Positions 1 through 64,000 of a stretch of 64,000 nucleotides of DNA are shown here, in pieces (the stretch's first letter is position 1; each line of letters begins with the position of its first letter). A program made the position numbers and the translations under genes. The DNA is from Burkholderiaceae bacterium (lineage in GTDB: Bacteria; Pseudomonadota; Gammaproteobacteria; Burkholderiales; Burkholderiaceae_C). Location: the NCBI GenBank assembly GCA_913776825.1, contig CAJYPV010000008.1:62001-126000 (forward strand), written 5' to 3'. A model generated the notes under the pieces. It was given only the letters and a program-made list of their open reading frames with translations. It searched no databases and was not told the origin of the DNA.

Positions 1-1
1 C

Positions 2-2479
2 CGGGTGGTGCTGCAGGACTTCACCGGCGTGCCGCTGCTGGCCGACCTGGCCGCGATGCGCAATGTGGCGGCCGCGCAGGGCAAGAACCCGAAGACCATC
101 GAGCCGCTGGTGCCGGTGGATCTGGTGGTCGATCACTCCATCATGATCGATTACTTCGGCGACAAGTCCTCGCTGGACCTCAACATGAAGCTGGAATTCG
201 AGCGCAATCGCGAGCGCTATGAATTCATGAAGTGGGGCATGCAGGCCTTCGACACCTTCGGCGTGGTGCCGCCCGGATTCGGCATCGTCCACCAGGTCAA
301 CCTGGAATATCTGGCCCGCGGCGTGCACAAGACCAGCGGCGGCGACGGCGCCCCCGTCTACTACCCGGACACTTTGGTCGGGACCGACAGCCACACCACC
401 ATGATCAACGGCGTGGGCGTGGTCGGCTGGGGCGTGGGCGGCATCGAGGCCGAAGCCGGCATGCTCGGCCAGCCGGTGTATTTCCTGACACCGGATGTGG
501 TGGGCTTCGAGCTCACCGGCCGGCTGCGCGAGGGCGTGACGGCGACCGACCTGGTGCTGACCGTCACCGAGATCCTGCGCAAGGCCAAGGTGGTGGGCAA
601 GTTCGTCGAGTTCTTCGGCGAAGGCACCGCCTCGCTGTCGGTGCCGGACCGCGCGACCATCGGCAACATGGCGCCCGAGTACGGCGCGACGATGGGCTTC
701 TTCCCGGTCGATGAGCGCACCGTCGATTACTTCAAGGGCACCGGCCGCACCCAGGACGAGATCGAGGCCTTCGAGGCCTACTTCCGCGCGCAGGGCCTGT
801 TCGGCGTGCCACGCGCCGGCGACATCCAGTACAGCCAGGTGGTCAAGCTGGATCTGGGCACGGTGGTGCCGTCGCTGGCCGGACCGAAGCGGCCGCAGGA
901 CCGGATCGTCATCACCGATCTGGCCAAGACCTTCGCCAGCCTGTTCAGCAAGCCGGTGGCCGAGAACGGCTTCAACCAGCCCGCCTCGAAGCTGGACCAG
1001 CGCCATCCGCTCGGCGGCCAGCAGGCCGGCATCGACATCGGCAACGGCGATGTGCTGATCGCCGCCATCACCTCCTGCACCAACACCTCCAATCCCAGCG
1101 TGATGCTGGCCGCCGGCCTGCTCGCCAAGAAGGCGGTCTATGCCGGCTTGACGGTGCCCGCGCACATCAAGACCTCGCTCGCGCCCGGCTCGCGCATCGT
1201 GACCGAGTATCTGGAGAAGGCCGGCCTGCTGCCCTATCTGGAGAAGCTGGGCTTCTCGGTGGCGGCCTACGGTTGCACCACCTGCATCGGCAATGCGGGC
1301 GACCTCACGCCGGAGATCAATGACGCGATCGTCAGCAACGACCTGGTCTGCGCCGCGGTGCTGTCGGGCAACCGCAACTTCGAGGCCCGCATCCATCCCA
1401 ACATCAAGGCCAACTTCCTTGCCAGCCCGCCGCTGGTGGTGGCGTATGCCATCGCCGGCAATGTGACCCGCGATCTGATGACCGAGCCGGTGGGCCTGGG
1501 CACCGGCGGCAAGCCGGTCTATCTGGGCGACATCTGGCCGACCAGCGACGAGGTCCACACCCTGCTGAAGCTCGCGCTCAATCCGGACGCGTTCCGGGCC
1601 AACTATGCGAAGGTGAAGTCCGAGCCCGGCCCGCTGTGGGAAAAGATCAAGGGCGGCACCGGCCAGGTCTATGGCTGGCCCAAGAGCAGCTACATCGCGC
1701 AGCCGCCGTTCTTCAGCGGCTTCACCCAGACGCCGCAGGCGCAGGAGGTCGGCGTGCGCGGCGCACGGGTGATGGCGCTGTTCGGGGATTCGATCACCAC
1801 CGACCACATCTCGCCCGCCGGCGCGATCAAGGAAGCCTCGCCCGCGGGCAGCTACCTGAAGGAGCAAGGCGTGCTCAAGGCCGACTTCAACAGCTATGGC
1901 TCGCGCCGCGGCCACCATGAAGTCATGATGCGCGGCACCTTCGCCAATGTCCGGATCAAGAATCTGATGATCCCGACCAAGGACGATGGCTCCCGCGTGG
2001 AAGGCGGCCTGACGCTCTTCCAGCCCGGCAATGAAAAGATGTTCATCTATGACGCCGCGATGCGTTATGCGGCCGCTGGCGTGCCGACGGTGATCTTCGC
2101 CGGCGAGGAATACGGCACCGGCTCCAGCCGCGACTGGGCCGCCAAGGGCACGCAGTTGCTGGGCATCAAGGCGGTGGTGGCCAAGAGCTTCGAGCGCATC
2201 CACCGCTCCAACCTGGTCGGCATGGGCGTGCTGCCGCTGCAATTCCGTCCGGGCGACTCCTGGGAGAGCCTGGGCATCACCGGCCATGAGGTCATCGACA
2301 TCGAACTGGCCGACGAGATCCGTCCGCAGTCCGAGGCCACGCTGATCATCAAGCCGGCGCACGGAGCGGAGCGTCGGGTGCAACTGATCCTGCGCATCGA
2401 CACGCCGATCGAGGTCGAGTACTACCGCCACGGCGGCATCCTGCCGTATGTGCTGCGGCAGTTGCTGGCGGCAGCTTGA
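2..2479 (+). CDS. acnA: Aconitate hydratase AcnA (5' end cut by the window)
   Basis: This enzyme interconverts citrate and isocitrate through cis-aconitate in the TCA cycle, using a cytoplasmic [4Fe-4S] cluster. The reading frame is open from the first bases and about 80 N-terminal residues lie outside the window. The three cluster cysteines are visible: one in [10 protein letters not shown] (codon at 1076-1078) and two in GCTTCIGN (1274-1276 and 1283-1285). The motifs [20 protein letters not shown] and [19 protein letters not shown] and the C-terminal swivel domain ([10 protein letters not shown]) match AcnA of the IRP1-like type. AcnD, the 2-methylisocitrate dehydratase common in this group, has a different central sequence, and no prpF or prpC is adjacent. 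A strong terminator follows 27 bases after the stop. The identification is firm. Confidence 0.95.
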
Positions 2480-2505
2480 GCGGCTGATCCCCTCCCCCAA
2501 CGCCA

Positions 2506-2534
2506 AGGGTGGACCGTCCGGTCCACCCTATTTT
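2506..2534 (+). terminator. Rho-independent terminator of acnA
   Basis: A perfect 10-bp stem (AGGGTGGACC with GGTCCACCCT) and a 4-base loop is followed by ATTTTC. It lies just after the acnA stop and before arsR, so it separates the two transcription units. Confidence 0.85.
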
Positions 2535-2619
2535 CATGCGGGCGCCGGCCGTGATTGGCGCGGCGTCGTCACCGCGCTCTTGCCGGGTGGGCCCGACGTC
2601 GAACGTCGACCCGTTTCAT

Positions 2620-2638
2620 ATTTCGACTAAACTCGAAT
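2620..2638 (+). promoter_or_regulatory. Candidate ArsR operator overlapping the arsR start
   Basis: The inverted repeat TTCGA-CTAAAC-TCGAA (2622-2637) ends on the first base of the arsR start codon. ArsR/SmtB repressors bind short AT-containing dyads in their own promoters, and this is the only AT-rich dyad in the region. The assignment rests on position and symmetry only. Confidence 0.45.
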
Positions 2639-2963
2639 GATGGAAGAATCCGAGATCATCAAGGCGCTGGGCGCGCTGGCGCATCCGCTGCGGCTGCGGG
2701 TGTTCCGCGCGCTGGTCGTCGTGGGCGAGACCGGTCTGACGCCGGGCGCCATGCAGGAAGCGCTGGAGGTGCCGGCGGCGACGCTGTCCTTTCATTTGAA
2801 GGAGCTGGTCGGCTCCGGCCTGGTGACGCAGGAGCGCGCCAGCCGCTACCTGATCTATCGCGCGGCCTATGCGCAGATGAATGCGCTGTTGGGCTATCTG
2901 ACCGAGAACTGCTGCGAGGGCGCGTCCTGCGCCGTTCTTCCCCACACGTCCAGCTGCTGCTGA
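2637..2963 (+). CDS. arsR: ArsR-family arsenite-responsive repressor
   Basis: This 108-residue winged-helix repressor probably shuts off the following arsC-acr3-arsH genes until trivalent arsenic binds. The DNA-binding helix region is LEVPAATLSFHLKELVGSGLV (about residues 43-63). The classical ELCVCDL metal site of helix alpha-3 is absent. Instead cysteines cluster at the C terminus: Cys92, Cys93 and Cys98 (NCCEGASC) plus a final Cys-Cys. This resembles the C-terminal arsenite site described for Acidithiobacillus ferrooxidans ArsR. No Shine-Dalgarno sequence precedes the two tandem ATGs (2637 and 2640), so the message may be leaderless or nearly so. The next gene starts 11 bases downstream of the stop. 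Confidence 0.88.
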   Translation: MMEESEIIKALGALAHPLRLRVFRALVVVGETGLTPGAMQEALEVPAATLSFHLKELVGSGLVTQERASRYLIYRAAYAQMNALLGYLTENCCEGASCAVLPHTSSCC

Positions 2964-2974
2964 CCCACTGCCTC

Positions 2975-3463
2975 ATGACCACCCACATCCTCATCCTCTG
3001 CACCCACAACTCGGCCCGCAGCGTGCTGGCCGAAAGCCTGCTGAACCACTGGGCGCGTCGTCTCAATCAAAACCTGCGCGCCCACAGCGCCGGCAGCACG
3101 CCCAGCGGCCGCATCCATCCTCAGGCGTTGCAGGCGCTGGCCAGCGCCGGCGTCGACGCATCGGATGCCCGCAGCAAGTCCTGGGACGAGTTCGTCGGCG
3201 AGGCGGCACCGGTGATGCGGATCGTCATCACGGTCTGTGACAACGCTGCCGCCGAGCCCTGCCCTTACTGGCCCGGCAGCCCGGTCCGCGCGCATTGGGG
3301 TTTCCCGGATCCGTCGCTGGCGCCGGAAGCTGAGCGGGCGCAGGCCTTCGCGCTCACGCGGCAGGCCATCGGATACCGGATGCTGCAACTGGCGCGGCTG
3401 CCGGTGGCGTCGCTGACTGATGCCGAGCTGCAGCTGGCGCTGGACGAGATCGGGAGGTCCTGA
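2975..3463 (+). CDS. arsC: Arsenate reductase, LMW-phosphatase-fold (thioredoxin-type)
   Basis: This 162-residue cytoplasmic enzyme reduces arsenate to arsenite for export by the next gene product. The P-loop CTHNSARS (Cys9 to Arg15) is the C-x5-R signature of the low-molecular-weight phosphatase fold. Cys88 and Cys96 (VCDNAAAEPC), followed by HWGFPDPS, match the two further redox cysteines of thioredoxin-coupled ArsC. The frame is open much further upstream, but the ATG at 2975 is chosen because it places the P-loop at the N terminus as in the family and lies just after arsR. The stop is separated from the acr3 ATG by one base, which suggests translational coupling. Confidence 0.9.
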   Translation: MTTHILILCTHNSARSVLAESLLNHWARRLNQNLRAHSAGSTPSGRIHPQALQALASAGVDASDARSKSWDEFVGEAAPVMRIVITVCDNAAAEPCPYWPGSPVRAHWGFPDPSLAPEAERAQAFALTRQAIGYRMLQLARLPVASLTDAELQLALDEIGRS

Positions 3464-3464
3464 G

Positions 3465-4547
3465 ATGACGTCGTCCGTCTCCGCGCCGGTGTCGCCGGCC
3501 GCCGCCAAGCCGGCGATCAGTTTCTTCGAGCGTCATCTCACCGTGTGGGTGGCGCTGTGCATCGTGGCGGGCGTGGCGCTGGGTCAGTTCCTGCCCGGGC
3601 TGGCCCGCACCGTGGCGGCGTGGGAGATCGCGCAGGTGAATCTGCCGGTCGGTCTGCTGATCTGGGTGATGATCATTCCGATGCTGCTGAAGATCGACTT
3701 CAGCGCGCTCGGCCAGGTCACCGCCCATGCGCGCGGCATCGGCGTGACGCTCTTCATCAACTGGGCGGTGAAGCCGTTCTCGATGGCGCTGCTGGGATGG
3801 ATCTTCATCCGCCATGTCTTCGCGGACTGGCTGCCATCGGATCAACTGGACAGCTACATCGCCGGCCTGATCCTGCTGGCGGCGGCGCCTTGCACGGCGA
3901 TGGTGTTTGTCTGGAGCCAGCTTTGCAAGGGCGATCCCTACTTCACGCTGTCGCAGGTGGCCTTGAACGACGCGATCATGATCGTCGCCTTCGCGCCGTT
4001 GGTGGCGCTGCTGCTGGGTCTGTCGTCGATCACCGTGCCCTGGGACACGCTGATGACGTCGGTGGGGCTCTACATCGTGGTGCCGGTCGTGTTGTCCCAA
4101 TGGTGGCGGCGCCATTTGCTGCGGCGCGGTACGGCGCACTTCAAGCAGGTCACGCATCGTCTCGGGCCGTTCTCCATCAGCGCACTGCTGCTCACGCTGG
4201 TGCTGCTGTTCGCCTTCCAGGGCGACCGGATCATCGCGCAGCCGGTGGTGATCGCGCTGCTGGCGGTGCCGATCCTGATCCAGGTGGTGCTCAATGCGGG
4301 GCTGGCCTATGGACTCAATCGCCGGCTGGGCGTGCGCCACTGCGTGGCCGGACCGTCGGCGCTGATCGGCGCCAGCAACTTTTTCGAGCTGGCGGTGGCG
4401 ACGGCCATCAGCCTGTTCGGATTTCAATCGGGCGCGGCGCTGGCGACGGTCGTCGGCGTGTTGATCGAAGTGCCGGTGATGCTCGCGGTGGTGGGCGTCG
4501 TGAACCGGTCGCAAGCCTGGTATGAACGAGGAGCCTGCTGTGCCTGA
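3465..4547 (+). CDS. acr3: Acr3-type arsenite efflux permease
   Basis: This 360-residue inner-membrane transporter has about ten hydrophobic segments and extrudes As(OH)3/arsenite using the proton-motive force. Cys143 in [11 protein letters not shown] and Glu308 in ASNFFELA sit in the contexts of the cysteine and glutamate found essential in other Acr3 proteins. The length is normal for the family. The start is the ATG one base after arsC, with GGGAGG 8 bases upstream inside arsC. The 3' end overlaps the arsH start. Confidence 0.93.
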
Positions 4548-5262
4548 ATTGGCGTTGACCTTTCCCGCGCTGGATCAGGCGCTGTTCGATGTGCCGGACG
4601 CGCAGCGTCTGCGGGTGGCGACGCCGTCATCGCATCCGCCGCGATTTCTGCTGTTGTACGGCTCGCTGCGCACGCGGTCCTACAGCCGGCTGCTGAGCTT
4701 CGAGGCCGCGCGCCTGCTGACCGCGATGGGCGGCGAGGTGCGTCTGTTCGATCCCACCGGCTTGCCGCTGCCGGACGACGCACCCGAATCTCATCCCAAG
4801 GTGCAGGAGCTTCGCGAACTGGCGGCCTGGTCCGAAGGCATGGTCTGGTGCTCGCCGGAGCGACATGGCGCGATGACCGGCGTGATGAAGTCGCAGATCG
4901 ACTGGATCCCGCTCAACACCGGCGCGATCCGTCCGACGCAAGGCAAGACGCTGGCCGTGATGCAGGTCTCCGGCGGATCGCAGAGCTTCAATGCGGTGAA
5001 CCAGATGCGGGTGCTGGGCCGCTGGATGCGGATGCTGACCATCCCCAACCAGTCGTCGGTCGCGCAGGCCTATCAGGAATTCACCGACGAGGGCCGGATG
5101 AAGCCGTCCTCGTACTACGACCGCGTGGTGGACGTGATGGAAGAGCTCTTCAAATTCACGCTGCTGACGCGTGATCTGGGGCCGGTGCTGCTGGATCGGT
5201 ACAGCGAGCGCAAGGAATCCGCCGCGGCTGCGGCGAAGCGGGTGCAGCAGTCGGCGATTTGA
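4540..5262 (+). CDS. arsH: ArsH, NADPH-dependent FMN organoarsenical oxidase/reductase
   Basis: ArsH is a cytoplasmic flavoprotein that oxidises trivalent organoarsenicals; it belongs to the NADPH:FMN reductase fold. The flavin-binding segment [13 protein letters not shown] and the family motif [18 protein letters not shown] are both present, followed by [24 protein letters not shown] at 4540 preceded at 6 bases by CGAGGAG is the better start. An ATG at 4522 in the same frame has no ribosome-binding site. With the GTG start the gene overlaps acr3 by 8 bases. It is the last gene of the ars operon. Confidence 0.92.
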
Positions 5263-5355
5263 GGGGAGCGGGCTGAGGGCGCGGCGGTCGTGTGGACGAT
5301 GGAGTGAGTCGATCCGGTGGAGAGGCTACCGCCAGCGTGCCTCTGTCCAGCAAGA

Positions 5356-5865
5356 TCAGGGCAGCGAATAACTGAACTCGTAGCTGTGCCGCCCCTGCTC
5401 CTGAATGATGCGGAATTCACCGCTCAAGCCGACCAGCTCGTCGGTGCCGGAATCCGGCACCACGGTGACCGACAGACTGGGCGCGCCTTTGTTCATCGTG
5501 CCGGTGTGCTGCAGCACGAAGCTGCCCTTCTTGCCGTTCAGCGTGCCCTGCACCCGCTCGATCGCGACATAGCCGGCTGATCCCTTGACCGCGGTCATCG
5601 CGCTCAGCATCTGCCCCTGCGTGGTGGCGACCAGATCACCGGTGATGGTCTTGTCGATGGACATGCGTCCCAAGGATGAGCCCTCCGGCTGGCCCTCCAC
5701 GGGCAAGGGTTGAAGCTTGACGACGAAATCGCCTTTGGCAACGTGGGTCATGGTGGGTTTTCCGGTGGCGGTCGAAGGGATGGGGCGGGTCTGTGCATGG
5801 GCTGTCGCGCCGACGATTAGCACGCCGGCCAGGAGCCAGGTCATGCGGAGGTGGGGTCGTGTCAT
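5356..5865 (-). CDS. Secreted DUF3224-family protein
   Basis: This 169-residue protein of unknown function has a predicted signal peptide (hydrophobic TWLLAGVLIVGATAHA followed by Q). The mature part is a single DUF3224 beta-barrel-like domain with the family signatures GDLVATTQGQMLSA, GYVAIERVQGTLNGKKGSF and VTVVPDSGTDELVGLSG. The start at 5865 gives a conventional leader; an ATG at 5937 would add 24 residues with no leader character, and an ATG at 5844 is also possible. It converges on the ars operon and is divergent from the glpQ gene. DUF3224 proteins have no settled biochemical role. Confidence 0.8.
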   Translation of the reverse strand: MTRPHLRMTWLLAGVLIVGATAHAQTRPIPSTATGKPTMTHVAKGDFVVKLQPLPVEGQPEGSSLGRMSIDKTITGDLVATTQGQMLSAMTAVKGSAGYVAIERVQGTLNGKKGSFVLQHTGTMNKGAPSLSVTVVPDSGTDELVGLSGEFRIIQEQGRHSYEFSYSLP

Positions 5866-6055
5866 CGGATCGGGCGTGCGTGGCAGGTCGGCCGACTGTG
5901 CCAGCGATGGCGCGGCGTCACCAGTGTGGGTTTTCATGGGAGGCCGCGAGGCTGAGCGCGTCCGCTAATTCAGCGACGCGCCTGGGGTCGATCACGAAAC
6001 CTTCATCATCCCGGCCCTACCCTCCGGGGCTCAAGAAACCCATCAGGAGACCGAC

Positions 6056-7231
6056 TTGAAGCTGCTTCACTCCGTGCTGCTCATCGCGGCGGCCACCGCT
6101 GCCCTGGCCTCGCCCGTGGACGCGCGTCCCACCCCGTCGCGCGAGCCGACCTTGATCGCTCACCGTGGCGCGAGCGGCTATCTGCCGGAGCACACGCTGG
6201 CCGCGTACTGGATGGCGATCGAGCAAGGCGCCGATTTCGTGGAGCCGGATCTGGTCATCACCAAGGACGGCGTGCTGGTGGCGCGGCATGAGAACGCCAT
6301 CGCCATCCTGAATGCCGACGGCTCGGTGCGTGAAGCCACCACCGATGTGGCGGACCGGCCCGAATTCGCGGCCCGCAAGACCACCAAGATGATCGACGGC
6401 GTGGCCATTACCGGCTGGTTCACCGAGGACTTCACCCTGGCCGAGCTGAAGACGCTGCGCGCCCGCGAGCGCATTCCGCAAGTGCGCGTCGGCAACACCC
6501 GTTTCAACGGCATGTTCGAGGTGCCCACCTTCGAAGAGGTGCTGCAGTTGGTCCAACAAGCGAATGACCGCCGCCGCGAGGAAGCGCGTGATGACCGCGA
6601 CGCGCGCCATGGCCACGGCCCGTCGCGCCGGTTCAAGCCGGTGGGCGTCTATCCGGAAACCAAGCACCCGAGCTATTTCGCCGGCATCGGCAAGCCGCTG
6701 GAAGAACCGCTGGTGCGCCTGCTCCACAAGTACGGCTACCGTGGCGCGGACGCGCCGGTGTTCATCCAGTCCTTCGAGGTCGGCAACCTGCGCAAGCTCA
6801 ACCGCATGACGCGCGTGCCACTGGTGCAGTTGCTCAGCAATGCCGGCCAGCCCTATGACTTCACGCTGAGCGGCGACACCCGCAGCTATGCCGATCTGGC
6901 CAAGCCCGCCGGCCTCGCGGAGATCGCCAGCTACGCGCAGGGCATCGGCGCCAACACGGCCCTGATGATCCCGTTGGTGGACGGCAAGTTGGGCAAGCCG
7001 ACCACGCTGGTCCGCGATGCCCATGCGGCCGGCCTGATCGTCCATGGCTGGACCTTCCGCGCGGAAAACGTGTTCCTGCCGAATGAATTCGATGTCGGCA
7101 CCGATCCCGCCGCGATCGGCGATCTGGCGGGGCAGATTCGGGCATTCCTGAATCTGGGGATGGATGGCTTGTTCAGCGATCAATCGTTCCTGGCGCGTCA
7201 GGCGATTGATGGGTATGTGAAGAAGCCTTGA
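6056..7231 (+). CDS. glpQ: Periplasmic glycerophosphodiester phosphodiesterase
   Basis: The protein hydrolyses glycerophosphodiesters to glycerol-3-phosphate and alcohols. A signal peptide (about residues 1-24, cut near VDA-R) is followed by a GDPD TIM barrel. Catalytic and metal residues visible are His36 in AHRGASGYLPEHT, Glu63 and Asp65 in VEPDLVITKDG, and His78 in RHEN. The start is an unusual TTG at 6056, supported by CAGGAG six bases upstream and by the leader beginning at this codon. A charged stretch rich in Arg and Asp (about residues 178-198, EARDDRDARHGHGPSRR) is inserted between the GDPD blocks. Length (391 residues) fits periplasmic GlpQ. Confidence 0.92.
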   Translation: MKLLHSVLLIAAATAALASPVDARPTPSREPTLIAHRGASGYLPEHTLAAYWMAIEQGADFVEPDLVITKDGVLVARHENAIAILNADGSVREATTDVADRPEFAARKTTKMIDGVAITGWFTEDFTLAELKTLRARERIPQVRVGNTRFNGMFEVPTFEEVLQLVQQANDRRREEARDDRDARHGHGPSRRFKPVGVYPETKHPSYFAGIGKPLEEPLVRLLHKYGYRGADAPVFIQSFEVGNLRKLNRMTRVPLVQLLSNAGQPYDFTLSGDTRSYADLAKPAGLAEIASYAQGIGANTALMIPLVDGKLGKPTTLVRDAHAAGLIVHGWTFRAENVFLPNEFDVGTDPAAIGDLAGQIRAFLNLGMDGLFSDQSFLARQAIDGYVKKP

Positions 7232-7296
7232 AGCGATCGCAATCTCGATCGCGATCTCGATGGCCATGAGGCGGGCCTGGTGTCCAATGCACCCCC

Positions 7297-8184
7297 ATGC
7301 CCCGCCTCGCATTCTTCGCGCCGCTCCTCCTGACGCTGGCCACCCTGCCCTCGTTCAGCCACGGCGAGCCGTCGCTCCGAGAAGCCGCCTCTCTGCAGTT
7401 CCAAAGCGGCTTCTCCGGCCCACCGGCCGCGCAGTGGCCAGCCGATGCGCCGCCGGTGCGGTTTTATGTCGCCCGGGGCGCCGCGGCGCCGTCCTGTGGA
7501 CTCTGGCTCGCCGCCCGGAGCCAGGTCCTGCCGCTGGTGGAGCCGGACGGGGGCAGCGACTTTCCGCAATGCATCGGGGTCCCCGCGGCGATGGTGCTCC
7601 CGCAAGGCTCACAGCGCTTCTTGCTGCTCCGGGTCAAACAGCGCGACACCCGTGAGGACACCAGCCTGACCGACCTGCTGTTCCTCGATGCCGGCGACGT
7701 GCCGCAAGCGCGGGACGATCTGTCGCCGACCACGGTGCCGGACACCACCAAGCCGCTCACCCAGGTCGCTGCCTGGCTGCGCGCCCACTGGGTCCACCAA
7801 GCCGACCCCACGCCGGGCGCCCGCGCATTGGCGGAGCACACGGCGACGACACCAGACGCCTATCTCGCGGTTTCCCAACGGTCCGATGGGACGTGTCAGT
7901 ACGCGGCGGGCACGCCGCTTTCGCCGGCGCCTCTGTTGAAGGCGACCCATGCGTGCGAGCGTGTGTTGGCCACTTCAGCGTTCCAGCAAGGCGCGTCGTC
8001 GTGGCTGTTGGTGCTGTTCAAACGCTCGGGCGCTGGCACCGAAGCGCTGGTCTTCGAGGTGAATGCCCAGGGCGCGCGCGAGTGGCCCGATCTCGCGGCG
8101 GAACTAAAGACGCAGGCGGCTGAGGGAAAGGTGTTGCCGTTGCGGCAGGCGTTGCAGAGGCGGGTCGCCGGGATGCGGCGCTGA
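7297..8184 (+). CDS. Secreted protein of unknown function
   Basis: The product is 295 residues with a good signal peptide (LAFFAPLLLTLATLPSFSHG). I recognise no domain. Four cysteines in the mature part (in PSCGLW, FPQCIG, DGTCQY and THACER) could form two disulfides in the periplasm. The codon pattern is strongly GC at third positions, supporting real coding. It follows glpQ by 65 bases in the same direction and may be co-transcribed. Confidence 0.65.
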   Translation: MPRLAFFAPLLLTLATLPSFSHGEPSLREAASLQFQSGFSGPPAAQWPADAPPVRFYVARGAAAPSCGLWLAARSQVLPLVEPDGGSDFPQCIGVPAAMVLPQGSQRFLLLRVKQRDTREDTSLTDLLFLDAGDVPQARDDLSPTTVPDTTKPLTQVAAWLRAHWVHQADPTPGARALAEHTATTPDAYLAVSQRSDGTCQYAAGTPLSPAPLLKATHACERVLATSAFQQGASSWLLVLFKRSGAGTEALVFEVNAQGAREWPDLAAELKTQAAEGKVLPLRQALQRRVAGMRR

Positions 8185-8301
8185 ACGGACGATCAGCCTC
8201 GTGGATGCGGACGATGGGAGGGTCGCGAGCCTGATCTGCTGAGCGGCTTGGGCGCGCGATCAGGATGAGAACGCTGACCGCGCCCCCCCACCCGCAGCCG
8301 T

Positions 8302-9327
8302 TCACTCCACCGCTGCCGCCTCGCCCTCACCGTCGCTCTCGATCAACCGTTCCGGTTCACGCGCCACCAGCACCTCATTCAGCACCGAGGTGGCGTAATT
8401 CCCAGCCGGCAAGGAGAAGCTGATCACCAGTTGATCCGCCTCCGGCCAGTCCCAGCTCAGTTCTTGCGGACTCGCGACCAGCGAGCGCCGGTCCTGGTCC
8501 AGCCCGGCGTGCTCCAGGCCATCGCACAAGCCGGCGTGACGAGCGGCGACGCCGTTCTCCAGCGCCTGGGCCTCTTCGGTCGTGCTCACCCGACCCCGGC
8601 CCCACATCGGTCCGGTCGGTCGGCCGGACGCATCCATCACGTCGCCCGCCAGCGTCTGGCCCCATCGCCCCTGCTGGATGCGCAGCGCAAGCACCTCGTT
8701 GAAAACAAAGGAGCGCACCGCCGACAGATAGATGCCCTTCTTCTTCGGATTTCGCACCCGGATCTCGCGGGCGAGCATGGCCCGACCCTGCTCGACATTG
8801 CCGCCGTCATGGCCGAATCGCTGGGCGCCGAAATAGTTGGGCACGCCCTGGGCGGCAATGGCCTGCAGGTTGGCCTCGATGGCCGCGCGGTCGCCGGTCA
8901 CGTCCCGCAGCACGATGCGGAAGCGGTTGCCGGCGAGGTCGCCAGGACGCAGCTTCTTCACATGCCGGCTTTGGCTCAGCACCTTGAACTCGGGATGCTG
9001 CAGGGCGGTCAGGTCGGGCGTGTCGCCCTTAGGCAGGTACAGGCTGAACCACTGGCGAGTGATGGCATAGCGGTCCTTCAGACCGGCATAGCCCACATCC
9101 CAGGTGTTCACGCCCGCGGCATCCGCCAGTTGCTGCGCGACATAGGCGGTGTTCGCGCCGTTCTTCTCAACGTCCAGCCAGACATGCTCGCCGGCACCCG
9201 ACGGCAACTGCAGCGGCAACTCGGTGACGAGGAAATCCTCGTTGTGCAGCTTCAAGGTCGCGCTCGCGCCGGTGACGGGATAGGCGGCCGGCCACTGCGG
9301 CAGGGTCGTGTAGGAAGAGTCGGTCAT
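8302..9327 (-). CDS. truD: tRNA pseudouridine(13) synthase TruD
   Basis: TruD isomerises uridine 13 of tRNA-Glu to pseudouridine. The catalytic aspartate is Asp85 in the signature GLKDRYAITRQWFSL. The second family motif PNYFGAQRFGHDGGNVEQG (about 167-185) and NPKKKGIYLSAVRSFVFNEVL are also present. The length of 341 residues is normal. In many proteobacteria truD lies beside ispF or surE; here it is alone between unrelated genes. Confidence 0.95.
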   Translation of the reverse strand: MTDSSYTTLPQWPAAYPVTGASATLKLHNEDFLVTELPLQLPSGAGEHVWLDVEKNGANTAYVAQQLADAAGVNTWDVGYAGLKDRYAITRQWFSLYLPKGDTPDLTALQHPEFKVLSQSRHVKKLRPGDLAGNRFRIVLRDVTGDRAAIEANLQAIAAQGVPNYFGAQRFGHDGGNVEQGRAMLAREIRVRNPKKKGIYLSAVRSFVFNEVLALRIQQGRWGQTLAGDVMDASGRPTGPMWGRGRVSTTEEAQALENGVAARHAGLCDGLEHAGLDQDRRSLVASPQELSWDWPEADQLVISFSLPAGNYATSVLNEVLVAREPERLIESDGEGEAAAVE

Positions 9328-9571
9328 GGATCAGGCGACAGGCGCCGGCAAGGGAAGGCGCACCGGTCGATGGACCTGCGACGCCGAAGCCCATGATTCT
9401 CGCCCCAGTGCCGACCCTCGTGACCGCGACGCGCGCACACGGCGATGATCCCGCAGACGCCCGCCTCACGCGGCACCGCCTGGGAAACCGTCCAACGCGC
9501 GCCCAATCCTTCCGCGATGGCGGGATCCACGCGCCCGCCCTGCGGCGCGAGCGCGCCGCATCGGCTGGATC

Positions 9572-10846
9572 TCAGTGCGCGGCCTTCACCGGCCGGCCGG
9601 ACTCGACCGACGGCGCGGCGCTCGGCGCATACGACGCGCGGTTCTTGAAGAACGTGACCAGCCGCGAGGCCGCCACATCGATGTCGTGACGTGCCAGCAC
9701 CCGCTCGCGCGCGGCGGCGCCACGGCGTTGCAGTTCGGTGTCGTCGACGGTCAGGCAGTCTTCCATCGCCCGGGCGAGCTGCTCGGGGTCGCCAGCCGGG
9801 ACCAGCCAGCCGTTGTCGCCGTCGACCACCAGTTCCGGAATGCCCGCGATCGCGGTGCTGACGACCGGACGGCCCAACGCCATCGATTCCATCACCACCA
9901 CCGGCAGGCCTTCCGCGAAGCTGGACACCACCATCGCGCGCGAGGCCAGGATTTCCTCGCGCACCTGATCGCTGGTGATCCAGCCGGTGATGCGCACCCG
10001 GTTGCCCAGCTTCAGCGCCGCGATCTTGGCCTCGACCGGACCGCGCAGTTCGCCGTCGCCGGCCAGCACCAGTTCGAAATCGATGCCCTTGGCCGCCACC
10101 AGCGCGGCGGCTTCCAGCAGCATCAGATGGCCCTTCTGCTCGCACAGACGCCCCACCGCCACCAGGCGCCGGCCACGCGGCGGCTCGGTCTTCAGCGAAT
10201 AGAAGCTGGGCTCCACGCCGCAATGCACCACCTTCACCTTGGGCCATTGCGCATGGTCCACCCAGCGATAGACCTGGCTGCGGCAGAACGAGGAAATCGC
10301 CACCACGAAGCGCGCGCGACGGATCTTCTCGCCCAGATGCAGCAGCTCCGGCTTGTCGAATTCTTCGGAGCCGTGGCAGGTGAAGCTGTAGCCGGGGCCG
10401 CCCAGCGCCTCGATCAACAGGGCCACTTCGGTCGCATTGGTGCCGAAATGGGCATGCACATGGTCGATGCCCTGCTCGCGCAGCGTGCGCAGCGCCAGGC
10501 ACGCCTCGGCCAGATAGATCAGATGCAGCGGCAGCGGACGGTCGGCGCGCCGGCCGAGTTGCCAGACCAGTTTCAGCGCATTCAGGAAGCGGCCCGGCGC
10601 CGACAGCGCCGTGCTGAGCATCGCGCTCAGCAGCGGCCCCATGCCGCCACGCAGCAGGTAATGGGTGCGGGACTTCTCCGCCTGGTCCTGCGGATCCGGC
10701 GCATCGTCATCCCAACCGCGCACCGACAGCCGCAGCACGTCCACGCCCTGCTTTTCCAACGCCAGGATCTCCCGGCGGATGAAGGTATGGCTGACCTTCG
10801 GGTAGTGATTCATCAGGTAGGCGATCTTCACGGGCTCTCTCTCCAT
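9572..10846 (-). CDS. GT4-family glycosyltransferase (exopolysaccharide type)
   Basis: This cytoplasmic or membrane-associated GT-B glycosyltransferase has an N-terminal acceptor domain (KIAYLMNHYPKVSHTFIRREI) and a C-terminal nucleotide-sugar domain with GRLCEQKGHLMLLEAA and the E-x7-E element SFAEGLPVVVMESMALG. The sequence is typical of colanic-acid WcaL-like or exosortase-associated transferases. The ATG at 10846 has a weak GAAGAAG upstream; a GTG at 10831 preceded by GGAGAGAG would begin directly at VKIAYLMNHYP and is a real alternative. It is separated from the XrtA locus by the transporter/lysR genes and the accessory island, so its link to that polysaccharide is only inferred. Confidence 0.85.
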   Translation of the reverse strand: MEREPVKIAYLMNHYPKVSHTFIRREILALEKQGVDVLRLSVRGWDDDAPDPQDQAEKSRTHYLLRGGMGPLLSAMLSTALSAPGRFLNALKLVWQLGRRADRPLPLHLIYLAEACLALRTLREQGIDHVHAHFGTNATEVALLIEALGGPGYSFTCHGSEEFDKPELLHLGEKIRRARFVVAISSFCRSQVYRWVDHAQWPKVKVVHCGVEPSFYSLKTEPPRGRRLVAVGRLCEQKGHLMLLEAAALVAAKGIDFELVLAGDGELRGPVEAKIAALKLGNRVRITGWITSDQVREEILASRAMVVSSFAEGLPVVVMESMALGRPVVSTAIAGIPELVVDGDNGWLVPAGDPEQLARAMEDCLTVDDTELQRRGAAARERVLARHDIDVAASRLVTFFKNRASYAPSAAPSVESGRPVKAAH

Positions 10847-11284
10847 GTGCTTCTTCGTCGGTCTGCCGCTGGCGACGGTCACCGCCCCGGCTTGGCCGGT
10901 CGGGACTTCGCTGCACCGCAAACGGGTGCTGCAGCGCACCATCCTGGTCCGGCCACCGGCAAATGGGACGCCCGCCGCGCCGGTTTCTCCTCTGGAGAAA
11001 CCCCTCTTTGGCGCGCCAGCCTCCCATCCGCCGAGACGTCCGCACGGACCCCAGCTTGGTGCAGCGTGCACCATGCTCGATAAGGAGGCGGCTCACAATC
11101 CCCCAAGGCGGGGACGCGGCGATCACTTGGAAACAAGTGGTTTCACCAAACCGACATGGTCGACCCGTGATGCCGCCAATCCCGCCGCCATTGCGTGCGG
11201 CGCAATGAATCTCCTGAATGTTGCAATGGACGCACGCGAGCCCTGCGACCAAGATGACGGGCTTCCCAACCCCGCGCCGTTGCC
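10847..11284. other. Intergenic region between divergent genes
   Basis: This 438-base stretch separates the divergent glycosyltransferase and binding-protein genes and should hold both promoters. The one clear element is an inverted repeat CACTTG-GAAA-CAAGTG at 11124-11139. Open frames crossing it are not convincing as genes. Confidence 0.4.
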
Positions 11285-12115
11285 ATGTCCGCATTGCCTG
11301 AATCAGTCCGCCGTCGCCGTCCAGCCCGCCTGAGCGCGGCGCTCGCCCCCCTCGCCTTCTTCGCGGCGGTCGCGACCGCACCCGCCGCCTGGGCGGACGG
11401 CCCGATCGTCGCCATCTCTTCCGGCGGCTTCGCCCAGGCCTTCAAGGAACTGGCGCCGGCCTATCGACCCAAGGGCCAGAAGGCGGGTGGCCAGGCCGTC
11501 GATCTGCAATTCGGTCCGTCGATGGGCCGCACGCCGCAGGCCATCCCGGCGCGACTGGCACGCGGCGAGGCGATCGATGTGGTGGTCATGGTCGGCGAGG
11601 CGCTCGACGAATTGATCGCCCAGGGCCTGGTGGACGGCCGCACCAAGGTCGTGTTGGCGCGGTCCACCATCGCTTGCGCGGTCCCCGCCGGCGCCCCGCG
11701 CCCCGCGCTTGAGACCGAGGCCCAGGTCCGGGACGAGTTCCTGCAGGCGCCCAGCGTGGCCTGGTCGGACAGCGCCAGCGGCGAGTACATCCAGACGACG
11801 CTGCTGGCCCGATTGGGCATCGCCTCGCAGGTGAAGGCCAAGGGCCGGCAGATCCCGGCCACCCCGGTGGGCGAGATCATCGCCAGCCGGCAGGCGGCCT
11901 TCGGCTGCCAACAACGCAGTGAACTGCAGCCGGTCGCCGGCATCGACATCGTCGGCGAGCTGCCCGATGCGCTGCAGAAGGTCACGCCCTACGCGGCCGG
12001 CGTGGTGACCGCCAGCCGGCATCGCGCCGAGGCGCAATCCTTCATCGACTACCTGGCCTCGCCCGACAGTGCGGCGGCGATTGTGCGCAGCGGTCTGCAT
12101 CCAACGGCCCGATGA
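11285..12115 (+). CDS. ModA-like periplasmic substrate-binding protein
   Basis: This 276-residue periplasmic binding protein of the molybdate/tungstate-like class II fold has a twin-arginine-free signal peptide ending near AAWADG. Mature motifs include AISSGGFAQAFKELAPAY, the central LARGEAIDVVVMVGEALDELI and the C-terminal ASRHRAEAQSFIDYLASPDSAAAIVRSGLHP, which closes such proteins. No permease or ATPase is adjacent, so it is an orphan. It could sense or scavenge a small anion, but similar orphan proteins are of unknown ligand. A strong terminator follows. Confidence 0.8.
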   Translation: MSALPESVRRRRPARLSAALAPLAFFAAVATAPAAWADGPIVAISSGGFAQAFKELAPAYRPKGQKAGGQAVDLQFGPSMGRTPQAIPARLARGEAIDVVVMVGEALDELIAQGLVDGRTKVVLARSTIACAVPAGAPRPALETEAQVRDEFLQAPSVAWSDSASGEYIQTTLLARLGIASQVKAKGRQIPATPVGEIIASRQAAFGCQQRSELQPVAGIDIVGELPDALQKVTPYAAGVVTASRHRAEAQSFIDYLASPDSAAAIVRSGLHPTAR

Positions 12116-12135
12116 TCCGGCGCCTGAGATGAAAC

Positions 12136-12162
12136 AACGCCCGCAGCGTGGCGGGCGTTTTT
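12136..12162 (+). terminator. Rho-independent terminator
   Basis: A 9-bp stem AACGCCCGC/GCGGGCGTT with a 6-base loop is followed by a T run. It lies 21 bases after the binding-protein stop. It could also act weakly in reverse for the converging transporter gene. Confidence 0.85.
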
Positions 12163-12267
12163 CGTGCAGCGGACCGGTGAGGCTTCGCTTCCGCCCCAGG
12201 CAGGCCACCGGTCAAAGCGATGGCCGGAGGTGCCGCGTTGACGCGCCTACGCTCGCCTCACGGCATG

Positions 12268-13605
12268 TCAGCGCGCTTTCACCACGCCGCGATACAGCAG
12301 CACCGTGGCGATCAATCCGCTGACCGCGGCGCCACTCATCCACCAGCCCGGTGCGGCCTTGTCGCCGGTGTGCTCGATCAGCCAGGTGGACACCAGCGGC
12401 GTGAAGCCACCGAAGATCGCCGTGGCCAGGCTGTAGGCCAGCGAGAAGCCGGTGGTGCGCACCTCGGGCGGCATGATTTCAGTCAGCGCCACGATGGTCG
12501 CGGCGTTGTAGCTGGCGTAGAGGAAGGACAGCCACAGCTCCACCGCCAGCATGCGCTCGAAGGACGGCGCCTGCACCAGCCACGACAGCGAGGGATAGGC
12601 CGTCAGCAGCGTCAGCGCACTGAACACCACCAGCAGCGGCCAGCGGCCGATGCGGTCCGACACGGCGCCCATCACCGGCAGCCAGATGAAGTTGGACAGC
12701 CCCACGCAGAAGGTCACCATCAGCGCATGGGTGGACGACAGATGCAGCACCGATTTGCCGAAGGTCGGTGTGTAGACCGTGATCAGATAGAACGACACGG
12801 TCGTCATCACCACCAGCATCATGCCGGCCCCGACCAACGCCCAGTTGCGCACCATCGACCGGACGATCTCTCGCAGGCTCGGGCGATGCTTGCGCGCGAG
12901 GAACGCTTCCGTCTCGGCCAGCGAGCGACGGATCTGGAAGACGAAGGGCAGGATCAGCGAGCCGATGAAGAACGGAATCCGCCAGGCCCAGTCGCTGATC
13001 TGCGCGGTGGAGAACCACTGGCTGATGCCATAGCCCAGCGCGGCCGCCACCATGATGGCCGCCTGCTGGCTGGCGGACTGCCAGCTCACGTAAAAGCCTT
13101 TGCGGCCCGGCGTGGCCATCTCTGCCAGATACACCGACACCCCACCCAGCTCCACGCCCGCCGAGAAGCCCTGCAGCAGCCGGCCGATCAGCACCAGCAC
13201 CGGCGCCAGCAGGCCGATCGAGGCATGCGACGGCGTGAAGGCGATCAGCACCGTGCCGCAGGCCATGATCGCCAGCGTCAGGATCAGCCCCTTGCGTCGG
13301 CCGATCTTGTCGATGTAGGCGCCCAGGATCACCGCACCCAGCGGACGCATCAGGAAGCCGGCGCCGAAGGTGACGAAGGTGAGCATCAGCGACACGTATT
13401 CGCTGTCGCTCGGGAAGAAGGTCTGCGCGATGGCGGTGGCGTAGAAGCCGTAGAGAAAGAAGTCGAACATCTCCAGGAAGTTGCCGCTGGTCACCCGCAG
13501 CACCGCGCCCAGCGCAGCGCGTCGACCGAGCGCGGTCGGCGTGGATGACGGCGTGGACGAGGACGACGGCAGCGCCGCGTCCGGCAAGGTGGCGGTGCGG
13601 CTCAT
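12268..13605 (-). CDS. MHS-family MFS transporter, citrate/tricarballylate:H+ symporter type
   Basis: This 445-residue inner-membrane carrier has 12 predicted helices. The opening [30 protein letters not shown], the loop [13 protein letters not shown] and the segment [42 protein letters not shown] closely follow enterobacterial CitA and TcuC. The likely substrate is therefore citrate, tricarballylate or a related tricarboxylate taken up with protons. The start at 13605 has GGGAG upstream. The divergent LysR gene is the likely regulator. The catabolic genes tcuA and tcuB that accompany tcuC in Salmonella are not present here. Confidence 0.88.
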
Positions 13606-13783
13606 GACTGTGCTCCCGATTCGCTGCAGCCCACGTCGATCGACGGGGGCGTGTCCATGGACTCGGTCAAGCCGCGTGGCGGGGTCGTCAGCACGCGCCG
13701 GGGCGGCGTCGGCTTCGGCATCAGGCGGGGGTACAGCGTCATGTCGTCTCCAGGATCGCTTTTCTCGTGCGGCGATGATGCTT

Positions 13784-13834
13784 TTGGCGCACCATTGCCG
13801 GAAGTGCAAAGAATGGAACGATTGGTGCACCATG
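13784..13834 (+). promoter_or_regulatory. Paired LysR-box-like repeats in the divergent promoter
   Basis: Two copies of TTGGyGCACCAT (13784-13795 and 13822-13833) lie 38 bp apart. The second overlaps the lysR start codon and contains the palindrome GGTGCACC. LysR regulators normally bind two spaced sites between divergent genes and repress themselves, so these are good candidates for the recognition and activation sites. Confidence 0.45.
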
Positions 13835-14731
13835 AGAATCAATTTCGACCTGGGGGAATTGGCGGCCTTCGTCGCGGTGGCGGAGCGCATGAATTTCCGT
13901 GCGGCCTCGGAAGCGCTGTTCATTTCGCCGTCCGCGTTGAGCCGGCGGATCGATCGCATCGAGGCGGCGCTGGGTGTGCGCTTGCTGGATCGCACCACCC
14001 GCCGGGTCAGCCTGACCGAGGACGGCGAGCAGTTCCTGGTCCACGCGAGCGAGGCGCTCTCCGCCCTGTCCCATGCGATCTCGGATGTCGGCGACCGCGC
14101 GGTGCGGCGTTCGGGCCTGGTGACCATCGCCTGCATTCCGTCGGTGGCGAATCACCTGCTGCCCACCGTGCTGGCGCAATTCGCGCAGACCCACCCGGAC
14201 GTGCGCATCAAGTTGCTCGACCAGAGCGCGCCGGCGGTGCTCAAGAGCGTGGTGGAGCGTCAAGCGGATTTCGGCGTGAACTTCCTCGGCGCGCAGGAGC
14301 CGTCGATCGACTTCACCGCCATCGTGAAGGAGCGTTACGTGCTGGCCGTGCCGCCGCTGCACCGGCTGGCCGATCAGCGCAGCGTGGGCTGGGACGAACT
14401 GGTCGATGACCGCTTCATCTCGCTGGCGGCGGACAGCGGCAATCGCATGCTGCTGGACAACGCGGTGGCGCAGGCCAAGGCGCGCCCGGCCACGCATCTG
14501 GAGGTGAACCATGTCGAAGGCGCGATGGCGCTGGTCCGCGCCGGGCTGGGCGTCAGCGCGATTCCGCGGCTGGCGCTGGCCGGCTCATCGACCGCCGAGC
14601 TGATCGGCATTCCGCTGGTGAGACCGTCGGTGAGCCGCACGCTCGGGCTGATCTCGCGCAAAGGCCATCAGTTGCCGCCCCATGCCGCTGCGCTGTCTCG
14701 CTTGCTGGTGCAGCGCTTGAGGCAGCTGTGA
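13832..14731 (+). CDS. LysR-family transcriptional regulator
   Basis: This 299-residue regulator has an N-terminal winged helix ([59 protein letters not shown], residues about 6-65) and a LysR_substrate effector domain (about 90-295). It is divergent from the tricarboxylate carrier gene, which it probably controls. The start is an ATG inside a possible operator. A segment encoding residues 49-93 and the last 50 codons recur in a deleted copy 3.2-3.7 kb downstream. Confidence 0.92.
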
Positions 14732-14764
14732 GCCAGGCTCGGCGCGCTCGATGGAGACGCGCGC

Positions 14765-15535
14765 CTATGGGGTTCCGTCGGCACGGGCCAGCCAGCGGGA
14801 CAGCCAATATTGCTTCCGCACGGCCTGCAGCTCTTCGAGGCGCGACGTGGCAAGGGGTCGCCCCACTCGACGCTCAACGGACTGCAACGCCAGGGCCCTG
14901 GCAAGCGCAGGACCGAAGCCCGAGGCCAGCACCATCATCACGGTGGCGGCCAACGCCGGCATGGCCAACCACACCACATCATTGGCCTCCCAACCGCCGA
15001 TCTGCATCAGCAACGGCACGTTGAGGACCAGCGCGGTGAGCGCCGCCACGGTCGCGGCGCGCGGGAGTGGCGGCGAAGGAAGCGGCAGGACACGGTGCCG
15101 CTTGAGGTCCAACAGCGGTACCAGCGGCGCCGGGAGGCCCGTGGCAGGATCGATGACGCGTAGACGACGACGTTCCGCGATGAAGCCTGCGCCCATTCCG
15201 CCCACGTACATCAGCGAGGCCAGACCCAACGCCCAGGGTTGCAAATCCGGCCGGCCGGCTCGCCAAGCCAGCCCCGTGACAGACACCACCAGCAGACTGC
15301 CGAAGAACAACAGCGCCAATACCGCCGCCCAAATCGCTTCACAAGGCGAGTAGCGCGCGCGGTACTTGAGGTAGAGCCCAGAAAGCAGAAAGACGCTCCC
15401 CACGACCATCGACATCGCGACAAGCGCCGGTTGGTCGAGGACGAAGGCCCACATGGCCGGGACGACGAAGGCCCCGGTCGAACCAAGCACCAAGGGCAGA
15501 TGCTTCAGACTCGAGAGGTCATCCGGCGGCCTCAA
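14765..15535 (-). CDS. Polytopic membrane protein, candidate immunity partner
   Basis: This 256-residue protein has about six hydrophobic helices (for example GAFVVPAMWAFVL, LVAMSMVVGSVFLLSGLYL, AAVLALLFFGSLLVVSV, LNVPLLMQIGG, VWLAMPALAATVMMVLASGF). I recognise no family. Its start codon overlaps the stop of the gene at 15532 by four bases (ATGA), so the two are translated together. A membrane protein directly downstream of a gene whose product ends in a hydrophobic hairpin is the arrangement expected for a pore-forming toxin and its immunity protein, but this is inference from layout. The gene sits inside the small island bounded by lysR copies. Confidence 0.6.
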   Translation of the reverse strand: MRPPDDLSSLKHLPLVLGSTGAFVVPAMWAFVLDQPALVAMSMVVGSVFLLSGLYLKYRARYSPCEAIWAAVLALLFFGSLLVVSVTGLAWRAGRPDLQPWALGLASLMYVGGMGAGFIAERRRLRVIDPATGLPAPLVPLLDLKRHRVLPLPSPPLPRAATVAALTALVLNVPLLMQIGGWEANDVVWLAMPALAATVMMVLASGFGPALARALALQSVERRVGRPLATSRLEELQAVRKQYWLSRWLARADGTP

Positions 15536-16308
15536 CGCCCTCCTCCCAGTGCCTTGCGCGCCTGCTGTTCAGCGAAGTCAGCGCCACCGTAGTTGTTCCA
15601 GACGACTTGCATCGCAACTCCAGCCAGTAGCCCGATGACCACCAGCGGGGCGCCGGCCAGGGTCAAACCGGCCATGCCCGCAATGGCAACAGCAGCAGGC
15701 ACGCTAAGCACACTAGCCGTCAGACCGGCCACGTTGCCACTTTGGTTACGAGCCGAGGTCACGAAAAACTTGTTGGTATCGAACGATCGAATCTGCCGTC
15801 GGCCAGCGGCGTCCAGATCGAACTCAATGCTGCTCCAGGCATCCAAAGCCGCTGTCGGTGCAAATGTAATGAGGCCCGTACCCAACTTTCCGCCTGACCA
15901 GCCCATGCTGCGTCCCCAACGGGATTCTGCTGCAATGACACCAGTCGCCTTCGCCTGCTGTGCAGTGGGTTGCGACCATTTCGTAGAGTGGGCTGTTCCC
16001 GGACCGTTGGTACGCCACGCCCTCGAAATTGGCGCCGCAACGGTGAGAGGCAAATGACGAATCCTCACGCGAAGTCGCGGGCGGCCCTTGCCCATGTTGG
16101 CGTTGTACAAATCCATGAAATCGTTGATCCGCACCACGCGCGAAGCTCCGGACGTTACCTTTGCTGCGGCGACCTGCAGGCGTGCCGCCGTCTGCCCTTG
16201 CATCCCGACGTAGCCCGCCGACTGCGCTGCTCCGAGCCGTTTCCGAGAATGTTTGCCGGACTCACAGAGGCAGAGCGAATTTCCGATGCCAATCCCTGTC
16301 CGCCCCAA
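15532..16308 (-). CDS. Possible C-terminal fragment of a membrane-active toxin
   Basis: Up to 258 residues are open on the minus strand; an in-frame stop lies at 16330-16332 and the first codon here is TTG, so the N terminus is unreliable (an ATG at 16203 is the first good start). The C-terminal part looks authentic: FDTNKFFVTSARNQSGNVAG, then a hydrophobic hairpin (VAIAGMAGLTLAGAPLVVIGLLAGVAMQVVW) and NNYGGADFAEQQARKAL. This resembles the C-terminal regions of large secreted effectors whose upstream part is missing. In the next minus-strand frame, just upstream, a plausible sequence SVSPANILGNGSEQ suggests a frameshift near 16220-16235. I cannot assign a family. It is likely a decayed or truncated gene. 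Confidence 0.45.
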   Translation of the reverse strand: MGRTGIGIGNSLCLCESGKHSRKRLGAAQSAGYVGMQGQTAARLQVAAAKVTSGASRVVRINDFMDLYNANMGKGRPRLRVRIRHLPLTVAAPISRAWRTNGPGTAHSTKWSQPTAQQAKATGVIAAESRWGRSMGWSGGKLGTGLITFAPTAALDAWSSIEFDLDAAGRRQIRSFDTNKFFVTSARNQSGNVAGLTASVLSVPAAVAIAGMAGLTLAGAPLVVIGLLAGVAMQVVWNNYGGADFAEQQARKALGGGR

Positions 16309-16410
16309 GTGCCGATCGGCAGCGAAAATTCAATCGATCGTCGCAGCAATGTTGACGTGCTTTCACCGAGCGCTGACAGTGGCGCTCCCGCTCTCACGAC
16401 TTCATCCGCA

Positions 16411-16722
16411 ATGGCTTTTCATCTGACGCATCGCTACGGCGACATGACGCCAGGAGGCGAAGACACCGATTTCTTGGCTTTGCTTCAAGAACTCGATGAC
16501 CGACCAGAAGACTCCGAACACGGCTCGCTAGCCGTCACCCATGAATCCGAGTGGAATATGTCGGTGTCCCGGGGTGGGTACGTGGTCTTCGAAAATCTGG
16601 AAACGGGAGGCGCGCGCCATCTGAACGGCGTCTCAACAGGCAAGGTTGTCGAGCTTTGGCGCAGGCTCGCAAACGGGGACCTCATCGCCCTTGCCGACGA
16701 AGCCTGGATTGACGGGTATTGA
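16411..16722 (+). CDS. Small acidic protein, immunity-like
   Basis: This 103-residue acidic protein has no leader. The pattern LLQELDDRPEDSEHGSLAVTHESEWNMSVSRGGYVVFENLE followed by RHLNGVSTGKVVELWRRLANGDLIALADEAWIDGY resembles a family of short bacterial proteins often found singly beside toxin genes. My recollection of that family cannot be verified here. The ATG at 16411 begins where the recognisable domain begins; the frame is open upstream but that part has no protein-like pattern. It is a stand-alone cytoplasmic protein in the island between the lysR copies. Confidence 0.55.
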   Translation: MAFHLTHRYGDMTPGGEDTDFLALLQELDDRPEDSEHGSLAVTHESEWNMSVSRGGYVVFENLETGGARHLNGVSTGKVVELWRRLANGDLIALADEAWIDGY

Positions 16723-16735
16723 ATTGCCCCGCCAT

Positions 16736-17215
16736 ATGCTGAGCGATCAATCCCAACCGAATGTCGGCCGCCGTTCTACGACGATCGCGAGGGTCTTCGT
16801 CTACGTCCGGCAGAGTTCTCTTGACCGGAGCAAGGCCGCCAGCCGCCATTTGCGATCGCTAGACAAAGGTCTGCGCGCTATCGCTGCCCTTTCTGTCGCC
16901 GCCGTGGTGCTCGGGGGATGCGGAGACACCTGCTCGAACGACCTGATCAGCAGCGTCCCGTCTCCGTCCGGGCACGTACGCGCCGTTGTCTTCTCGAGAG
17001 AGTGTGGCGCCACCGTCGGATCAAACATTCAGGTTTCCCTCGTCGACGGGACTGAGCAACCAGAGGGCAGCGGAAACGTCGCTGTCTTCAAAGACAACGT
17101 GGCGCTGCGTCTGCGATGGCAGTCGGAGACCGAATTGATCGTTGCCGGAGCTGCAGCAACGGAGCCATTCAAGCGCGAGGTCGTCGTCGGCGCTGTGAGG
17201 ATTCGCTACGAGTAG
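16736..17215 (+). CDS. Small predicted lipoprotein of unknown function
   Basis: A lipobox VVLGGC follows a hydrophobic stretch (LRAIAALSVAAVVLGG), so the mature protein should be lipid-anchored. The mature part (GDTCSNDLISSVPSPSGHVRAVVFSRECGATVGSNIQVSLV) is about 95 residues and matches a widespread type of short hypothetical protein with a conserved CGAT motif. The start is uncertain: ATG 16736 gives an overly long leader, while TTG 16850 would give a normal one but lacks a clear ribosome-binding site. It follows the previous gene by 13 bases. Confidence 0.5.
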   Translation: MLSDQSQPNVGRRSTTIARVFVYVRQSSLDRSKAASRHLRSLDKGLRAIAALSVAAVVLGGCGDTCSNDLISSVPSPSGHVRAVVFSRECGATVGSNIQVSLVDGTEQPEGSGNVAVFKDNVALRLRWQSETELIVAGAAATEPFKREVVVGAVRIRYE

Positions 17216-17674
17216 GACGTGGTAGGTGATGAGCACGCGCCTCGATGGCCAGATCGACCAGATCAAATGGGTTGAGCCCACCACCGCCCTGGAACTCAAC
17301 TGTCGGCACCATCCAGTTCAATGGACTGCAGCGGATCAGATGGCGGGACCTCCGCGACGACTAACGCGGGGACGCAGGCGCGCGAGGAACGAATTGAGCT
17401 CCCGACACATCGACGACGCGCTGTGGAAGTCGCCAGGGGGAACGGCGGAGATGCTCTGCAGCGACAAGTGCTGGCTGGACTTTCGCACTCCAAAGACCCA
17501 GGCGGAGCGAGACCTTGAACCAACCGAGCGCGCAAACAAGGACGCTTCTCGACTGAACGCAACGTGACGTGACAACGAAGCCGGCCCGCCGGCACTGACC
17601 TACGCCCTGCCGCATCCACACGTCTGACGAGGCCAGCCACAGAAGACCACCCGCGAGCAGGGCTCCGGCGAGGC
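17216..17674. other. Degenerate or non-coding island sequence
   Basis: A short frame from ATG 17229 (STRLDGQIDQIKWVEPTTALEL) runs into protein-like sequence only after a one-base shift (GTIQFNGLQRIRWRDLRDD, stop TAA near 17362). This suggests a small gene broken by a frameshift. The remaining bases to the lysR remnant show no convincing gene, and codon use is unlike the neighbours. Confidence 0.35.
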
Positions 17675-17959
17675 GTGCGCTTGCTGGATCGCACCACCCG
17701 CCGGGTCAGCCTGACCGAGGATGGCGAGCAGTTCCTGGTCCACGCGAGCGAGGCCCTGTCCGCGCTATCCCATGCAATCTCGGATCTCGGCGACCGCGCG
17801 GTGCGGCTCATCGACCGCCGAACTGATCGGCATTCCGCTGGTGAGACCGTCGGTGAGCCGCACGCTCGGGCTGATCTCGCGCAAAGGCCATCAGTTGCCG
17901 CCGCATGCCGCTGCGCTGTCTCGCTTGCTGGTGCAGCGGTTGAGGCAGCTGTGATCCAG
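17675..17959 (+). pseudogene. Internally deleted second copy of the lysR gene
   Basis: Bases 17675-17807 match 13976-14108 of the intact lysR, and 17804-17959 match 14581-14736. The join lies on a CGGC tetranucleotide present at both 14105-14108 and 14581-14584, so 476 bases are missing between short direct repeats and the frame is broken. I count seven differences in the first block and three in the second up to the stop codon; all but one are synonymous. The copy has no HTH, no start and cannot make a regulator. Confidence 0.9.
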
Positions 17960-17994
17960 ACCAGCGGTCTGCCCCTCCCATTCGCCCCACCAGC

Positions 17995-18028
17995 AAAAAC
18001 GGCCGAAGACCGCGAGGTCGTTCGGCCG
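17995..18028 (-). terminator. Terminator for the PEP-CTERM gene at 18.1 kb
   Basis: Read on the minus strand, an 8-bp stem CGGCCGAA/TTCGGCCG with an inner GAC/GTC extension is followed by TTTTTG. It lies about 108 bases after the stop of the PEP-CTERM gene, and between that gene and the lysR remnant. Confidence 0.7.
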
Positions 18029-18135
18029 CCTGTGAGGCGATGCAGAGCGAATGAACCGGACCGGGCCGCGTGGGGATCAACCACGCATCGAAGCCCAAGA
18101 CCCAGTCCCGGACGATCGTCCGTCCCGCCCAGCCG

Positions 18136-19035
18136 TCAAGCCGCGCCGCTGACGCGACGACGGGCCACGCCAGCCAGCGCGGCAACACCGGCCAGCATCA
18201 GCAGCACGCTGGACGGCTCCGGCACGGCCGGGACGACGGGAATGAAGGAACGGGCGTAGTCGACGCCGGAATCGGAGCTGACGGTGAAGCTCACCGCCGT
18301 GCCGTCCGCGCGGGTCACCGAGCTGATGCCGCCCCAGTACAGCGACTGGTTCAGCAGCGAACCGCCACGGCCGCTGGTGCCGTCCAGGTAGTAGGTGTTC
18401 AGCGCGGTGGCGCTGTAGAGGCTCATCGAAAAGAAGGTCGCTTCGCCCGCATGCAGCAGCGTCTCGACGGTGTAGATGCGCGACAGCGAGGCCGACGGGG
18501 TGTCCCCCACCAGATCGGTGTAGCTGCTGCCGTCATAGGCCATCTGGGTGGTCGCACCGATCACCGAGACCGCGCTGCCGAACTGCTGCACCGCCGTCCA
18601 GGCGCTGAAGCCGGCCACGCCGGATTCCATGCTGAACTTGTCCAGCGCCAGTTGCGTGGCGCCGGTCACCGCGAAGCTGTAGCGCACCGTCAGCGCTTCA
18701 CCATCGTTGCCGGTGTGCAGCGTCAGGTTGTCGTACTGGTTGACCGCGCTGGAGGCCTGCACGCTGCCCGCGCCGCTGAAGCTGGCCAGGGTCGCCGCCG
18801 TCAACGCGCCCGCACCCGACGAGGACTTCACCGTCGCGCCCGTCTGGAACGCCTGGCCCAGGAAGTCGATGCCCGAGGTGCTGGCCTGATCCGCCAGCTG
18901 ACCGTTGGTGCCGGACGTGGTGGTCCGATTGACGCCGTTCTCAGAGACGATGCTCAGGGTCTGGTCGACCGAGGATTGGGCCTGGGCCGCACCGAACACG
19001 GCAACCAAACTCACGGCGATCATGGCCTGCTTCAT
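18136..19035 (-). CDS. PEP-CTERM sorting-domain protein
   Basis: This 299-residue exported protein has a signal peptide (about residues 1-19, AAQA-Q) and ends in a PEP-CTERM tail: VPAVPEPSSVLLMLAG, a hydrophobic helix and ARRRVSGAA. XrtA recognises this tail in the inner membrane, cleaves it and allows release or attachment to exopolysaccharide. The body is rich in Ser, Thr and Gly with no cysteine, as usual for these surface proteins. The start has GGGAGGA five bases upstream. The gene lies at the 3' end of the XrtA gene series. Confidence 0.92.
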   Translation of the reverse strand: MKQAMIAVSLVAVFGAAQAQSSVDQTLSIVSENGVNRTTTSGTNGQLADQASTSGIDFLGQAFQTGATVKSSSGAGALTAATLASFSGAGSVQASSAVNQYDNLTLHTGNDGEALTVRYSFAVTGATQLALDKFSMESGVAGFSAWTAVQQFGSAVSVIGATTQMAYDGSSYTDLVGDTPSASLSRIYTVETLLHAGEATFFSMSLYSATALNTYYLDGTSGRGGSLLNQSLYWGGISSVTRADGTAVSFTVSSDSGVDYARSFIPVVPAVPEPSSVLLMLAGVAALAGVARRRVSGAA

Positions 19036-19261
19036 ACATTCCTCCCGAAGGCGTACTTTTGAACTTTGTTTCTGGTTTTCTGGAAACCGGGCCGAACGTT
19101 AATCCAGCCCTCGCCAAAACGGCCCCCGCGTTCATGGGGTGGCACCACGGAACGCTAACAAGTGGTGACAGGTCTTACCCTGACCGGAAGCCCGGCGCGC
19201 GGCCCCGGACTGCATCCAGGTCGCCTGGACTCGGCGGGCGCGAGCGCCCTCCATCACCGCC

Positions 19262-20227
19262 CTACACCACCGCCGCAGGCGCGCCCATCCGCGCGTTGCG
19301 CATCATGCGCATCGCAAACATCGTCATCGATCGTCCCCACGGCGTGTAGCGCGGCAACTGGAACGGATCCGATCCTGGCCGGGCCACGCCCGCCGAGGTC
19401 GACACCGCAGCCTCGAAGCCCAGGTCACGCAGCATCGCCGCATGGCTGGCGTCGTAGTCGCGCTCGGGCCGGCCATTGGGATAGGCGAAGCTGCGCACCG
19501 GCCGGCCGGTAAGGGACTGCAGATGATCGCGTCCCGTCTGGACCTGCATCCGCGCGTCCTCCGGCGACAGCGTGGTCAGCACCGTGTGGTTCACCGTGTG
19601 GCCGCCGATCTCGTGACCGGCGTCCGACAGTTGCCGCAACTGCGCATCGCTGAGCATCAGATCCGCCGGCAGACCGCTCACCGGTTGCGCGGCCAGCAGG
19701 CGCTCGACCTGCGCGTCCCGCTCCTGCGGAGGCAGGTACTTCAGCTGCACCTGCAAGGCGCTGATGGCCTGCAGCCGCTCCGCCGTCGTGCCGATCGGAT
19801 GACGGCCCATGCCGATCGCGCTCAGATCCAGCATCGGGCCGGCACAGCGCCGCACGAATTCGATCACCGTGTCGCTGAACATGCGGCCGCCGTTGAGGAA
19901 ACCCGTCGCGACGAAGATCGTGGACCGCGCGCCATGCGCCGCCAGGATCGGATGGGCGACCGTCCAGTTGTCCGCATAGCCATCGTCGAAGGTGATGCAG
20001 GCCGCGCGGCGTGGCAGGCGACGATCACGCAGACCGGCCGCGGCATCGGCCACCGTCAGCAGTTCAAAGTGCTGCGATAGGAACTGGACCTGGGACTCGA
20101 ACAGCGCCGCGTCGATTTCGCCCGGCCGCAGCGGATCCGGCTCCGGCAGCACGCGGTGATAAATCAGGATGCTCAGGGCCGGCTCGCCACGCGGCCATCC
20201 CAGCAAACTCAAAGGCGCCAGCAGCAT
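19262..20227 (-). CDS. Polysaccharide deacetylase family protein (XrtA locus)
   Basis: This NodB-fold carbohydrate esterase of 321 residues probably removes acetyl groups from the exopolysaccharide. The first metal motif is ITFDDGYADNW, and GGHTVNHTVL supplies the H-x-x-x-H pair. ILIYHRVLPEPDPLRPGEIDAALFESQVQFL is the typical N-terminal block of the exosortase-associated deacetylases. The start codon overlaps the stop of the upstream ligase gene by four bases (ATGA), so expression is coupled. It is the last gene in the minus-strand polysaccharide series. Confidence 0.9.
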   Translation of the reverse strand: MLLAPLSLLGWPRGEPALSILIYHRVLPEPDPLRPGEIDAALFESQVQFLSQHFELLTVADAAAGLRDRRLPRRAACITFDDGYADNWTVAHPILAAHGARSTIFVATGFLNGGRMFSDTVIEFVRRCAGPMLDLSAIGMGRHPIGTTAERLQAISALQVQLKYLPPQERDAQVERLLAAQPVSGLPADLMLSDAQLRQLSDAGHEIGGHTVNHTVLTTLSPEDARMQVQTGRDHLQSLTGRPVRSFAYPNGRPERDYDASHAAMLRDLGFEAAVSTSAGVARPGSDPFQLPRYTPWGRSMTMFAMRMMRNARMGAPAAVV

Positions 20228-21558
20228 CAGGTGCCTCCCCAATAAGGCGATGGCGAGGGCGGCGCGCCCGTCAGGTCCATCGGCCGACCCGCCGCGCCGA
20301 GCGCCTTGGCGCGGCTCTCCAGCTCGCGGGCCACGATGCGGTCCAGCGCCACCACGATCAGCAGCAGGTAGTACGGCAGGTCGAAATAGACCAGGCTCAG
20401 GAAGGCGCCGCCGGTCGCATAACCGATCAGGCCGACCTGGCACATGCCGGCCAGGTCACGCGCCCATTGCAGCTCGGGCACCGCCTTGCTGCGGCGCATC
20501 AGCGCGCCGGCGCGACGCCAGGTCAGCCAGAAGATGCCGATGAAGAGGAACAGGCCGAAGAACCCGTGCTCGCCCAGCGCCTGGAAATAGATCGAATGCG
20601 CCGTCAGCGGGATCGACGGATCCGGCGCGTATTTGGCAAAGGCCGCCGGACCGGCCACCGTGAAGCCGCCGCCGAACGGGAACAGGTCCACCGCCAGCCG
20701 CCAGGCGGTGTGCCAGGCATTGATGCGGCCCAGCGCGGAATCATCCTGGTTGTAGGTGCGGATGGTGCTCATGCGGTCCGACCAGCTGTCCGGCATGAAC
20801 ACGAACAGCAGCGGCAAGGCCACCATCACCACCAGCGCGAGCGGCAGCTTGTTGCGGCTCTTCAGCCACATGAAGAAGGACATCGCGATGATGGCCAGGA
20901 AGGCCCCGCGCGATTGCGAGCCCACGGCCGAGGCCATGCACAGCAGCATCGCCGCCGATGCGAGATGCCGCTGCCATTTGCGCGTCGCCTGCAACTGCAG
21001 ATAGCGGATCAGCGGCACCGTCATGATGGTCGCCAGCGCCAGCGAATTGTTGTCCTCGATGAACGAGCCTTCCGGCCCCCACACCCGGGCAGCGCCGCCG
21101 GTGGCGATGGTGAACACCCCGCCCTTGAGCCCGTAATAGCCGATCGACACCACCAGCACCATCACCAGCCAGTCCAGATGCTGGCGACGCTCCACCACCA
21201 GCATCGACACCAGCACCATCAGCAGCACCTTGAAGGCGCGCGACCAGTAGTTGAATTCCTTCTCGGGATAGAACGAGAACAGCAGCGGTGAGACCCCGAT
21301 CCACAGGATCCAGATCATCAGCAGCACGACCACCCCATTGAGCGGCAGCTTCACCAGCTTGTCGCGGTGGATCAGCAGGCTGACGAACAGCGCCAGCGCA
21401 ATCACCATCGACCACGGCGCATCATGGGCCCAGCCGTAAGCCAGTCGATGCGGATTCATCACCCCCATCCAGACCCAGCCCAGCACGCCCCACATCGGGT
21501 CCTTGAAGGTCTTCCAGATCAGGCCGGAAAACAGCGCCAGCATCAGCAAATCACGCAT
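20227..21558 (-). CDS. O-glycosylation ligase, exosortase A-associated (O-antigen ligase family)
   Basis: This 443-residue integral membrane protein has about ten helices and a large periplasmic loop, as in Wzy/WaaL ligases. The N terminus RDLLMLALFSGLIWKTFKDP and the block ARVWGPEGSFIEDNNSLALATIMTVPL fit the TIGR03097-type ligase tied to XrtA systems. It may transfer glycan to PEP-CTERM proteins or ligate polymer; this has not been settled for the family. The start at 21558 overlaps the preceding glycosyltransferase stop by 8 bases. Confidence 0.9.
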   Translation of the reverse strand: MRDLLMLALFSGLIWKTFKDPMWGVLGWVWMGVMNPHRLAYGWAHDAPWSMVIALALFVSLLIHRDKLVKLPLNGVVVLLMIWILWIGVSPLLFSFYPEKEFNYWSRAFKVLLMVLVSMLVVERRQHLDWLVMVLVVSIGYYGLKGGVFTIATGGAARVWGPEGSFIEDNNSLALATIMTVPLIRYLQLQATRKWQRHLASAAMLLCMASAVGSQSRGAFLAIIAMSFFMWLKSRNKLPLALVVMVALPLLFVFMPDSWSDRMSTIRTYNQDDSALGRINAWHTAWRLAVDLFPFGGGFTVAGPAAFAKYAPDPSIPLTAHSIYFQALGEHGFFGLFLFIGIFWLTWRRAGALMRRSKAVPELQWARDLAGMCQVGLIGYATGGAFLSLVYFDLPYYLLLIVVALDRIVARELESRAKALGAAGRPMDLTGAPPSPSPYWGGT

Positions 21559-22756
21559 GGCGCAGCTCCGGTTTGCCGCGGGCGGCCAGCACCCGATCGA
21601 ACAGCGCCAACTGCCCCTCGGTGGTCGCGTCCCAGCTGAACTGCTCGGCATAACGACGCGTCGCCGCCCGATCGCGCGGCGCGGCCCGCAGCCGACGCAC
21701 GGCCTCGGCCACACCGGCCGCCGTGCGCGCCGGCATCAGCTCGCCGGCTTCCGGCGCCGCCACCACTTCCGGCGTGCCCCACACATTGGAAGCCGCCACC
21801 GGCGTGCCGCAGGCCATCGCCTCCAGCAGCACATTGGCCCAGCCCTCGCGACTGGACGCCAGCACCAGCGCATCGCAGCCGACATACACCTCGCGCAGTC
21901 GCGCCTGAGGCAACGCGCCCAGGAAGCGCACGCGCGAGGCCACGCCCAGCGCATCGGCCAGGCGGCGCAGGGCGCCCTCCTCCGGTCCGGCGCCTGCGAT
22001 CAGCAGGTCCACGTCCGGCAGCTCGGCCAAGGCGCCGATCACCAGCTCATGGCCCTTGCGCTCGATCAGATGACCGACCGAGGCCAGCGTGAAGCGCCCC
22101 TCCGCCAGACCCAGCGACTGCCGCGCCGCGGCCCGACCGTCGGGATGGAACAGCGTCAGGTCCACGCCGTTGCGCAGCACCTGCACCTTGCCCGCATCGG
22201 CGCCCAGCGCGACCAACTCGTCCTTCAAGGCGGCGCAGACGGTGATCTGCGCATCGGCCCGTTCGGCCGCCTGCAGGATCAGCTTGCGCGGGAACGCGTA
22301 TTGCGGGATGAGGTTGATGTCGGTGCCGCGCGCGGTGATCACCACCGGCTTGTTCAGCGCCCGCGCCACCATCACCGCGGCCACGCCGTCGGGATAGAAG
22401 TAATGGGCATCAATCAGGTCGAAGTCCCAGCCCTCCCGCTGCAGCCGTCGGGCTTCGCGCAGGAAGGTCCAGGCCAGCGTGTAGGGCGCGCTGCTCATGC
22501 CCACCTTGGGCAGCCGCAGGAAACGCGGATGGCGGATCGACAGGCCGTGGCGTTCTTCCGACGCCGGCGTGGCGGCGAACTTGCCGTACTCGCCGAAGCG
22601 CTCGCCCTTGAACGGGAACCACGGCACCGGCGCGATCACCCGCGCCTGCACCTGACCGGACGCGACCAGATGCCGCAGCCGGGTCTCGACAAAGATGCCG
22701 TGACTGGGCAGGACCGCGCTGGGATAGAGGGTGGAGAAGGTGAGCAGTTTCAGCAT
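21551..22756 (-). CDS. GT4-family glycosyltransferase (XrtA locus)
   Basis: This 401-residue GT-B transferase has an N-terminal LKLLTFSTLYPSAVLPSHGIFVETRLRHL, then VITARGTDINLIPQY and VLRNGVDLTLFHP. The donor-site motif is SSREGWANVLLEAMACGTPV. It is related to WcaC/RfaB-like transferases that add a sugar to the lipid-linked repeat. The start lies 3 bases after the stop of the gene at 22760. Confidence 0.9.
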   Translation of the reverse strand: MLKLLTFSTLYPSAVLPSHGIFVETRLRHLVASGQVQARVIAPVPWFPFKGERFGEYGKFAATPASEERHGLSIRHPRFLRLPKVGMSSAPYTLAWTFLREARRLQREGWDFDLIDAHYFYPDGVAAVMVARALNKPVVITARGTDINLIPQYAFPRKLILQAAERADAQITVCAALKDELVALGADAGKVQVLRNGVDLTLFHPDGRAAARQSLGLAEGRFTLASVGHLIERKGHELVIGALAELPDVDLLIAGAGPEEGALRRLADALGVASRVRFLGALPQARLREVYVGCDALVLASSREGWANVLLEAMACGTPVAASNVWGTPEVVAAPEAGELMPARTAAGVAEAVRRLRAAPRDRAATRRYAEQFSWDATTEGQLALFDRVLAARGKPELRHA

Positions 22757-22759
22757 CGC

Positions 22760-23956
22760 TCAGGCCTTCACATCACCGAGCGCGGCCGTTGGCGACGCCC
22801 GCAAGGACTGCGCCAGCGCCACCACCCGTTCCGCATTGCCCAACCAGGTGAGATGCAGCCGCGCGATGCTGGCATGGGCGCCCTCGCCCAGCCGCTGGCG
22901 CAAGGCCTCATCCGAGGCCAGACGCGCCAGCAAGGCTTCGAGCGCGCCCGGCGCGTCCGGATCGAACAGCAGCGCATTGCGGTCGTCGTCCAACACCTCT
23001 TCGATGTTGGGTTGACGCGGCGCGACGATCGCCTTGGCCAGCGCCAGGTATTCGAAGAGCTTGAGCGGCGAGGCATAGGCCACCACCGCCGGTTGCAACG
23101 CGATGTCGAAGGCGGCCACATGGCGCGGCACCTCGTCGCGCGAGATCACGCCGGTGAAGCGCACCCGCTCGCCCAGCGCCAGCTCACGGGCCAGCGCTTC
23201 CAGATCGGCGCGGGCCGGGCCATCGCCCACCAGCAGCAGCCGCGCATTCACCGGCGCGGCGGGGCTCGCCATCCAGCGGATGACCCGGTCCATGCCGTGC
23301 CAGTCGCGCACGAAGCCGGTGAAGCCGAGCACCAGCGCATCGTCCCAGCCCAGCGCGCGCTTGGCATCCGCCGGCCGTGGGGCGGCGGCGAAGTGGGCTT
23401 CGTTGATGCCGTTCGGGATCACGACCAGCCGCTCGGCCGGCACGCCCTGCGCCTGGATCATCCGCGCCAGCACCTGGGTCACCGGCAGCACGGCATCGGC
23501 GCCGCGCCAGACCCGTCGCTCCGCCCAGCGCGCCAGGCGCGGCAGGGCCAGTCCGCCGAAGCGCTCGCGCTCATCGGCCAGCGGCGCGTTGACTTCCAGC
23601 AGCAGCGGCACGCCCAGCCGGCGCTTGAGCATCAGCCCGGCCAGCAGGTAGAGGTTGTAGCGCTCATAGATCACGTCGGGCTGGAAGGCCTTGGCCGCGG
23701 CGGCCAGACGCCGATAGGCATGCAGCGAATAACCCAGCTCCAGCAGTTCGTAGACCCATTTCGGCAGCCGCGCCCGCAGGCGCTGCACCCAGCCGACGTC
23801 ATCGCCCATGCGGGCTTTTTCTTCGGGCGCGGATTCGCCGCCGGGCGCCACGACCATCACCTCATGGCCGAGCGCGCGCAGCGACGCGATCATTTCTTCG
23901 ATGTGAACCGCCTGGCCGTCCTTGGACGCGGTGCGGTGGTGATACAGGATCTTCAT
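22760..23956 (-). CDS. TIGR04063-type PEP-CTERM/XrtA glycosyltransferase
   Basis: This 398-residue GT4 transferase opens with MKILYHHRTASKDGQAVHIEE, the hallmark of the exosortase A-associated group. The donor domain carries GFTGFVRDWHGMDRVI and LKLFEYLALAKAIVAPRQPNIEEVL. The ATG at 23956 is chosen because the conserved opening starts there; upstream in-frame sequence is not protein-like. It is 38 bases from the amidotransferase gene. Confidence 0.9.
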   Translation of the reverse strand: MKILYHHRTASKDGQAVHIEEMIASLRALGHEVMVVAPGGESAPEEKARMGDDVGWVQRLRARLPKWVYELLELGYSLHAYRRLAAAAKAFQPDVIYERYNLYLLAGLMLKRRLGVPLLLEVNAPLADERERFGGLALPRLARWAERRVWRGADAVLPVTQVLARMIQAQGVPAERLVVIPNGINEAHFAAAPRPADAKRALGWDDALVLGFTGFVRDWHGMDRVIRWMASPAAPVNARLLLVGDGPARADLEALARELALGERVRFTGVISRDEVPRHVAAFDIALQPAVVAYASPLKLFEYLALAKAIVAPRQPNIEEVLDDDRNALLFDPDAPGALEALLARLASDEALRQRLGEGAHASIARLHLTWLGNAERVVALAQSLRASPTAALGDVKA

Positions 23957-23994
23957 GCGTGATCGGGTTGAAAGCGCGCTGACGGCCAAGCCGT

Positions 23995-25911
23995 TCAGGC
24001 CGCCTGGCGCATCGGTGCGGCGCCCATCACATTGCGCAGGAATGCGTCATACATCAGCAAGGTCCACAGCGGCGTGCTGTGATCGCGGCTGCCGTTCTCA
24101 TGCTGCTCGACCAGTTGGCCGACCGCCTTGAGATCGAACCAGCCGGTGTCGGCCAACGGCCCGCCCAGCAGCGCGCCGCGCACCCGCTGGCGCAGCGGTC
24201 CGCGGAACCAGCGGGCCAGCGGCACCGCGAAGCCCATCTTGGGCCGATACAGCACATCCCGCGGCAGATGCGGCTCCAGCGACTTTTTGAAGAGGTACTT
24301 GCCCTCGCCGCCGCGCAGCTTCAGATGCGACGGCAGCGTGGCCAGCCACTCGACCAGTTCATGGTCCATCAGCGGCTCGCGCACTTCCAGCGAATGCGCC
24401 ATGGAGGCGCGGTCGACCTTGGTGTTGATGTCGCCCACCAGGTAGGTGTGGGTGTCCAGGTACTGGATCATCGCCAGCGGATCGTCGGTGTTGGCCCGCT
24501 GCGCATGGCGCAGGAACAGCTCGCGGGCGTTGTAGCCACCCAGCGCCGACTTGAAGCGCGCGCTGTAGAGCGGCAGCCGCTCCGCATCGCGGATCACCGA
24601 CATGGTGTGGAAATAGGCCTCGACCGAATTGCGGGCCAGCGCCTGGAAGGTGGTCTTGGCGCGGAACACCCGCGGCGCCCAGTCCGCCTTCGGATAGAGC
24701 CGACCCAGCGTGCCGAACAGCGGCTTGCGCAGTCCCAGCGGCAGGCTGGCGCGCATGCGCTCTTCCATCATGTGCAGCTTGTAGCGCCGATAGCCGCCGA
24801 AGCTTTCATCGCCGCCATCGCCCGACAGCGCCACCGTCACATGCTTGCGTGCCAGTTGGCAGACGCGGTAGGTGGGGATGGCGGAGCTGTCCGCATAGGG
24901 CTCGTCATAGAGCCGGGCCAGCGTGTCGATCAGATCGAAATCGTCGCTCTGCACCGTCTCCACATGGTGATCGGTGCGGTAGCGGTCCGCCACCTGCTGG
25001 GCGAATTCGGACTCGTTGTATTGCGGATCGTCGAAGGCGATCGAGCAGGTCTTGACCGGACCGCTGCTTTCGCCGGCCATCATCGCGACCACCGCGCTCG
25101 AATCGACACCGCCGGAGAGGAACGCGCCCAGCGGCACTTCCGCGATCATGCGCAGCTTCACCGATTCGCGCAGGCGGCGCAGCAGCTCTTCCTGGGCCTG
25201 CTGCTCATCGATGCGGGCATCCAGCGTGAAGTTCACATCCCAATAGCGCTGCGGCTCGCCGACCGGCTGACCGCGCCGCAGCCAGAGCGTGTGGCCCGGC
25301 GGCAGCTTGAGCGCCTGGCGGAACACCGTGCGCGGCTCGGCCACATAGCCCAGCGCGAAATACTCTTCGACCGCCTGCGGATCGATGTCGCGACGCAGCA
25401 GCGGATGCGCCAGCAAGGCCTTCAGTTCCGAGCCGAACACCACTTGGCCATCGTCCAGCGGCGCATAGAACATCGGCTTCACGCCCAGGCGGTCGCGCGC
25501 CATGAACAGCGAATCGCTGGCGCGGTCCCACAGCGCGAAGGCGAACATGCCGCGCAGCCGCCGAACGCAGTCCGGTCCCCAGGCCGACCAGGCATGCACG
25601 ATGACCTCGGTGTCGCTCTTGGTGCGGAACCGGAAGCCCAGGCCCTGCAGCTCGTCCATCAGCGCCTGGTAGTTGTAGATCTCGCCGTTGAAGACGATGC
25701 CCACCGTGCCCGCCTCGTTGAACAGCGGCTGCTGGCCGGTGGCGATGTCGATGATCGACAGTCGCCGATGGCCGAAGGCCACGCCCGGCTGCAGATGCAC
25801 CGACCCCTCATCGGGGCCGCGGTGATGCAGCGTGTCGTTGATGCGATGCATCAGCGCGGCGTCGAAGTCGCGCCGCCCTTGAATGTCGAAGATGCCGCTG
25901 ATTCCGCACAT
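23995..25911 (-). CDS. XrtA-associated amidotransferase (asparagine synthase-like)
   Basis: This 638-residue protein has a class II glutaminase domain with the nucleophile Cys2 (MCGISGIFDIQG) and an ATP-pyrophosphatase domain with SGGVDSS at 266-272. It matches the TIGR03108-type asparagine synthase homologs of exosortase loci, which probably amidate a sugar acid or peptide part of the polymer rather than free aspartate. The intergenic repeat tract upstream separates it from the next gene in the series, so it may have its own promoter. Confidence 0.93.
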   Translation of the reverse strand: MCGISGIFDIQGRRDFDAALMHRINDTLHHRGPDEGSVHLQPGVAFGHRRLSIIDIATGQQPLFNEAGTVGIVFNGEIYNYQALMDELQGLGFRFRTKSDTEVIVHAWSAWGPDCVRRLRGMFAFALWDRASDSLFMARDRLGVKPMFYAPLDDGQVVFGSELKALLAHPLLRRDIDPQAVEEYFALGYVAEPRTVFRQALKLPPGHTLWLRRGQPVGEPQRYWDVNFTLDARIDEQQAQEELLRRLRESVKLRMIAEVPLGAFLSGGVDSSAVVAMMAGESSGPVKTCSIAFDDPQYNESEFAQQVADRYRTDHHVETVQSDDFDLIDTLARLYDEPYADSSAIPTYRVCQLARKHVTVALSGDGGDESFGGYRRYKLHMMEERMRASLPLGLRKPLFGTLGRLYPKADWAPRVFRAKTTFQALARNSVEAYFHTMSVIRDAERLPLYSARFKSALGGYNARELFLRHAQRANTDDPLAMIQYLDTHTYLVGDINTKVDRASMAHSLEVREPLMDHELVEWLATLPSHLKLRGGEGKYLFKKSLEPHLPRDVLYRPKMGFAVPLARWFRGPLRQRVRGALLGGPLADTGWFDLKAVGQLVEQHENGSRDHSTPLWTLLMYDAFLRNVMGAAPMRQAA

Positions 25912-25960
25912 GATCGTTCCCGTCCCTTGTTCTCTCGTCGCGCTCGGCGCGCTCGCTGCG

Positions 25961-26069
25961 CTGACCGCTCTCGCTGATCGTTCCCGCTGACCGTTCTGGT
26001 CGACCGCTCTCGCTGATCGTTCTTGCTGATCGCTCTTGCCGATCGTTTTTGCTGCCCTGATCGCTCTTG
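25961..26069. repeat. Tandem 13-bp repeat array
   Basis: Seven contiguous units and one more after a 5-base gap follow CTGAyCGyTCTyG (starts at 25961, 25974, 25987, 26000, 26013, 26026, 26039 and 26057). Units differ by one to four bases. The array fills the gap between the amidotransferase start and the TIGR03088-type glycosyltransferase stop. Confidence 0.85.
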
Positions 26070-26091
26070 CCGCGTGGGTCGCCCCGGCCGC

Positions 26092-27312
26092 TCAGGCGCC
26101 GACGCGCCCCAGCAATCGGTCATACAACCCTTGATACCGCGCCACCATCGCCCGCATGCTGAAGTCACGCTCGACCCGCTGACGGCCGGCCTCGCCCATG
26201 CTGGCGGCCAGCGCCGGCTCGCGGGTCAGCCGCAGCAGCGCGGTGGCCATCGGGCCGGGCTCGCCCGCCGGCACCAGCAGCCCGCTGATCTGCGCGGAGA
26301 CCAGATCCGCATTGCCGCCGACGTCGGTGGCCACCACCGGCAGGCCGCTCGCCATCGCTTCCAGAATCGTGTTGGAAATGCCTTCCGCCATCGACGGCAG
26401 CGCGAACACATGCAGCCCGCGCATCACCGCCGGCACATCGCTGCGCTCGCCGGGCAGCCACACCAGGTCGGTCAGACCCGCCTCATCCAGCAGTGCCTGG
26501 CACTGCGCCCGCAGCGGCCCGTCGCCAATCATCACCAGCCGCGCCTTCGCCTTCAATTCCGGAGCGGCCGACAGCATCGCCACGAAGGCCCGCGCCAGCA
26601 GCAGCTGGTCCTTCACCGGCGCCATGCGCCCCACGGTGCCGATCAACCAATGCCGGTCAGGATCGAACGGGCAGCCTGGAATCGGCTGCGCGCCACGGCC
26701 CGGAACGGCCTTTTCGCCGACCACCTCGCCGGGACGCTGAAACCGCTGCGTGTCCACGCCGTTGACGAACTGGCTGACCCGCGCCGGCGGCACGCGCACC
26801 GGGCCGGTCAGGTACTCGGCCAGATCGCGTGACAGCGCAATGTAGTGCGAGACGAACGGCTTGTAGAAACGACGCACCCGTTGATAGGCACGATTGCGCC
26901 CATCCAGATCGCCGACGTCGCGGCCATGCTCGCCATGCACCCGCACCGGCACGCGTGCCAGCCAGGCCGGCAACTGCACTTCGAGCGCAGCGAGGTTGCG
27001 GCTGTGCACGATGGCGGGCCGCAGCGTCCGGAACAGGCGGTAGAGCGCGGGAAACTGCCAGAAGCCCTGCCCGGGCGGCTTGTGCAGCGCATGGAAGCTC
27101 ACATCGTCGCGCTGCAGGCGGTGCCGGAAATCGGTCACCTCGGTGAGCGCCACGATCGCATGGCGATAGCGATCCGCCGGCATGTGGTTGATCAGATTGA
27201 CCACGCCGTTTTCCAGGCCGCCGGTGTCGAAGCGATACATCACATGCAGCACCAGCGGACGCGGATCCGCGCCATGCATCGCCGCGTCCCGGGCGCGCAG
27301 ATCGGCGCTCAT
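26092..27312 (-). CDS. TIGR03088-type PEP-CTERM/XrtA glycosyltransferase
   Basis: This 406-residue GT4 transferase has [40 protein letters not shown] and [10 protein letters not shown] in the acceptor half and [19 protein letters not shown] with [23 protein letters not shown] in the donor half. These are the signatures of the exosortase A-linked group (sugar transferase, PEP-CTERM/EpsH1 associated). Its start overlaps the xrtA stop by four bases. Confidence 0.92.
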
Positions 27313-28979
27313 GGCGTCGCTCCCGAGGCGCCACCGTCGTTGCCCGATGCCGCCGCGCTCGCGGCCGACGGCTCGCTCGCAGCGGGCTGGCTCTCGACGC
27401 GCGGCGATCCTGCTCGCACCGCGCGCAGGTCCTCATCGATCATCCGCCAGTGCTGCTGCAGGAAGGCCTGCAGTCGCTGTGGCGCGGCGTCGTCCTGCGC
27501 GGTGTAGACCAGGATCAGCGCCGCATCGTCACCCTGCCCGCGCAGGCGCTGCCAGGCGCCGAGCAGGCGGGCGCGCCAGTCGCTGGTCTCGATCCGCCCA
27601 TCCAGCCAGTAGCCATGCCAGACCAGCATGCGAGGCGCCTGCGTGCCATCCAGCGAGGTCGCCCGCGTCTGCGTGCTGCGCCAGTGCACCGCGCCCGGCG
27701 GCAGCAGCACCGTGGCGGCGCCGCGTGAGACCACCGCCCATTGCTTGTCGTCGGCCGCCACCACCGCATTGCTGGAGCTGACCAGCTTGCGCTCATAGTC
27801 CTGATCGCGGAAATACTGCAGATGCAGGCCAACAGCCGGCGCACCCCCTTGATGGAATTGCTGATGCAGCCGCGCATTGGCGCCTTCGAAATCCGGCGAC
27901 CAGGCGGGCTCGGGCAAGGCGCCCGCCTCCCAGCCCGGCGCGGCGGCGATCTCCGGCAGCTCGGGGACCGGCTGGCCACCCGCGTGACGCAGCCACAGGC
28001 CCAGCACCTGCGGCAGCAGGATCACGACCGTGAGCGCCAGCACCGTCAGCGGCAATTGCAGCGGACCACCGAACGGCGACGCGCGCCCGGCGCCTTGCGC
28101 ATCGGACGCAGGCGGCACCAGCACCGGATCCGGCTGCGACCAGCGCGCGCCGACCATGAACATCGCCAGCATCACCAGGCCAAAGAACACCCAGCCGTAG
28201 ATCAGGTGATCGACGCCCACCGCCAGCGTGTTGCCGGACAGATGCCCGATCAGCACGATCAAATAGGCCCGCGCCCAGTTGGCCACCAAGGGCAGCGCCA
28301 GGGCGAAGGCGATGAAGGCCAGACGGCGCCGCAGCGAGTGATAGCTGAGGTAGGCGTAGAGCGTGCCCACCATCAGCGAGGCGATCAGATAGCGCACGCC
28401 GGAACAGGCCTCGACGACCGACCACTGGCCGCTCGGAATGATGAACTGCAGCCCTTCCTGATAAACCGGGATGCCGCTCAGCCGCAGGGCCAGCACGGTG
28501 AAATGGGCGGTCCAGTCCATCAACTGCGGCAGCAGGAATTCGCCGATGGGCACGCAGAAGAACAGGAAGGCCAAGGGGAAGGCCATCTCCCGCGTGATGC
28601 GGGCGCCCAGCACCGCCGGCACCAGCAGCATCAGCATTGCGACCAGGCTCAGCTGGGTCAGCGCATTCACCGCCGCGAAGTCGGCGAACAGCCAGACCAG
28701 TCCCAGCACGGCGATGGGCACGGCCATCCAGGGCAGCGGCTGCGGCGTGAGCGGCGCCACCAGCACGCGTCGGCGCCAGGCCAGCCAGAGCGCGATCGGC
28801 GGCACCAGGAAGGCATGGGTGAAGGTGCCGGAGCGCCACCAGATGGTGACCATGCCCACCGCGGTCTGGCGATAGAACAGCAGCACCGCGAGCACCAGCA
28901 GGCCCAGCACCAGCAAGGGCCGGCGCCAGGCCAGCGGCAGGCCTTTGGAGCCCAGCAGCGGCGACAAGGCCACGCTCAC
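27309..28979 (-). CDS. xrtA: Exosortase A fused to an EpsI domain
   Basis: This inner-membrane cysteine transpeptidase-like protease processes PEP-CTERM tails. About eight helices fill residues 20-280. The catalytic residues are visible: Cys192 in [11 protein letters not shown], Arg237 in [13 protein letters not shown] and His258 in [11 protein letters not shown] linker and one helix (about 305-330) lead to a periplasmic EpsI domain (about 335-515: [42 protein letters not shown]). In some organisms EpsI is a separate protein. The gene overlaps both neighbours by four bases, so it is embedded in a coupled run of glycosyltransferase genes. Confidence 0.95.
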
Positions 28980-30250
28980 GCTCCCAGCCCCTGGAGCACC
29001 GGCGTGCCGGCGGTCGATGGCGCCGGCGGGCTCACCGAGGCCGGCGGCAGGCAGGCATCCAGTTGGGACAGATGGGCTTGCCAGCTGAACTGGCGCAGCA
29101 CCCGTTCACGGGCCTGCTGACCGATCGCCTGGGCACGGGCCGGCGCGCACAGCAGCGCATGCACCAGATCGACATAGTCGGTCGCGTCATCGGCGGACAG
29201 CAGATCCTGGCCCGGCACCACGCCGTTCGCATCGAGCGCTTCCACGCAACTGCGGGCCGCGACCACCGGACGGCCCACGGCCATCGCCTCCAGGATCTTG
29301 TTCTGCACGCCGCGCGCCAGGCGCAGCGGCGCGACCACCGCGACCGCATGCTGCAGGTAGGGCCGCACATCCGGCACGGTGCCGGTGACGCGCACCGCCT
29401 CCCCCGCCAGGGCCAGCACCGCGGGTGTCGGCGCTCGGCCGACGATGCTGAAGCGCAGCTTGGGCCAGCGACGGCGCAGCTCCGGCAGCACCTGAGCCAC
29501 GAACCACTGCACCGCATCCACATTGGGCCAATAGTCCATCGCGCCGGTGAACACCAGCGGCAGCTCATCGGCATCGAAGGGGCTGGGCTGGAGCGGCAGC
29601 GGCGCGAAATAGCCGCTGTCCACGCCGTTGCACAGCGCCTCGACCCGCGCCGTGGTGCCGGACAGGCGCTGGAACAGCGCCTTTTCGCTGTCGGTCACGA
29701 AGAAGGAACAGCGCGCCTGGTCGGCGACCCGGCGCTCATAGTCGAGCAAGGCCTGACCCTCGCGCCGGTACAGCCAGGACATCGGCCAGCGGCGCGACTT
29801 GGCATAGTCGCTCCACTTGGCGGAATCGACATCGACGAAGTCCACCAGCATCGGCACCGGCCCGGCCAGTTCGCGCAGTTGCAGCGCGTACTGGGCCATG
29901 GTGGACGAGAACACCACGATCGCATCGAAGCGCTGCTCGCGGGCGATGCGCGCGATCCATGCCTGCATGGCGCGGTGCCGGTAATACGGCAGGCTCAGCG
30001 CTTCGCCGCTGACCAGGCCGCGCAGGCTGGCGATCCGCGACCGCAGCGGATTCAGCCCCGCCACGAAGCTGTCGGCACACAGCGCGCGGACGGCGGGCAG
30101 ATGGGCCCAGTCTTCCGGATCGTCGATGAAGCTGCCCAGCACCACCTCGTGGCTGGCCACCAGATGCTTGAGCAGATGGTAGGAGCGCAGCTTGTCGCCC
30201 TTGTTGGGCGGATAAGGCAGGCGGTGAACCAGATAGAGGATGCGGGCCAT
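28976..30250 (-). CDS. TIGR03087-type PEP-CTERM/XrtA glycosyltransferase
   Basis: This 424-residue GT4 transferase opens with [29 protein letters not shown], characteristic of the exosortase-linked TIGR03087 group. Further family blocks are [33 protein letters not shown] and [21 protein letters not shown]. The stop overlaps the xrtA start by four bases. Confidence 0.93.
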
Positions 30251-30318
30251 GGAGGTCTTTGGACGGGGCGTCGGCGAACGTCAGCGGGCGTGGGCGACCG
30301 GGAGGGCGGGCACGCCGC

Positions 30319-31497
30319 TCAGCCCAGGCTGCGCACGATGTGCGGCCCGAGCCAATTGGCCACGCCGATCGGCAGCTTGCGCCAGGCCTTGATCATCAGC
30401 TGGTACTTGGCATTGCTGGGATTGTTTTGCGGCACGGCGTCGCGCTGGTAGAGGCAGTACTCGTAATGCAGCGGCGTGGGCTCGAAACCCCAGTTCTTCT
30501 TGAAGGCGTAGGAGCCGGTGTCCTGCTTGCTGCGGCCATAGTCGAAGACCTTCAGGCCACGGGCACAGGCCCGGCGCATCAGCTCCCAATACTTGAAATC
30601 ATTGGCCGCGAGATCACGCGCCACCACCGCATCGCCGGCGTAGTACGGCAGCACTTCATCGCGGAAATAGAAGCTCAGCACACCGGACAAGGGCGTGCCC
30701 TGCGCATCGGTGACGATCAGCACTTCGGCGGCATCGCCGAAGGTGTCCAGCAAGGCCTGGAAATAGCGCTTGGCCATGGCCGGCGTGCCGTGGCGGTGAA
30801 CGTTGTCCGCATAGAGCGCGAAGAAGCGGTCGACGGTTGTGTCGACCTCCGCCTTCAAACCGAATTTGATGCCCTTGCGCACCATGGCGCGCTGCTTGCG
30901 CGGGATCGCCAGCAGATTGGCTTCTTCCTCCGGCAGGATCTCCTTGCGGAAGGTCACATACAGATCCTGATGCGGCCAGTCCTCATGCCGGCGCTGCACA
31001 TTGCGCAGTTCCAGATGCTGCACCCGCAGCGCTTGGGCCTGCGCCTGCGCGGCGGCTTCCAGGGCCTGGGCGGCCGCCTCGGTCTCGGCGGCCACACCAC
31101 CGTAGACGGCGAACGGCAGGCTCACCAGCGCATGGCCGAACAGGCGGCTCTTGTTCTCGGCCAGCGGCAACACGCCCTCGATGCGGCCGTTGCGCTCGGC
31201 ATAGAGGAAGAAGCCGCGATGACCGAACTGCTCCTTCATCAGGCGCTGCCAGGCCGACAGGTGGAAGAAGGTGGCCGACGGGCATTGCTGCACGAAGGCA
31301 TCCCAGCGGCGTGCGGTCTCGGCATCGTCCAGCGCCAGTTGGCGGACTTGCAGTGGCTGATCGGCCGACGAGCCGATCGGCGATGCGATCGCGCCGGCCA
31401 TCGGCGCGGTCTCCGCCGGCAAGGTCGACGACGACGCGTCCGCCACTCGCTCGGCGGACAGGCCCGTCGACACGGCGCTCCATTGCGCGCTGCTCAT
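30319..31497 (-). CDS. FemAB-related GNAT protein of the XrtA system
   Basis: This 392-residue protein has the two-lobed FemAB/GNAT fold typical of exosortase-associated members (TIGR03019 type). Visible blocks are LSAWQRLMKEQFGH, IPRKQRAMVRKGIKFGLKAEVD and GRSKQDTGSYAFKKNWGFEPTPLHYEY. FemAB enzymes transfer amino acids from aminoacyl-tRNA; here the acceptor may be a polysaccharide amino group, which is inference. The first 60 residues are low in similarity and rich in Ala and Ser. The start overlaps the deacetylase stop by four bases. Confidence 0.9.
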   Translation of the reverse strand: MSSAQWSAVSTGLSAERVADASSSTLPAETAPMAGAIASPIGSSADQPLQVRQLALDDAETARRWDAFVQQCPSATFFHLSAWQRLMKEQFGHRGFFLYAERNGRIEGVLPLAENKSRLFGHALVSLPFAVYGGVAAETEAAAQALEAAAQAQAQALRVQHLELRNVQRRHEDWPHQDLYVTFRKEILPEEEANLLAIPRKQRAMVRKGIKFGLKAEVDTTVDRFFALYADNVHRHGTPAMAKRYFQALLDTFGDAAEVLIVTDAQGTPLSGVLSFYFRDEVLPYYAGDAVVARDLAANDFKYWELMRRACARGLKVFDYGRSKQDTGSYAFKKNWGFEPTPLHYEYCLYQRDAVPQNNPSNAKYQLMIKAWRKLPIGVANWLGPHIVRSLG

Positions 31498-32444
31498 GCG
31501 GCCCTCGACGGCGGCAGGTGGGCAGCGTTGGCCATCACCGTGGACGATGCCGGCAGGAACAGCTCATCCATCCGTCCCCAGGCGAAGTCGGACAGCAGTT
31601 GAGCGATGCGGGCCTCGGTGCGGCCGATGTTCACGTAATGGCGGAAGCGGGTCTTGGCATCGATGCCGGGGATGCGCGGCTGCTGGGTGTCGATTTCCCA
31701 GGGATGGAAATAGAACACCGCGCTGCGGCCTTCCTGGCGGTTGAAGCGTTCGATCATCCAGCGGGTCATGCCGTACGGCAGCAAGCGGAACCAGCCGCCC
31801 CCGCTGCTCGGATAGTTCTTGCCCCGAAAGCGCAGCGTGGTCACTGGCACTTCGATCAGGCCGGGCCGGACTTCATACGGGAAGCGCGGCGAATCGGGCA
31901 TGCCGTAATGGTCATGCTGGATCGGATAGACGCTGGAGCTGTAGCGATAGCCGCAGTCCGCCAGCACATCGAACGCCCACAGGTTGCCTTCGCCGATCGA
32001 GAAACTCGGCGCGCGATAGCCCTTGACCTCGACACCGCCCAGATCCTCCAGCAGATGCTTGGCGCTGAGGATGTCCTCGCGGAAGGCGTCGGGCGTCAGG
32101 TCGCTGGCGCGCTCATGGCCATAGCCGTGGCTGGCCAGTTCATGGCCGCGGGCGACGATCGTCTTCACGAGTTGCGGATACCGCTGCGCGATCCAGCCCA
32201 GGGTGAAGAAGGTGGCCTTCACCCCGCCGGCGTCCAGCAGGTCCAGGATGCGCGACATGTTGTGCTCGACCCGGCATTCACGCGACGGCCAGTCCGCTCG
32301 GTCGATGTAGGGCGCGAAGGCGGAGACCTGGAAGTAGTCCTCCACATCGATGCTCATCGCATTGCGGATGCGGCCGGCAGCGGACGTGCTGAGGGGATGG
32401 GCGGTCGTCGACGCGCCGACGGGAGGTGGGGCGAGTGGTGTCAT
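31494..32444 (-). CDS. XrtA-system polysaccharide deacetylase
   Basis: This 316-residue NodB-type deacetylase carries the metal-binding MSIDVEDYFQVSAF, the H-x3-H motif SHGYGHERASDLT and YRAPSFSIGEGNLWAFDVLADCGYRYSSS. These match the TIGR03006-type deacetylases of exosortase loci and the family includes PgaB/IcaB relatives. The start at 32444 gives a 30-residue tail before the conserved domain; an ATG at the conserved MSIDVEDY is also possible. Confidence 0.93.
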   Translation of the reverse strand: MTPLAPPPVGASTTAHPLSTSAAGRIRNAMSIDVEDYFQVSAFAPYIDRADWPSRECRVEHNMSRILDLLDAGGVKATFFTLGWIAQRYPQLVKTIVARGHELASHGYGHERASDLTPDAFREDILSAKHLLEDLGGVEVKGYRAPSFSIGEGNLWAFDVLADCGYRYSSSVYPIQHDHYGMPDSPRFPYEVRPGLIEVPVTTLRFRGKNYPSSGGGWFRLLPYGMTRWMIERFNRQEGRSAVFYFHPWEIDTQQPRIPGIDAKTRFRHYVNIGRTEARIAQLLSDFAWGRMDELFLPASSTVMANAAHLPPSRAA

Positions 32445-32475
32445 GTCGTGGCCTTCCAGTGCAGGCGGGCGCCCC

Positions 32476-33606
32476 TCAGGACCGCACCGCTCCCACGAGT
32501 TTTTGCAGCAGCGCGAGGGTCTGCTGGTTGATGCGCTCCAGGCGCAGCAGGCTGTCTTCGATGCGTTGCAGCCGGGCATCCTGCCCGTCCAGGCCCAGGC
32601 CGGCCAATTCATCGGAGAGCGCGCTCACATCGAGTCCGGCCGCGCCCATCTGACGACGCAGCAGGCCGACATCCAGGTCCACGCCGAGTTCAGCCTCACC
32701 GCCGCGCGTCGCGCGCGTGCCGCCCGTCGCCGTGCCCATCGCCATCGCGGCCGCGCCGGCCTCGACCGGTGCGCTCACGGGTGGCGGCGCGAATGCGGAT
32801 TCGCGCGAGAGATCGGCGACCACTTCCTCCACATCGGCGACGGTCAGATGGGTGCGTTCGGCCATGTAGCCGAGCAGCAGCAGCCGGTCGCACAAGGTGT
32901 TGATGCGACGGGGAATGCCCTGGCTGGCGGTGTGCAGCACGGTGAAGGCCTGATCGTCGAAGGTCGGCTTGCCATCGGCACCGGCGCAGCGCAGGCGGTG
33001 CTCGACATAGCGACGCGTGTCCTCTTCATCCAGCGGGCCGATGTGGCAGCTGGCGGCGATGCGCTGGCGGAACTGCTCCATCTCCGGACGCTGCAGGATG
33101 GCGCGGAACTCCGGCTGACCGACCAGGAAGGTCTGCAGCAGCGACTGGTTGCCGAACTGGAAGTTGGACAGCATGCGCAGCTCCTCGACCGCGCGGGCGG
33201 TGAGGTTCTGGGCCTCATCGACGATCAGCAGGCAGCGCTTGCCGCGGCTGGCCTCGCTGACGAAGAAGGCCTCCAGCGCCATCAGCAGCTCGCTCTTGGG
33301 CAGATCCTTGACCCGCACGCCGAAGGCCGCGCCGACCAGCCGCAAGGTGTCTTCCGCATCCAGCTGGGTGGTGACCACATTGCCGATGACGACGTTGCTG
33401 CGGTTCAGGCTGTCCAGCAGGCCGCGCACCAACGTGGTCTTGCCCGCGCCGATCTCGCCGGTGATGACGATGAAGCCGTCGCTGCGCAGCACGCCGTAAT
33501 CCAGGTAGGCCTTCGCGCGGCGATGCTGCTTGCTGCCGAAATAGAAACTGGGATCGGGGCTGAGCTGGAACGGCTTGCTGCTCAGCCCGAAGAAGGCCTC
33601 ATACAT
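32476..33606 (-). CDS. XrtA-associated AAA ATPase (ExeA-like)
   Basis: This 376-residue protein begins MYEAFFGLSSKPFQLSPDPSFYF, the hallmark of the general secretion ATPase ExeA-like family seen in exosortase loci. Walker A is GEIGAGKTT (50-58) and Walker B is LLIVDEAQ (126-133). The last hundred residues are Ala-rich with a short coiled segment. Its role in polysaccharide secretion is not established. Spacing to the neighbouring outer-membrane gene is 12 bases. Confidence 0.92.
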   Translation of the reverse strand: MYEAFFGLSSKPFQLSPDPSFYFGSKQHRRAKAYLDYGVLRSDGFIVITGEIGAGKTTLVRGLLDSLNRSNVVIGNVVTTQLDAEDTLRLVGAAFGVRVKDLPKSELLMALEAFFVSEASRGKRCLLIVDEAQNLTARAVEELRMLSNFQFGNQSLLQTFLVGQPEFRAILQRPEMEQFRQRIAASCHIGPLDEEDTRRYVEHRLRCAGADGKPTFDDQAFTVLHTASQGIPRRINTLCDRLLLLGYMAERTHLTVADVEEVVADLSRESAFAPPPVSAPVEAGAAAMAMGTATGGTRATRGGEAELGVDLDVGLLRRQMGAAGLDVSALSDELAGLGLDGQDARLQRIEDSLLRLERINQQTLALLQKLVGAVRS

Positions 33607-33618
33607 GAAGTTGACTGC

Positions 33619-35178
33619 TCAAAAGCGCTGCGAGAGCTGCGCATACACCGCGTTCTCGCGGTAGGCGAGGAATTGATCCTCGGACCGGGTCTGGCGCAGG
33701 CCGACGGTGGCATCGGTCCGCGGCCCCAACCGGATCGTGGTGGTGGCAAACAGCGATCGCAGGCCGCTGCCGGCGCTCACGCCATCGCCCGAGCTGTGCT
33801 GGCGGGTATAGCTCAAGGTGCCGTTGGCCAGCGGGGTGAAGCGGTAGGACACGCTCAGCGTCGCGCCGCGCTGGCGCACGTTGTCGGTCAGGGCCAGGTC
33901 GCCGCCGCTGCCGGTCGGCGCCACGCCCAGACGGCGGCTGTTGTTGTCGTTGGCGGAGAGCGTCACCGTCAGCCGCGGACCGGTCCAGGCCAGCGACAGC
34001 TCGGTGCGTCGCTGCAGCATCGCGGTGTTGGCGACGAAGCCATTGCTGGTGATCGCATCCGGGCTCAGGCCCAGCGCGGCCAGCGTGGCGCGCACCAGCG
34101 TCGCCCTGCGGATCGGATCGGGCTCGATGCTGGTGAACTGCAGGTCCAGCAGCTGGTAGTTGTTCATCTGCCCGCTGGGCGAGCCGCCGCTGCTCACGCT
34201 TTCCGAGCTGGTCACGCGCAGCACGAACTGGGTCATGCGGTGCTCGGCCAGCAGGTTGTGGCTGTCGCCGTAGCTGTGGTGCTGCCAGTCGCCGCTGAAG
34301 GTGGTGCGCGGCGACGGCGTCCATTTCAGGCTGGCGCCGTAGATGGTGCTGGTGTCCTTGCCGAGGAAGTCGCTGCGCTCGCGGCCGGCATTCACGCCGG
34401 CGGCCCAGTCGATGTCCGGCACCAGGGTCAGGGAGGCAATGGCGCTGGAGCTGCGGTTGTCCAGGCCGGTCTGGTCGTAATGGATGCGTCGGGTGTTGGC
34501 CTGCAGGCCCCAATTCAGCAGACGGCCTTGCGGTCCGGCCAGGCTGAGATTGAGCGAGCCTTCCTTGCTGTCTCCCGCATTCGCGCCGGCATTGCCGCTC
34601 TCGGTGGAGCTGCGGATCTGGCCATTGGCGCGCAGCTCGAAGGTGGCTGCGCCGGCCAGCGCTCCGCGCCAATACGGGGTGACGGAAACCGTGCGCACCT
34701 CGGTGCGATTCGGGCTGTCGAGCTGGTTGCTCGGCGACTGCTGACCGAAGGCCGAAATGCTTTGCTGGCTGATGTTGCCCTGCACATCGACGAACAGCGC
34801 GCGCGGCACCAGCTCGGCATTGCCGCGCAGGTTGAGCTGGTTCTGCAGCCGGTTCTTCTGATCGCTCTTCAGGTAGATCAGCCCATCCAGGGTGTAGTCC
34901 AGCACGCCGCGCACCATGCCGGTCTGGCTGGTGACGGTCACGCCGGGCGAGACGGTGGTGATCAGGGCGCGATCGCGCTGACCGTCCGGGGCCAGGGTGA
35001 GGTTGTCGGTCCAGGTTTCGGACAGACCGATCCGCGGAGTGACGGTCAGGCCCTGGCGGCGGGTGGCATCGCCCTCCTCCGCCGACGACTGGGCATGCGT
35101 GCCCAGGCTCGCGACCAGAAGCAGGCAGGCCGCGACCAGGCCACGGCGGGAGGGCAAGCGGGCAGCGACGCGCGGCAT
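33619..35178 (-). CDS. TIGR03016-type PEP-CTERM-associated outer-membrane protein
   Basis: This 519-residue exported protein has a signal peptide (GLVAACLLLVASLGTHA-Q) and a long run of amphipathic beta strands ending in Phe (LSQRF), typical of an outer-membrane barrel. The pattern TPRIGLSETWTDNLTLAPDGQRD and repeated GATLSVSYRFTPLANGTLSY-like strands fit the exosortase system barrel. It probably forms or supports the export channel. The start at 35178, four bases after the tyrosine-kinase stop, gives a normal leader. Confidence 0.9.
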   Translation of the reverse strand: MPRVAARLPSRRGLVAACLLLVASLGTHAQSSAEEGDATRRQGLTVTPRIGLSETWTDNLTLAPDGQRDRALITTVSPGVTVTSQTGMVRGVLDYTLDGLIYLKSDQKNRLQNQLNLRGNAELVPRALFVDVQGNISQQSISAFGQQSPSNQLDSPNRTEVRTVSVTPYWRGALAGAATFELRANGQIRSSTESGNAGANAGDSKEGSLNLSLAGPQGRLLNWGLQANTRRIHYDQTGLDNRSSSAIASLTLVPDIDWAAGVNAGRERSDFLGKDTSTIYGASLKWTPSPRTTFSGDWQHHSYGDSHNLLAEHRMTQFVLRVTSSESVSSGGSPSGQMNNYQLLDLQFTSIEPDPIRRATLVRATLAALGLSPDAITSNGFVANTAMLQRRTELSLAWTGPRLTVTLSANDNNSRRLGVAPTGSGGDLALTDNVRQRGATLSVSYRFTPLANGTLSYTRQHSSGDGVSAGSGLRSLFATTTIRLGPRTDATVGLRQTRSEDQFLAYRENAVYAQLSQRF

Positions 35179-35182
35179 CGCC

Positions 35183-36241
35183 TCAGGCCTTGTCGGACGC
35201 ACCGGGCGCCCCCGCCGGGCTGCGGCCATCGCCGTAGCCATAGCCGTAACCGTAACCGTAACCCTGCTCATAGCCGTAGCCATAACCGGCGCTGCGCTTG
35301 CTGCTGGCTTGGTTGAGCAGCAGCATCTTGAGGGGGCAGTTCTCGATCGCGGACACCGCCTGCTCCACCGCGCTTTGCGGGGTGCGCTCGGCCTGCACCA
35401 CCACCACGATCTGGCCCATGTGGGAGGCCAGCACGCGGGATTCGGTGGTGAGCAGCAGCGGCGGCGAATCGAAAATGATGATCCGGTCGGGATAGCGCTT
35501 GGCCATGTGGTCCAGCAGCGCGCTCATCGCATCGCTGGCCAGCAGCTCGGTGGCGCGCGCATGCGGGCGGCCGCTGGGCAGCAGGGTCAGCTTGTCGACA
35601 TTGGTCTTGAGCAGGACGCTGGACATGTCCGCTTCCTTCTCCAGCACATCCAGCAGGCCCGGGCCGGGCGGCAGGCCCAGCATGCGCAGCATCGAGGGCC
35701 GCGCCACATCGGCATCCACCAGCATCACGGTGTTGTCGAACTCGGCGGCAATGCTCATCGCCAGGTTCAGCGAGGTGAAGCTCTTGCCCTCGCCGGGCAA
35801 GGCGCTGGTCACCATGATCAGGTTGGCATGGTTGAGGGTCGAGGCCCCCTTGCCCATCGCGTTCTTGATCAGTGGTCGCTTGATGTTGCGGTATTGGTCC
35901 GCCATCAGGCTGCGCGGCGCATTCGGCGTGAGGAATCCCTGCGCGGTCAACGCTTCCAGGTCCAGCTCCACACGCTTGGAGCCGACATCCGTGCTGCGCT
36001 GGATCATCGGCGCCTGGGGCACGGCGGGGGCAGCGGGCACGGGTGTCAGCGTGGGTGCGACGGTGGCCGTTGGCACCGGGTCGGCGATCACGGCGGCGGC
36101 GGGCTGAGCCGGTGCGCTGACGTGCGTCGGAGCGGTGGCGGGCACGCTGGTCGCAGCCGGCAGCGTCGGCGCGCCGACGTCCACGCCGGCCCGCTTCAGT
36201 TGTTCCAGCCGCTCGGCGGCTTGTTCGATCAGGCTTGTCAT
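35183..36241 (-). CDS. XrtA-associated tyrosine autokinase (BY-kinase)
   Basis: This 352-residue cytoplasmic BY-kinase controls polymer length together with the next protein. An Ala/Pro-rich N-terminal region (20-80) precedes the kinase core with Walker A SALPGEGKS (146-154) and Walker A' VMLVDADVARPS (172-183). The C-terminal tyrosine cluster is strikingly regular: GYGYGYEQ and then several Gly-Tyr dipeptides up to GDGR, encoded by a repetitive run of TAc/TAt-GGc codons near 35230-35290. Autophosphorylation of these tyrosines is the known regulatory switch in the family. The chain-length gene stops 4 bases upstream of this start. Confidence 0.94.
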   Translation of the reverse strand: MTSLIEQAAERLEQLKRAGVDVGAPTLPAATSVPATAPTHVSAPAQPAAAVIADPVPTATVAPTLTPVPAAPAVPQAPMIQRSTDVGSKRVELDLEALTAQGFLTPNAPRSLMADQYRNIKRPLIKNAMGKGASTLNHANLIMVTSALPGEGKSFTSLNLAMSIAAEFDNTVMLVDADVARPSMLRMLGLPPGPGLLDVLEKEADMSSVLLKTNVDKLTLLPSGRPHARATELLASDAMSALLDHMAKRYPDRIIIFDSPPLLLTTESRVLASHMGQIVVVVQAERTPQSAVEQAVSAIENCPLKMLLLNQASSKRSAGYGYGYEQGYGYGYGYGYGDGRSPAGAPGASDKA

Positions 36242-36245
36242 TCGA

Positions 36246-37838
36246 TCACCCCACCTGCCGGCTCAGCCAGATCGCCATGCCGATCAATCCCAGCGCATAC
36301 AGGCTGACCAGGCTGCCAGACGCCACGCCGAAGCGCAGCAGATCGGCCTTGGCCCGGCGCCGGTCTTCCGGCGTTTCCTGGCGGGAGACCGCGCCCAGGA
36401 TCGGCAGCGCCAGACGCTGGCGCATTTCATTCAGGTCATGGAACACCGGACGCAACTGGCTGGCCGCGAAGGCCGCCACCAGACCGGCCAGCAGCGCCAC
36501 CACCAGGCCCGCGGCCAGCAGCATCAGCCGGTTGGGCGCGACCGGCTTGGTCGAGGCCCGCGGCGGATCGATGATGCGGAAGTCCGCCACGCCGGAGGTG
36601 TTGTCCAGGTCGGTCGACAGCGAGGCGGATTCACGCCGGGCGACCATTTCCTCGTAGTTCTTCTTGATGACTTCGTAATCGCGGTTGAGCTGGGCGAATT
36701 CGGCTTCCAGCTGCGGCGCCATCTTGATGGCCGCCTGCGCCTGCGCATAGCGGCCCTGCAGTTCATCGACCCGGGCGCGCAGCGACGCGACTTCCACTTC
36801 CTTGGTCGCCAGCACCCGCGCGAGTTCCTGGTTGGCCAGGCTGTCGCCACGGCCACCGCTGGTGACCGGGTTGTTCAGCGCGGCCTTCTGCAGATCGGCC
36901 ACTTCGCGGCGGCGCTGGTCTTCCAGCTCCTTGATGAGGCGCTTGGTGTTCACCACATCCGGATGCTGGTCGGTGTAGCGCTGCTGCAGTTGGTCGAGGT
37001 TGCGCTTCAGGCCGTCGATGCGGCTGTCGATTTCCGGCGTGGCCAGCTTCTGCGAGCTCTCCTGCATCAGGCTTTGCAGGCTGCTGCCGGTGCTGTTGCG
37101 CTTGAGGTCCAGTTCCAGCTGCTGCTTGGCGGCATCGCGCGCATTCACCGCTTCCCGCAGCGCCAGGCGTGCGGTCTCCAGTTGCGCATTGGCGTCGGCC
37201 AGGCGCGAGGCGGAATCCTTGCCGTCCGACGCGGTCAGCTGCAGGTTGCGCAGGCGGAATTCCTTGCGACGGGTCTCGGCCTCTTCGAGCTTGGTCTCGT
37301 AGTTCTTGATCTGCTCATTCAGGAAGGTCGCGGCGGTGGTGCTGTCCTTGCGGGTCGCACCGAGGCTGGACTCCATGAAGATCGACAGCAGCGAGGCCAC
37401 CACCTTCTTCGAGACCTCGGGCGAGGTGTCGCGGTAGGCCAGGATGTAGAGGTTGTTGGTGCTGCCGCCCGCGGTCTGGATGGACAGGTTGCGGGTCACG
37501 CGCTCGATCAGCGCTTCCTGCTCCGACTTGGAGGTGGCGCGCAGGTCCAGGTCGGCCATGCGGACCAGCTTCTCCACATTCGGCCGGCTGATCAGCGTGC
37601 GGCTGAGCATGTTGACCTGCTGCTCGGTGTTGGAGAGCACCGCCACGCCGGACATCAGCGGCTTGAGGATGGATTGGGTGTCCACATAGACCCGGGCGCT
37701 GGCCTCGTAGCGGTCCGGCACGACGAACACCACGACGGCCGCCACCAGGGCGACGATCCAGGACGTGATCAGGCCGGGCCAGCGGTAGCGCCACATCCGC
37801 TTGAAGACGGCCATCAGTTGCGCGATCAGGGAATCCAT
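36246..37838 (-). CDS. XrtA-system polysaccharide chain-length determinant (Wzz/PCP)
   Basis: This 530-residue inner-membrane polysaccharide co-polymerase has two terminal membrane helices (about 25-45 and 500-520) and a long periplasmic coiled coil between them (about 170-400). The segment PVAPNRLMLLAAGLVVALLAGLVAA forms the proline-rich C-terminal helix. It acts with the adjacent autokinase to set polymer length. ATG 37838 (MDSLIAQL) is chosen over TTG 37856 because family members begin at that point. Confidence 0.93.
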   Translation of the reverse strand: MDSLIAQLMAVFKRMWRYRWPGLITSWIVALVAAVVVFVVPDRYEASARVYVDTQSILKPLMSGVAVLSNTEQQVNMLSRTLISRPNVEKLVRMADLDLRATSKSEQEALIERVTRNLSIQTAGGSTNNLYILAYRDTSPEVSKKVVASLLSIFMESSLGATRKDSTTAATFLNEQIKNYETKLEEAETRRKEFRLRNLQLTASDGKDSASRLADANAQLETARLALREAVNARDAAKQQLELDLKRNSTGSSLQSLMQESSQKLATPEIDSRIDGLKRNLDQLQQRYTDQHPDVVNTKRLIKELEDQRRREVADLQKAALNNPVTSGGRGDSLANQELARVLATKEVEVASLRARVDELQGRYAQAQAAIKMAPQLEAEFAQLNRDYEVIKKNYEEMVARRESASLSTDLDNTSGVADFRIIDPPRASTKPVAPNRLMLLAAGLVVALLAGLVAAFAASQLRPVFHDLNEMRQRLALPILGAVSRQETPEDRRRAKADLLRFGVASGSLVSLYALGLIGMAIWLSRQVG

Positions 37839-37952
37839 GCGGCGGTCTCTCTTCAACCGTTCGGGTTCAGCCGGTGCGTGGACCGGCGGGGCGCGGCCGC
37901 CTGCACGGGGCCGGCCGATCGACGCCGGCGCGGGGACCCGGCGTCAGGCTCA

Positions 37953-38660
37953 TCAGAAGAAGCTCTGCGGAATGATCAGGATGTCGCCGGGACGCATCTC
38001 GACGTTGGCAGACACATCACCGCGACGGATCAGGTCCTTCAGCCGCACCGAGTACTGCTTGTTGCCTTCGGCGGTGCGCAGGATGGTGGCGGCATTGCCA
38101 TCGGCGAAATCGGTCAGACCGCCGACGGCGATCATCACGTCCAGCAGCGACATCTTCTGCTTGTAGGGCAGGAACTGCGGCTTGGCGGCTTCGCCCACCA
38201 CGCGGATCTGCTCGCTGTACGGGCCGACGAAGCTGGTGACGATCACGGTCACCACCGGGTCGCGCACATATTTGCCGAGCGTCTTCTCGATGTCGCGGGC
38301 GATCTCGACCGAGTTCTTGCCCTGCACCGGCAGCTCATCGATCAGCGGCGCGGCGATCTTGCCGTCCGGACGCACCGGCACGGTGGTGGACAGCTCGGGG
38401 TTGCGCCAGACGATGATGTTCAGGTTGTCGCCAGCGCCGACCACATAGCTGTAGTCCGCCTGACCCGCCGCGACCGGCGCCGGCGGGAACTTGCCGGTGG
38501 AGCAGCCGCCCAGCGCCAGGCTGGCGCCCAGGGCCGCGACCATCAGTCCGGCGCGGGCCCGACAGCCTCGTCCAGCGACCGGCCACAGGCCTTGCGCCAT
38601 CGCCGCCACTGCGGCCACACCATGCTGAACAGCGTGACGAATCGATCCGATCTTCTTCAT
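37953..38660 (-). CDS. XrtA/PEP-CTERM exopolysaccharide export lipoprotein (Wza-like)
   Basis: This 235-residue lipoprotein has a lipobox ALGGC after a long leader and a Poly_export domain (YVVGAGDNLNIIVWRNPELSTTVPVRPDGKIAAPLIDELPV) followed by one SLBB domain (IRVVGEAAKPQFLPYKQKMSLLDVMIAVGG). It should form the outer-membrane export ring. The start at 38660 has GGGGTGG directly upstream; a GTG two codons earlier is weaker. It is the first gene of the minus-strand series, so the main promoter should lie in 38661-38930. Confidence 0.93.
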   Translation of the reverse strand: MKKIGSIRHAVQHGVAAVAAMAQGLWPVAGRGCRARAGLMVAALGASLALGGCSTGKFPPAPVAAGQADYSYVVGAGDNLNIIVWRNPELSTTVPVRPDGKIAAPLIDELPVQGKNSVEIARDIEKTLGKYVRDPVVTVIVTSFVGPYSEQIRVVGEAAKPQFLPYKQKMSLLDVMIAVGGLTDFADGNAATILRTAEGNKQYSVRLKDLIRRGDVSANVEMRPGDILIIPQSFF

Positions 38661-38842
38661 GTCCACCCCTCAGGAAGCTAGCCGGATTGCACCTCAGCGC
38701 CGCCGGGTATGGAACCCCCTGGACTGAGGGCAACCCATGCCGGGCGCGCCGCGTTTCCGTGCTAGCGGTGCGCCCTCGCCGCTCAACGTTTTGAGCGACC
38801 TTTTACAGATCGCCAGACCTGTATCCAGCCGTGGCTCGTCCG

Positions 38843-38886
38843 CGGTTCGTCTGCAGTTCGTCTGCAGTTCGTCTGCGGTTCGTCGA
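38843..38886. repeat. Tandem 11-bp repeat, four units
   Basis: Four contiguous units of CrGTTCGTCTG start at 38843, 38854, 38865 and 38876; the last unit is imperfect. They lie upstream of the polysaccharide export gene and just beyond the ThiF-like gene stop. No other clear element is visible in 38661-38928. Confidence 0.75.
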
Positions 38887-38928
38887 AAACCCTTGGCGAG
38901 CCATCGCTTCGGCCTTTGACTTGGGGGT

Positions 38929-39846
38929 TTATCGCCCGCGCAGCACGGGTTTGATCAAACTCACCAGCAGGCGCTGCAAGGGATGGGCATTGCCGCCCGG
39001 ACGCCAGGTTTGCTTGAGTATTCCGCGATAGGCATCGAAATGCAGCCCCCAGGGCGCGGCTCGCAGCGGACCGCGCTGAAGCAGCAGTTTCAGCACATTC
39101 GTGCCCATCACGCCGGCGCAGAGCTCGCAGGCCATGCCGGTGGACGGGCCGCGGCGCTCCTTGAAGTTCACCGCCTCCGGCACCATCAGGTAGCGGCGGT
39201 TGAGCATGGACGGCGACAGCCCGGCGATGAACCGGGCGTATTGGTCCTCGGTCGGCCGGCCGTCCACCTTGAAATACTCCTCGAAGCTCATGCCGGTGGG
39301 GCTGAAATACAGGAAGGCGGTGCCCATGCCCAGCGGGGCGGCGGTCATGGCCGGAATCCCCAGTTCGCGACAGCGCTTGAAGACTTTGCGGCGGGTTTCC
39401 AGCACGAAGAAATCCAGGCTGTCGACATACACATCGACATCCTTCAGAAACTCGTCGAGGTTGTCGTCATTCACGCCTTCGCGGAATAAGCGCAACTGGG
39501 TTTCGGGATTGATGTCGCGCGCCATTTCCGCCACCACATCGATTTTCGGCCGACCCATGGTGGACATGAACGCGGCCACCTGGCGATTCATGTTGTGGAC
39601 ATCGAACTCATCAAAATCCGCCAGATGGAAATTGGCGATGCCCAGACGCGACAGCGCCAGCACATGCGCGCCCCCCACCCCGCCCAGTCCCGCCACCGCC
39701 ACGCGCGCGCGACGCAGTCGCTGCTGCTCGTCCCGGGTGACCCAGCCGATGTTGCGGGAAAACGCGCGGTCGTAGTCGAAGGTGAAGCCGGTGGGCGCGC
39801 CCGCTGCGGGGCCGCTCGCCTCGCCGGAACGGCTGACGGTGCTCAT
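38929..39846 (-). CDS. ThiF/MoeB/HesA-family adenylyltransferase
   Basis: This 305-residue E1-like enzyme has the ATP-binding AVAGLGGVGGAHVLALSRLGI and the Arg/Asp segment LADFDEFDVHNMNRQ. No CxxC zinc pairs of the usual MoeB type are obvious; a single CELC (near residue 250) is present. The substrate is unknown: no ThiS, MoaD or other ubiquitin-like partner gene is adjacent. It lies between the polysaccharide export gene and the second PEP-CTERM gene, but nothing shows it belongs to that system. Confidence 0.85.
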   Translation of the reverse strand: MSTVSRSGEASGPAAGAPTGFTFDYDRAFSRNIGWVTRDEQQRLRRARVAVAGLGGVGGAHVLALSRLGIANFHLADFDEFDVHNMNRQVAAFMSTMGRPKIDVVAEMARDINPETQLRLFREGVNDDNLDEFLKDVDVYVDSLDFFVLETRRKVFKRCRELGIPAMTAAPLGMGTAFLYFSPTGMSFEEYFKVDGRPTEDQYARFIAGLSPSMLNRRYLMVPEAVNFKERRGPSTGMACELCAGVMGTNVLKLLLQRGPLRAAPWGLHFDAYRGILKQTWRPGGNAHPLQRLLVSLIKPVLRGR

Positions 39847-40006
39847 GACGTCTCCCTGGCCGCTCGGGCGGCCTTTGATGAATGACCCAGTATGCCGCGC
39901 GGACCGGCGCCCACAGCCCGGACTTGCCCCGTGCGTGCGGTCCCGCGACGGCCCGAAGGATCGGCTGAAGCCTGCCTGGAATCCCCCTTGAACACGGGGA
40001 TCGGCC

Positions 40007-40025
40007 TTGTCGAGAAACTTGACAA
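40007..40025 (+). promoter_or_regulatory. Candidate enhancer-binding (UAS) inverted repeat
   Basis: The perfect dyad TTGTC-GAGAAACTT-GACAA lies about 98 bases before the predicted transcription start of the PEP-CTERM gene. A second, looser GACAAATT...AAATGTC dyad follows at 40033-40056. Sigma-54 activators bind at this distance. In XrtA systems the activator is usually PrsR, so this could be its site; that link is inferred. Confidence 0.4.
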
Positions 40026-40087
40026 CGGACCCGACAAATTCACGTGTGCAAATGTCAAGTCGTTGATTTCAAAGGCGGAAGAGCGGC

Positions 40088-40103
40088 TGGCACGCTTGTC
40101 GCT
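40088..40103 (+). promoter_or_regulatory. Sigma-54 (-24/-12) promoter of the PEP-CTERM gene
   Basis: TGGCACG-CTTG-TCGCT matches the RpoN consensus TGGCACG-N4-TTGCW at every position but one, with the required GG and GC dinucleotides and exact spacing. Transcription would start near 40114, leaving a 60-base leader before the ATG at 40177. Confidence 0.75.
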
Positions 40104-40176
40104 TTGAAGATGGGGCAGAAGCCGGGCACGCCCGCTTCGGTCGCGCATCTGGCAAGACGGATTTAAGGAGCAACAC

Positions 40177-41130
40177 ATGTTCAAGCAAGCAAAGCTCGCA
40201 CTGGCCGCGATGGCCATGGTGGCTGGCCTGCCGGCGATGGCAGCCCCGCTGTACATCGACACCGGCCACGATTTCAATCTCGACCCCAACGGCTCGACTC
40301 GCACCGCCAACTTCAGCCAGATGGGCTACAGCGGCACGCTGGCGACGTCCATCTATCTGGGCGACCCGACCAAGGCGGGCACGACGGTGATCGACACCAA
40401 CATCCCGTCGATCATGACCTATTACGGGTTCACGGCCGGCACCCACACCACCCTGTCGGGCGGCACCGAGAACTTCAGCTTCCCGAATGCCCCGTCGCAG
40501 AACAACATCGACGCGCTGAACAACCCGTCGGCGCCTGATCTGAACGGCTTCACCGGCGGCGTGGCCTTCCCGCAGTACGGCGCCGGCAACATCGGCGGCG
40601 TGGGCGGTGCCTGGGGTCTGACCTACAGCTACCAGATCGTCGGCACCACCGTCGATGCCAACGGCGACGGCGTCTCCGACTACGTGGACTACACCACCGG
40701 CATCTTCAGCGTGTACTACATGAGCGCGCTGACCGATCCGAACAACGGCAAGGAAGTGCTGCGCCTGATCGTCGACGATTCCGACATCGCGTTGGCCAAC
40801 CTGAGCGTGAAGGGTCACCTGGACTACACCTACGCCGCTGGCGACAGCTTCGTCCAGAACTTCTTCAACTCCGGCGAAGGCAAGGGCACGCTCTACAGCA
40901 ACTGGGTGTCGACCCCGATCTCGGTGAGCTGGATGCTGGACACCAACGTGGATCCCCCGATCCCGACCGCTGACCAACTGTGGAACACCGGCCAGTCCCT
41001 GATCCGTCAATCCACGCTGGACGGTTCGCTGGTGATCAATGTGCCGGAACCGGGCAGCCTGGCGCTGGTCGGCCTGGCCCTGGCCGGCCTGGGTGTGGCG
41101 CAACGCCGCCGCGCCAACAAGCAAGCCTGA
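40177..41130 (+). CDS. PEP-CTERM sorting-domain protein
   Basis: This 317-residue exported protein has a signal peptide (MFKQAKLALAAMAMVAG, cut near AMA-A) and a C-terminal PEP-CTERM tail: VINVPEPGSLALVGLALAGLG followed by QRRRANKQA. The body is rich in Gly, Asn, Thr and acidic residues with a calcium-binding-like DANGDGVSDYVD segment. It is probably an XrtA substrate displayed on or released with the exopolysaccharide. AAGGAG sits 7 bases before the ATG. A sigma-54 promoter precedes it and a strong terminator follows, so it is a single-gene unit. Confidence 0.94.
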   Translation: MFKQAKLALAAMAMVAGLPAMAAPLYIDTGHDFNLDPNGSTRTANFSQMGYSGTLATSIYLGDPTKAGTTVIDTNIPSIMTYYGFTAGTHTTLSGGTENFSFPNAPSQNNIDALNNPSAPDLNGFTGGVAFPQYGAGNIGGVGGAWGLTYSYQIVGTTVDANGDGVSDYVDYTTGIFSVYYMSALTDPNNGKEVLRLIVDDSDIALANLSVKGHLDYTYAAGDSFVQNFFNSGEGKGTLYSNWVSTPISVSWMLDTNVDPPIPTADQLWNTGQSLIRQSTLDGSLVINVPEPGSLALVGLALAGLGVAQRRRANKQA

Positions 41131-41172
41131 TGGCAGATCGAGGCGCCTCGCGGTGCCTCGATGATCAGACAC

Positions 41173-41200
41173 GAAAGCCGCTCTTCGGAGCGGCTTTCTT
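41173..41200 (+). terminator. Rho-independent terminator of the PEP-CTERM gene
   Basis: A perfect 11-bp stem GAAAGCCGCTC/GAGCGGCTTTC closed by a stable TTCG tetraloop is followed by TTC. It lies 43 bases after the stop codon. Confidence 0.85.
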
Positions 41201-41491
41201 CATGGTGCGCCGCGCATGGCCGTCAGACTCTCTGCCACGGGCCAAGTCGCCTCACCGTGCGATGGCGACGCCAATGTCCCGCCGGCAGGCGCGGCCCGTG
41301 AACAAATTTGCGAGTCATCAAGCGCCCCTCGCCAGACGCTTGGCATTCCCGCGCAATCCCGCATACTCGGCCGATTCAAGCCGCTGGCGCCCCGCACGCC
41401 CCGGTCGTCGTGAGACGACACGCTCCCCGCCGCCGCACCGGCTTGAGAGAAGCAGTTCTTCATTGGATGGACGCCCCAGGAGGCCAGGACC
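41201..41491. other. Intergenic leader of the chemoreceptor gene
   Basis: No gene or clear promoter is visible. CAGGAGG near 41479 is the ribosome-binding site of the following gene. Confidence 0.4.
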
Positions 41492-43489
41492 ATGCAGGAC
41501 ATGAACGCCGCGATCAACGAGCCGCTTCGATCCCCGATGGCGGCCTCGGACCCCGACCAGCCCGCCTTCTTCGCCCATCACGGCCTGATGGCGCCGGGCA
41601 TCCGGCTGTTCCGGGTCATCGGCTTTCCGGCCAAGTCCGCCTGGGTGGCCGCGGCCTTTTTGCTGCCGCTGTGCTTCCTGTGCGTGTCGTTGTGGCAGAC
41701 CGCGCATGAGGCGATCGATTTCTCCGAACAGGAACTGAGCGGCATCGAGTACGCCAATCCGGTGCTGGCACTGCTGGACGCCGCCCAACAGCGGCGCCGC
41801 GCGGCCACGGTCGGCGCGCCGGACTTGCAGTCGCGCGCGGAACAGGTCGCCAAGGCGCTCGACCAATTGCAGCCGTTGGAGGCCCGCCTGGGACCGATCT
41901 TCAAAACCCACAAGGCATTCGCCGAGGTCGTCGCGCGGCAGAAGGCGCTGTCGGACAAGCCGATCCTCGAAGCCCCCACCGCCACCTTCAGCGCCCACAC
42001 CCAATTCGTCGACGCGGTGCGCGCGCTGCTGGCCGACATCACCGATGGCTCCAAGCTCACGCTCGATCCGGACATCGACACCTTCTATCTGATGGACGCG
42101 GCCTTCACCCGCCAGACCTCGCTGGTCGAGAGCCTCGCCCGGCTGCGCGGCACCGGCAATGCGGTGATCAAGCTCGGCCAACGCTCTCCGGCCCAGCGTG
42201 ATCTGCTGACGATCGAGCTGGCGTTCGCCCTCGCCCACCAGGCCGATCTGGAGAAGGCCACGAGCCGATTCCTGGCGGCGCGGCCCGACTTGCGCCAGGT
42301 GATCGATCTGACCGAGGCGGACACCACCTCCAAAGCCTTCCAGCAGGAGGTGAAGTCGCTGCTGGCGGACGAGTCGGTGGCGGGCCGCAGCGCCGAGCAG
42401 TTCCTGGCGCTGGCCAACAACGCGATCGCGTTGCACAACAAGGAAAGCGCCAAGATGGTAAGCGCGCTGCAGACCGCGCTGACGGCGCGAGTGACGCGGC
42501 TGCGGTGGACCCTCAACCTGCAACTCGGGCTGGCGATCGGCGGCGTGTTGATCGGGGTCTATCTGCTGGTCGCGTTCTACCGCGTGACCCAGGGCGGCCT
42601 GGCGGAAGTGGCGCGCCATCTGGACAACCTGGCGGCCGGCGATCTGACCGGTCATCCGCGTCCCTGGGGGCGCGATGAGGCGGCGGTGCTGATGAACACG
42701 GTGGCCACGACCATCACCGGCCTGCGACGCATCGTGCATCAGGTCCGCCAGGGCGCCGACGAAATCAAGATCGCCAGCGAGGAAGTGGCCAAGGCCTCGA
42801 TGGATCTCTCCGCACGGTCGGAGGAAGCGGCGTCGCGCCTGCATCAATCAAATTCGGCGATGTTGCAGATTTCGACCTCGGTCAAGCGCAGCGCCGAGAC
42901 CGCGCACGGCGCCTCCGACATCGTCAGCGCGAATGCGGAGGTCGCCTCCGAAGGCGGTCGGGTGGTGGAGGAAGCGGTGCGCTCGATGGAAGCGATCCGC
43001 GACTCGTCGGCCAAGATCGCCGAGATCATCGGCGTCATCGACAGCATCGCGTTCCAGACCAACATCCTGGCGCTGAATGCGGCCGTCGAAGCGGCCCGGG
43101 CCGGCGAGCAGGGCCGGGGCTTCGCGGTGGTGGCCTCAGAGGTGCGGTCGCTGTCGCAGCGCACCGCCACGGCCGCACGGGAAGTGAAGGGTCTGATCAC
43201 CTCCAGCGTCGATCAGGTCCAGAGCGGCGCCAAGGTGGTCACGCTGGCCGGCACGACGATGCTGGACATCCTCGCCAACGCGGAGAAGATCAAGTCGCTG
43301 ATTGCGGAGATCTCGCAGATGGCCGCGTCGCAGACCGATGAGCTGGGCGCAGTGGGCTCGTCGATCCATCACCTGGACGATGCCACGCAGCAAAACGCCG
43401 CCTTGGTCGAGGAGACCGCGGCGGCGGCGGCCACGCTGAGGGAGAACGCGGCGCGGCTGAGCGCCGAGGTGTCGTACTTCAAGCTATGA
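41492..43489 (+). CDS. Methyl-accepting chemotaxis protein
   Basis: This 665-residue receptor has two membrane helices ([19 protein letters not shown] at about 50-68 and [19 protein letters not shown] at about 346-365) that bound a helical periplasmic sensor of about 280 residues. A HAMP domain (about 370-420) and a cytoplasmic signalling hairpin follow. Its tip reads [37 protein letters not shown], the invariant CheA/CheW contact. No pentapeptide tether is present at the C terminus. Ligand unknown. A cytosolic N-terminal extension of about 45 residues precedes the first helix. No che genes are adjacent. Confidence 0.93.
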
Positions 43490-43568
43490 ACGCGGGCGCA
43501 GCGCGGCGGCGTGACGGCACAGCCGCCCGCGGCGATCTCTGATCACTGACGGCGTGCCGACCGCGCGC

Positions 43569-44303
43569 TCACCAGATCTTCTGGAAGGTGACCGCCATCT
43601 TGCCGCCGCCACGGGGCCTGAAGGTCAGGGACGACTGGCCGCTCAGCTCCATGCGCAGGCCTTTGCGGATGTCCGAGTAGGCCTTCTTCGAGTTGAACAC
43701 CATGCCGACGCGCACCTGACGGCCGCTCTCGGCCATGTCACGCGAGGACAGGTTGAAATCGCTGTACGCCGCATGCTGGCCTTCTACCAGCGGTGTCTGC
43801 AGGAACACATGCGAGCGCGGACCGGTCGGCATCGCCAGTCCGACCAGCACGCCGGTATCGCCCGCCGACCCTGCGCGCCAGTTTTGATAAGGCGTCTGAT
43901 AGAGACCGCCACCGAGGGCAGCGCCGCGCTGCTCCACGCCCAGACCGATGCGCAAGCCGCGCGTGGCGAAGGGCTGACCCCACACCATGGTCTGACGCGC
44001 CATCGCTTCGCGGCCGTACCAATGTCCCGCAGCGCTGTTCTGACCGGCGGTGGCCAGCGGCTGCGCGGCGCTCTGGCTCACCGACAGGCGTGCGGTGGGA
44101 CGCACGGTCACGCGGTCCGCGAGGCTGTGGCCATTGAGGGCCACATGGTCATTCAGCGAGCTGGGCTCGGCGGCATCGGTCTGCGCGCAGACCATGCCTG
44201 CGGGCAGCAGCAGCGCCGCGAGCAGCGCGCCATGCAGGCGGCCGGCGCAGCGAATGCGCGATCGGTGTCCGACCGGCGCCATGGAGAGGAAGAAAGCAGA
44301 CAT
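43569..44303 (-). CDS. Exported protein of unknown function, possible beta-barrel
   Basis: This 244-residue protein has a leader (LHGALLAALLLPAGMVCA-Q) preceded by a basic 23-residue n-region. The mature part has alternating short strands and ends in Trp (MAVTFQKIW), consistent with an outer-membrane or surface protein. I recognise no family. GGGAG lies 6 bases before the ATG. It is 22 bases after the stop-to-start gap of the OmpA-like gene and may be co-transcribed with it. Confidence 0.65.
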   Translation of the reverse strand: MSAFFLSMAPVGHRSRIRCAGRLHGALLAALLLPAGMVCAQTDAAEPSSLNDHVALNGHSLADRVTVRPTARLSVSQSAAQPLATAGQNSAAGHWYGREAMARQTMVWGQPFATRGLRIGLGVEQRGAALGGGLYQTPYQNWRAGSAGDTGVLVGLAMPTGPRSHVFLQTPLVEGQHAAYSDFNLSSRDMAESGRQVRVGMVFNSKKAYSDIRKGLRMELSGQSSLTFRPRGGGKMAVTFQKIW

Positions 44304-44328
44304 GACTCACTCCCAATTCAATGTTGGC

Positions 44329-45081
44329 TCAAGAGGCCGGTTGCGACAAGAAAATCTCCACCCGACGATTGGCCGCCCGGCCGCTCTCGGAGGCATTGCT
44401 GGCCAGCGGCTCACGGGCGCCGCGGCCTTCCACCACCAGGCGGCCGCGTTGCACGCCGTGGCTGACCAGGTATTCGCGGACCGATTCCGCCCGGTCCAGC
44501 GACAGCGGATCGTTGATCGACGCCGGCCCGGTGCCGTCGGTATGACCGACGATCGTCACGCGGACTTCGGGGTCCAGGTTGCGGCTGACTTCATCCAGCA
44601 CCGGACGCATCGACGGCTTGATGTCGGCACGGCCCACATCGAAGGAGAAGTCGGCCGGCACATTCATCTTGATCTGGTTGTCCGCCGTGCGGGCCACCTC
44701 GATGCCGGTGCCCTGGCTGGCCTGCGCCAGCGCCACGCGCTTGTCTTCCATCCGCTTGGACCAGAGGTTGCCGGCGATGGCACCGATCGCACCACCCACG
44801 GCGGCACCCGTGCCCACCTTGCCGCCGGTGACGCCACCGATCACCGCGCCGGCCGCGGCGCCGACGGCCGCCCCCTGCGCGGTACCGCGCTCGCGTTCGC
44901 TCATCGAGGAGCAGCCGGTGCCCAGCAGCGTCAGCGCCAGCATGGGGACAATCCAGCGGGCGCCCTGACGGGCCGTCTTGGATCGGATCCGGTCAGTCGG
45001 GGCCGACCGGAGCGAAGCGCGACCCTGACGCGGCAGCGGTGTGGTCAGCGAGGTCGGCAGTGAGAGAGGGGGGTGGGACAT
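44329..45081 (-). CDS. OmpA-family lipoprotein with glycine zipper
   Basis: This 250-residue envelope protein has a lipobox LLGTGC (Cys57), a glycine-zipper region (GAAVGAAAGAVIGGVTGGKVGTGAAVGGAIGAIAG split by charged ends, about 69-105) and a C-terminal OmpA peptidoglycan-binding domain (IVGHTDGTGPASINDPLSLDRAESVREYL, GRGAREPLASN, RAANRRVEI). It should anchor the outer membrane to peptidoglycan. The n-region before the hydrophobic core is unusually long (about 43 residues), so a later start is possible, although GGAG precedes this ATG at 6 bases. Confidence 0.88.
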   Translation of the reverse strand: MSHPPLSLPTSLTTPLPRQGRASLRSAPTDRIRSKTARQGARWIVPMLALTLLGTGCSSMSERERGTAQGAAVGAAAGAVIGGVTGGKVGTGAAVGGAIGAIAGNLWSKRMEDKRVALAQASQGTGIEVARTADNQIKMNVPADFSFDVGRADIKPSMRPVLDEVSRNLDPEVRVTIVGHTDGTGPASINDPLSLDRAESVREYLVSHGVQRGRLVVEGRGAREPLASNASESGRAANRRVEIFLSQPAS

Positions 45082-45247
45082 GGAGGGCTCCGAAGTCGTT
45101 GCATGCGGATGGGCGCTGGGGCGGCATCGACATGAAAAGCTTGTTGGGTTCCATGCTAGGGAGCGGCGGGGTCGGCGGGTGTAGTCGGCTGTCGGAAGCG
45201 GGAGTCAGACAGCGCCGACAAACTCCGTCGAGTGCCCGGCGCGTTCG

Positions 45248-45520
45248 TCAGGCGTCAGCGGTGCCGGCGGCAACGACGGCAGCGCCATCGTCCAGCGGCG
45301 CCAGTTCGGCCTCGGTCAGCTCGATGGCGTCGATCGCGTCGTCGAAACTGGCCTGATCTTCACCGTCGCGGTGGGCAATCATCGGCTTGTCGAGCGGGCG
45401 ATAGATCTGGCTGCGCAGGCGCTGCAGGCGCTCGGACGAGGCCATCTGCTGCATCACCGCGGCCGGATCCAGCAGCATCGCGAACGGGTTGGCGGCGAAG
45501 ACTTGGGGTTCGATCTGCAT
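45248..45520 (-). CDS. Small acidic protein of unknown function
   Basis: This 90-residue protein starts at an ATG with TGGAG six bases upstream. A helical N-terminal half (FAANPFAMLLDPAAVMQQMASSERLQRLRSQIYRPLDKP) precedes an acidic tail (DDAIDAIELTEAELAPLDDG). Similar small proteins are common in Burkholderiales but without assigned role. It stands alone. Confidence 0.6.
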   Translation of the reverse strand: MQIEPQVFAANPFAMLLDPAAVMQQMASSERLQRLRSQIYRPLDKPMIAHRDGEDQASFDDAIDAIELTEAELAPLDDGAAVVAAGTADA

Positions 45521-45974
45521 GTTGCGCTCCAGAAGAGAGGGAGGTGCCGGGGCGCCGCCCTCTGAGAAGCCAGAGGTTCAGCGTGGATGAACTGTAGGTT
45601 TCGGTTCCTCGCGGCGACAGTGGGCGCGCAACCAAACGCCTTGTCAGACGAACTCCTAGGTCGGTGCAGGTGAATGCCGCAGACGGCGTACAGGAACGCG
45701 GCGGCGTGGCGAGGGCGTTGGAATGCGCGAACGCAGGAGGGCGAGGTGCCATCCGACCTTGGACCGAACGCGTACGACAAGCGCCGGCGGTGGGCTCGCG
45801 CACCGCTTCGCGCACGAGGTGAACGCGCGTCGGGACGGACCGATGGGAGAGCTTTAGCGGCGGATGTGGTTGAGACCGAGCCCTGGAAGCGAGCCAGCGA
45901 GCAGCCGCGACCAGGGGTTCGCCAGTCGCGGAGCGCCTCGCGAGGAAGCGAACGCCCCCCTCAACAGTTCACGC
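45521..45974. other. Intergenic region, nothing recognised
   Basis: This 454-base stretch contains only short, low-quality open frames with Arg-rich translations. No RNA gene, promoter or repeat stands out. Confidence 0.5.
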
Positions 45975-46757
45975 TCAGGGGCGCTTCGTCGTCCCGCCAG
46001 GGCTGCCGGTCGAGGACTTCGCAGCGGCCGCACGGGCGGCTGCGCGCTTGTCCAGCTCGACGGCCAGCTCATCCTGACCGGCGCGACGTGCGAAATCGCC
46101 CGCGCTGAGCTGACGGTCATTGCGCAGCGAGGCATCCGCCCCGGCCGCGAGCAGGATTTCAGCGCTGGTCAGTCCGCCATAGCCGGCGGCCATCATCAGC
46201 GGCGTCGTGCCGTTGGGCGAGCGCGCGTCCAGGGCCGCGCCCTGCCCGATCAGCCAGCGCACCACGCCTTCATTCGGGCCGGACGCCGCATAGTGCAGCG
46301 CGGACCAGCCCGCATCGTTGACCAGCGCGCCACGCGTCACCAGCGCCTGACACCAATCCAGCCGACCCTTGAGCGCGGCCAGCATCAGCGGCGTCTCGCC
46401 CGCCTGGTTGATGGCGTTCACATCCACGCCGGGACTCTTCAGCAGCGCCGCGAAGGCGGTCGGCGATTCCTCGCGGATCGCCACATGCAGCGCGGTGTTG
46501 CGCTGGCTGTCGGACACGTTGGGGTCAGCGCCGGCCAGCAGCAGGCTCATCACCTTGCCGCCGAAATCATTGCGCGCCGCCACCAGCAGCTCCGGCACCG
46601 GGCCGGAAGGCGCACGCGGCGCCACCGACTCGGACGGATGACTCGGCACCGCGCCCCCCGTCGGCGCGGTCTGGCCCATCGCCAGCGATGAAACGGCGGC
46701 GGCGAGCACCGCCATCAGCGCGCCCCTCGCCGCAGCGGGACGCGGCACAGCCGTCAT
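45975..46757 (-). CDS. Exported ankyrin-repeat protein
   Basis: A signal peptide (ALMAVLAAAVSSLAMGQ) precedes at least four ankyrin repeats (for example LLAGADPNVSDSQRNTALHVAIREE, NAINQAGETPLMLAALKGRLDWCQALV, GWSALHYAASG, PNGTTPLMMAAGYG), then a basic Ala-rich tail. Ankyrin repeats bind proteins, here in the periplasm. The chosen ATG gives a normal leader. An ATG at 46862 has a better ribosome-binding site (AGGAG at 7 bases) but would add 35 residues, so the start is not certain. It follows tatD closely and is probably in its operon. Confidence 0.8.
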   Translation of the reverse strand: MTAVPRPAAARGALMAVLAAAVSSLAMGQTAPTGGAVPSHPSESVAPRAPSGPVPELLVAARNDFGGKVMSLLLAGADPNVSDSQRNTALHVAIREESPTAFAALLKSPGVDVNAINQAGETPLMLAALKGRLDWCQALVTRGALVNDAGWSALHYAASGPNEGVVRWLIGQGAALDARSPNGTTPLMMAAGYGGLTSAEILLAAGADASLRNDRQLSAGDFARRAGQDELAVELDKRAAARAAAAKSSTGSPGGTTKRP

Positions 46758-46880
46758 CGGCGACGAGGCCCCCTCCCTCACCCGCGACGGCACGGCCCGG
46801 AGGACCTGCGCCGTGGACGTGGCATGGATGGCAAGGCGGCGAATTCGGTCAGACCCACGCATGCGGAGCTCCTGGTCGGC

Positions 46881-47663
46881 TCAGGCGGCCGGCAGCTTGA
46901 AAAGACGACGGGTGTTCTCGGTGCACTGCTCGGCCACGCGCTCGACCGTCTCGCCGCGCACCTCGGCGATCAGCCGGGCCACATGCGGCACATAAGCCGG
47001 CTGGTTGAGCTTGCCTCGGTACGGCACGGGCGCGAGATAGGGGCTGTCGGTCTCGATCAGCATGCGGTCGCCGGGCACCATCTTGGCGACCTCGCGCAGA
47101 TCGGCCGCATTCTTGAAGGTGACGATGCCGGAGAACGAGATGTGAAACCCCAGATCCAGCGCCGCCCGGGCCACCGCCATCGTCTCGGTGAAGCAATGCA
47201 GCACGCCGCCGGGTTGATCGGCGCCCTCTTCTCGCATCAGGCGCAGCGTGTCGTCGGCGCTGGAACGGGTGTGGATCACCAGCGGCTTGCCGGTTTGCCG
47301 GGCCGCGCGGATATGGGTGCGGAAGCGCTCGCGCTGCCATTCCATGTCGGCAATGCTGCGGCCATTCAGGCGGTAGTAATCCAGCCCGGTTTCACCGATG
47401 GCCATCACCTTGGGATGGTCGGCTCCGGCCACCAGTTCCGCGAGCGTCGGCTCGTGCACATCCTCGTTGTCCGGATGCACGCCGACGGTGGCCCAGAGCT
47501 GCGCATGCTGCTCGGCCAGGGCGCGCACCTCGGGGAACTCCTCCATCGTCGTGCTGATGCAGACGGCCTGGGTCACCTGCGCCTGCGCCATCGCGGCCAG
47601 CAGATCGGGGAGTTGGGCTTTGAGCTCCGGAAAGCTCAGATGGCAGTGGGAATCGATGTACAT
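46881..47663 (-). CDS. tatD: TatD-family metal-dependent hydrolase
   Basis: This 260-residue amidohydrolase-fold enzyme has the N-terminal metal site YIDSHCHLSFPEL, GETGLDYYRLNG, VIHTRSSADDTLRLM, HCFTETM and the C-terminal LIETDSPYLAPVPYRGKLNQP. These are the TatD motifs of a divalent-metal 3'-5' exonuclease. ATG 47663 is chosen over TTG 47684 because the family starts at this point. In Burkholderiales tatD commonly follows pilZ, holB and tmk as here. Confidence 0.93.
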   Translation of the reverse strand: MYIDSHCHLSFPELKAQLPDLLAAMAQAQVTQAVCISTTMEEFPEVRALAEQHAQLWATVGVHPDNEDVHEPTLAELVAGADHPKVMAIGETGLDYYRLNGRSIADMEWQRERFRTHIRAARQTGKPLVIHTRSSADDTLRLMREEGADQPGGVLHCFTETMAVARAALDLGFHISFSGIVTFKNAADLREVAKMVPGDRMLIETDSPYLAPVPYRGKLNQPAYVPHVARLIAEVRGETVERVAEQCTENTRRLFKLPAA

Positions 47664-47961
47664 CTGGAAACCAATGATCGGCAAGCGCCGTGCCGCGACG
47701 GGTCACGCCGGCCAAACGCAGCGGTCGCCGACGGGAGCGAGGCGACAGTGTCGCCGCCCTTCGCGCGTCAGTGGGATGGGAATCGGATTGTCCGGGCGAT
47801 CCGGGCGCTCGGATGCGCCGATCGGTCGGAACGCAGGAGCTTGTTGACCAGGCAAGTCCCCTGGCCAGTCGGCGGCCCATCCGGCCGGACCGTAGCGCCA
47901 GCCAGACGGCAGGCGGATCGCCGCATCGACACCAGGGCGGATCGGCGGATCAGGGTCAAAC
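47664..47961. other. Intergenic region upstream of tatD
   Basis: No gene is visible in about 300 bases. It ends in the 8-bp GATC repeat array described separately. Confidence 0.45.
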
Positions 47962-48029
47962 GATCAAAGGATCAAACGATCAAAGGATCAAACGATCAAA
48001 CGATCAAACGATCAAACGATCAACGGATC
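47962..48029. repeat. Tandem 8-bp GATCAAAC repeat array
   Basis: GATC occurs every 8 bases at 47962, 47970, 47978, 47986, 47994, 48002, 48010, 48018 and 48026. The units are GATCAAAC or GATCAAAG, the last complete one GATCAACG. The array ends 9 bases beyond the pilZ stop. It is A-rich in otherwise GC-rich DNA. Confidence 0.9.
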
Positions 48030-48038
48030 GTCCGACGT

Positions 48039-48458
48039 TCAGATCGTCTGCGTGGGCTTGGACGACGAGATCGCCGTGCCCAGCACTTCCTCGATCTTGA
48101 GCTTGATGACCCGGGTCTTCTCATCGCCGGGGAAGCGCACGCCGACGCCCTGGGTGCGGCCGCCGGAGGCATTCGCGGGCGTCAGCCAGGCGACCTTGCC
48201 GGCCACCGGATAGCGCTGCGGATCATCCGGCAGGCTCATCAGCAGGTAGATGTCCTCGCCGAGCTTGTAGTCGCGGGTGGTGGGCACGAAGATGCCGCCT
48301 TCCGAGAAGATCGGGATGTAGGCCGCATAGAGCGCCCCCTTCTCCTTGAACACCAGCTGGATCACGCTGGGACGCGTGCCGCCAGCGGCCGCGGAGGCGG
48401 CGGGCGCGGCGCCGGGGGGCGAGGTCGGGTTCATCGGCTTGAGGGTCAGTTCGCTCAT
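48039..48458 (-). CDS. pilZ: Type IV pilus PilZ-domain protein
   Basis: This 139-residue protein has one PilZ domain (about 30-120: VIQLVFKEKGALYAAYIPIFSEGGIFVPTTRDYKLGEDIYLLMSLPDDPQRYPVAGKVAWLTP without the 20-residue limit split here by function). The RxxxR motif for cyclic-di-GMP is absent, as in the founding pilus-type PilZ proteins that act through PilB and FimX. The N-terminal 28 residues are Pro/Ala-rich. It sits after holB, its usual place in beta- and gammaproteobacteria. Confidence 0.9.
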   Translation of the reverse strand: MSELTLKPMNPTSPPGAAPAASAAAGGTRPSVIQLVFKEKGALYAAYIPIFSEGGIFVPTTRDYKLGEDIYLLMSLPDDPQRYPVAGKVAWLTPANASGGRTQGVGVRFPGDEKTRVIKLKIEEVLGTAISSSKPTQTI

Positions 48459-48501
48459 GGGTGCGGAGTCTACGGGTCGCCGGCGGCTGCGGTCGGCGGG
48501 G

Positions 48502-49569
48502 TCAGCGGGCGGGCCGCATGGCTTGCTGACCCTGCGCGACCAGGGATTCCATCAGCAAGCCGGCATTCAGGGGATGTTCTGCATGGCGGGCCGCGGTGGC
48601 AAGGGTACGCGCCCATTGGTCCAGCGTCGCACGGACCGCCGGCAGTTTCGGCAATGCATCACGCGGGAAGAAGCTGGGCGGGGCGCCATGGGCGATGCGC
48701 ATCAGGTCATGCACCAGCCGCTGCATCGCGGCAATGGCCCGCGGCACCGGCCAGTCGGTCAGCGCCTGGGCTTCGCCACGCGCGATCCGGCGCGGCAGTT
48801 CCAGCCAGGTCTTGGCGGCGATGCCTTCTTCGCTCCAGCGCAGCGCCTCTTGAGGGCGCCCGCCGGTCGCATCCAGCAAGACCTCCGGCGAGGCCACCCC
48901 CTGGGACTGCAACCAGGACAGCGCGGAGGATCGCGCCGGCAAGGCCATCTGCAGCGGCTGGCAGCGGCTGCGGATGGTGGGCAGCAATTGCTGCGGCGCG
49001 GCACTGGCCAGCACGAAGCGCAGCAAGCCGGCGGGCTCTTCCAGCGTCTTGAGCAGGGCGTTGGCGGCCACCGTGTTCAGGGCCTCGGCCGGATAGACGA
49101 CCACCACCTTGGCCTTGCCGCGCGCGGCGCTGATCTGCGCGAACGACAGCATCTGCCGCACCGCCTCGATCTTGATTTCCCGGCTGGGCTTGGTCTTGCT
49201 GGCCTTGGTGCCGCCCTCGCCGGCCTCGCCCTCGGCGGCGCCGTAGCCCAGCGCTTCCTTCAGCGCGTCCGGCAGCAGGATCTGGAAATCCGGATGCGAG
49301 CCCGAGCGCAGCAGATGGCAACTGGCGCAATGGCCGCAGCCCGGCTGATCGGGCCCGCTGCGGGATTCGCACAGCCAGGCCTGGGCCAGCAGGATGGCCA
49401 GATCGAACTGGCCGACGCCGGCCGGGCCCTGCAGCAGCAGCGCATGGCTGCGGCCCTGGGTCAGCGCCTGACGCAGCGGTGTTTCCAGCCAGGGCAGCGG
49501 CAAGGCGCCATCCTGGGCCAGCGCGGTCGGCTCGTCCGACGCGGCGGGGGCACGGGCAGCGGTCACCAT
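48502..49569 (-). CDS. holB: DNA polymerase III delta' subunit
   Basis: This 355-residue clamp-loader subunit has an AAA+ fold, zinc-binding cysteines ([10 protein letters not shown]) and the conserved [11 protein letters not shown] and [17 protein letters not shown] (SRC motif). The Walker A equivalent [11 protein letters not shown] has Gln where active ATPases have Lys, which fits the catalytically inactive delta' role. A Gly/Glu/Lys-rich insert (about residues 125-150) is present. Start ATG 49569 overlaps the tmk stop. Confidence 0.93.
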
Positions 49570-50174
49570 CCGCGACGCTCCAGCTCGGCCTGGATCTGGG
49601 CGGCGACGCCCTCGATCGACTGCGCCGCATCGATCCGCACGATGCGTTCCGGGGCCTGCGCAGCACGACGCGCATAGGCCTCGCGAACCCGCGCGAAAAA
49701 CTCCAGATCCAGCTGTTCCAGCCGATCGGCCTCGCGCGCCTGGGCGCGCCGGGCGGCGGCGATGGCGGGATCGACATCGAACCAGAAGGTCAGGTCCGGC
49801 TCGCGGCCGTCCTGCACCCAATCGGCCAGGGTGGTGAGCACGGCCTCATCCATGCCGCGACCACCGCCCTGATAGGCGAAGCTGGCGTCGGTGAAGCGGT
49901 CGCACAACACGGTGCGGCCCTGAATGAGCGCCGGCGCGATGACCGCGCGCACATGGTCGCGGCGGGCGGCGAAGACCAGCAGCGCTTCGGTCAGGCCGTC
50001 CATGTCGCGGTCCAGGAACAGGGCGCGCAGCGACTCGGCCAGCGGCGTGCCGCCGGGCTCGCGGGTTTGCACCAGGTCCGCGCCCCGGGCCTGCAGATGA
50101 CGGGCGACGCCGGCGATGTGGGTGGACTTGCCCGCCCCGTCGATGCCCTCGAAAGTGATGAATCTGCCGCTCAC
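49563..50174 (-). CDS. tmk: Thymidylate kinase
   Basis: This 203-residue kinase phosphorylates dTMP to dTDP. The P-loop is [12 protein letters not shown], the DRF motif is [18 protein letters not shown] and the LID region is [14 protein letters not shown]. Length is typical. It lies between mltG (36 bases upstream) and holB (overlapping). Confidence 0.96.
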
Positions 50175-50210
50175 GGCCTGCTCTCTGGTTCGCGCTGGGC
50201 GTTCACACGC

Positions 50211-51263
50211 TCAGCGTCCCCGCTGGTATTTGTTGACCGCGCGATTATGCGCGGCGAGGTCCTCGCTGAACTGGCTGGTTCCGTCACCGCGTGCAACGAA
50301 ATACAAGGCCTTGGACGGCGTGGGGTGCAGCGCCGCCTGCAGCGAGGCCAGGCCCGGCATGGCGATCGGCGTGGGCGGCAGGCCGCCACGGGTGTAGGTG
50401 TTGAAGGCGGTGTCGGTCTGCAGATGGATCTTGCGCAGGTTGCCGTCGAAGCTTTCGCCCAGGCCGTAGATCACCGTGGGATCGGTCTGCAGCGGCATGC
50501 CCATCTTGAGCCGGTTGATGAACACCGCCGCCACCAGGCCGCGATCTGCGGGCGCGCCGGTTTCCTTTTCGACGATCGAGGCCAGGATCAGCGCCTCCTC
50601 CGGCGTGCGCAGCGGCAGGCCGTCGTCCCGGCCGGACCAAGCGCTTTCCAGCCGCTTGCGCATCAGGCCGTGCGCGCGCTTGAGCACCGTCAGATCGCTG
50701 ACCCCGCGGCTGTAGGCGTAGGTGTCCGGGAAAAACCGGCCCTCGGCGGGCACGCCGGGCTCGCCGAGCGCGGCCATGATCTGGGCCTCGGTCATGCCGG
50801 CGGTGGTCTGGCGCAGCGAGGGCGCAGCGGCCAGCGCCGCGCGCAGTTGCCGGAAATTCCAGCCTTCGATCAGGCGCAGCTGTTCCAGGGTTTGATCGCC
50901 GCGGACCATCTTGTCCAGCAGCTCACGCGGCGTGATGCCGGCATGGACCTCATAGCTGCCGGCGCGGATCTTGCGCGCCTGGCCGGACCAGCGGAACCAT
51001 TCGTACAGCCAGCGCGCATCGGTCTGCACCCCGGCGCCGACCCAGGCCTGCGCGACCTGCAGCGGCGGGGTGCCGGGCTCGATGGAGAGCTCGACGCTGT
51101 CCTTGTCCAGCGTCAGCGGCTGCTGCAGCCACCACCAGGCGCCGACGGCGGCCGCTCCGGCGAGCAGCAGCGCGACCAGCAACAGCCGCATCAGCCACCG
51201 CGACAGGCCGCCACCCCCGCGCACATCCGTGCGCTTCTTCGATCTGTTTTTTACCCGAGCCAA
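50211..51263 (-). CDS. mltG: Endolytic murein transglycosylase MltG
   Basis: This 350-residue inner-membrane enzyme cleaves nascent peptidoglycan strands. A basic tail and one helix (WLMRLLLVALLLAGAAAVGAWWW, about 23-45) precede a LysM-like module (LSIEPGTPPLQVAQAW) and the YceG catalytic domain with ILASIVEKETG (Glu232) and the C-terminal YFVARGDGTSQFSEDLAAHN. It is divergent from ygfZ with 45 bases between the starts. Confidence 0.95.
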   Translation of the reverse strand: MARVKNRSKKRTDVRGGGGLSRWLMRLLLVALLLAGAAAVGAWWWLQQPLTLDKDSVELSIEPGTPPLQVAQAWVGAGVQTDARWLYEWFRWSGQARKIRAGSYEVHAGITPRELLDKMVRGDQTLEQLRLIEGWNFRQLRAALAAAPSLRQTTAGMTEAQIMAALGEPGVPAEGRFFPDTYAYSRGVSDLTVLKRAHGLMRKRLESAWSGRDDGLPLRTPEEALILASIVEKETGAPADRGLVAAVFINRLKMGMPLQTDPTVIYGLGESFDGNLRKIHLQTDTAFNTYTRGGLPPTPIAMPGLASLQAALHPTPSKALYFVARGDGTSQFSEDLAAHNRAVNKYQRGR

Positions 51264-51308
51264 GACCTGACGCCCTCAATGAAATGCGCGGTGATGATAA
51301 TCGGCCCC

Positions 51309-52313
51309 ATGACCGAGATTTCCCGCTCCGATTCCCCGCTGACCGCGCCGGCTGCCGAGGCGCGCCTCGCTTCGCCGTCCGTCGGCGCCGTCCGGCTGTC
51401 CGACTGGGGCGTGATGCGCGCCCACGGCGAAGAGTCCGCGAAATTCCTGCACAGCCAGCTCACCCAGGACCTCGTGCTGCAAACGTCGCGCCAGGCCCGA
51501 CTGGCGGGTTACTGTTCGCCCAAGGGTCGACTGCTGGCGACGATGGTCGCCTTCAAGCCGGATGACGCCTCGGTGCTGATGGCCCTGCCCGCCGATGTGC
51601 TGCCCGCGACGCTGAAGCGGCTGTCGATGTTTGTGATGCGCGCCAAGACCAAGCTGAGCGATGCCAGCGCCGACTGGTCGGTGTGGGGCCTGTCCGGCGC
51701 ACCCGCCGCCGCCTGGCTGCAGCAGACGCTGGGCGAGGCGCCCGCCGAGCAGTGGTCGGTCGTGCGCGCGAGCGCCGAGGGCGATGAGCGCCTGGCCACC
51801 CGTCTGCCGGATGACGGCACCGGGCCGCGCTTCCTGCTGCTGCAACCGGCCGCTGCCGACGCGCCGGCGCTGCCCGCGCTGTCGGAGACCGACTGGCAAG
51901 GCCTGGATGTGCGCGCCGGCCTGGCCTGGGTGCGCCAGCCGACGGTCGAGCAGTTCGTGCCGCAGATGCTGAACCTGGAGCTGATCGGTGGCGTGAACTT
52001 CCAGAAGGGCTGCTACCCCGGTCAGGAGATCGTGGCCCGCAGCCAGTACCGCGGCACGATCAAGCGCCGCACCCACGCCTTCGACCTGGCGGACGGCACG
52101 GCCGCGCAGCTCGGCCAGGAGATCTTCCACAGCGCCGACCCGGAGCAACCGGCCGGCATGGTGGCCGCGCTCGGCGCCCAGGCGGGTCATCCGCTGCTGC
52201 TGGCCGAGGTCAAGCTCGCCGCACTCGACGGCGGCAGCCTGCACCTGGGCAGCGCCAGCGGCCCGGTGCTCACGCCACGCGCCCTGCCCTACACCGTCGG
52301 AGAGCCGCAATGA
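51309..52313 (+). CDS. ygfZ: Folate-dependent Fe-S cluster protein YgfZ
   Basis: This 334-residue GcvT-like protein helps maintain Fe-S enzymes. The family signature GGVNFQKGCYPGQEIVARSQ is intact, including the Cys of the K-G-C-Y-x-G-Q-E motif. The ATG at 51309 is preferred; ATGs at 51279 and 51294 are in frame but have no better ribosome-binding site. It overlaps the next gene by four bases. Confidence 0.94.
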   Translation: MTEISRSDSPLTAPAAEARLASPSVGAVRLSDWGVMRAHGEESAKFLHSQLTQDLVLQTSRQARLAGYCSPKGRLLATMVAFKPDDASVLMALPADVLPATLKRLSMFVMRAKTKLSDASADWSVWGLSGAPAAAWLQQTLGEAPAEQWSVVRASAEGDERLATRLPDDGTGPRFLLLQPAAADAPALPALSETDWQGLDVRAGLAWVRQPTVEQFVPQMLNLELIGGVNFQKGCYPGQEIVARSQYRGTIKRRTHAFDLADGTAAQLGQEIFHSADPEQPAGMVAALGAQAGHPLLLAEVKLAALDGGSLHLGSASGPVLTPRALPYTVGEPQ

Positions 52314-52600
52314 CCGCCGCCGAGCCGATCGAGCTCTACGTCTATTACCGCGTCCACACCGACCAGGTCGAGGACGCGCTGGCCGCGTTCGAGCAGAGCC
52401 GGGCCGATGAGCCCGTGCGACTGCTGCAGCGCCGCGACCATGATCCGGTCTTCCAGACCTGGATGGAAATCTATGACCGCCGCCTGACCGACCCCGTCGG
52501 AACGGAGCGCCGCATTGCCGCCACTCTGGGCGCTTATGCCCAGGGTCCCCGCCATCGCGAGGCCTTCATCGCCCTTGCAGGAACGGGGAAAGGCCCCTGA
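52310..52600 (+). CDS. DUF4936-family protein
   Basis: This 96-residue cytoplasmic protein has the DUF4936 pattern YVYYRVHTDQVEDALAAFE, LLQRRDHDPVFQTWMEIY and a C-terminal HREAFIAL. It resembles a small ferredoxin-like alpha-beta domain; function unknown. It overlaps ygfZ by four bases and shares one base with the antiporter start, so the three are translationally linked. Confidence 0.85.
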   Translation: MTAAEPIELYVYYRVHTDQVEDALAAFEQSRADEPVRLLQRRDHDPVFQTWMEIYDRRLTDPVGTERRIAATLGAYAQGPRHREAFIALAGTGKGP

Positions 52601-54336
52601 TGGAACACAACGTCTCGCTCATCAGCACGCTCGCCGTCGGCTTCGGCCTGGCGCTCATCCTCGGCTTCGTGGCCGAACGACTCAAGCTGCCCGCCCTGGT
52701 CGGCTATCTGCTGGCCGGCATCGCCATCGGCCCGGCCACGCCGGGCTTCGTGGCCGATGTGAACATCGCCTCCCAACTCTCGGAAATCGGCGTGATGCTG
52801 CTGATGTTCGGCGTGGGACTGCACTTTTCCTTCAGGGACCTGATGGCCGTCAAACGCATCGCGCTGCCGGGTGCGCTGGTGCAGATGTCGGTGGCGACCC
52901 TGCTGGGCATGGGCCTGGCGATGTGGTGGGGATGGTCGACCGGCGCGGCGCTGATCTTCGGTCTGACGCTGTCCTGCGCCAGCACCGTGGTGCTGCTCAA
53001 GGCGCTGGAAGCGCGCGGCGCGATTGATTCGGTCAACGGCCGGATCGCGATCGGCTGGCTGGTGGTCGAAGACCTGGCCACCGTGCTGATCCTGGTGCTG
53101 TTGCCGCCGCTGGCGCCGGTGCTGGGCGGCGTGAATGTGGCGGCGGCGAATGATGCGCCGCTGTGGCAGACGATCGCCCAGACGCTGGCGCAGATGGCGG
53201 CCTTCGTCATCCTGATGCTGGTGGTGGGCCGCCGCTTCCTGCCCTGGCTGCTGTGGCAGGTGGCGCGCACCGGCTCGCGCGAACTCTTCACCCTGTCGGT
53301 GATCGCCGTGGCCATCGGCATCGCCTTCGGCGCGTCGGAGCTGTTCCATGTGTCCTTCGCGCTGGGCGCCTTCTTCGCCGGCATGGTGATGCGGGAATCC
53401 GAATACAGCCACCGCGCCGCCGAGGAATCGCTGCCGCTGCGGGACTCGTTCTCGGTGCTGTTCTTCGTCTCGGTCGGCATGCTGTTCGATCCGATGACGC
53501 TGGTGAATCAACCGCTGCACCTGCTGGGCGTGGTGGCGATCATCGTGGTGGGCAAGGCGCTGGCCTCGGCGATGCTGGTGCTGGCCTTCCGCTATCCGCT
53601 CAACACGGCGATGACGGTCTCGGCCAGCCTGGCGCAGATCGGCGAATTCAGCTTCATCCTGGCCGGTCTGGGCATGCAGCTGCAGTTGCTGCCGAAGGAC
53701 GGCATGAACCTGGTGCTGGCGGGCGCGCTGATCTCGATCGCGATCAATCCGCTGATGTTCGCCATGGTCCAGCCGCTGCAGCGCTGGGTGCTGGCGCGCT
53801 CGGCCTTCGCCCGCAAGCTGGAAGCGCGGGACGATCCCTATGCCGAGCTGCCGCAGTCCACCGACCGGCAATTCCTGGAGGGTCAGGTCGTGCTGGTCGG
53901 CTACGGCCGGGTCGGCCGACGGATCGCGGACGCGCTGACCGAGCGCCAGATCCCGTTCGTGGTCGCCGACCAGAGCCGCGAAACCGTGGAAGCGCTGCGC
54001 AAGCGCGGCATGGCGGCGGTGAGCGGCGAGGCCAGCGATCCGATGGTGCTGATCCAGGCCCACATCGCCAATGCGGCCATGCTGGTGGTGGCGGTGCCGG
54101 ATTCGATGAAGGCCCGGCAGATGGCCGAGATCGCCCGTCAGCTCAATCCCGGCATCGAGATCGTGCTGCGCACCCATGGCGAGGACGAATCCGAGCTGCT
54201 GCGCCGGGAGAAGCTGGGCACCGTGTTCTATGGCGAAGAGGAACTCGCCAAGGGCATGAGCCGCCATGTGCTGCAGCGCTTCAATGCGCCGATGACCGAG
54301 GACATCGCGCCGCTGGTCACTACGGTGGCGCATTGA
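52600..54336 (+). CDS. CPA2-family cation:proton antiporter with RCK domain (YbaL/KefB type)
   Basis: This 578-residue protein has about 12 helices (residues 5-385) of the Na+/H+ exchanger fold with GYLLAGIAIGP and LTLSCASTVVLLKALEARG, then a soluble TrkA-N domain (about 427-545) beginning VVLVGYGRVGRRIADAL. It probably mediates potassium or sodium efflux under nucleotide control. The pattern is closer to E. coli YbaL than KefB/KefC. The start shares an A with the preceding stop (TGATG). Confidence 0.92.
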   Translation: MEHNVSLISTLAVGFGLALILGFVAERLKLPALVGYLLAGIAIGPATPGFVADVNIASQLSEIGVMLLMFGVGLHFSFRDLMAVKRIALPGALVQMSVATLLGMGLAMWWGWSTGAALIFGLTLSCASTVVLLKALEARGAIDSVNGRIAIGWLVVEDLATVLILVLLPPLAPVLGGVNVAAANDAPLWQTIAQTLAQMAAFVILMLVVGRRFLPWLLWQVARTGSRELFTLSVIAVAIGIAFGASELFHVSFALGAFFAGMVMRESEYSHRAAEESLPLRDSFSVLFFVSVGMLFDPMTLVNQPLHLLGVVAIIVVGKALASAMLVLAFRYPLNTAMTVSASLAQIGEFSFILAGLGMQLQLLPKDGMNLVLAGALISIAINPLMFAMVQPLQRWVLARSAFARKLEARDDPYAELPQSTDRQFLEGQVVLVGYGRVGRRIADALTERQIPFVVADQSRETVEALRKRGMAAVSGEASDPMVLIQAHIANAAMLVVAVPDSMKARQMAEIARQLNPGIEIVLRTHGEDESELLRREKLGTVFYGEEELAKGMSRHVLQRFNAPMTEDIAPLVTTVAH

Positions 54337-54574
54337 TCGGCGTGTCGGTCCGGCGCCGCGACGCGCGCGCCCGGACCGGCCGCCGCTCGATGCGGGCGTG
54401 TGCCCCGAGCATGCCGCCCGTCTTCACCGGGTCTTCCCTGCGCCCGCGGGGCGTTCATCGACGCTTTACATGCCGGCCGTAGCGTGCCGGGCCATGATGC
54501 TGCTTCGCTCCGTCCACCGGGTCTTCCATCGCCGCTCCATGATGCGCGGGTTCGCGCCGACAGACTCGCCATCG

Positions 54575-55846
54575 ATGCCGCGCCCGCGCGCGGCGCCGAC
54601 GCCGCAGCGATCGGTCGCGGGGCTCGTCGCCGCCTTGAGCGCCACGCTGCTGATTGCCGCCTGTGGCGGCGGACCGCCGAAAGCACGCGTCGAGGAACAG
54701 CAGCAACAGCGCGACTTCGCCAACCGAGGCTATGTCGGCGCGGTCGTGGCGCCGACCGGGCCGGTGAGCGTGCAAGGGTTGAGCGTGCGGCTGCGCAACG
54801 ATGTCTACCGGCTCAGCCTGAGCGCCAGCAGCGGTGACGCGACCGACACGCCGCGCCCGATGGTGCTGTACCTGCCCGGCCTGGGCGAATCCGACAGCGC
54901 CGGCCATGCCTGGCGACAGGCCTGGGCGGCGTCGGGTTATGCGGTGCTCACCGTGCAGGTGCTGGACGACGATGCCAATGCCTGGGGCTCGGAGCTGGCG
55001 CGAGCCGCCGAATTCCATCAGCTCGGCCGGCAGCACTTCGCCGAGTCCGAATTGCGCCGACGCGTGGCCCGACTCGACACGCTGCTGCTCGAACTCCGGC
55101 GTCTGGGCCAGGCGGCCGAGCGTCCATGGCGCTCGCTGGACTGGTCGCGCCTGGCGGTGGCGGGTTTCGACCTCGGCGCGCAGACGGCGCTGGCCCTCGC
55201 GGGCGAGCCGCTGTCGGACGGCAGCGTGCTGCATCTCCAATCGATCACGCCACGCGCCACCGTGGTCATCAGCCCGCAGGTGATGCGCGAACCGCAGCCT
55301 GCGGACTACCAGGCCATCCGCGGCCCGGTGCTGGGCATCACCGGCGATCACGACGAGGATTTGCTCGGGCTGGTCAGCCAGACCCGCTGGCGCCGCGCGC
55401 CGTGGGAAGCGATGCCGGCCGGCCGCGGTTGGCTGCTGCGGGTGGATGCGGTGCGGCACACCGCCTTCAGCGGCACGGAAGCGCCGGCCACGCCGGAGAA
55501 GCCGGATGCCGCCTCTCGCCGCGCCGAGGGTGGCGGCGGCGGTGGCGGTGGTGGTGGCCGTCGTCGCGGCGGCGGCATGCCGGGCGGCATGACACGGATG
55601 GCGCCTGTGCCGGACATGCCCGACTACCGCGCGCTGCATGAGCAGCAACTCGGACTGGTCGCTGCGCGTCAGGTCAGCGTCGCCTTCCTGGATCAGCAGC
55701 TGAAGTCGTCGACGGCGGCGAGCGATTGGCTGGCCACGCAAGCGAATGGCTGGATGGGCCGATGGGGCCGGTTGATCCCGTCCGGATCGGCCGCGTCAGC
55801 GATGCCGCCGCCGGTCAGGCCGACGACCACACCCTTGCCCCGCTGA
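54575..55846 (+). CDS. Alpha/beta-hydrolase-like lipoprotein with a glycine/arginine insert
   Basis: The ATG at 54575 gives a lipoprotein leader (LVAALSATLLIAAC) and a 423-residue product. The mature domain (MVLYLPGLGESDSAGHAWRQAWAASGYAVLTVQ, LAVAGFDLGAQTALALAG, GPVLGITGDHDEDLLG, VDAVRHTAFSG) has hydrolase topology. The nucleophile elbow is GFDLGAQ, with Asp where Ser is usual, so the catalytic set is changed or the protein is inactive. A run of ten Gly and an Arg cluster (near 55530-55590) precedes the C-terminal helices. Several earlier ATGs are in frame but give no leader. Confidence 0.7.
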   Translation: MPRPRAAPTPQRSVAGLVAALSATLLIAACGGGPPKARVEEQQQQRDFANRGYVGAVVAPTGPVSVQGLSVRLRNDVYRLSLSASSGDATDTPRPMVLYLPGLGESDSAGHAWRQAWAASGYAVLTVQVLDDDANAWGSELARAAEFHQLGRQHFAESELRRRVARLDTLLLELRRLGQAAERPWRSLDWSRLAVAGFDLGAQTALALAGEPLSDGSVLHLQSITPRATVVISPQVMREPQPADYQAIRGPVLGITGDHDEDLLGLVSQTRWRRAPWEAMPAGRGWLLRVDAVRHTAFSGTEAPATPEKPDAASRRAEGGGGGGGGGGRRRGGGMPGGMTRMAPVPDMPDYRALHEQQLGLVAARQVSVAFLDQQLKSSTAASDWLATQANGWMGRWGRLIPSGSAASAMPPPVRPTTTPLPR

Positions 55847-55849
55847 CGC

Positions 55850-56728
55850 TCACAGCGTGCGCACCATCTCCACATGCGCGATGCCGGCTTCCTCGAAGAC
55901 CGGTCCGCGCCGCTGGAAACCGGAGCGGGTGTAGAAGCCTTCGGCGCTGAGCTGCGCATGCAGCAGCACCTCGCGATAGCCGTGCTCGCGCCCGGCCTGC
56001 ATCAGCGCATCCAGCACCTGCCGCCCCACCCGGCTGCCGCGCATCGACGACAGCACCGCCATGCGGCCGATCTTGGCCACGCCCGGCACATGCTCCAGCA
56101 GACGGCCGGTCGCCAGCGGACGGCCGAGCCGGTTGTAAGCGACCGCATGGGTGCAGCTTTCATCGGCGGCATCCCATTCCATCTCGGCGGGGATCTTCTG
56201 TTCTTCGACGAACACCGACTGCCGGATGCCCTTGGCATCCGCGCCCAATTCGGCCCAACTGCCCACCTTCGCATCGGTCATCAGCTCGCCGCGCTCGAAG
56301 CTGAGCAGCAGATCACGCAAGGGCTCGGGCACCGGCTTGGGGGTACGCTGGACCGCATCGGCGAACACATAGACCAGCTCGCCATGCACCAGGCATTCAT
56401 CGCCACGGAACACCGCGCAGGCGATGGTCATCGAGGTGGTGCCGACCCGGTCGGTGCGCACGCCGATGTCGATCAGCTCGTCATAGCGCGCGGCATTCAA
56501 ATACTCGAGCGTCGATTTGCGGACGAACAGGTCGCCCTGCAGCGCCTGCATCGTCGGGCCGTAGGGCAGCGCCAGCGCGCGCCAATAGCCGCCGACGGCG
56601 GTGTCGAAGTAGGTCAGGTAATGCCCGTTGAACACGATGTGCTGGGCGTCGATCTCCGACCAGCGCACGCGCAGACGTTCAAAGAAGCGGAAGCGCTCGC
56701 GCGTGGGCGGCTGTCGGTCGGTGCTCAT
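55850..56728 (-). CDS. Acyl-CoA thioesterase (YbgC/FadM type) fused to a GNAT acetyltransferase
   Basis: Residues about 15-140 form a hotdog domain with RVRWSEIDAQHIVFNGHYLTYFDTAVGGYWRAL, the YbgC/FadM signature including the catalytic Asp. Residues about 150-290 form a GNAT domain (FVEEQKIPAEMEWDAADESCTHAVAYN, GRMAVLSSMRGSRVGRQVLDALM with the Q/R-x-x-G-x-G/A acetyl-CoA loop, SAEGFYTRSGF). Both halves appear complete. The fusion suggests that one protein hydrolyses and transfers related acyl groups. The start overlaps the esterase stop by four bases. Confidence 0.88.
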   Translation of the reverse strand: MSTDRQPPTRERFRFFERLRVRWSEIDAQHIVFNGHYLTYFDTAVGGYWRALALPYGPTMQALQGDLFVRKSTLEYLNAARYDELIDIGVRTDRVGTTSMTIACAVFRGDECLVHGELVYVFADAVQRTPKPVPEPLRDLLLSFERGELMTDAKVGSWAELGADAKGIRQSVFVEEQKIPAEMEWDAADESCTHAVAYNRLGRPLATGRLLEHVPGVAKIGRMAVLSSMRGSRVGRQVLDALMQAGREHGYREVLLHAQLSAEGFYTRSGFQRRGPVFEEAGIAHVEMVRTL

Positions 56729-57699
56729 GCGGCGGTGGAATCCGGTTGGAAGGCGCGTTGAAGGGCAGCGGCGCAGGCATCGAGCGCCAGCGCCGCTTCC
56801 GGGATGCTACGCCCCATCTTGATGAAGTCATGGGTCACGCCGCGATAGAGCTCCAGTTGCACCGGATTGCCCTGCGCGCGCAGCAGGTCGGCATAGGCCA
56901 GGCCCTCGTCGATCAGCGGATCGGCTTCGGCCAGGATCAGGCAGGCCGGTGCGAGATCGGCATGGTCGTCGGCCAGCAACGGCGCGAAGCGCCAGTCCTC
57001 CCGCTGATCGCGGGGGATGTATTGATTGAAGAACCAGGCGATGGTGTCCGCATCCAGCAGATGGCCGGTGGCGAAGCGACGATGGGAATCGGTGTCGGCA
57101 TGGGCGGTCGCGCCGGGCGTGATCAACAACTGCAGCGACAGCGCCACGCCCAGTTCTTGCCGGATGTCCCGCGCATGCAGCGCGGTCACCGCCGCCAATG
57201 TGCCGCCGGCGCTGTCGCCACCGACGGCCAGGCGCCGACCATCCAGTCCCAGCGCTTCGGCCTCGCGTGCGACCCAGCGCAGCGCGGCCCAGGCATCGTC
57301 CACGGCGGCGGGGAAAGGATGCTCCGGCGCGAGGCGGTAATCGATCGCGATCACGGCCGCACCGCTGCGCAGCGCCAACTGGCGGCACAGGCTGTCATGG
57401 GTCTCCAGACTGCCGATGACGAAGCCGCCGCCGTGGAAATAGAGCAGCACCGGCAGCGGCGGGCCGTCGTCACGCGCCGTCGGCGCATACAGACGCGCGG
57501 CCAATTCCTGGGTCGGACCGGGGAAGCGCAGGTTCTCGATGCGGGCCAGCGGCGCGCGGGGCAGGTCCAGGATCTCGGCGCCCATCAGATAGGCGATGCG
57601 CGCCTGCTTCGGCGACAGGCTGGCAAACGACGGCCGATTGGCGCGGTGGATCCGCTCCAGCACGGCGGCCATGCGCGGGGTCAACAGGGTGCTACTCAA
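56725..57699 (-). CDS. Alpha/beta hydrolase, HSL-family esterase
   Basis: This 324-residue carboxylesterase has the oxyanion motif YFHGGGFVIGS, nucleophile GGDSAGGTLAA, and the Asp/His elements EADPLIDEG and GVTHDFIKMG. The start is a TTG at 57699 with GGAG six bases upstream, which yields the family-type opening SSTLLTPRMAAVLERI; ATG 57672 is the next choice. It is divergent from a TetR gene that probably controls it and forms an operon with the thioesterase-GNAT gene. Confidence 0.9.
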   Translation of the reverse strand: MSSTLLTPRMAAVLERIHRANRPSFASLSPKQARIAYLMGAEILDLPRAPLARIENLRFPGPTQELAARLYAPTARDDGPPLPVLLYFHGGGFVIGSLETHDSLCRQLALRSGAAVIAIDYRLAPEHPFPAAVDDAWAALRWVAREAEALGLDGRRLAVGGDSAGGTLAAVTALHARDIRQELGVALSLQLLITPGATAHADTDSHRRFATGHLLDADTIAWFFNQYIPRDQREDWRFAPLLADDHADLAPACLILAEADPLIDEGLAYADLLRAQGNPVQLELYRGVTHDFIKMGRSIPEAALALDACAAALQRAFQPDSTAA

Positions 57700-57810
57700 C
57701 AGGAACTCCAGGCGTGGGCCCGACCAGATACCGGACCCCAAGGAGCGGGATTTTCGCTGACAAGCGCCGGACGCAGCCGATCCCAGCAGCGGCTGACTTT
57801 TGACAGCCAG

Positions 57811-57826
57811 CCTACCAACTAGTAGA
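57811..57826 (+). promoter_or_regulatory. Candidate TetR operator, copy 1
   Basis: CCTACCAACTAGTAGA, with CTAC/GTAG arms around ACTAGT, lies between the divergent esterase and tetR genes. The identical 16 bases recur at 58543-58558. Confidence 0.7.
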
Positions 57827-57879
57827 GTGCATTCATGAGCCATCGAACCGGGCGACGCTCACGCCGCCCACCGCATCCC

Positions 57880-58467
57880 ATGACCGCACCCCTCTCGCCC
57901 AAAGCCTCGGAAATCGTCGCGCATACCCGCGCCTTGCTGGTGGCTGGCGGCTACAACAGCTTCAGCTATGCGGACCTGGCCGAGCGGGTGGGCATCACCA
58001 AAGCGAGCATCCACCACCATTTCCCCAGCAAGGCCAGCCTGGTCCAGACGGTGGTCGCGCTGTATCGGGAAGATGCCCGTGTCGCGTTGGCCGGTCTGGC
58101 CACGCAACTGCAGGATCCGCTTTCGGAATTGAATGCCTATGCCGGCTACTGGGCGGCCTGCATCCAGTCGGGCGAGCATCCCTTCTGCGTCTGCGCCATG
58201 CTGGCGACCGAACTGCCGACCATCCCCGAAGAAGTCGCACTGGAAGTGCGCGCGCATTTCGAGGACCTCACTGCGTGGCTGGCCTCGGTGCTCAGCCGGG
58301 GCGAGGCGGTCGGGCAATTCCAGCTGCCGCACAGCGCCACCATCTCCGCACGCGGCTTCATGGCCGTGGTGCACGGCGCCATGATGCTGGCGCGCGCGCT
58401 CGGCGATGCCACCGTCTTTCCCACCACGGTGCAGCCCGCCATCCTGCGGCTGACGCGGTCCGGCTGA
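57880..58467 (+). CDS. TetR-family transcriptional regulator
   Basis: This 195-residue regulator has an N-terminal HTH (ARALLVAGGYNSFSYADLAERVGITKASIHHHFPSKASLV-type, residues about 10-50) and a C-terminal ligand domain. ATG 57880 begins the conserved part; ATG 57835, nine bases after the operator, would add 15 basic residues. The shared motif upstream of this gene and of the membrane-protein gene suggests it represses both, and perhaps the divergent esterase. Confidence 0.9.
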   Translation: MTAPLSPKASEIVAHTRALLVAGGYNSFSYADLAERVGITKASIHHHFPSKASLVQTVVALYREDARVALAGLATQLQDPLSELNAYAGYWAACIQSGEHPFCVCAMLATELPTIPEEVALEVRAHFEDLTAWLASVLSRGEAVGQFQLPHSATISARGFMAVVHGAMMLARALGDATVFPTTVQPAILRLTRSG

Positions 58468-58542
58468 GCGCGCGACCTCTCAACGCCCAATCTCCCCTAT
58501 CGACCCAGGCGGCCACCACCGCCTTTCTTTTCCGCCCCACAC

Positions 58543-58558
58543 CCTACCAACTAGTAGA
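58543..58558 (+). promoter_or_regulatory. Candidate TetR operator, copy 2
   Basis: The same 16 bases as at 57811-57826, placed 15 bases before the membrane-protein ATG, where bound protein would block transcription or initiation. Confidence 0.7.
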
Positions 58559-58573
58559 TTCACAGGTCACACC

Positions 58574-59068
58574 ATGCCGAATCCTTTGTCCACGCTGGGC
58601 ATCGCCCACACGCTGCTCAGCCTCATCCCCATCGTCGCCGGCTTGTATGGCTTCGCGCGCCGGAAGCGCATCGACCCGTCCACCACCGCCGGCCGGGTCT
58701 ATCTGGCCGGCCTCTCGGTCTCGGTGCTGACCTCCTTCGGGCTGTCCAGCAGTGGTCATGTCAATGCGGGGCATGTGCTGGGCGTGCTGGCGCTGCTGGC
58801 GGCCTTCGGCGGCGCGTGGGTGGCGCCGCGGCTGACTGTCCTGGGCCGGTTGCGCGTGCCGGCGCAGACCTTCGGCCTGTCGTTCAGCTACTTCCTGCTG
58901 ATGGTGCCTGGCATCAATGAAACGCTCAGCCGGCTGCCGGTCGGCCATGCGCTGGCGACCGGTCCCGAGGATCCTCTGGTGAAGACCGTGTTGCTGGTGT
59001 GGCTGGTGATCTTCGTGGTCGGCTTCACTGCCCAATGCCTGGCGCTGAGGGATCGCGCGCGCCGCTGA
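58574..59068 (+). CDS. Polytopic membrane protein, probable TetR target
   Basis: This 164-residue protein has four or five helices (LLSLIPIVAGLYGFA, YLAGLSVSVLTSFGL, VLGVLALLAAFGGAWVA, VLLVWLVIFVVGFTAQ) and no recognised domain. It is short and lacks features of known efflux families. The operator-like motif directly upstream links it to the adjacent tetR gene. Confidence 0.75.
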   Translation: MPNPLSTLGIAHTLLSLIPIVAGLYGFARRKRIDPSTTAGRVYLAGLSVSVLTSFGLSSSGHVNAGHVLGVLALLAAFGGAWVAPRLTVLGRLRVPAQTFGLSFSYFLLMVPGINETLSRLPVGHALATGPEDPLVKTVLLVWLVIFVVGFTAQCLALRDRARR

Positions 59069-59265
59069 GCGGGCGAGGCGCGCCAACAAGAAGCGCACAA
59101 CGCGACCACAGCGTCTGCGCTCAGGTCGCCCGCCGTGTCATCCAGGTGCTACTCAGCCGGGTGATCCCGGCTTAACCTGTGCGCCACGCAAGGGTGCCGC
59201 CACCCTCCCCTTGCGACCGGCGCACCGTCACCGATGGCGACGCCCCACCCGACAAGGAGCAAGAC

Positions 59266-60411
59266 ATGGCCCTCATCCAATACCTGACGCATGTGCATCT
59301 GGAAGCCGGCGCGCGCCGGCTGCTGGCGGACGAATGCGCGCGGATCGGCATCCGGCGGCCGCTGCTGGTCACCGATGCCGGCGTGCGCGCGGCGGGCGTG
59401 CTGGCGATGGTCGAGGCCGCCTGGCCCGGCGATCCGATGCCGGTGTTCGACGCCACGCCGCCCAATCCCACCGAGGCCGCCGTGCGCGCAGCGGTGGCGA
59501 TGTTCCAGGCGGCCGGCTGCGATGGCCTGGTGGCCGTGGGCGGGGGCTCCAGCATCGATCTGGCCAAGGGCGTGGCGATTGCGGCCACCCATGAGGGCCC
59601 GTTGACGCGCTACGCCACCATCCTCGGCGGCGCGGGCGACATCACCGACCGGGCGGTGCCGCTGATCGCCGTGCCGACGACTGCCGGCACCGGGTCCGAG
59701 GTCGCGCGCGGCGCGATCCTGATCGTGGACGACGGCCGCAAGCTCGGCTTCCACAACTGGGCGCTGATGCCGAAGTCCGCGCTGTGCGATCCGGAACTCA
59801 CCCGCGGCCTGCCGCCGGCGCTCACCGCCGCCACCGGCATGGATGCGATCGCGCATTGCATGGAGACCTTCATGTCCGCGGCGTTCAACCCGGCCGCGGA
59901 CGGCATCGCGCTGGAAGGCCTGCGCCGCGGCTGGGGCCAGATCGAGCGCGCCACCGCGCACGGCGACGACCTGGCCGCGCGGCTGGACATGATGGCCGCC
60001 AGCACGCTCGGCGCCATGGCCTTCCAGAAGGGCTTGGGCTGCGTGCATTCGCTGAGCCATGCGCTGGGCGGGCTGATGCCGCGCCTGCATCACGGCACGC
60101 TGAATGCGGTGTTCCTGCCGGCGGTGATCCGCTTCAATGCGGCCCATGAGAGCCTGCGCCGCGACGACAAGATCGCCCGCATGGCGCAGGCGATGGGCCT
60201 GCCGCCCGGCACGCCGATGGAGGAACTGGCCGATGCGGTGAAAGCCATGAGCGCCCGTCTCGGGCTGCCCACCGGCCTGGCCGAGATGGGCGTCACGCCA
60301 GTGCTGTTCGACGAGACCATCGCCCGCGCCCAGCACGACCACTGTCACAAGACGAATCCGCGGGAAGCGTCCGCCAGCGACTACCGCCAGTTGCTCGAAG
60401 CCTCCATGTGA
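59266..60411 (+). CDS. Iron-containing alcohol dehydrogenase
   Basis: This 381-residue group III dehydrogenase has the NAD-binding GGGSSIDLAKGVAIA, the threonine-rich VPTTAGTGSEVARGAI and metal ligands in TGMDAIAHCMETF and HSLSHALGGLMPRLHHGTLNAV. It interconverts an alcohol and aldehyde or ketone; the substrate cannot be read from sequence. AAGGAG lies 6-7 bases before the ATG. Confidence 0.93.
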   Translation: MALIQYLTHVHLEAGARRLLADECARIGIRRPLLVTDAGVRAAGVLAMVEAAWPGDPMPVFDATPPNPTEAAVRAAVAMFQAAGCDGLVAVGGGSSIDLAKGVAIAATHEGPLTRYATILGGAGDITDRAVPLIAVPTTAGTGSEVARGAILIVDDGRKLGFHNWALMPKSALCDPELTRGLPPALTAATGMDAIAHCMETFMSAAFNPAADGIALEGLRRGWGQIERATAHGDDLAARLDMMAASTLGAMAFQKGLGCVHSLSHALGGLMPRLHHGTLNAVFLPAVIRFNAAHESLRRDDKIARMAQAMGLPPGTPMEELADAVKAMSARLGLPTGLAEMGVTPVLFDETIARAQHDHCHKTNPREASASDYRQLLEASM

Positions 60412-60462
60412 GCGCCGTCGCGCGCGGCGCGCGCGCAACGTTTCCGATCGCGCCGGCCGATC

Positions 60463-60930
60463 TCAATGTCGACGTGTGCGATTCCCGGCATCCATCGCAC
60501 GCGCCGGACGCAGCGCGGGCGTCGGATTTCCTGCAACAAAGTTGCCGGGCCGGGCGGTCAACAGCATCGCCAGCAGGTCGGTGACCTTCAACGGCTTGTA
60601 GAGCAGCCGGGCGAAGCCGGCCGCATCTGCTTTCTCCTGCGTGATCTCGGGACCGCCGCCGGTCAGGCAGACATAGGTCACATGCCGGCCCTCTTCCGCA
60701 TCGGCCAGCTTGGCCTCGTGCACCACGTCCAGGCCGTTCATGTCGGGCATGTCGAAGTCCACGAACACCAGCTCCGGCTTGAACAGCTTCGCCAGCCGCA
60801 GCCCCAGTCGCCCGCTGTAGGCCACGGCCGTGGCGCAGCCGTAGCAGCGGAACAGCTCGCTGAGCGTGCGGGCGCCCTCGGGGTCGTCGTCGATGACGAG
60901 CACCCGCAGGGCGTTGGGGGTCTGGGACAT
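60463..60930 (-). CDS. Single-domain response regulator
   Basis: This 155-residue receiver (acidic pocket Asp14-Asp16 in VIDDDPEG, phospho-acceptor Asp58 in [11 protein letters not shown], Thr90, Lys112 in LYKPLK) has no output domain, only a 30-residue basic tail. It is divergent from the poly-HAMP kinase and is its likely partner. Confidence 0.9.
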
Positions 60931-61249
60931 GGCACGGGGCTCCGGACGGACAGGATCCACGCAAGCGCGGACCGGTTGATCAATCGCGCTCTCTGGCAAT
61001 CCGCGTGCCCAAAACCTCACTCCAAAACCCACCCGATCAGGCCGTCGTACAGCGCTACATTGCCGGGTCAACTGCCGTCGGACCGCCGGGACCAGCCCCC
61101 GGCGAGACCGCTCGGCAGCGCCCCGGCGCAGGCCCATCCGGTCCTTGGCGACGCGGCGCGGGACCACCGGGGACTCGGGGTCGGACGAGACGATGACAGC
61201 GCTGGCCATGGGCGGCGCAGTGACAGGGACAAGAACGCGGGAGCGAAGC
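60931..61249. other. Divergent intergenic region
   Basis: About 320 bases between the response-regulator and kinase starts. No gene or confident promoter is visible. An ATG at 61208 in frame with the kinase could extend it by 14 codons. Confidence 0.4.

Positions 61250-64000
<2,751 letters not shown>

Follow-up and report, generated by a model that had tools for sequence, protein, structure and literature searches.

The control of PEP-CTERM genes by RpoN together with PrsK and PrsR has been described in several bacteria. The element that Haft et al. (2006; PMC1569441) reported before 99 of 167 proteobacterial PEP-CTERM genes consists of a 17-nt motif 1, a spacer of 62.8 ± 10.6 nt (range 32–92) and a 17-nt sigma-54 motif 2, with 71 ± 38.5 nt from motif 2 to the start codon, and PrsK, PrsR and PrsT were named in the same work. 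In Aquincola the transcription start of pepA was mapped, with TGGCAC at −24 and CTGCTT at −12, and RpoN1 is needed (Xia et al., 2023; PMC9850573). The flocs of an Aquincola prsK insertion mutant were not restored by a plasmid with prsK or prsK-prsR, a failure for which the authors could give no reason (PMC9850573) and which is counted against the PrsR/sigma-54 reading favored below. Zoogloea prsK and prsR mutants lose their flocs, and overexpression of PepA bypasses the loss (as reported in PMC9012009). Such control was taken as known in the initial annotation of the present locus, in agreement with Haft et al. (PMC1569441) and with the mutants in Aquincola and Zoogloea.

As the mechanism is known in outline from this earlier work, the site described here is a further example of a known element. 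It lies in the window, by which is meant the whole stretch of 64,000 nucleotides that was analysed, and its surroundings are as follows.

20227–38666, minus strand: XrtA exopolysaccharide/sorting cluster, from family profile matches
27309–28979, minus strand: exosortase A, 343 bits (cut-off 208)
38929–39846, minus strand: ThiF/E1-like protein, divergent, PRK08223 family, 441 bits (cut-off 266)
39983–39999, no strand: CCCC-N9-GGGG dyad, separate from the PrsR box, of a kind enriched upstream of PEP-CTERM genes
40008–40024, plus strand: PrsR box TGTCGAGAAACTTGACA, candidate site for PrsR, an NtrC-type activator, centre at about −98, in 13 of 13 orthologs and scored by a matrix from which it was held out
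40056–40068, minus strand: IHF-consensus site AATCAACGACTTG in the spacer, with 13 of 13 orthologs matching WATCARNNNNTTR
40088–40103, plus strand: sigma-54 promoter TGGCACG-N4-TCGCT (−24/−12), from the sequence read, the orthologs and the matrix
40114, plus strand: predicted transcription start, placed from the −24/−12 spacing only
40177–41130, plus strand: PepA-like PEP-CTERM surface protein of 317 aa, best family floc_PepA (NF033554)

The initial annotation had proposed a sigma-54 promoter of GG-N10-GC geometry and, about 98 bases 5′ of the predicted start, a perfect TTGTC-N9-GACAA dyad, both before a PEP-CTERM gene, and each of these points held. Read directly, 40088–40103 is TGGCACGCTTGTCGCT, with GG at 40089–40090, ten bases, and GC at 40101–40102, a geometry kept in 13 of 13 orthologs, while TTGTCGAGAAACTTGACAA forms the perfect dyad at 40007–40025, centred on 40016 and 98 nt 5′ of 40114. 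Both are contained in the 330-nt region 5′ of the 40177 gene, and 73 nt (40104–40176) lie between the sigma-54 site and the start codon. The −12 part reads TCGC and not TTGC, which also counts against the PrsR/sigma-54 reading. The protein has a hydrophobic N-terminus, a C-terminal VPEPGSLALVGLALAGLGVAQRRR and, at its end, a PEP-CTERM domain (TIGR02595, 22.2 bits, cut-off 16). Its score with floc_PepA, 45.6 bits with the best stretch at residues 138–312, falls short of the curated cut-off of 80, and so it is termed PepA-like only.

The likeness to the element of Haft et al. (PMC1569441) extends to the sigma-54 GG-N10-GC motif, the PEP-CTERM gene, the presence of PrsK, PrsR and PrsT in the genome, and the spacing, the window having a spacer of 63 nt (in 13 of 13 orthologs) and 73 nt to the start. 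Motif 1 in its published wording ends TTTACA, whereas the 17-nt box of the window ends TTGACA, again a point against the PrsR/sigma-54 reading, and fits a matrix of 25 promoters introduced below. With pepA of Aquincola tertiaricarbonis RN12 (PMC9850573) the locus shares a PEP-CTERM gene with TGGCAC at −24, and for that gene the authors report a predicted enhancer upstream along with the RpoN1 dependence; the two differ at −12, CTGCTT there and TCGCT here, and the window product is a weak PepA match. The PrsK-PrsR-PepA system of Zoogloea resiniphila (PMC9012009) is alike in having PEP-CTERM genes with prsK-prsR and RpoN control.

A search of 149 genomes gave a match to the protein in 13 (its own included), every one of them belonging to the window's genus, which is represented by 16 genomes and is Roseateles/Mitsuaria as judged from named records of relatives; the named records with the protein are Roseateles, Mitsuaria and one metagenome bin called Rubrivivax (8 loci). 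In the alignment all 13 orthologs read TGTCGANNAACTTGACA, then exactly 63 nt, then TGGCAC, with variation in the bases between and around. Because the outer T and A of the 19-mer vary among the orthologs, the conserved box is the 17-mer 40008–40024. Thus the candidate binding sequence of the initial annotation survives as a conserved dyad, though at 19 nt it was drawn too long: what is kept is TGTC-N9-GACA, and even this is degenerate between genes.

For other occurrences the 16 genus genomes were searched with TGTC-N10-ACA, 55–75 nt and YGGCNC-N7-GC, which matched at 126 places, the reversed pattern doing so at 47; the TGTC, ACA and GGC.C positions, being fixed by the search pattern, are no independent evidence. 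The 126 comprise the window gene and its orthologs (13), 36 that were read (30 picked and six others in the own genome) and 77 remaining, the core being GC-rich in most of these last and not in a few. The 30 were hand-picked by eye, chiefly for the box, with coordinates and hence spacing visible during picking, and stand 5′ of 24 genes with a PEP-CTERM end, one with a PAP variant and five for an S8-type protease. A matrix was built from the 25 PEP-CTERM or PEP-CTERM-like promoters, none of them among the 13 orthologs; it rests on few unrelated genes, as roughly 15 of the 25 loci resemble XDP1 on visual inspection, and two more (L097 and L104) involve PEP-CTERM genes whose homology to the window gene is distant or only possible.

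With this matrix 40008–40024 is the top box among the 17-mers of the window (22.3 bits, runner-up 10.7) and 40088–40103 the top sigma-54 site (16.2 bits, runner-up 13.9). When only the ten box positions free of the search pattern are counted, the site obtains 7.9 out of a maximum of 17.6, a score that 40 of 127,966 window 17-mers (site included) reach, and so it is a good match there and not a unique one. The pair with its spacing is significant, 40008–40103 having a joint score of 38.5 bits, where the second-best pair of the window reaches 7.3 and the highest score in 20 block-shuffled windows is 19.8. The sigma-54 string by itself was rejected as evidence, since its frequency is at or below chance: TGGCAC-N7-GC occurs three times in the window with 7.4 expected, and a longer consensus with up to three mismatches 263 times with 307 expected, the site at 40088–40103 having one mismatch. 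The exact 19-mer dyad is found at one place in the window, where 0.02 are expected from shuffles, and at two places in the 5.74-Mb genome against four for the reversed-pattern control, palindromes being scored on both strands in the genome-wide count. That a GC-rich intergenic region merely happens to carry a sigma-54-like string and a dyad would accord with the low count of the string, but the box, spacing and promoter are kept in 13 of 13 orthologs despite changed bases around them and the joint score far exceeds the shuffles, which makes coincidence exceedingly improbable.

Neither PrsK nor PrsR is in the window, and the initial annotation had predicted such a regulator elsewhere in the genome. 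PrsR is encoded on another contig at C22:245621–246955 (706 bits, cut-off 502.6), with PrsK directly 5′ (758 bits, cut-off 300), PrsT directly after (628 bits, cut-off 312) and an EpsB_2 sugar transferase in front of the adjacent prsK-prsR-prsT; the genome also has two RpoN genes. As nine other proteins of the bacterium score above 150 bits with the PrsR model, all under its cut-off, the box is assigned to PrsR by co-occurrence. Those nine give some room for a sigma-54-dependent promoter whose activator is another NtrC-type regulator of the genome and not PrsR, as does a similar box 5′ of S8-type protease genes in five of the 30 promoters, together with the lack of a PEP-CTERM end on the two S8-type proteins examined in full (L248 and L249). 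Set against this, 25 of the 30 hand-picked genus sites precede PEP-CTERM or PEP-CTERM-like genes and the published profile ties the site to PrsR across genomes (PMC1569441), so that a different activator is quite improbable and PrsR is the preferred one.

In the genus, the S8-type protease genes with a PrsR-like box and sigma-54 site 5′ are at L095, L099, L112, L115 and L118, in five genomes, the S8 assignment having been made by eye from motifs. Given these promoters, the regulon may extend beyond PEP-CTERM genes.

The own genome has 19 PEP-CTERM domains in a PF07589 search, a count that is perhaps incomplete, as the Pfam model in its 2006 form recognized, according to Haft et al., only 22% of their PEP-CTERM set (PMC1569441). 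With hand-chosen starts, the joint element stands at two of the 19 genes: the PepA-like window gene (38.5) and, at C13:40512, a member of the XDP1 family with a family score over cut-off (joint score 55.5, the site itself being part of the matrix training set). The next best joint score among the 19 upstream regions is 6.4, and at C17:153849 there is a box-like 17-mer, CGTCGGATTTCTTGACA, of 11.5 bits without a promoter at the right distance. The six other pattern matches of the own genome outside the window have no credible PEP-CTERM gene 3′, one filter-flagged short frame being judged spurious. The initial annotation had suggested the dyad as a genome-wide search, and had held that absence of the dyad and the −24/−12 elements from every other PEP-CTERM gene would speak against it; the XDP1 gene has both, as a joint box and promoter. 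The exact TTGTC-N9-GACAA was rejected as a probe, the box being degenerate between genes: outside the window it matches only once, at C26:297980, and this match belongs to none of the 19 genes.

Sixty PEP-CTERM upstream regions from three relatives were also scored, and 11 exceeded 24, several of the sites having been in the training set and one of the 11 (L150) lacking the GC of the −12 element. The 60 genes are drawn from G013 (17 of 17 matches), G007 (14 of 14) and G014 (29 of 35), with script-chosen starts of which a few look wrong. Absence of the element from most of the PEP-CTERM genes found suggests that the family is not one regulon.

The spacer between box and promoter holds a further conserved feature. 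WATCARNNNNTTR, the IHF consensus, has two matches in the 64-kb window, and its core, YAAGTNNTTG at 40056–40065 (plus strand), ends 22 nt 5′ of TGG. The core has this same 22-nt distance in 12 of 13 orthologs and in 15 of the 30 other promoters (it is at 23 nt in one and absent from 14), and it is contained in 0.09% of random 63-mers from the window. The full consensus is present in just three of the 30, and on the opposite strand, which counts against a general role. Core plus promoter is found at 89 places in 150 family genomes against 38 for the reversed pattern, 64 genomes having a match, and nine of the 28 loci readable among the 30 matches listed read AAGTNNTTGAT. Four of these nine (L224, L239, L240 and L245) are 5′ of a PEP-CTERM gene and have a PrsR-like box (12.7–22.6 bits) in the preceding 120 nt, and the other five have neither (best 2.0 bits); a further PEP-CTERM gene, at L227, has the core and box without TTGAT. 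The PrsR element is thus present in further genera of the family as well, and the core, which also occurs independently of the PrsR box, fits IHF better than PrsR. The terms IHF and integration host are absent from Haft et al. (PMC1569441), and three papers contain both PEP-CTERM and integration host factor.

Two other settings of the core were seen. In three other genera of the family (L230, L233 and L242), TGGCACAGGGTTTGC with core AAGTNNTTGAT stands 12 nt 5′ of a 496-aa frame, and a PrsR-like box was not found at these promoters. In the own genome (G000), C32:250257–250301 on the minus strand reads AAGTTGTTGATT then TGGCACAAGGCTTGC, a sigma-54-like promoter that has an IHF-like core and lies immediately beyond the NtrC-like regulator gene C32:250448–251758.

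Among the 30 promoters, picked with their spacing in view, the distance from box to promoter is 61–64 nt in 24 or 73–74 nt in six with none between, and five of the six long-spaced promoters keep the core 22–23 nt from the promoter. The difference of ten to eleven bases corresponds to roughly one helical turn, the shift expected of an activator that stays on the same face of the DNA. Two points call for caution: five of the six long-spaced promoters are XDP1-like and could share a single origin, and the 60 genes of the relatives add a site with a 65-nt spacing (L203) as well as one of 71 nt at the doubtful L150.

Close to the box is the second dyad, CCCC-N9-GGGG. The window has only two of these, at 39983–39999 and 19123–19139, one before each of its PEP-CTERM genes, which start at 40177 (plus) and 19035 (minus). 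The dyad lies within 250 nt 5′ of seven of the 19 own PEP-CTERM genes (reversed pattern 0 of 19), against backgrounds of 0.6% of random own-genome 250-mers and 2.9% of shuffled own upstream regions, and before 16 of 60 in the three relatives (shuffled 2.6%, reversed pattern 2 of 60), these comparisons being with random 250-mers, shuffled regions and the reversed pattern. Genome-wide it has 68 places and the reversed pattern 54, so it is no generally frequent motif. At a 280-nt limit 24 of the 79 PEP-CTERM genes of the four genomes have it, counts that are not independent because some of the genes are orthologs of each other, and the 24 dyads have little common inner sequence.

As to what may read it, a regulator of the EpsA LuxR type was considered and rejected, none being over the EpsA cut-off (best 115.5 against 170 bits), and it is a lead only. 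A TGAA core inside the dyad was likewise dropped, having five distinct places in the genome (3 + 3 rows, reversed control 0 + 1), three before PEP-CTERM genes and two elsewhere. At C9:115358–115375 of the own genome CCCCTTGAATGAACGGGG lies about 215 nt 5′ of an ORF starting MRRFSVNPPERRSAAWQTW.

If the 40177 gene were also under a second control via 39983–39999, PrsR would be only one of two inputs. The excess of the dyad before PEP-CTERM genes speaks for such an arrangement; on reading the alignment, the nearest ortholog (L049) retains a dyad with at least four C and at least four G and in the remaining orthologs the run is weaker or not evident, and it could serve the divergent gene instead, so that a second input to this gene is on balance unlikely. 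A wider proposal, put forward tentatively and as a whole, is that the genus has two or more control classes of PEP-CTERM genes, a small PrsR/sigma-54 class (two of 19 here) and a larger one marked by CCCC-N9-GGGG, with a regulator reading that dyad and the 40177 gene in both classes, and that the box of the PrsR class takes two positions one turn apart while the IHF-like core is fixed to the promoter; the two halves may both be right, with somewhat more doubt than confidence attaching to their conjunction.

The ThiF/E1-like gene (PRK08223), divergent in the window, is a neighbor of the PepA-like gene at every one of the 13 orthologous loci. At L097 and L104, in genomes without an ortholog, a ThiF-like gene (53% identity) adjoins a PEP-CTERM gene with a similar promoter and is 3′ of it and convergent with it; the L097 PEP-CTERM protein is 24% identical to the PepA-like protein. 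In the XrtA cluster, exosortase A, an O-ligase, an amidotransferase, two XrtA-type glycosyltransferases, FemAB, a deacetylase, an ATPase, an outer-membrane protein, a tyrosine kinase and chain-length and export proteins are all over their cut-offs; two further glycosyltransferase frames score under theirs and frame 19262–20443 has no family match. Exosortase A and 19 PEP-CTERM domains (PF07589) in one genome mark it as having XrtA/PEP-CTERM sorting. A conserved RNA leader was considered for the PepA-like gene and rejected: the alignment fold gave small helices with almost no covariation (one of 15 pairs changed on both sides), folding of the single strand does not surpass that of shuffled sequences (z −0.67), and an Rfam search of 39850–41250 returned nothing at E 0.1.

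The 40177 gene is thus very probably controlled by PrsR and sigma-54 through the published type of PEP-CTERM element, in the following way. PrsK would sense a signal and phosphorylate PrsR, which would then bind the 17-bp dyad at 40008–40024. Bending of the spacer, probably by IHF at 40056–40068, would let PrsR reach RNA polymerase-sigma-54 at 40088–40103, where its ATP hydrolysis would open the promoter for transcription to start near 40114. The PepA-like product, exported and sorted by the XrtA encoded in the window, may help to hold exopolysaccharide on the cells. What the initial annotation observed is confirmed and its interpretation is supported, so that a guess becomes a supported assignment. 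Added here to the earlier work are the IHF-like site in the spacer, the two spacing classes about one helical turn apart and the CCCC-N9-GGGG dyad.

For one bacterium a guess from sequence has become a concrete regulon, made up of a regulator and two target genes with a 17-bp box and rules for the spacing, and the CCCC-N9-GGGG dyad provides a handle on part of the PEP-CTERM genes without the PrsR element. As the PrsK stimulus was called obscure by Haft et al. (PMC1569441), its identification would be made easier by a clean reporter promoter from a genus that can be cultured.
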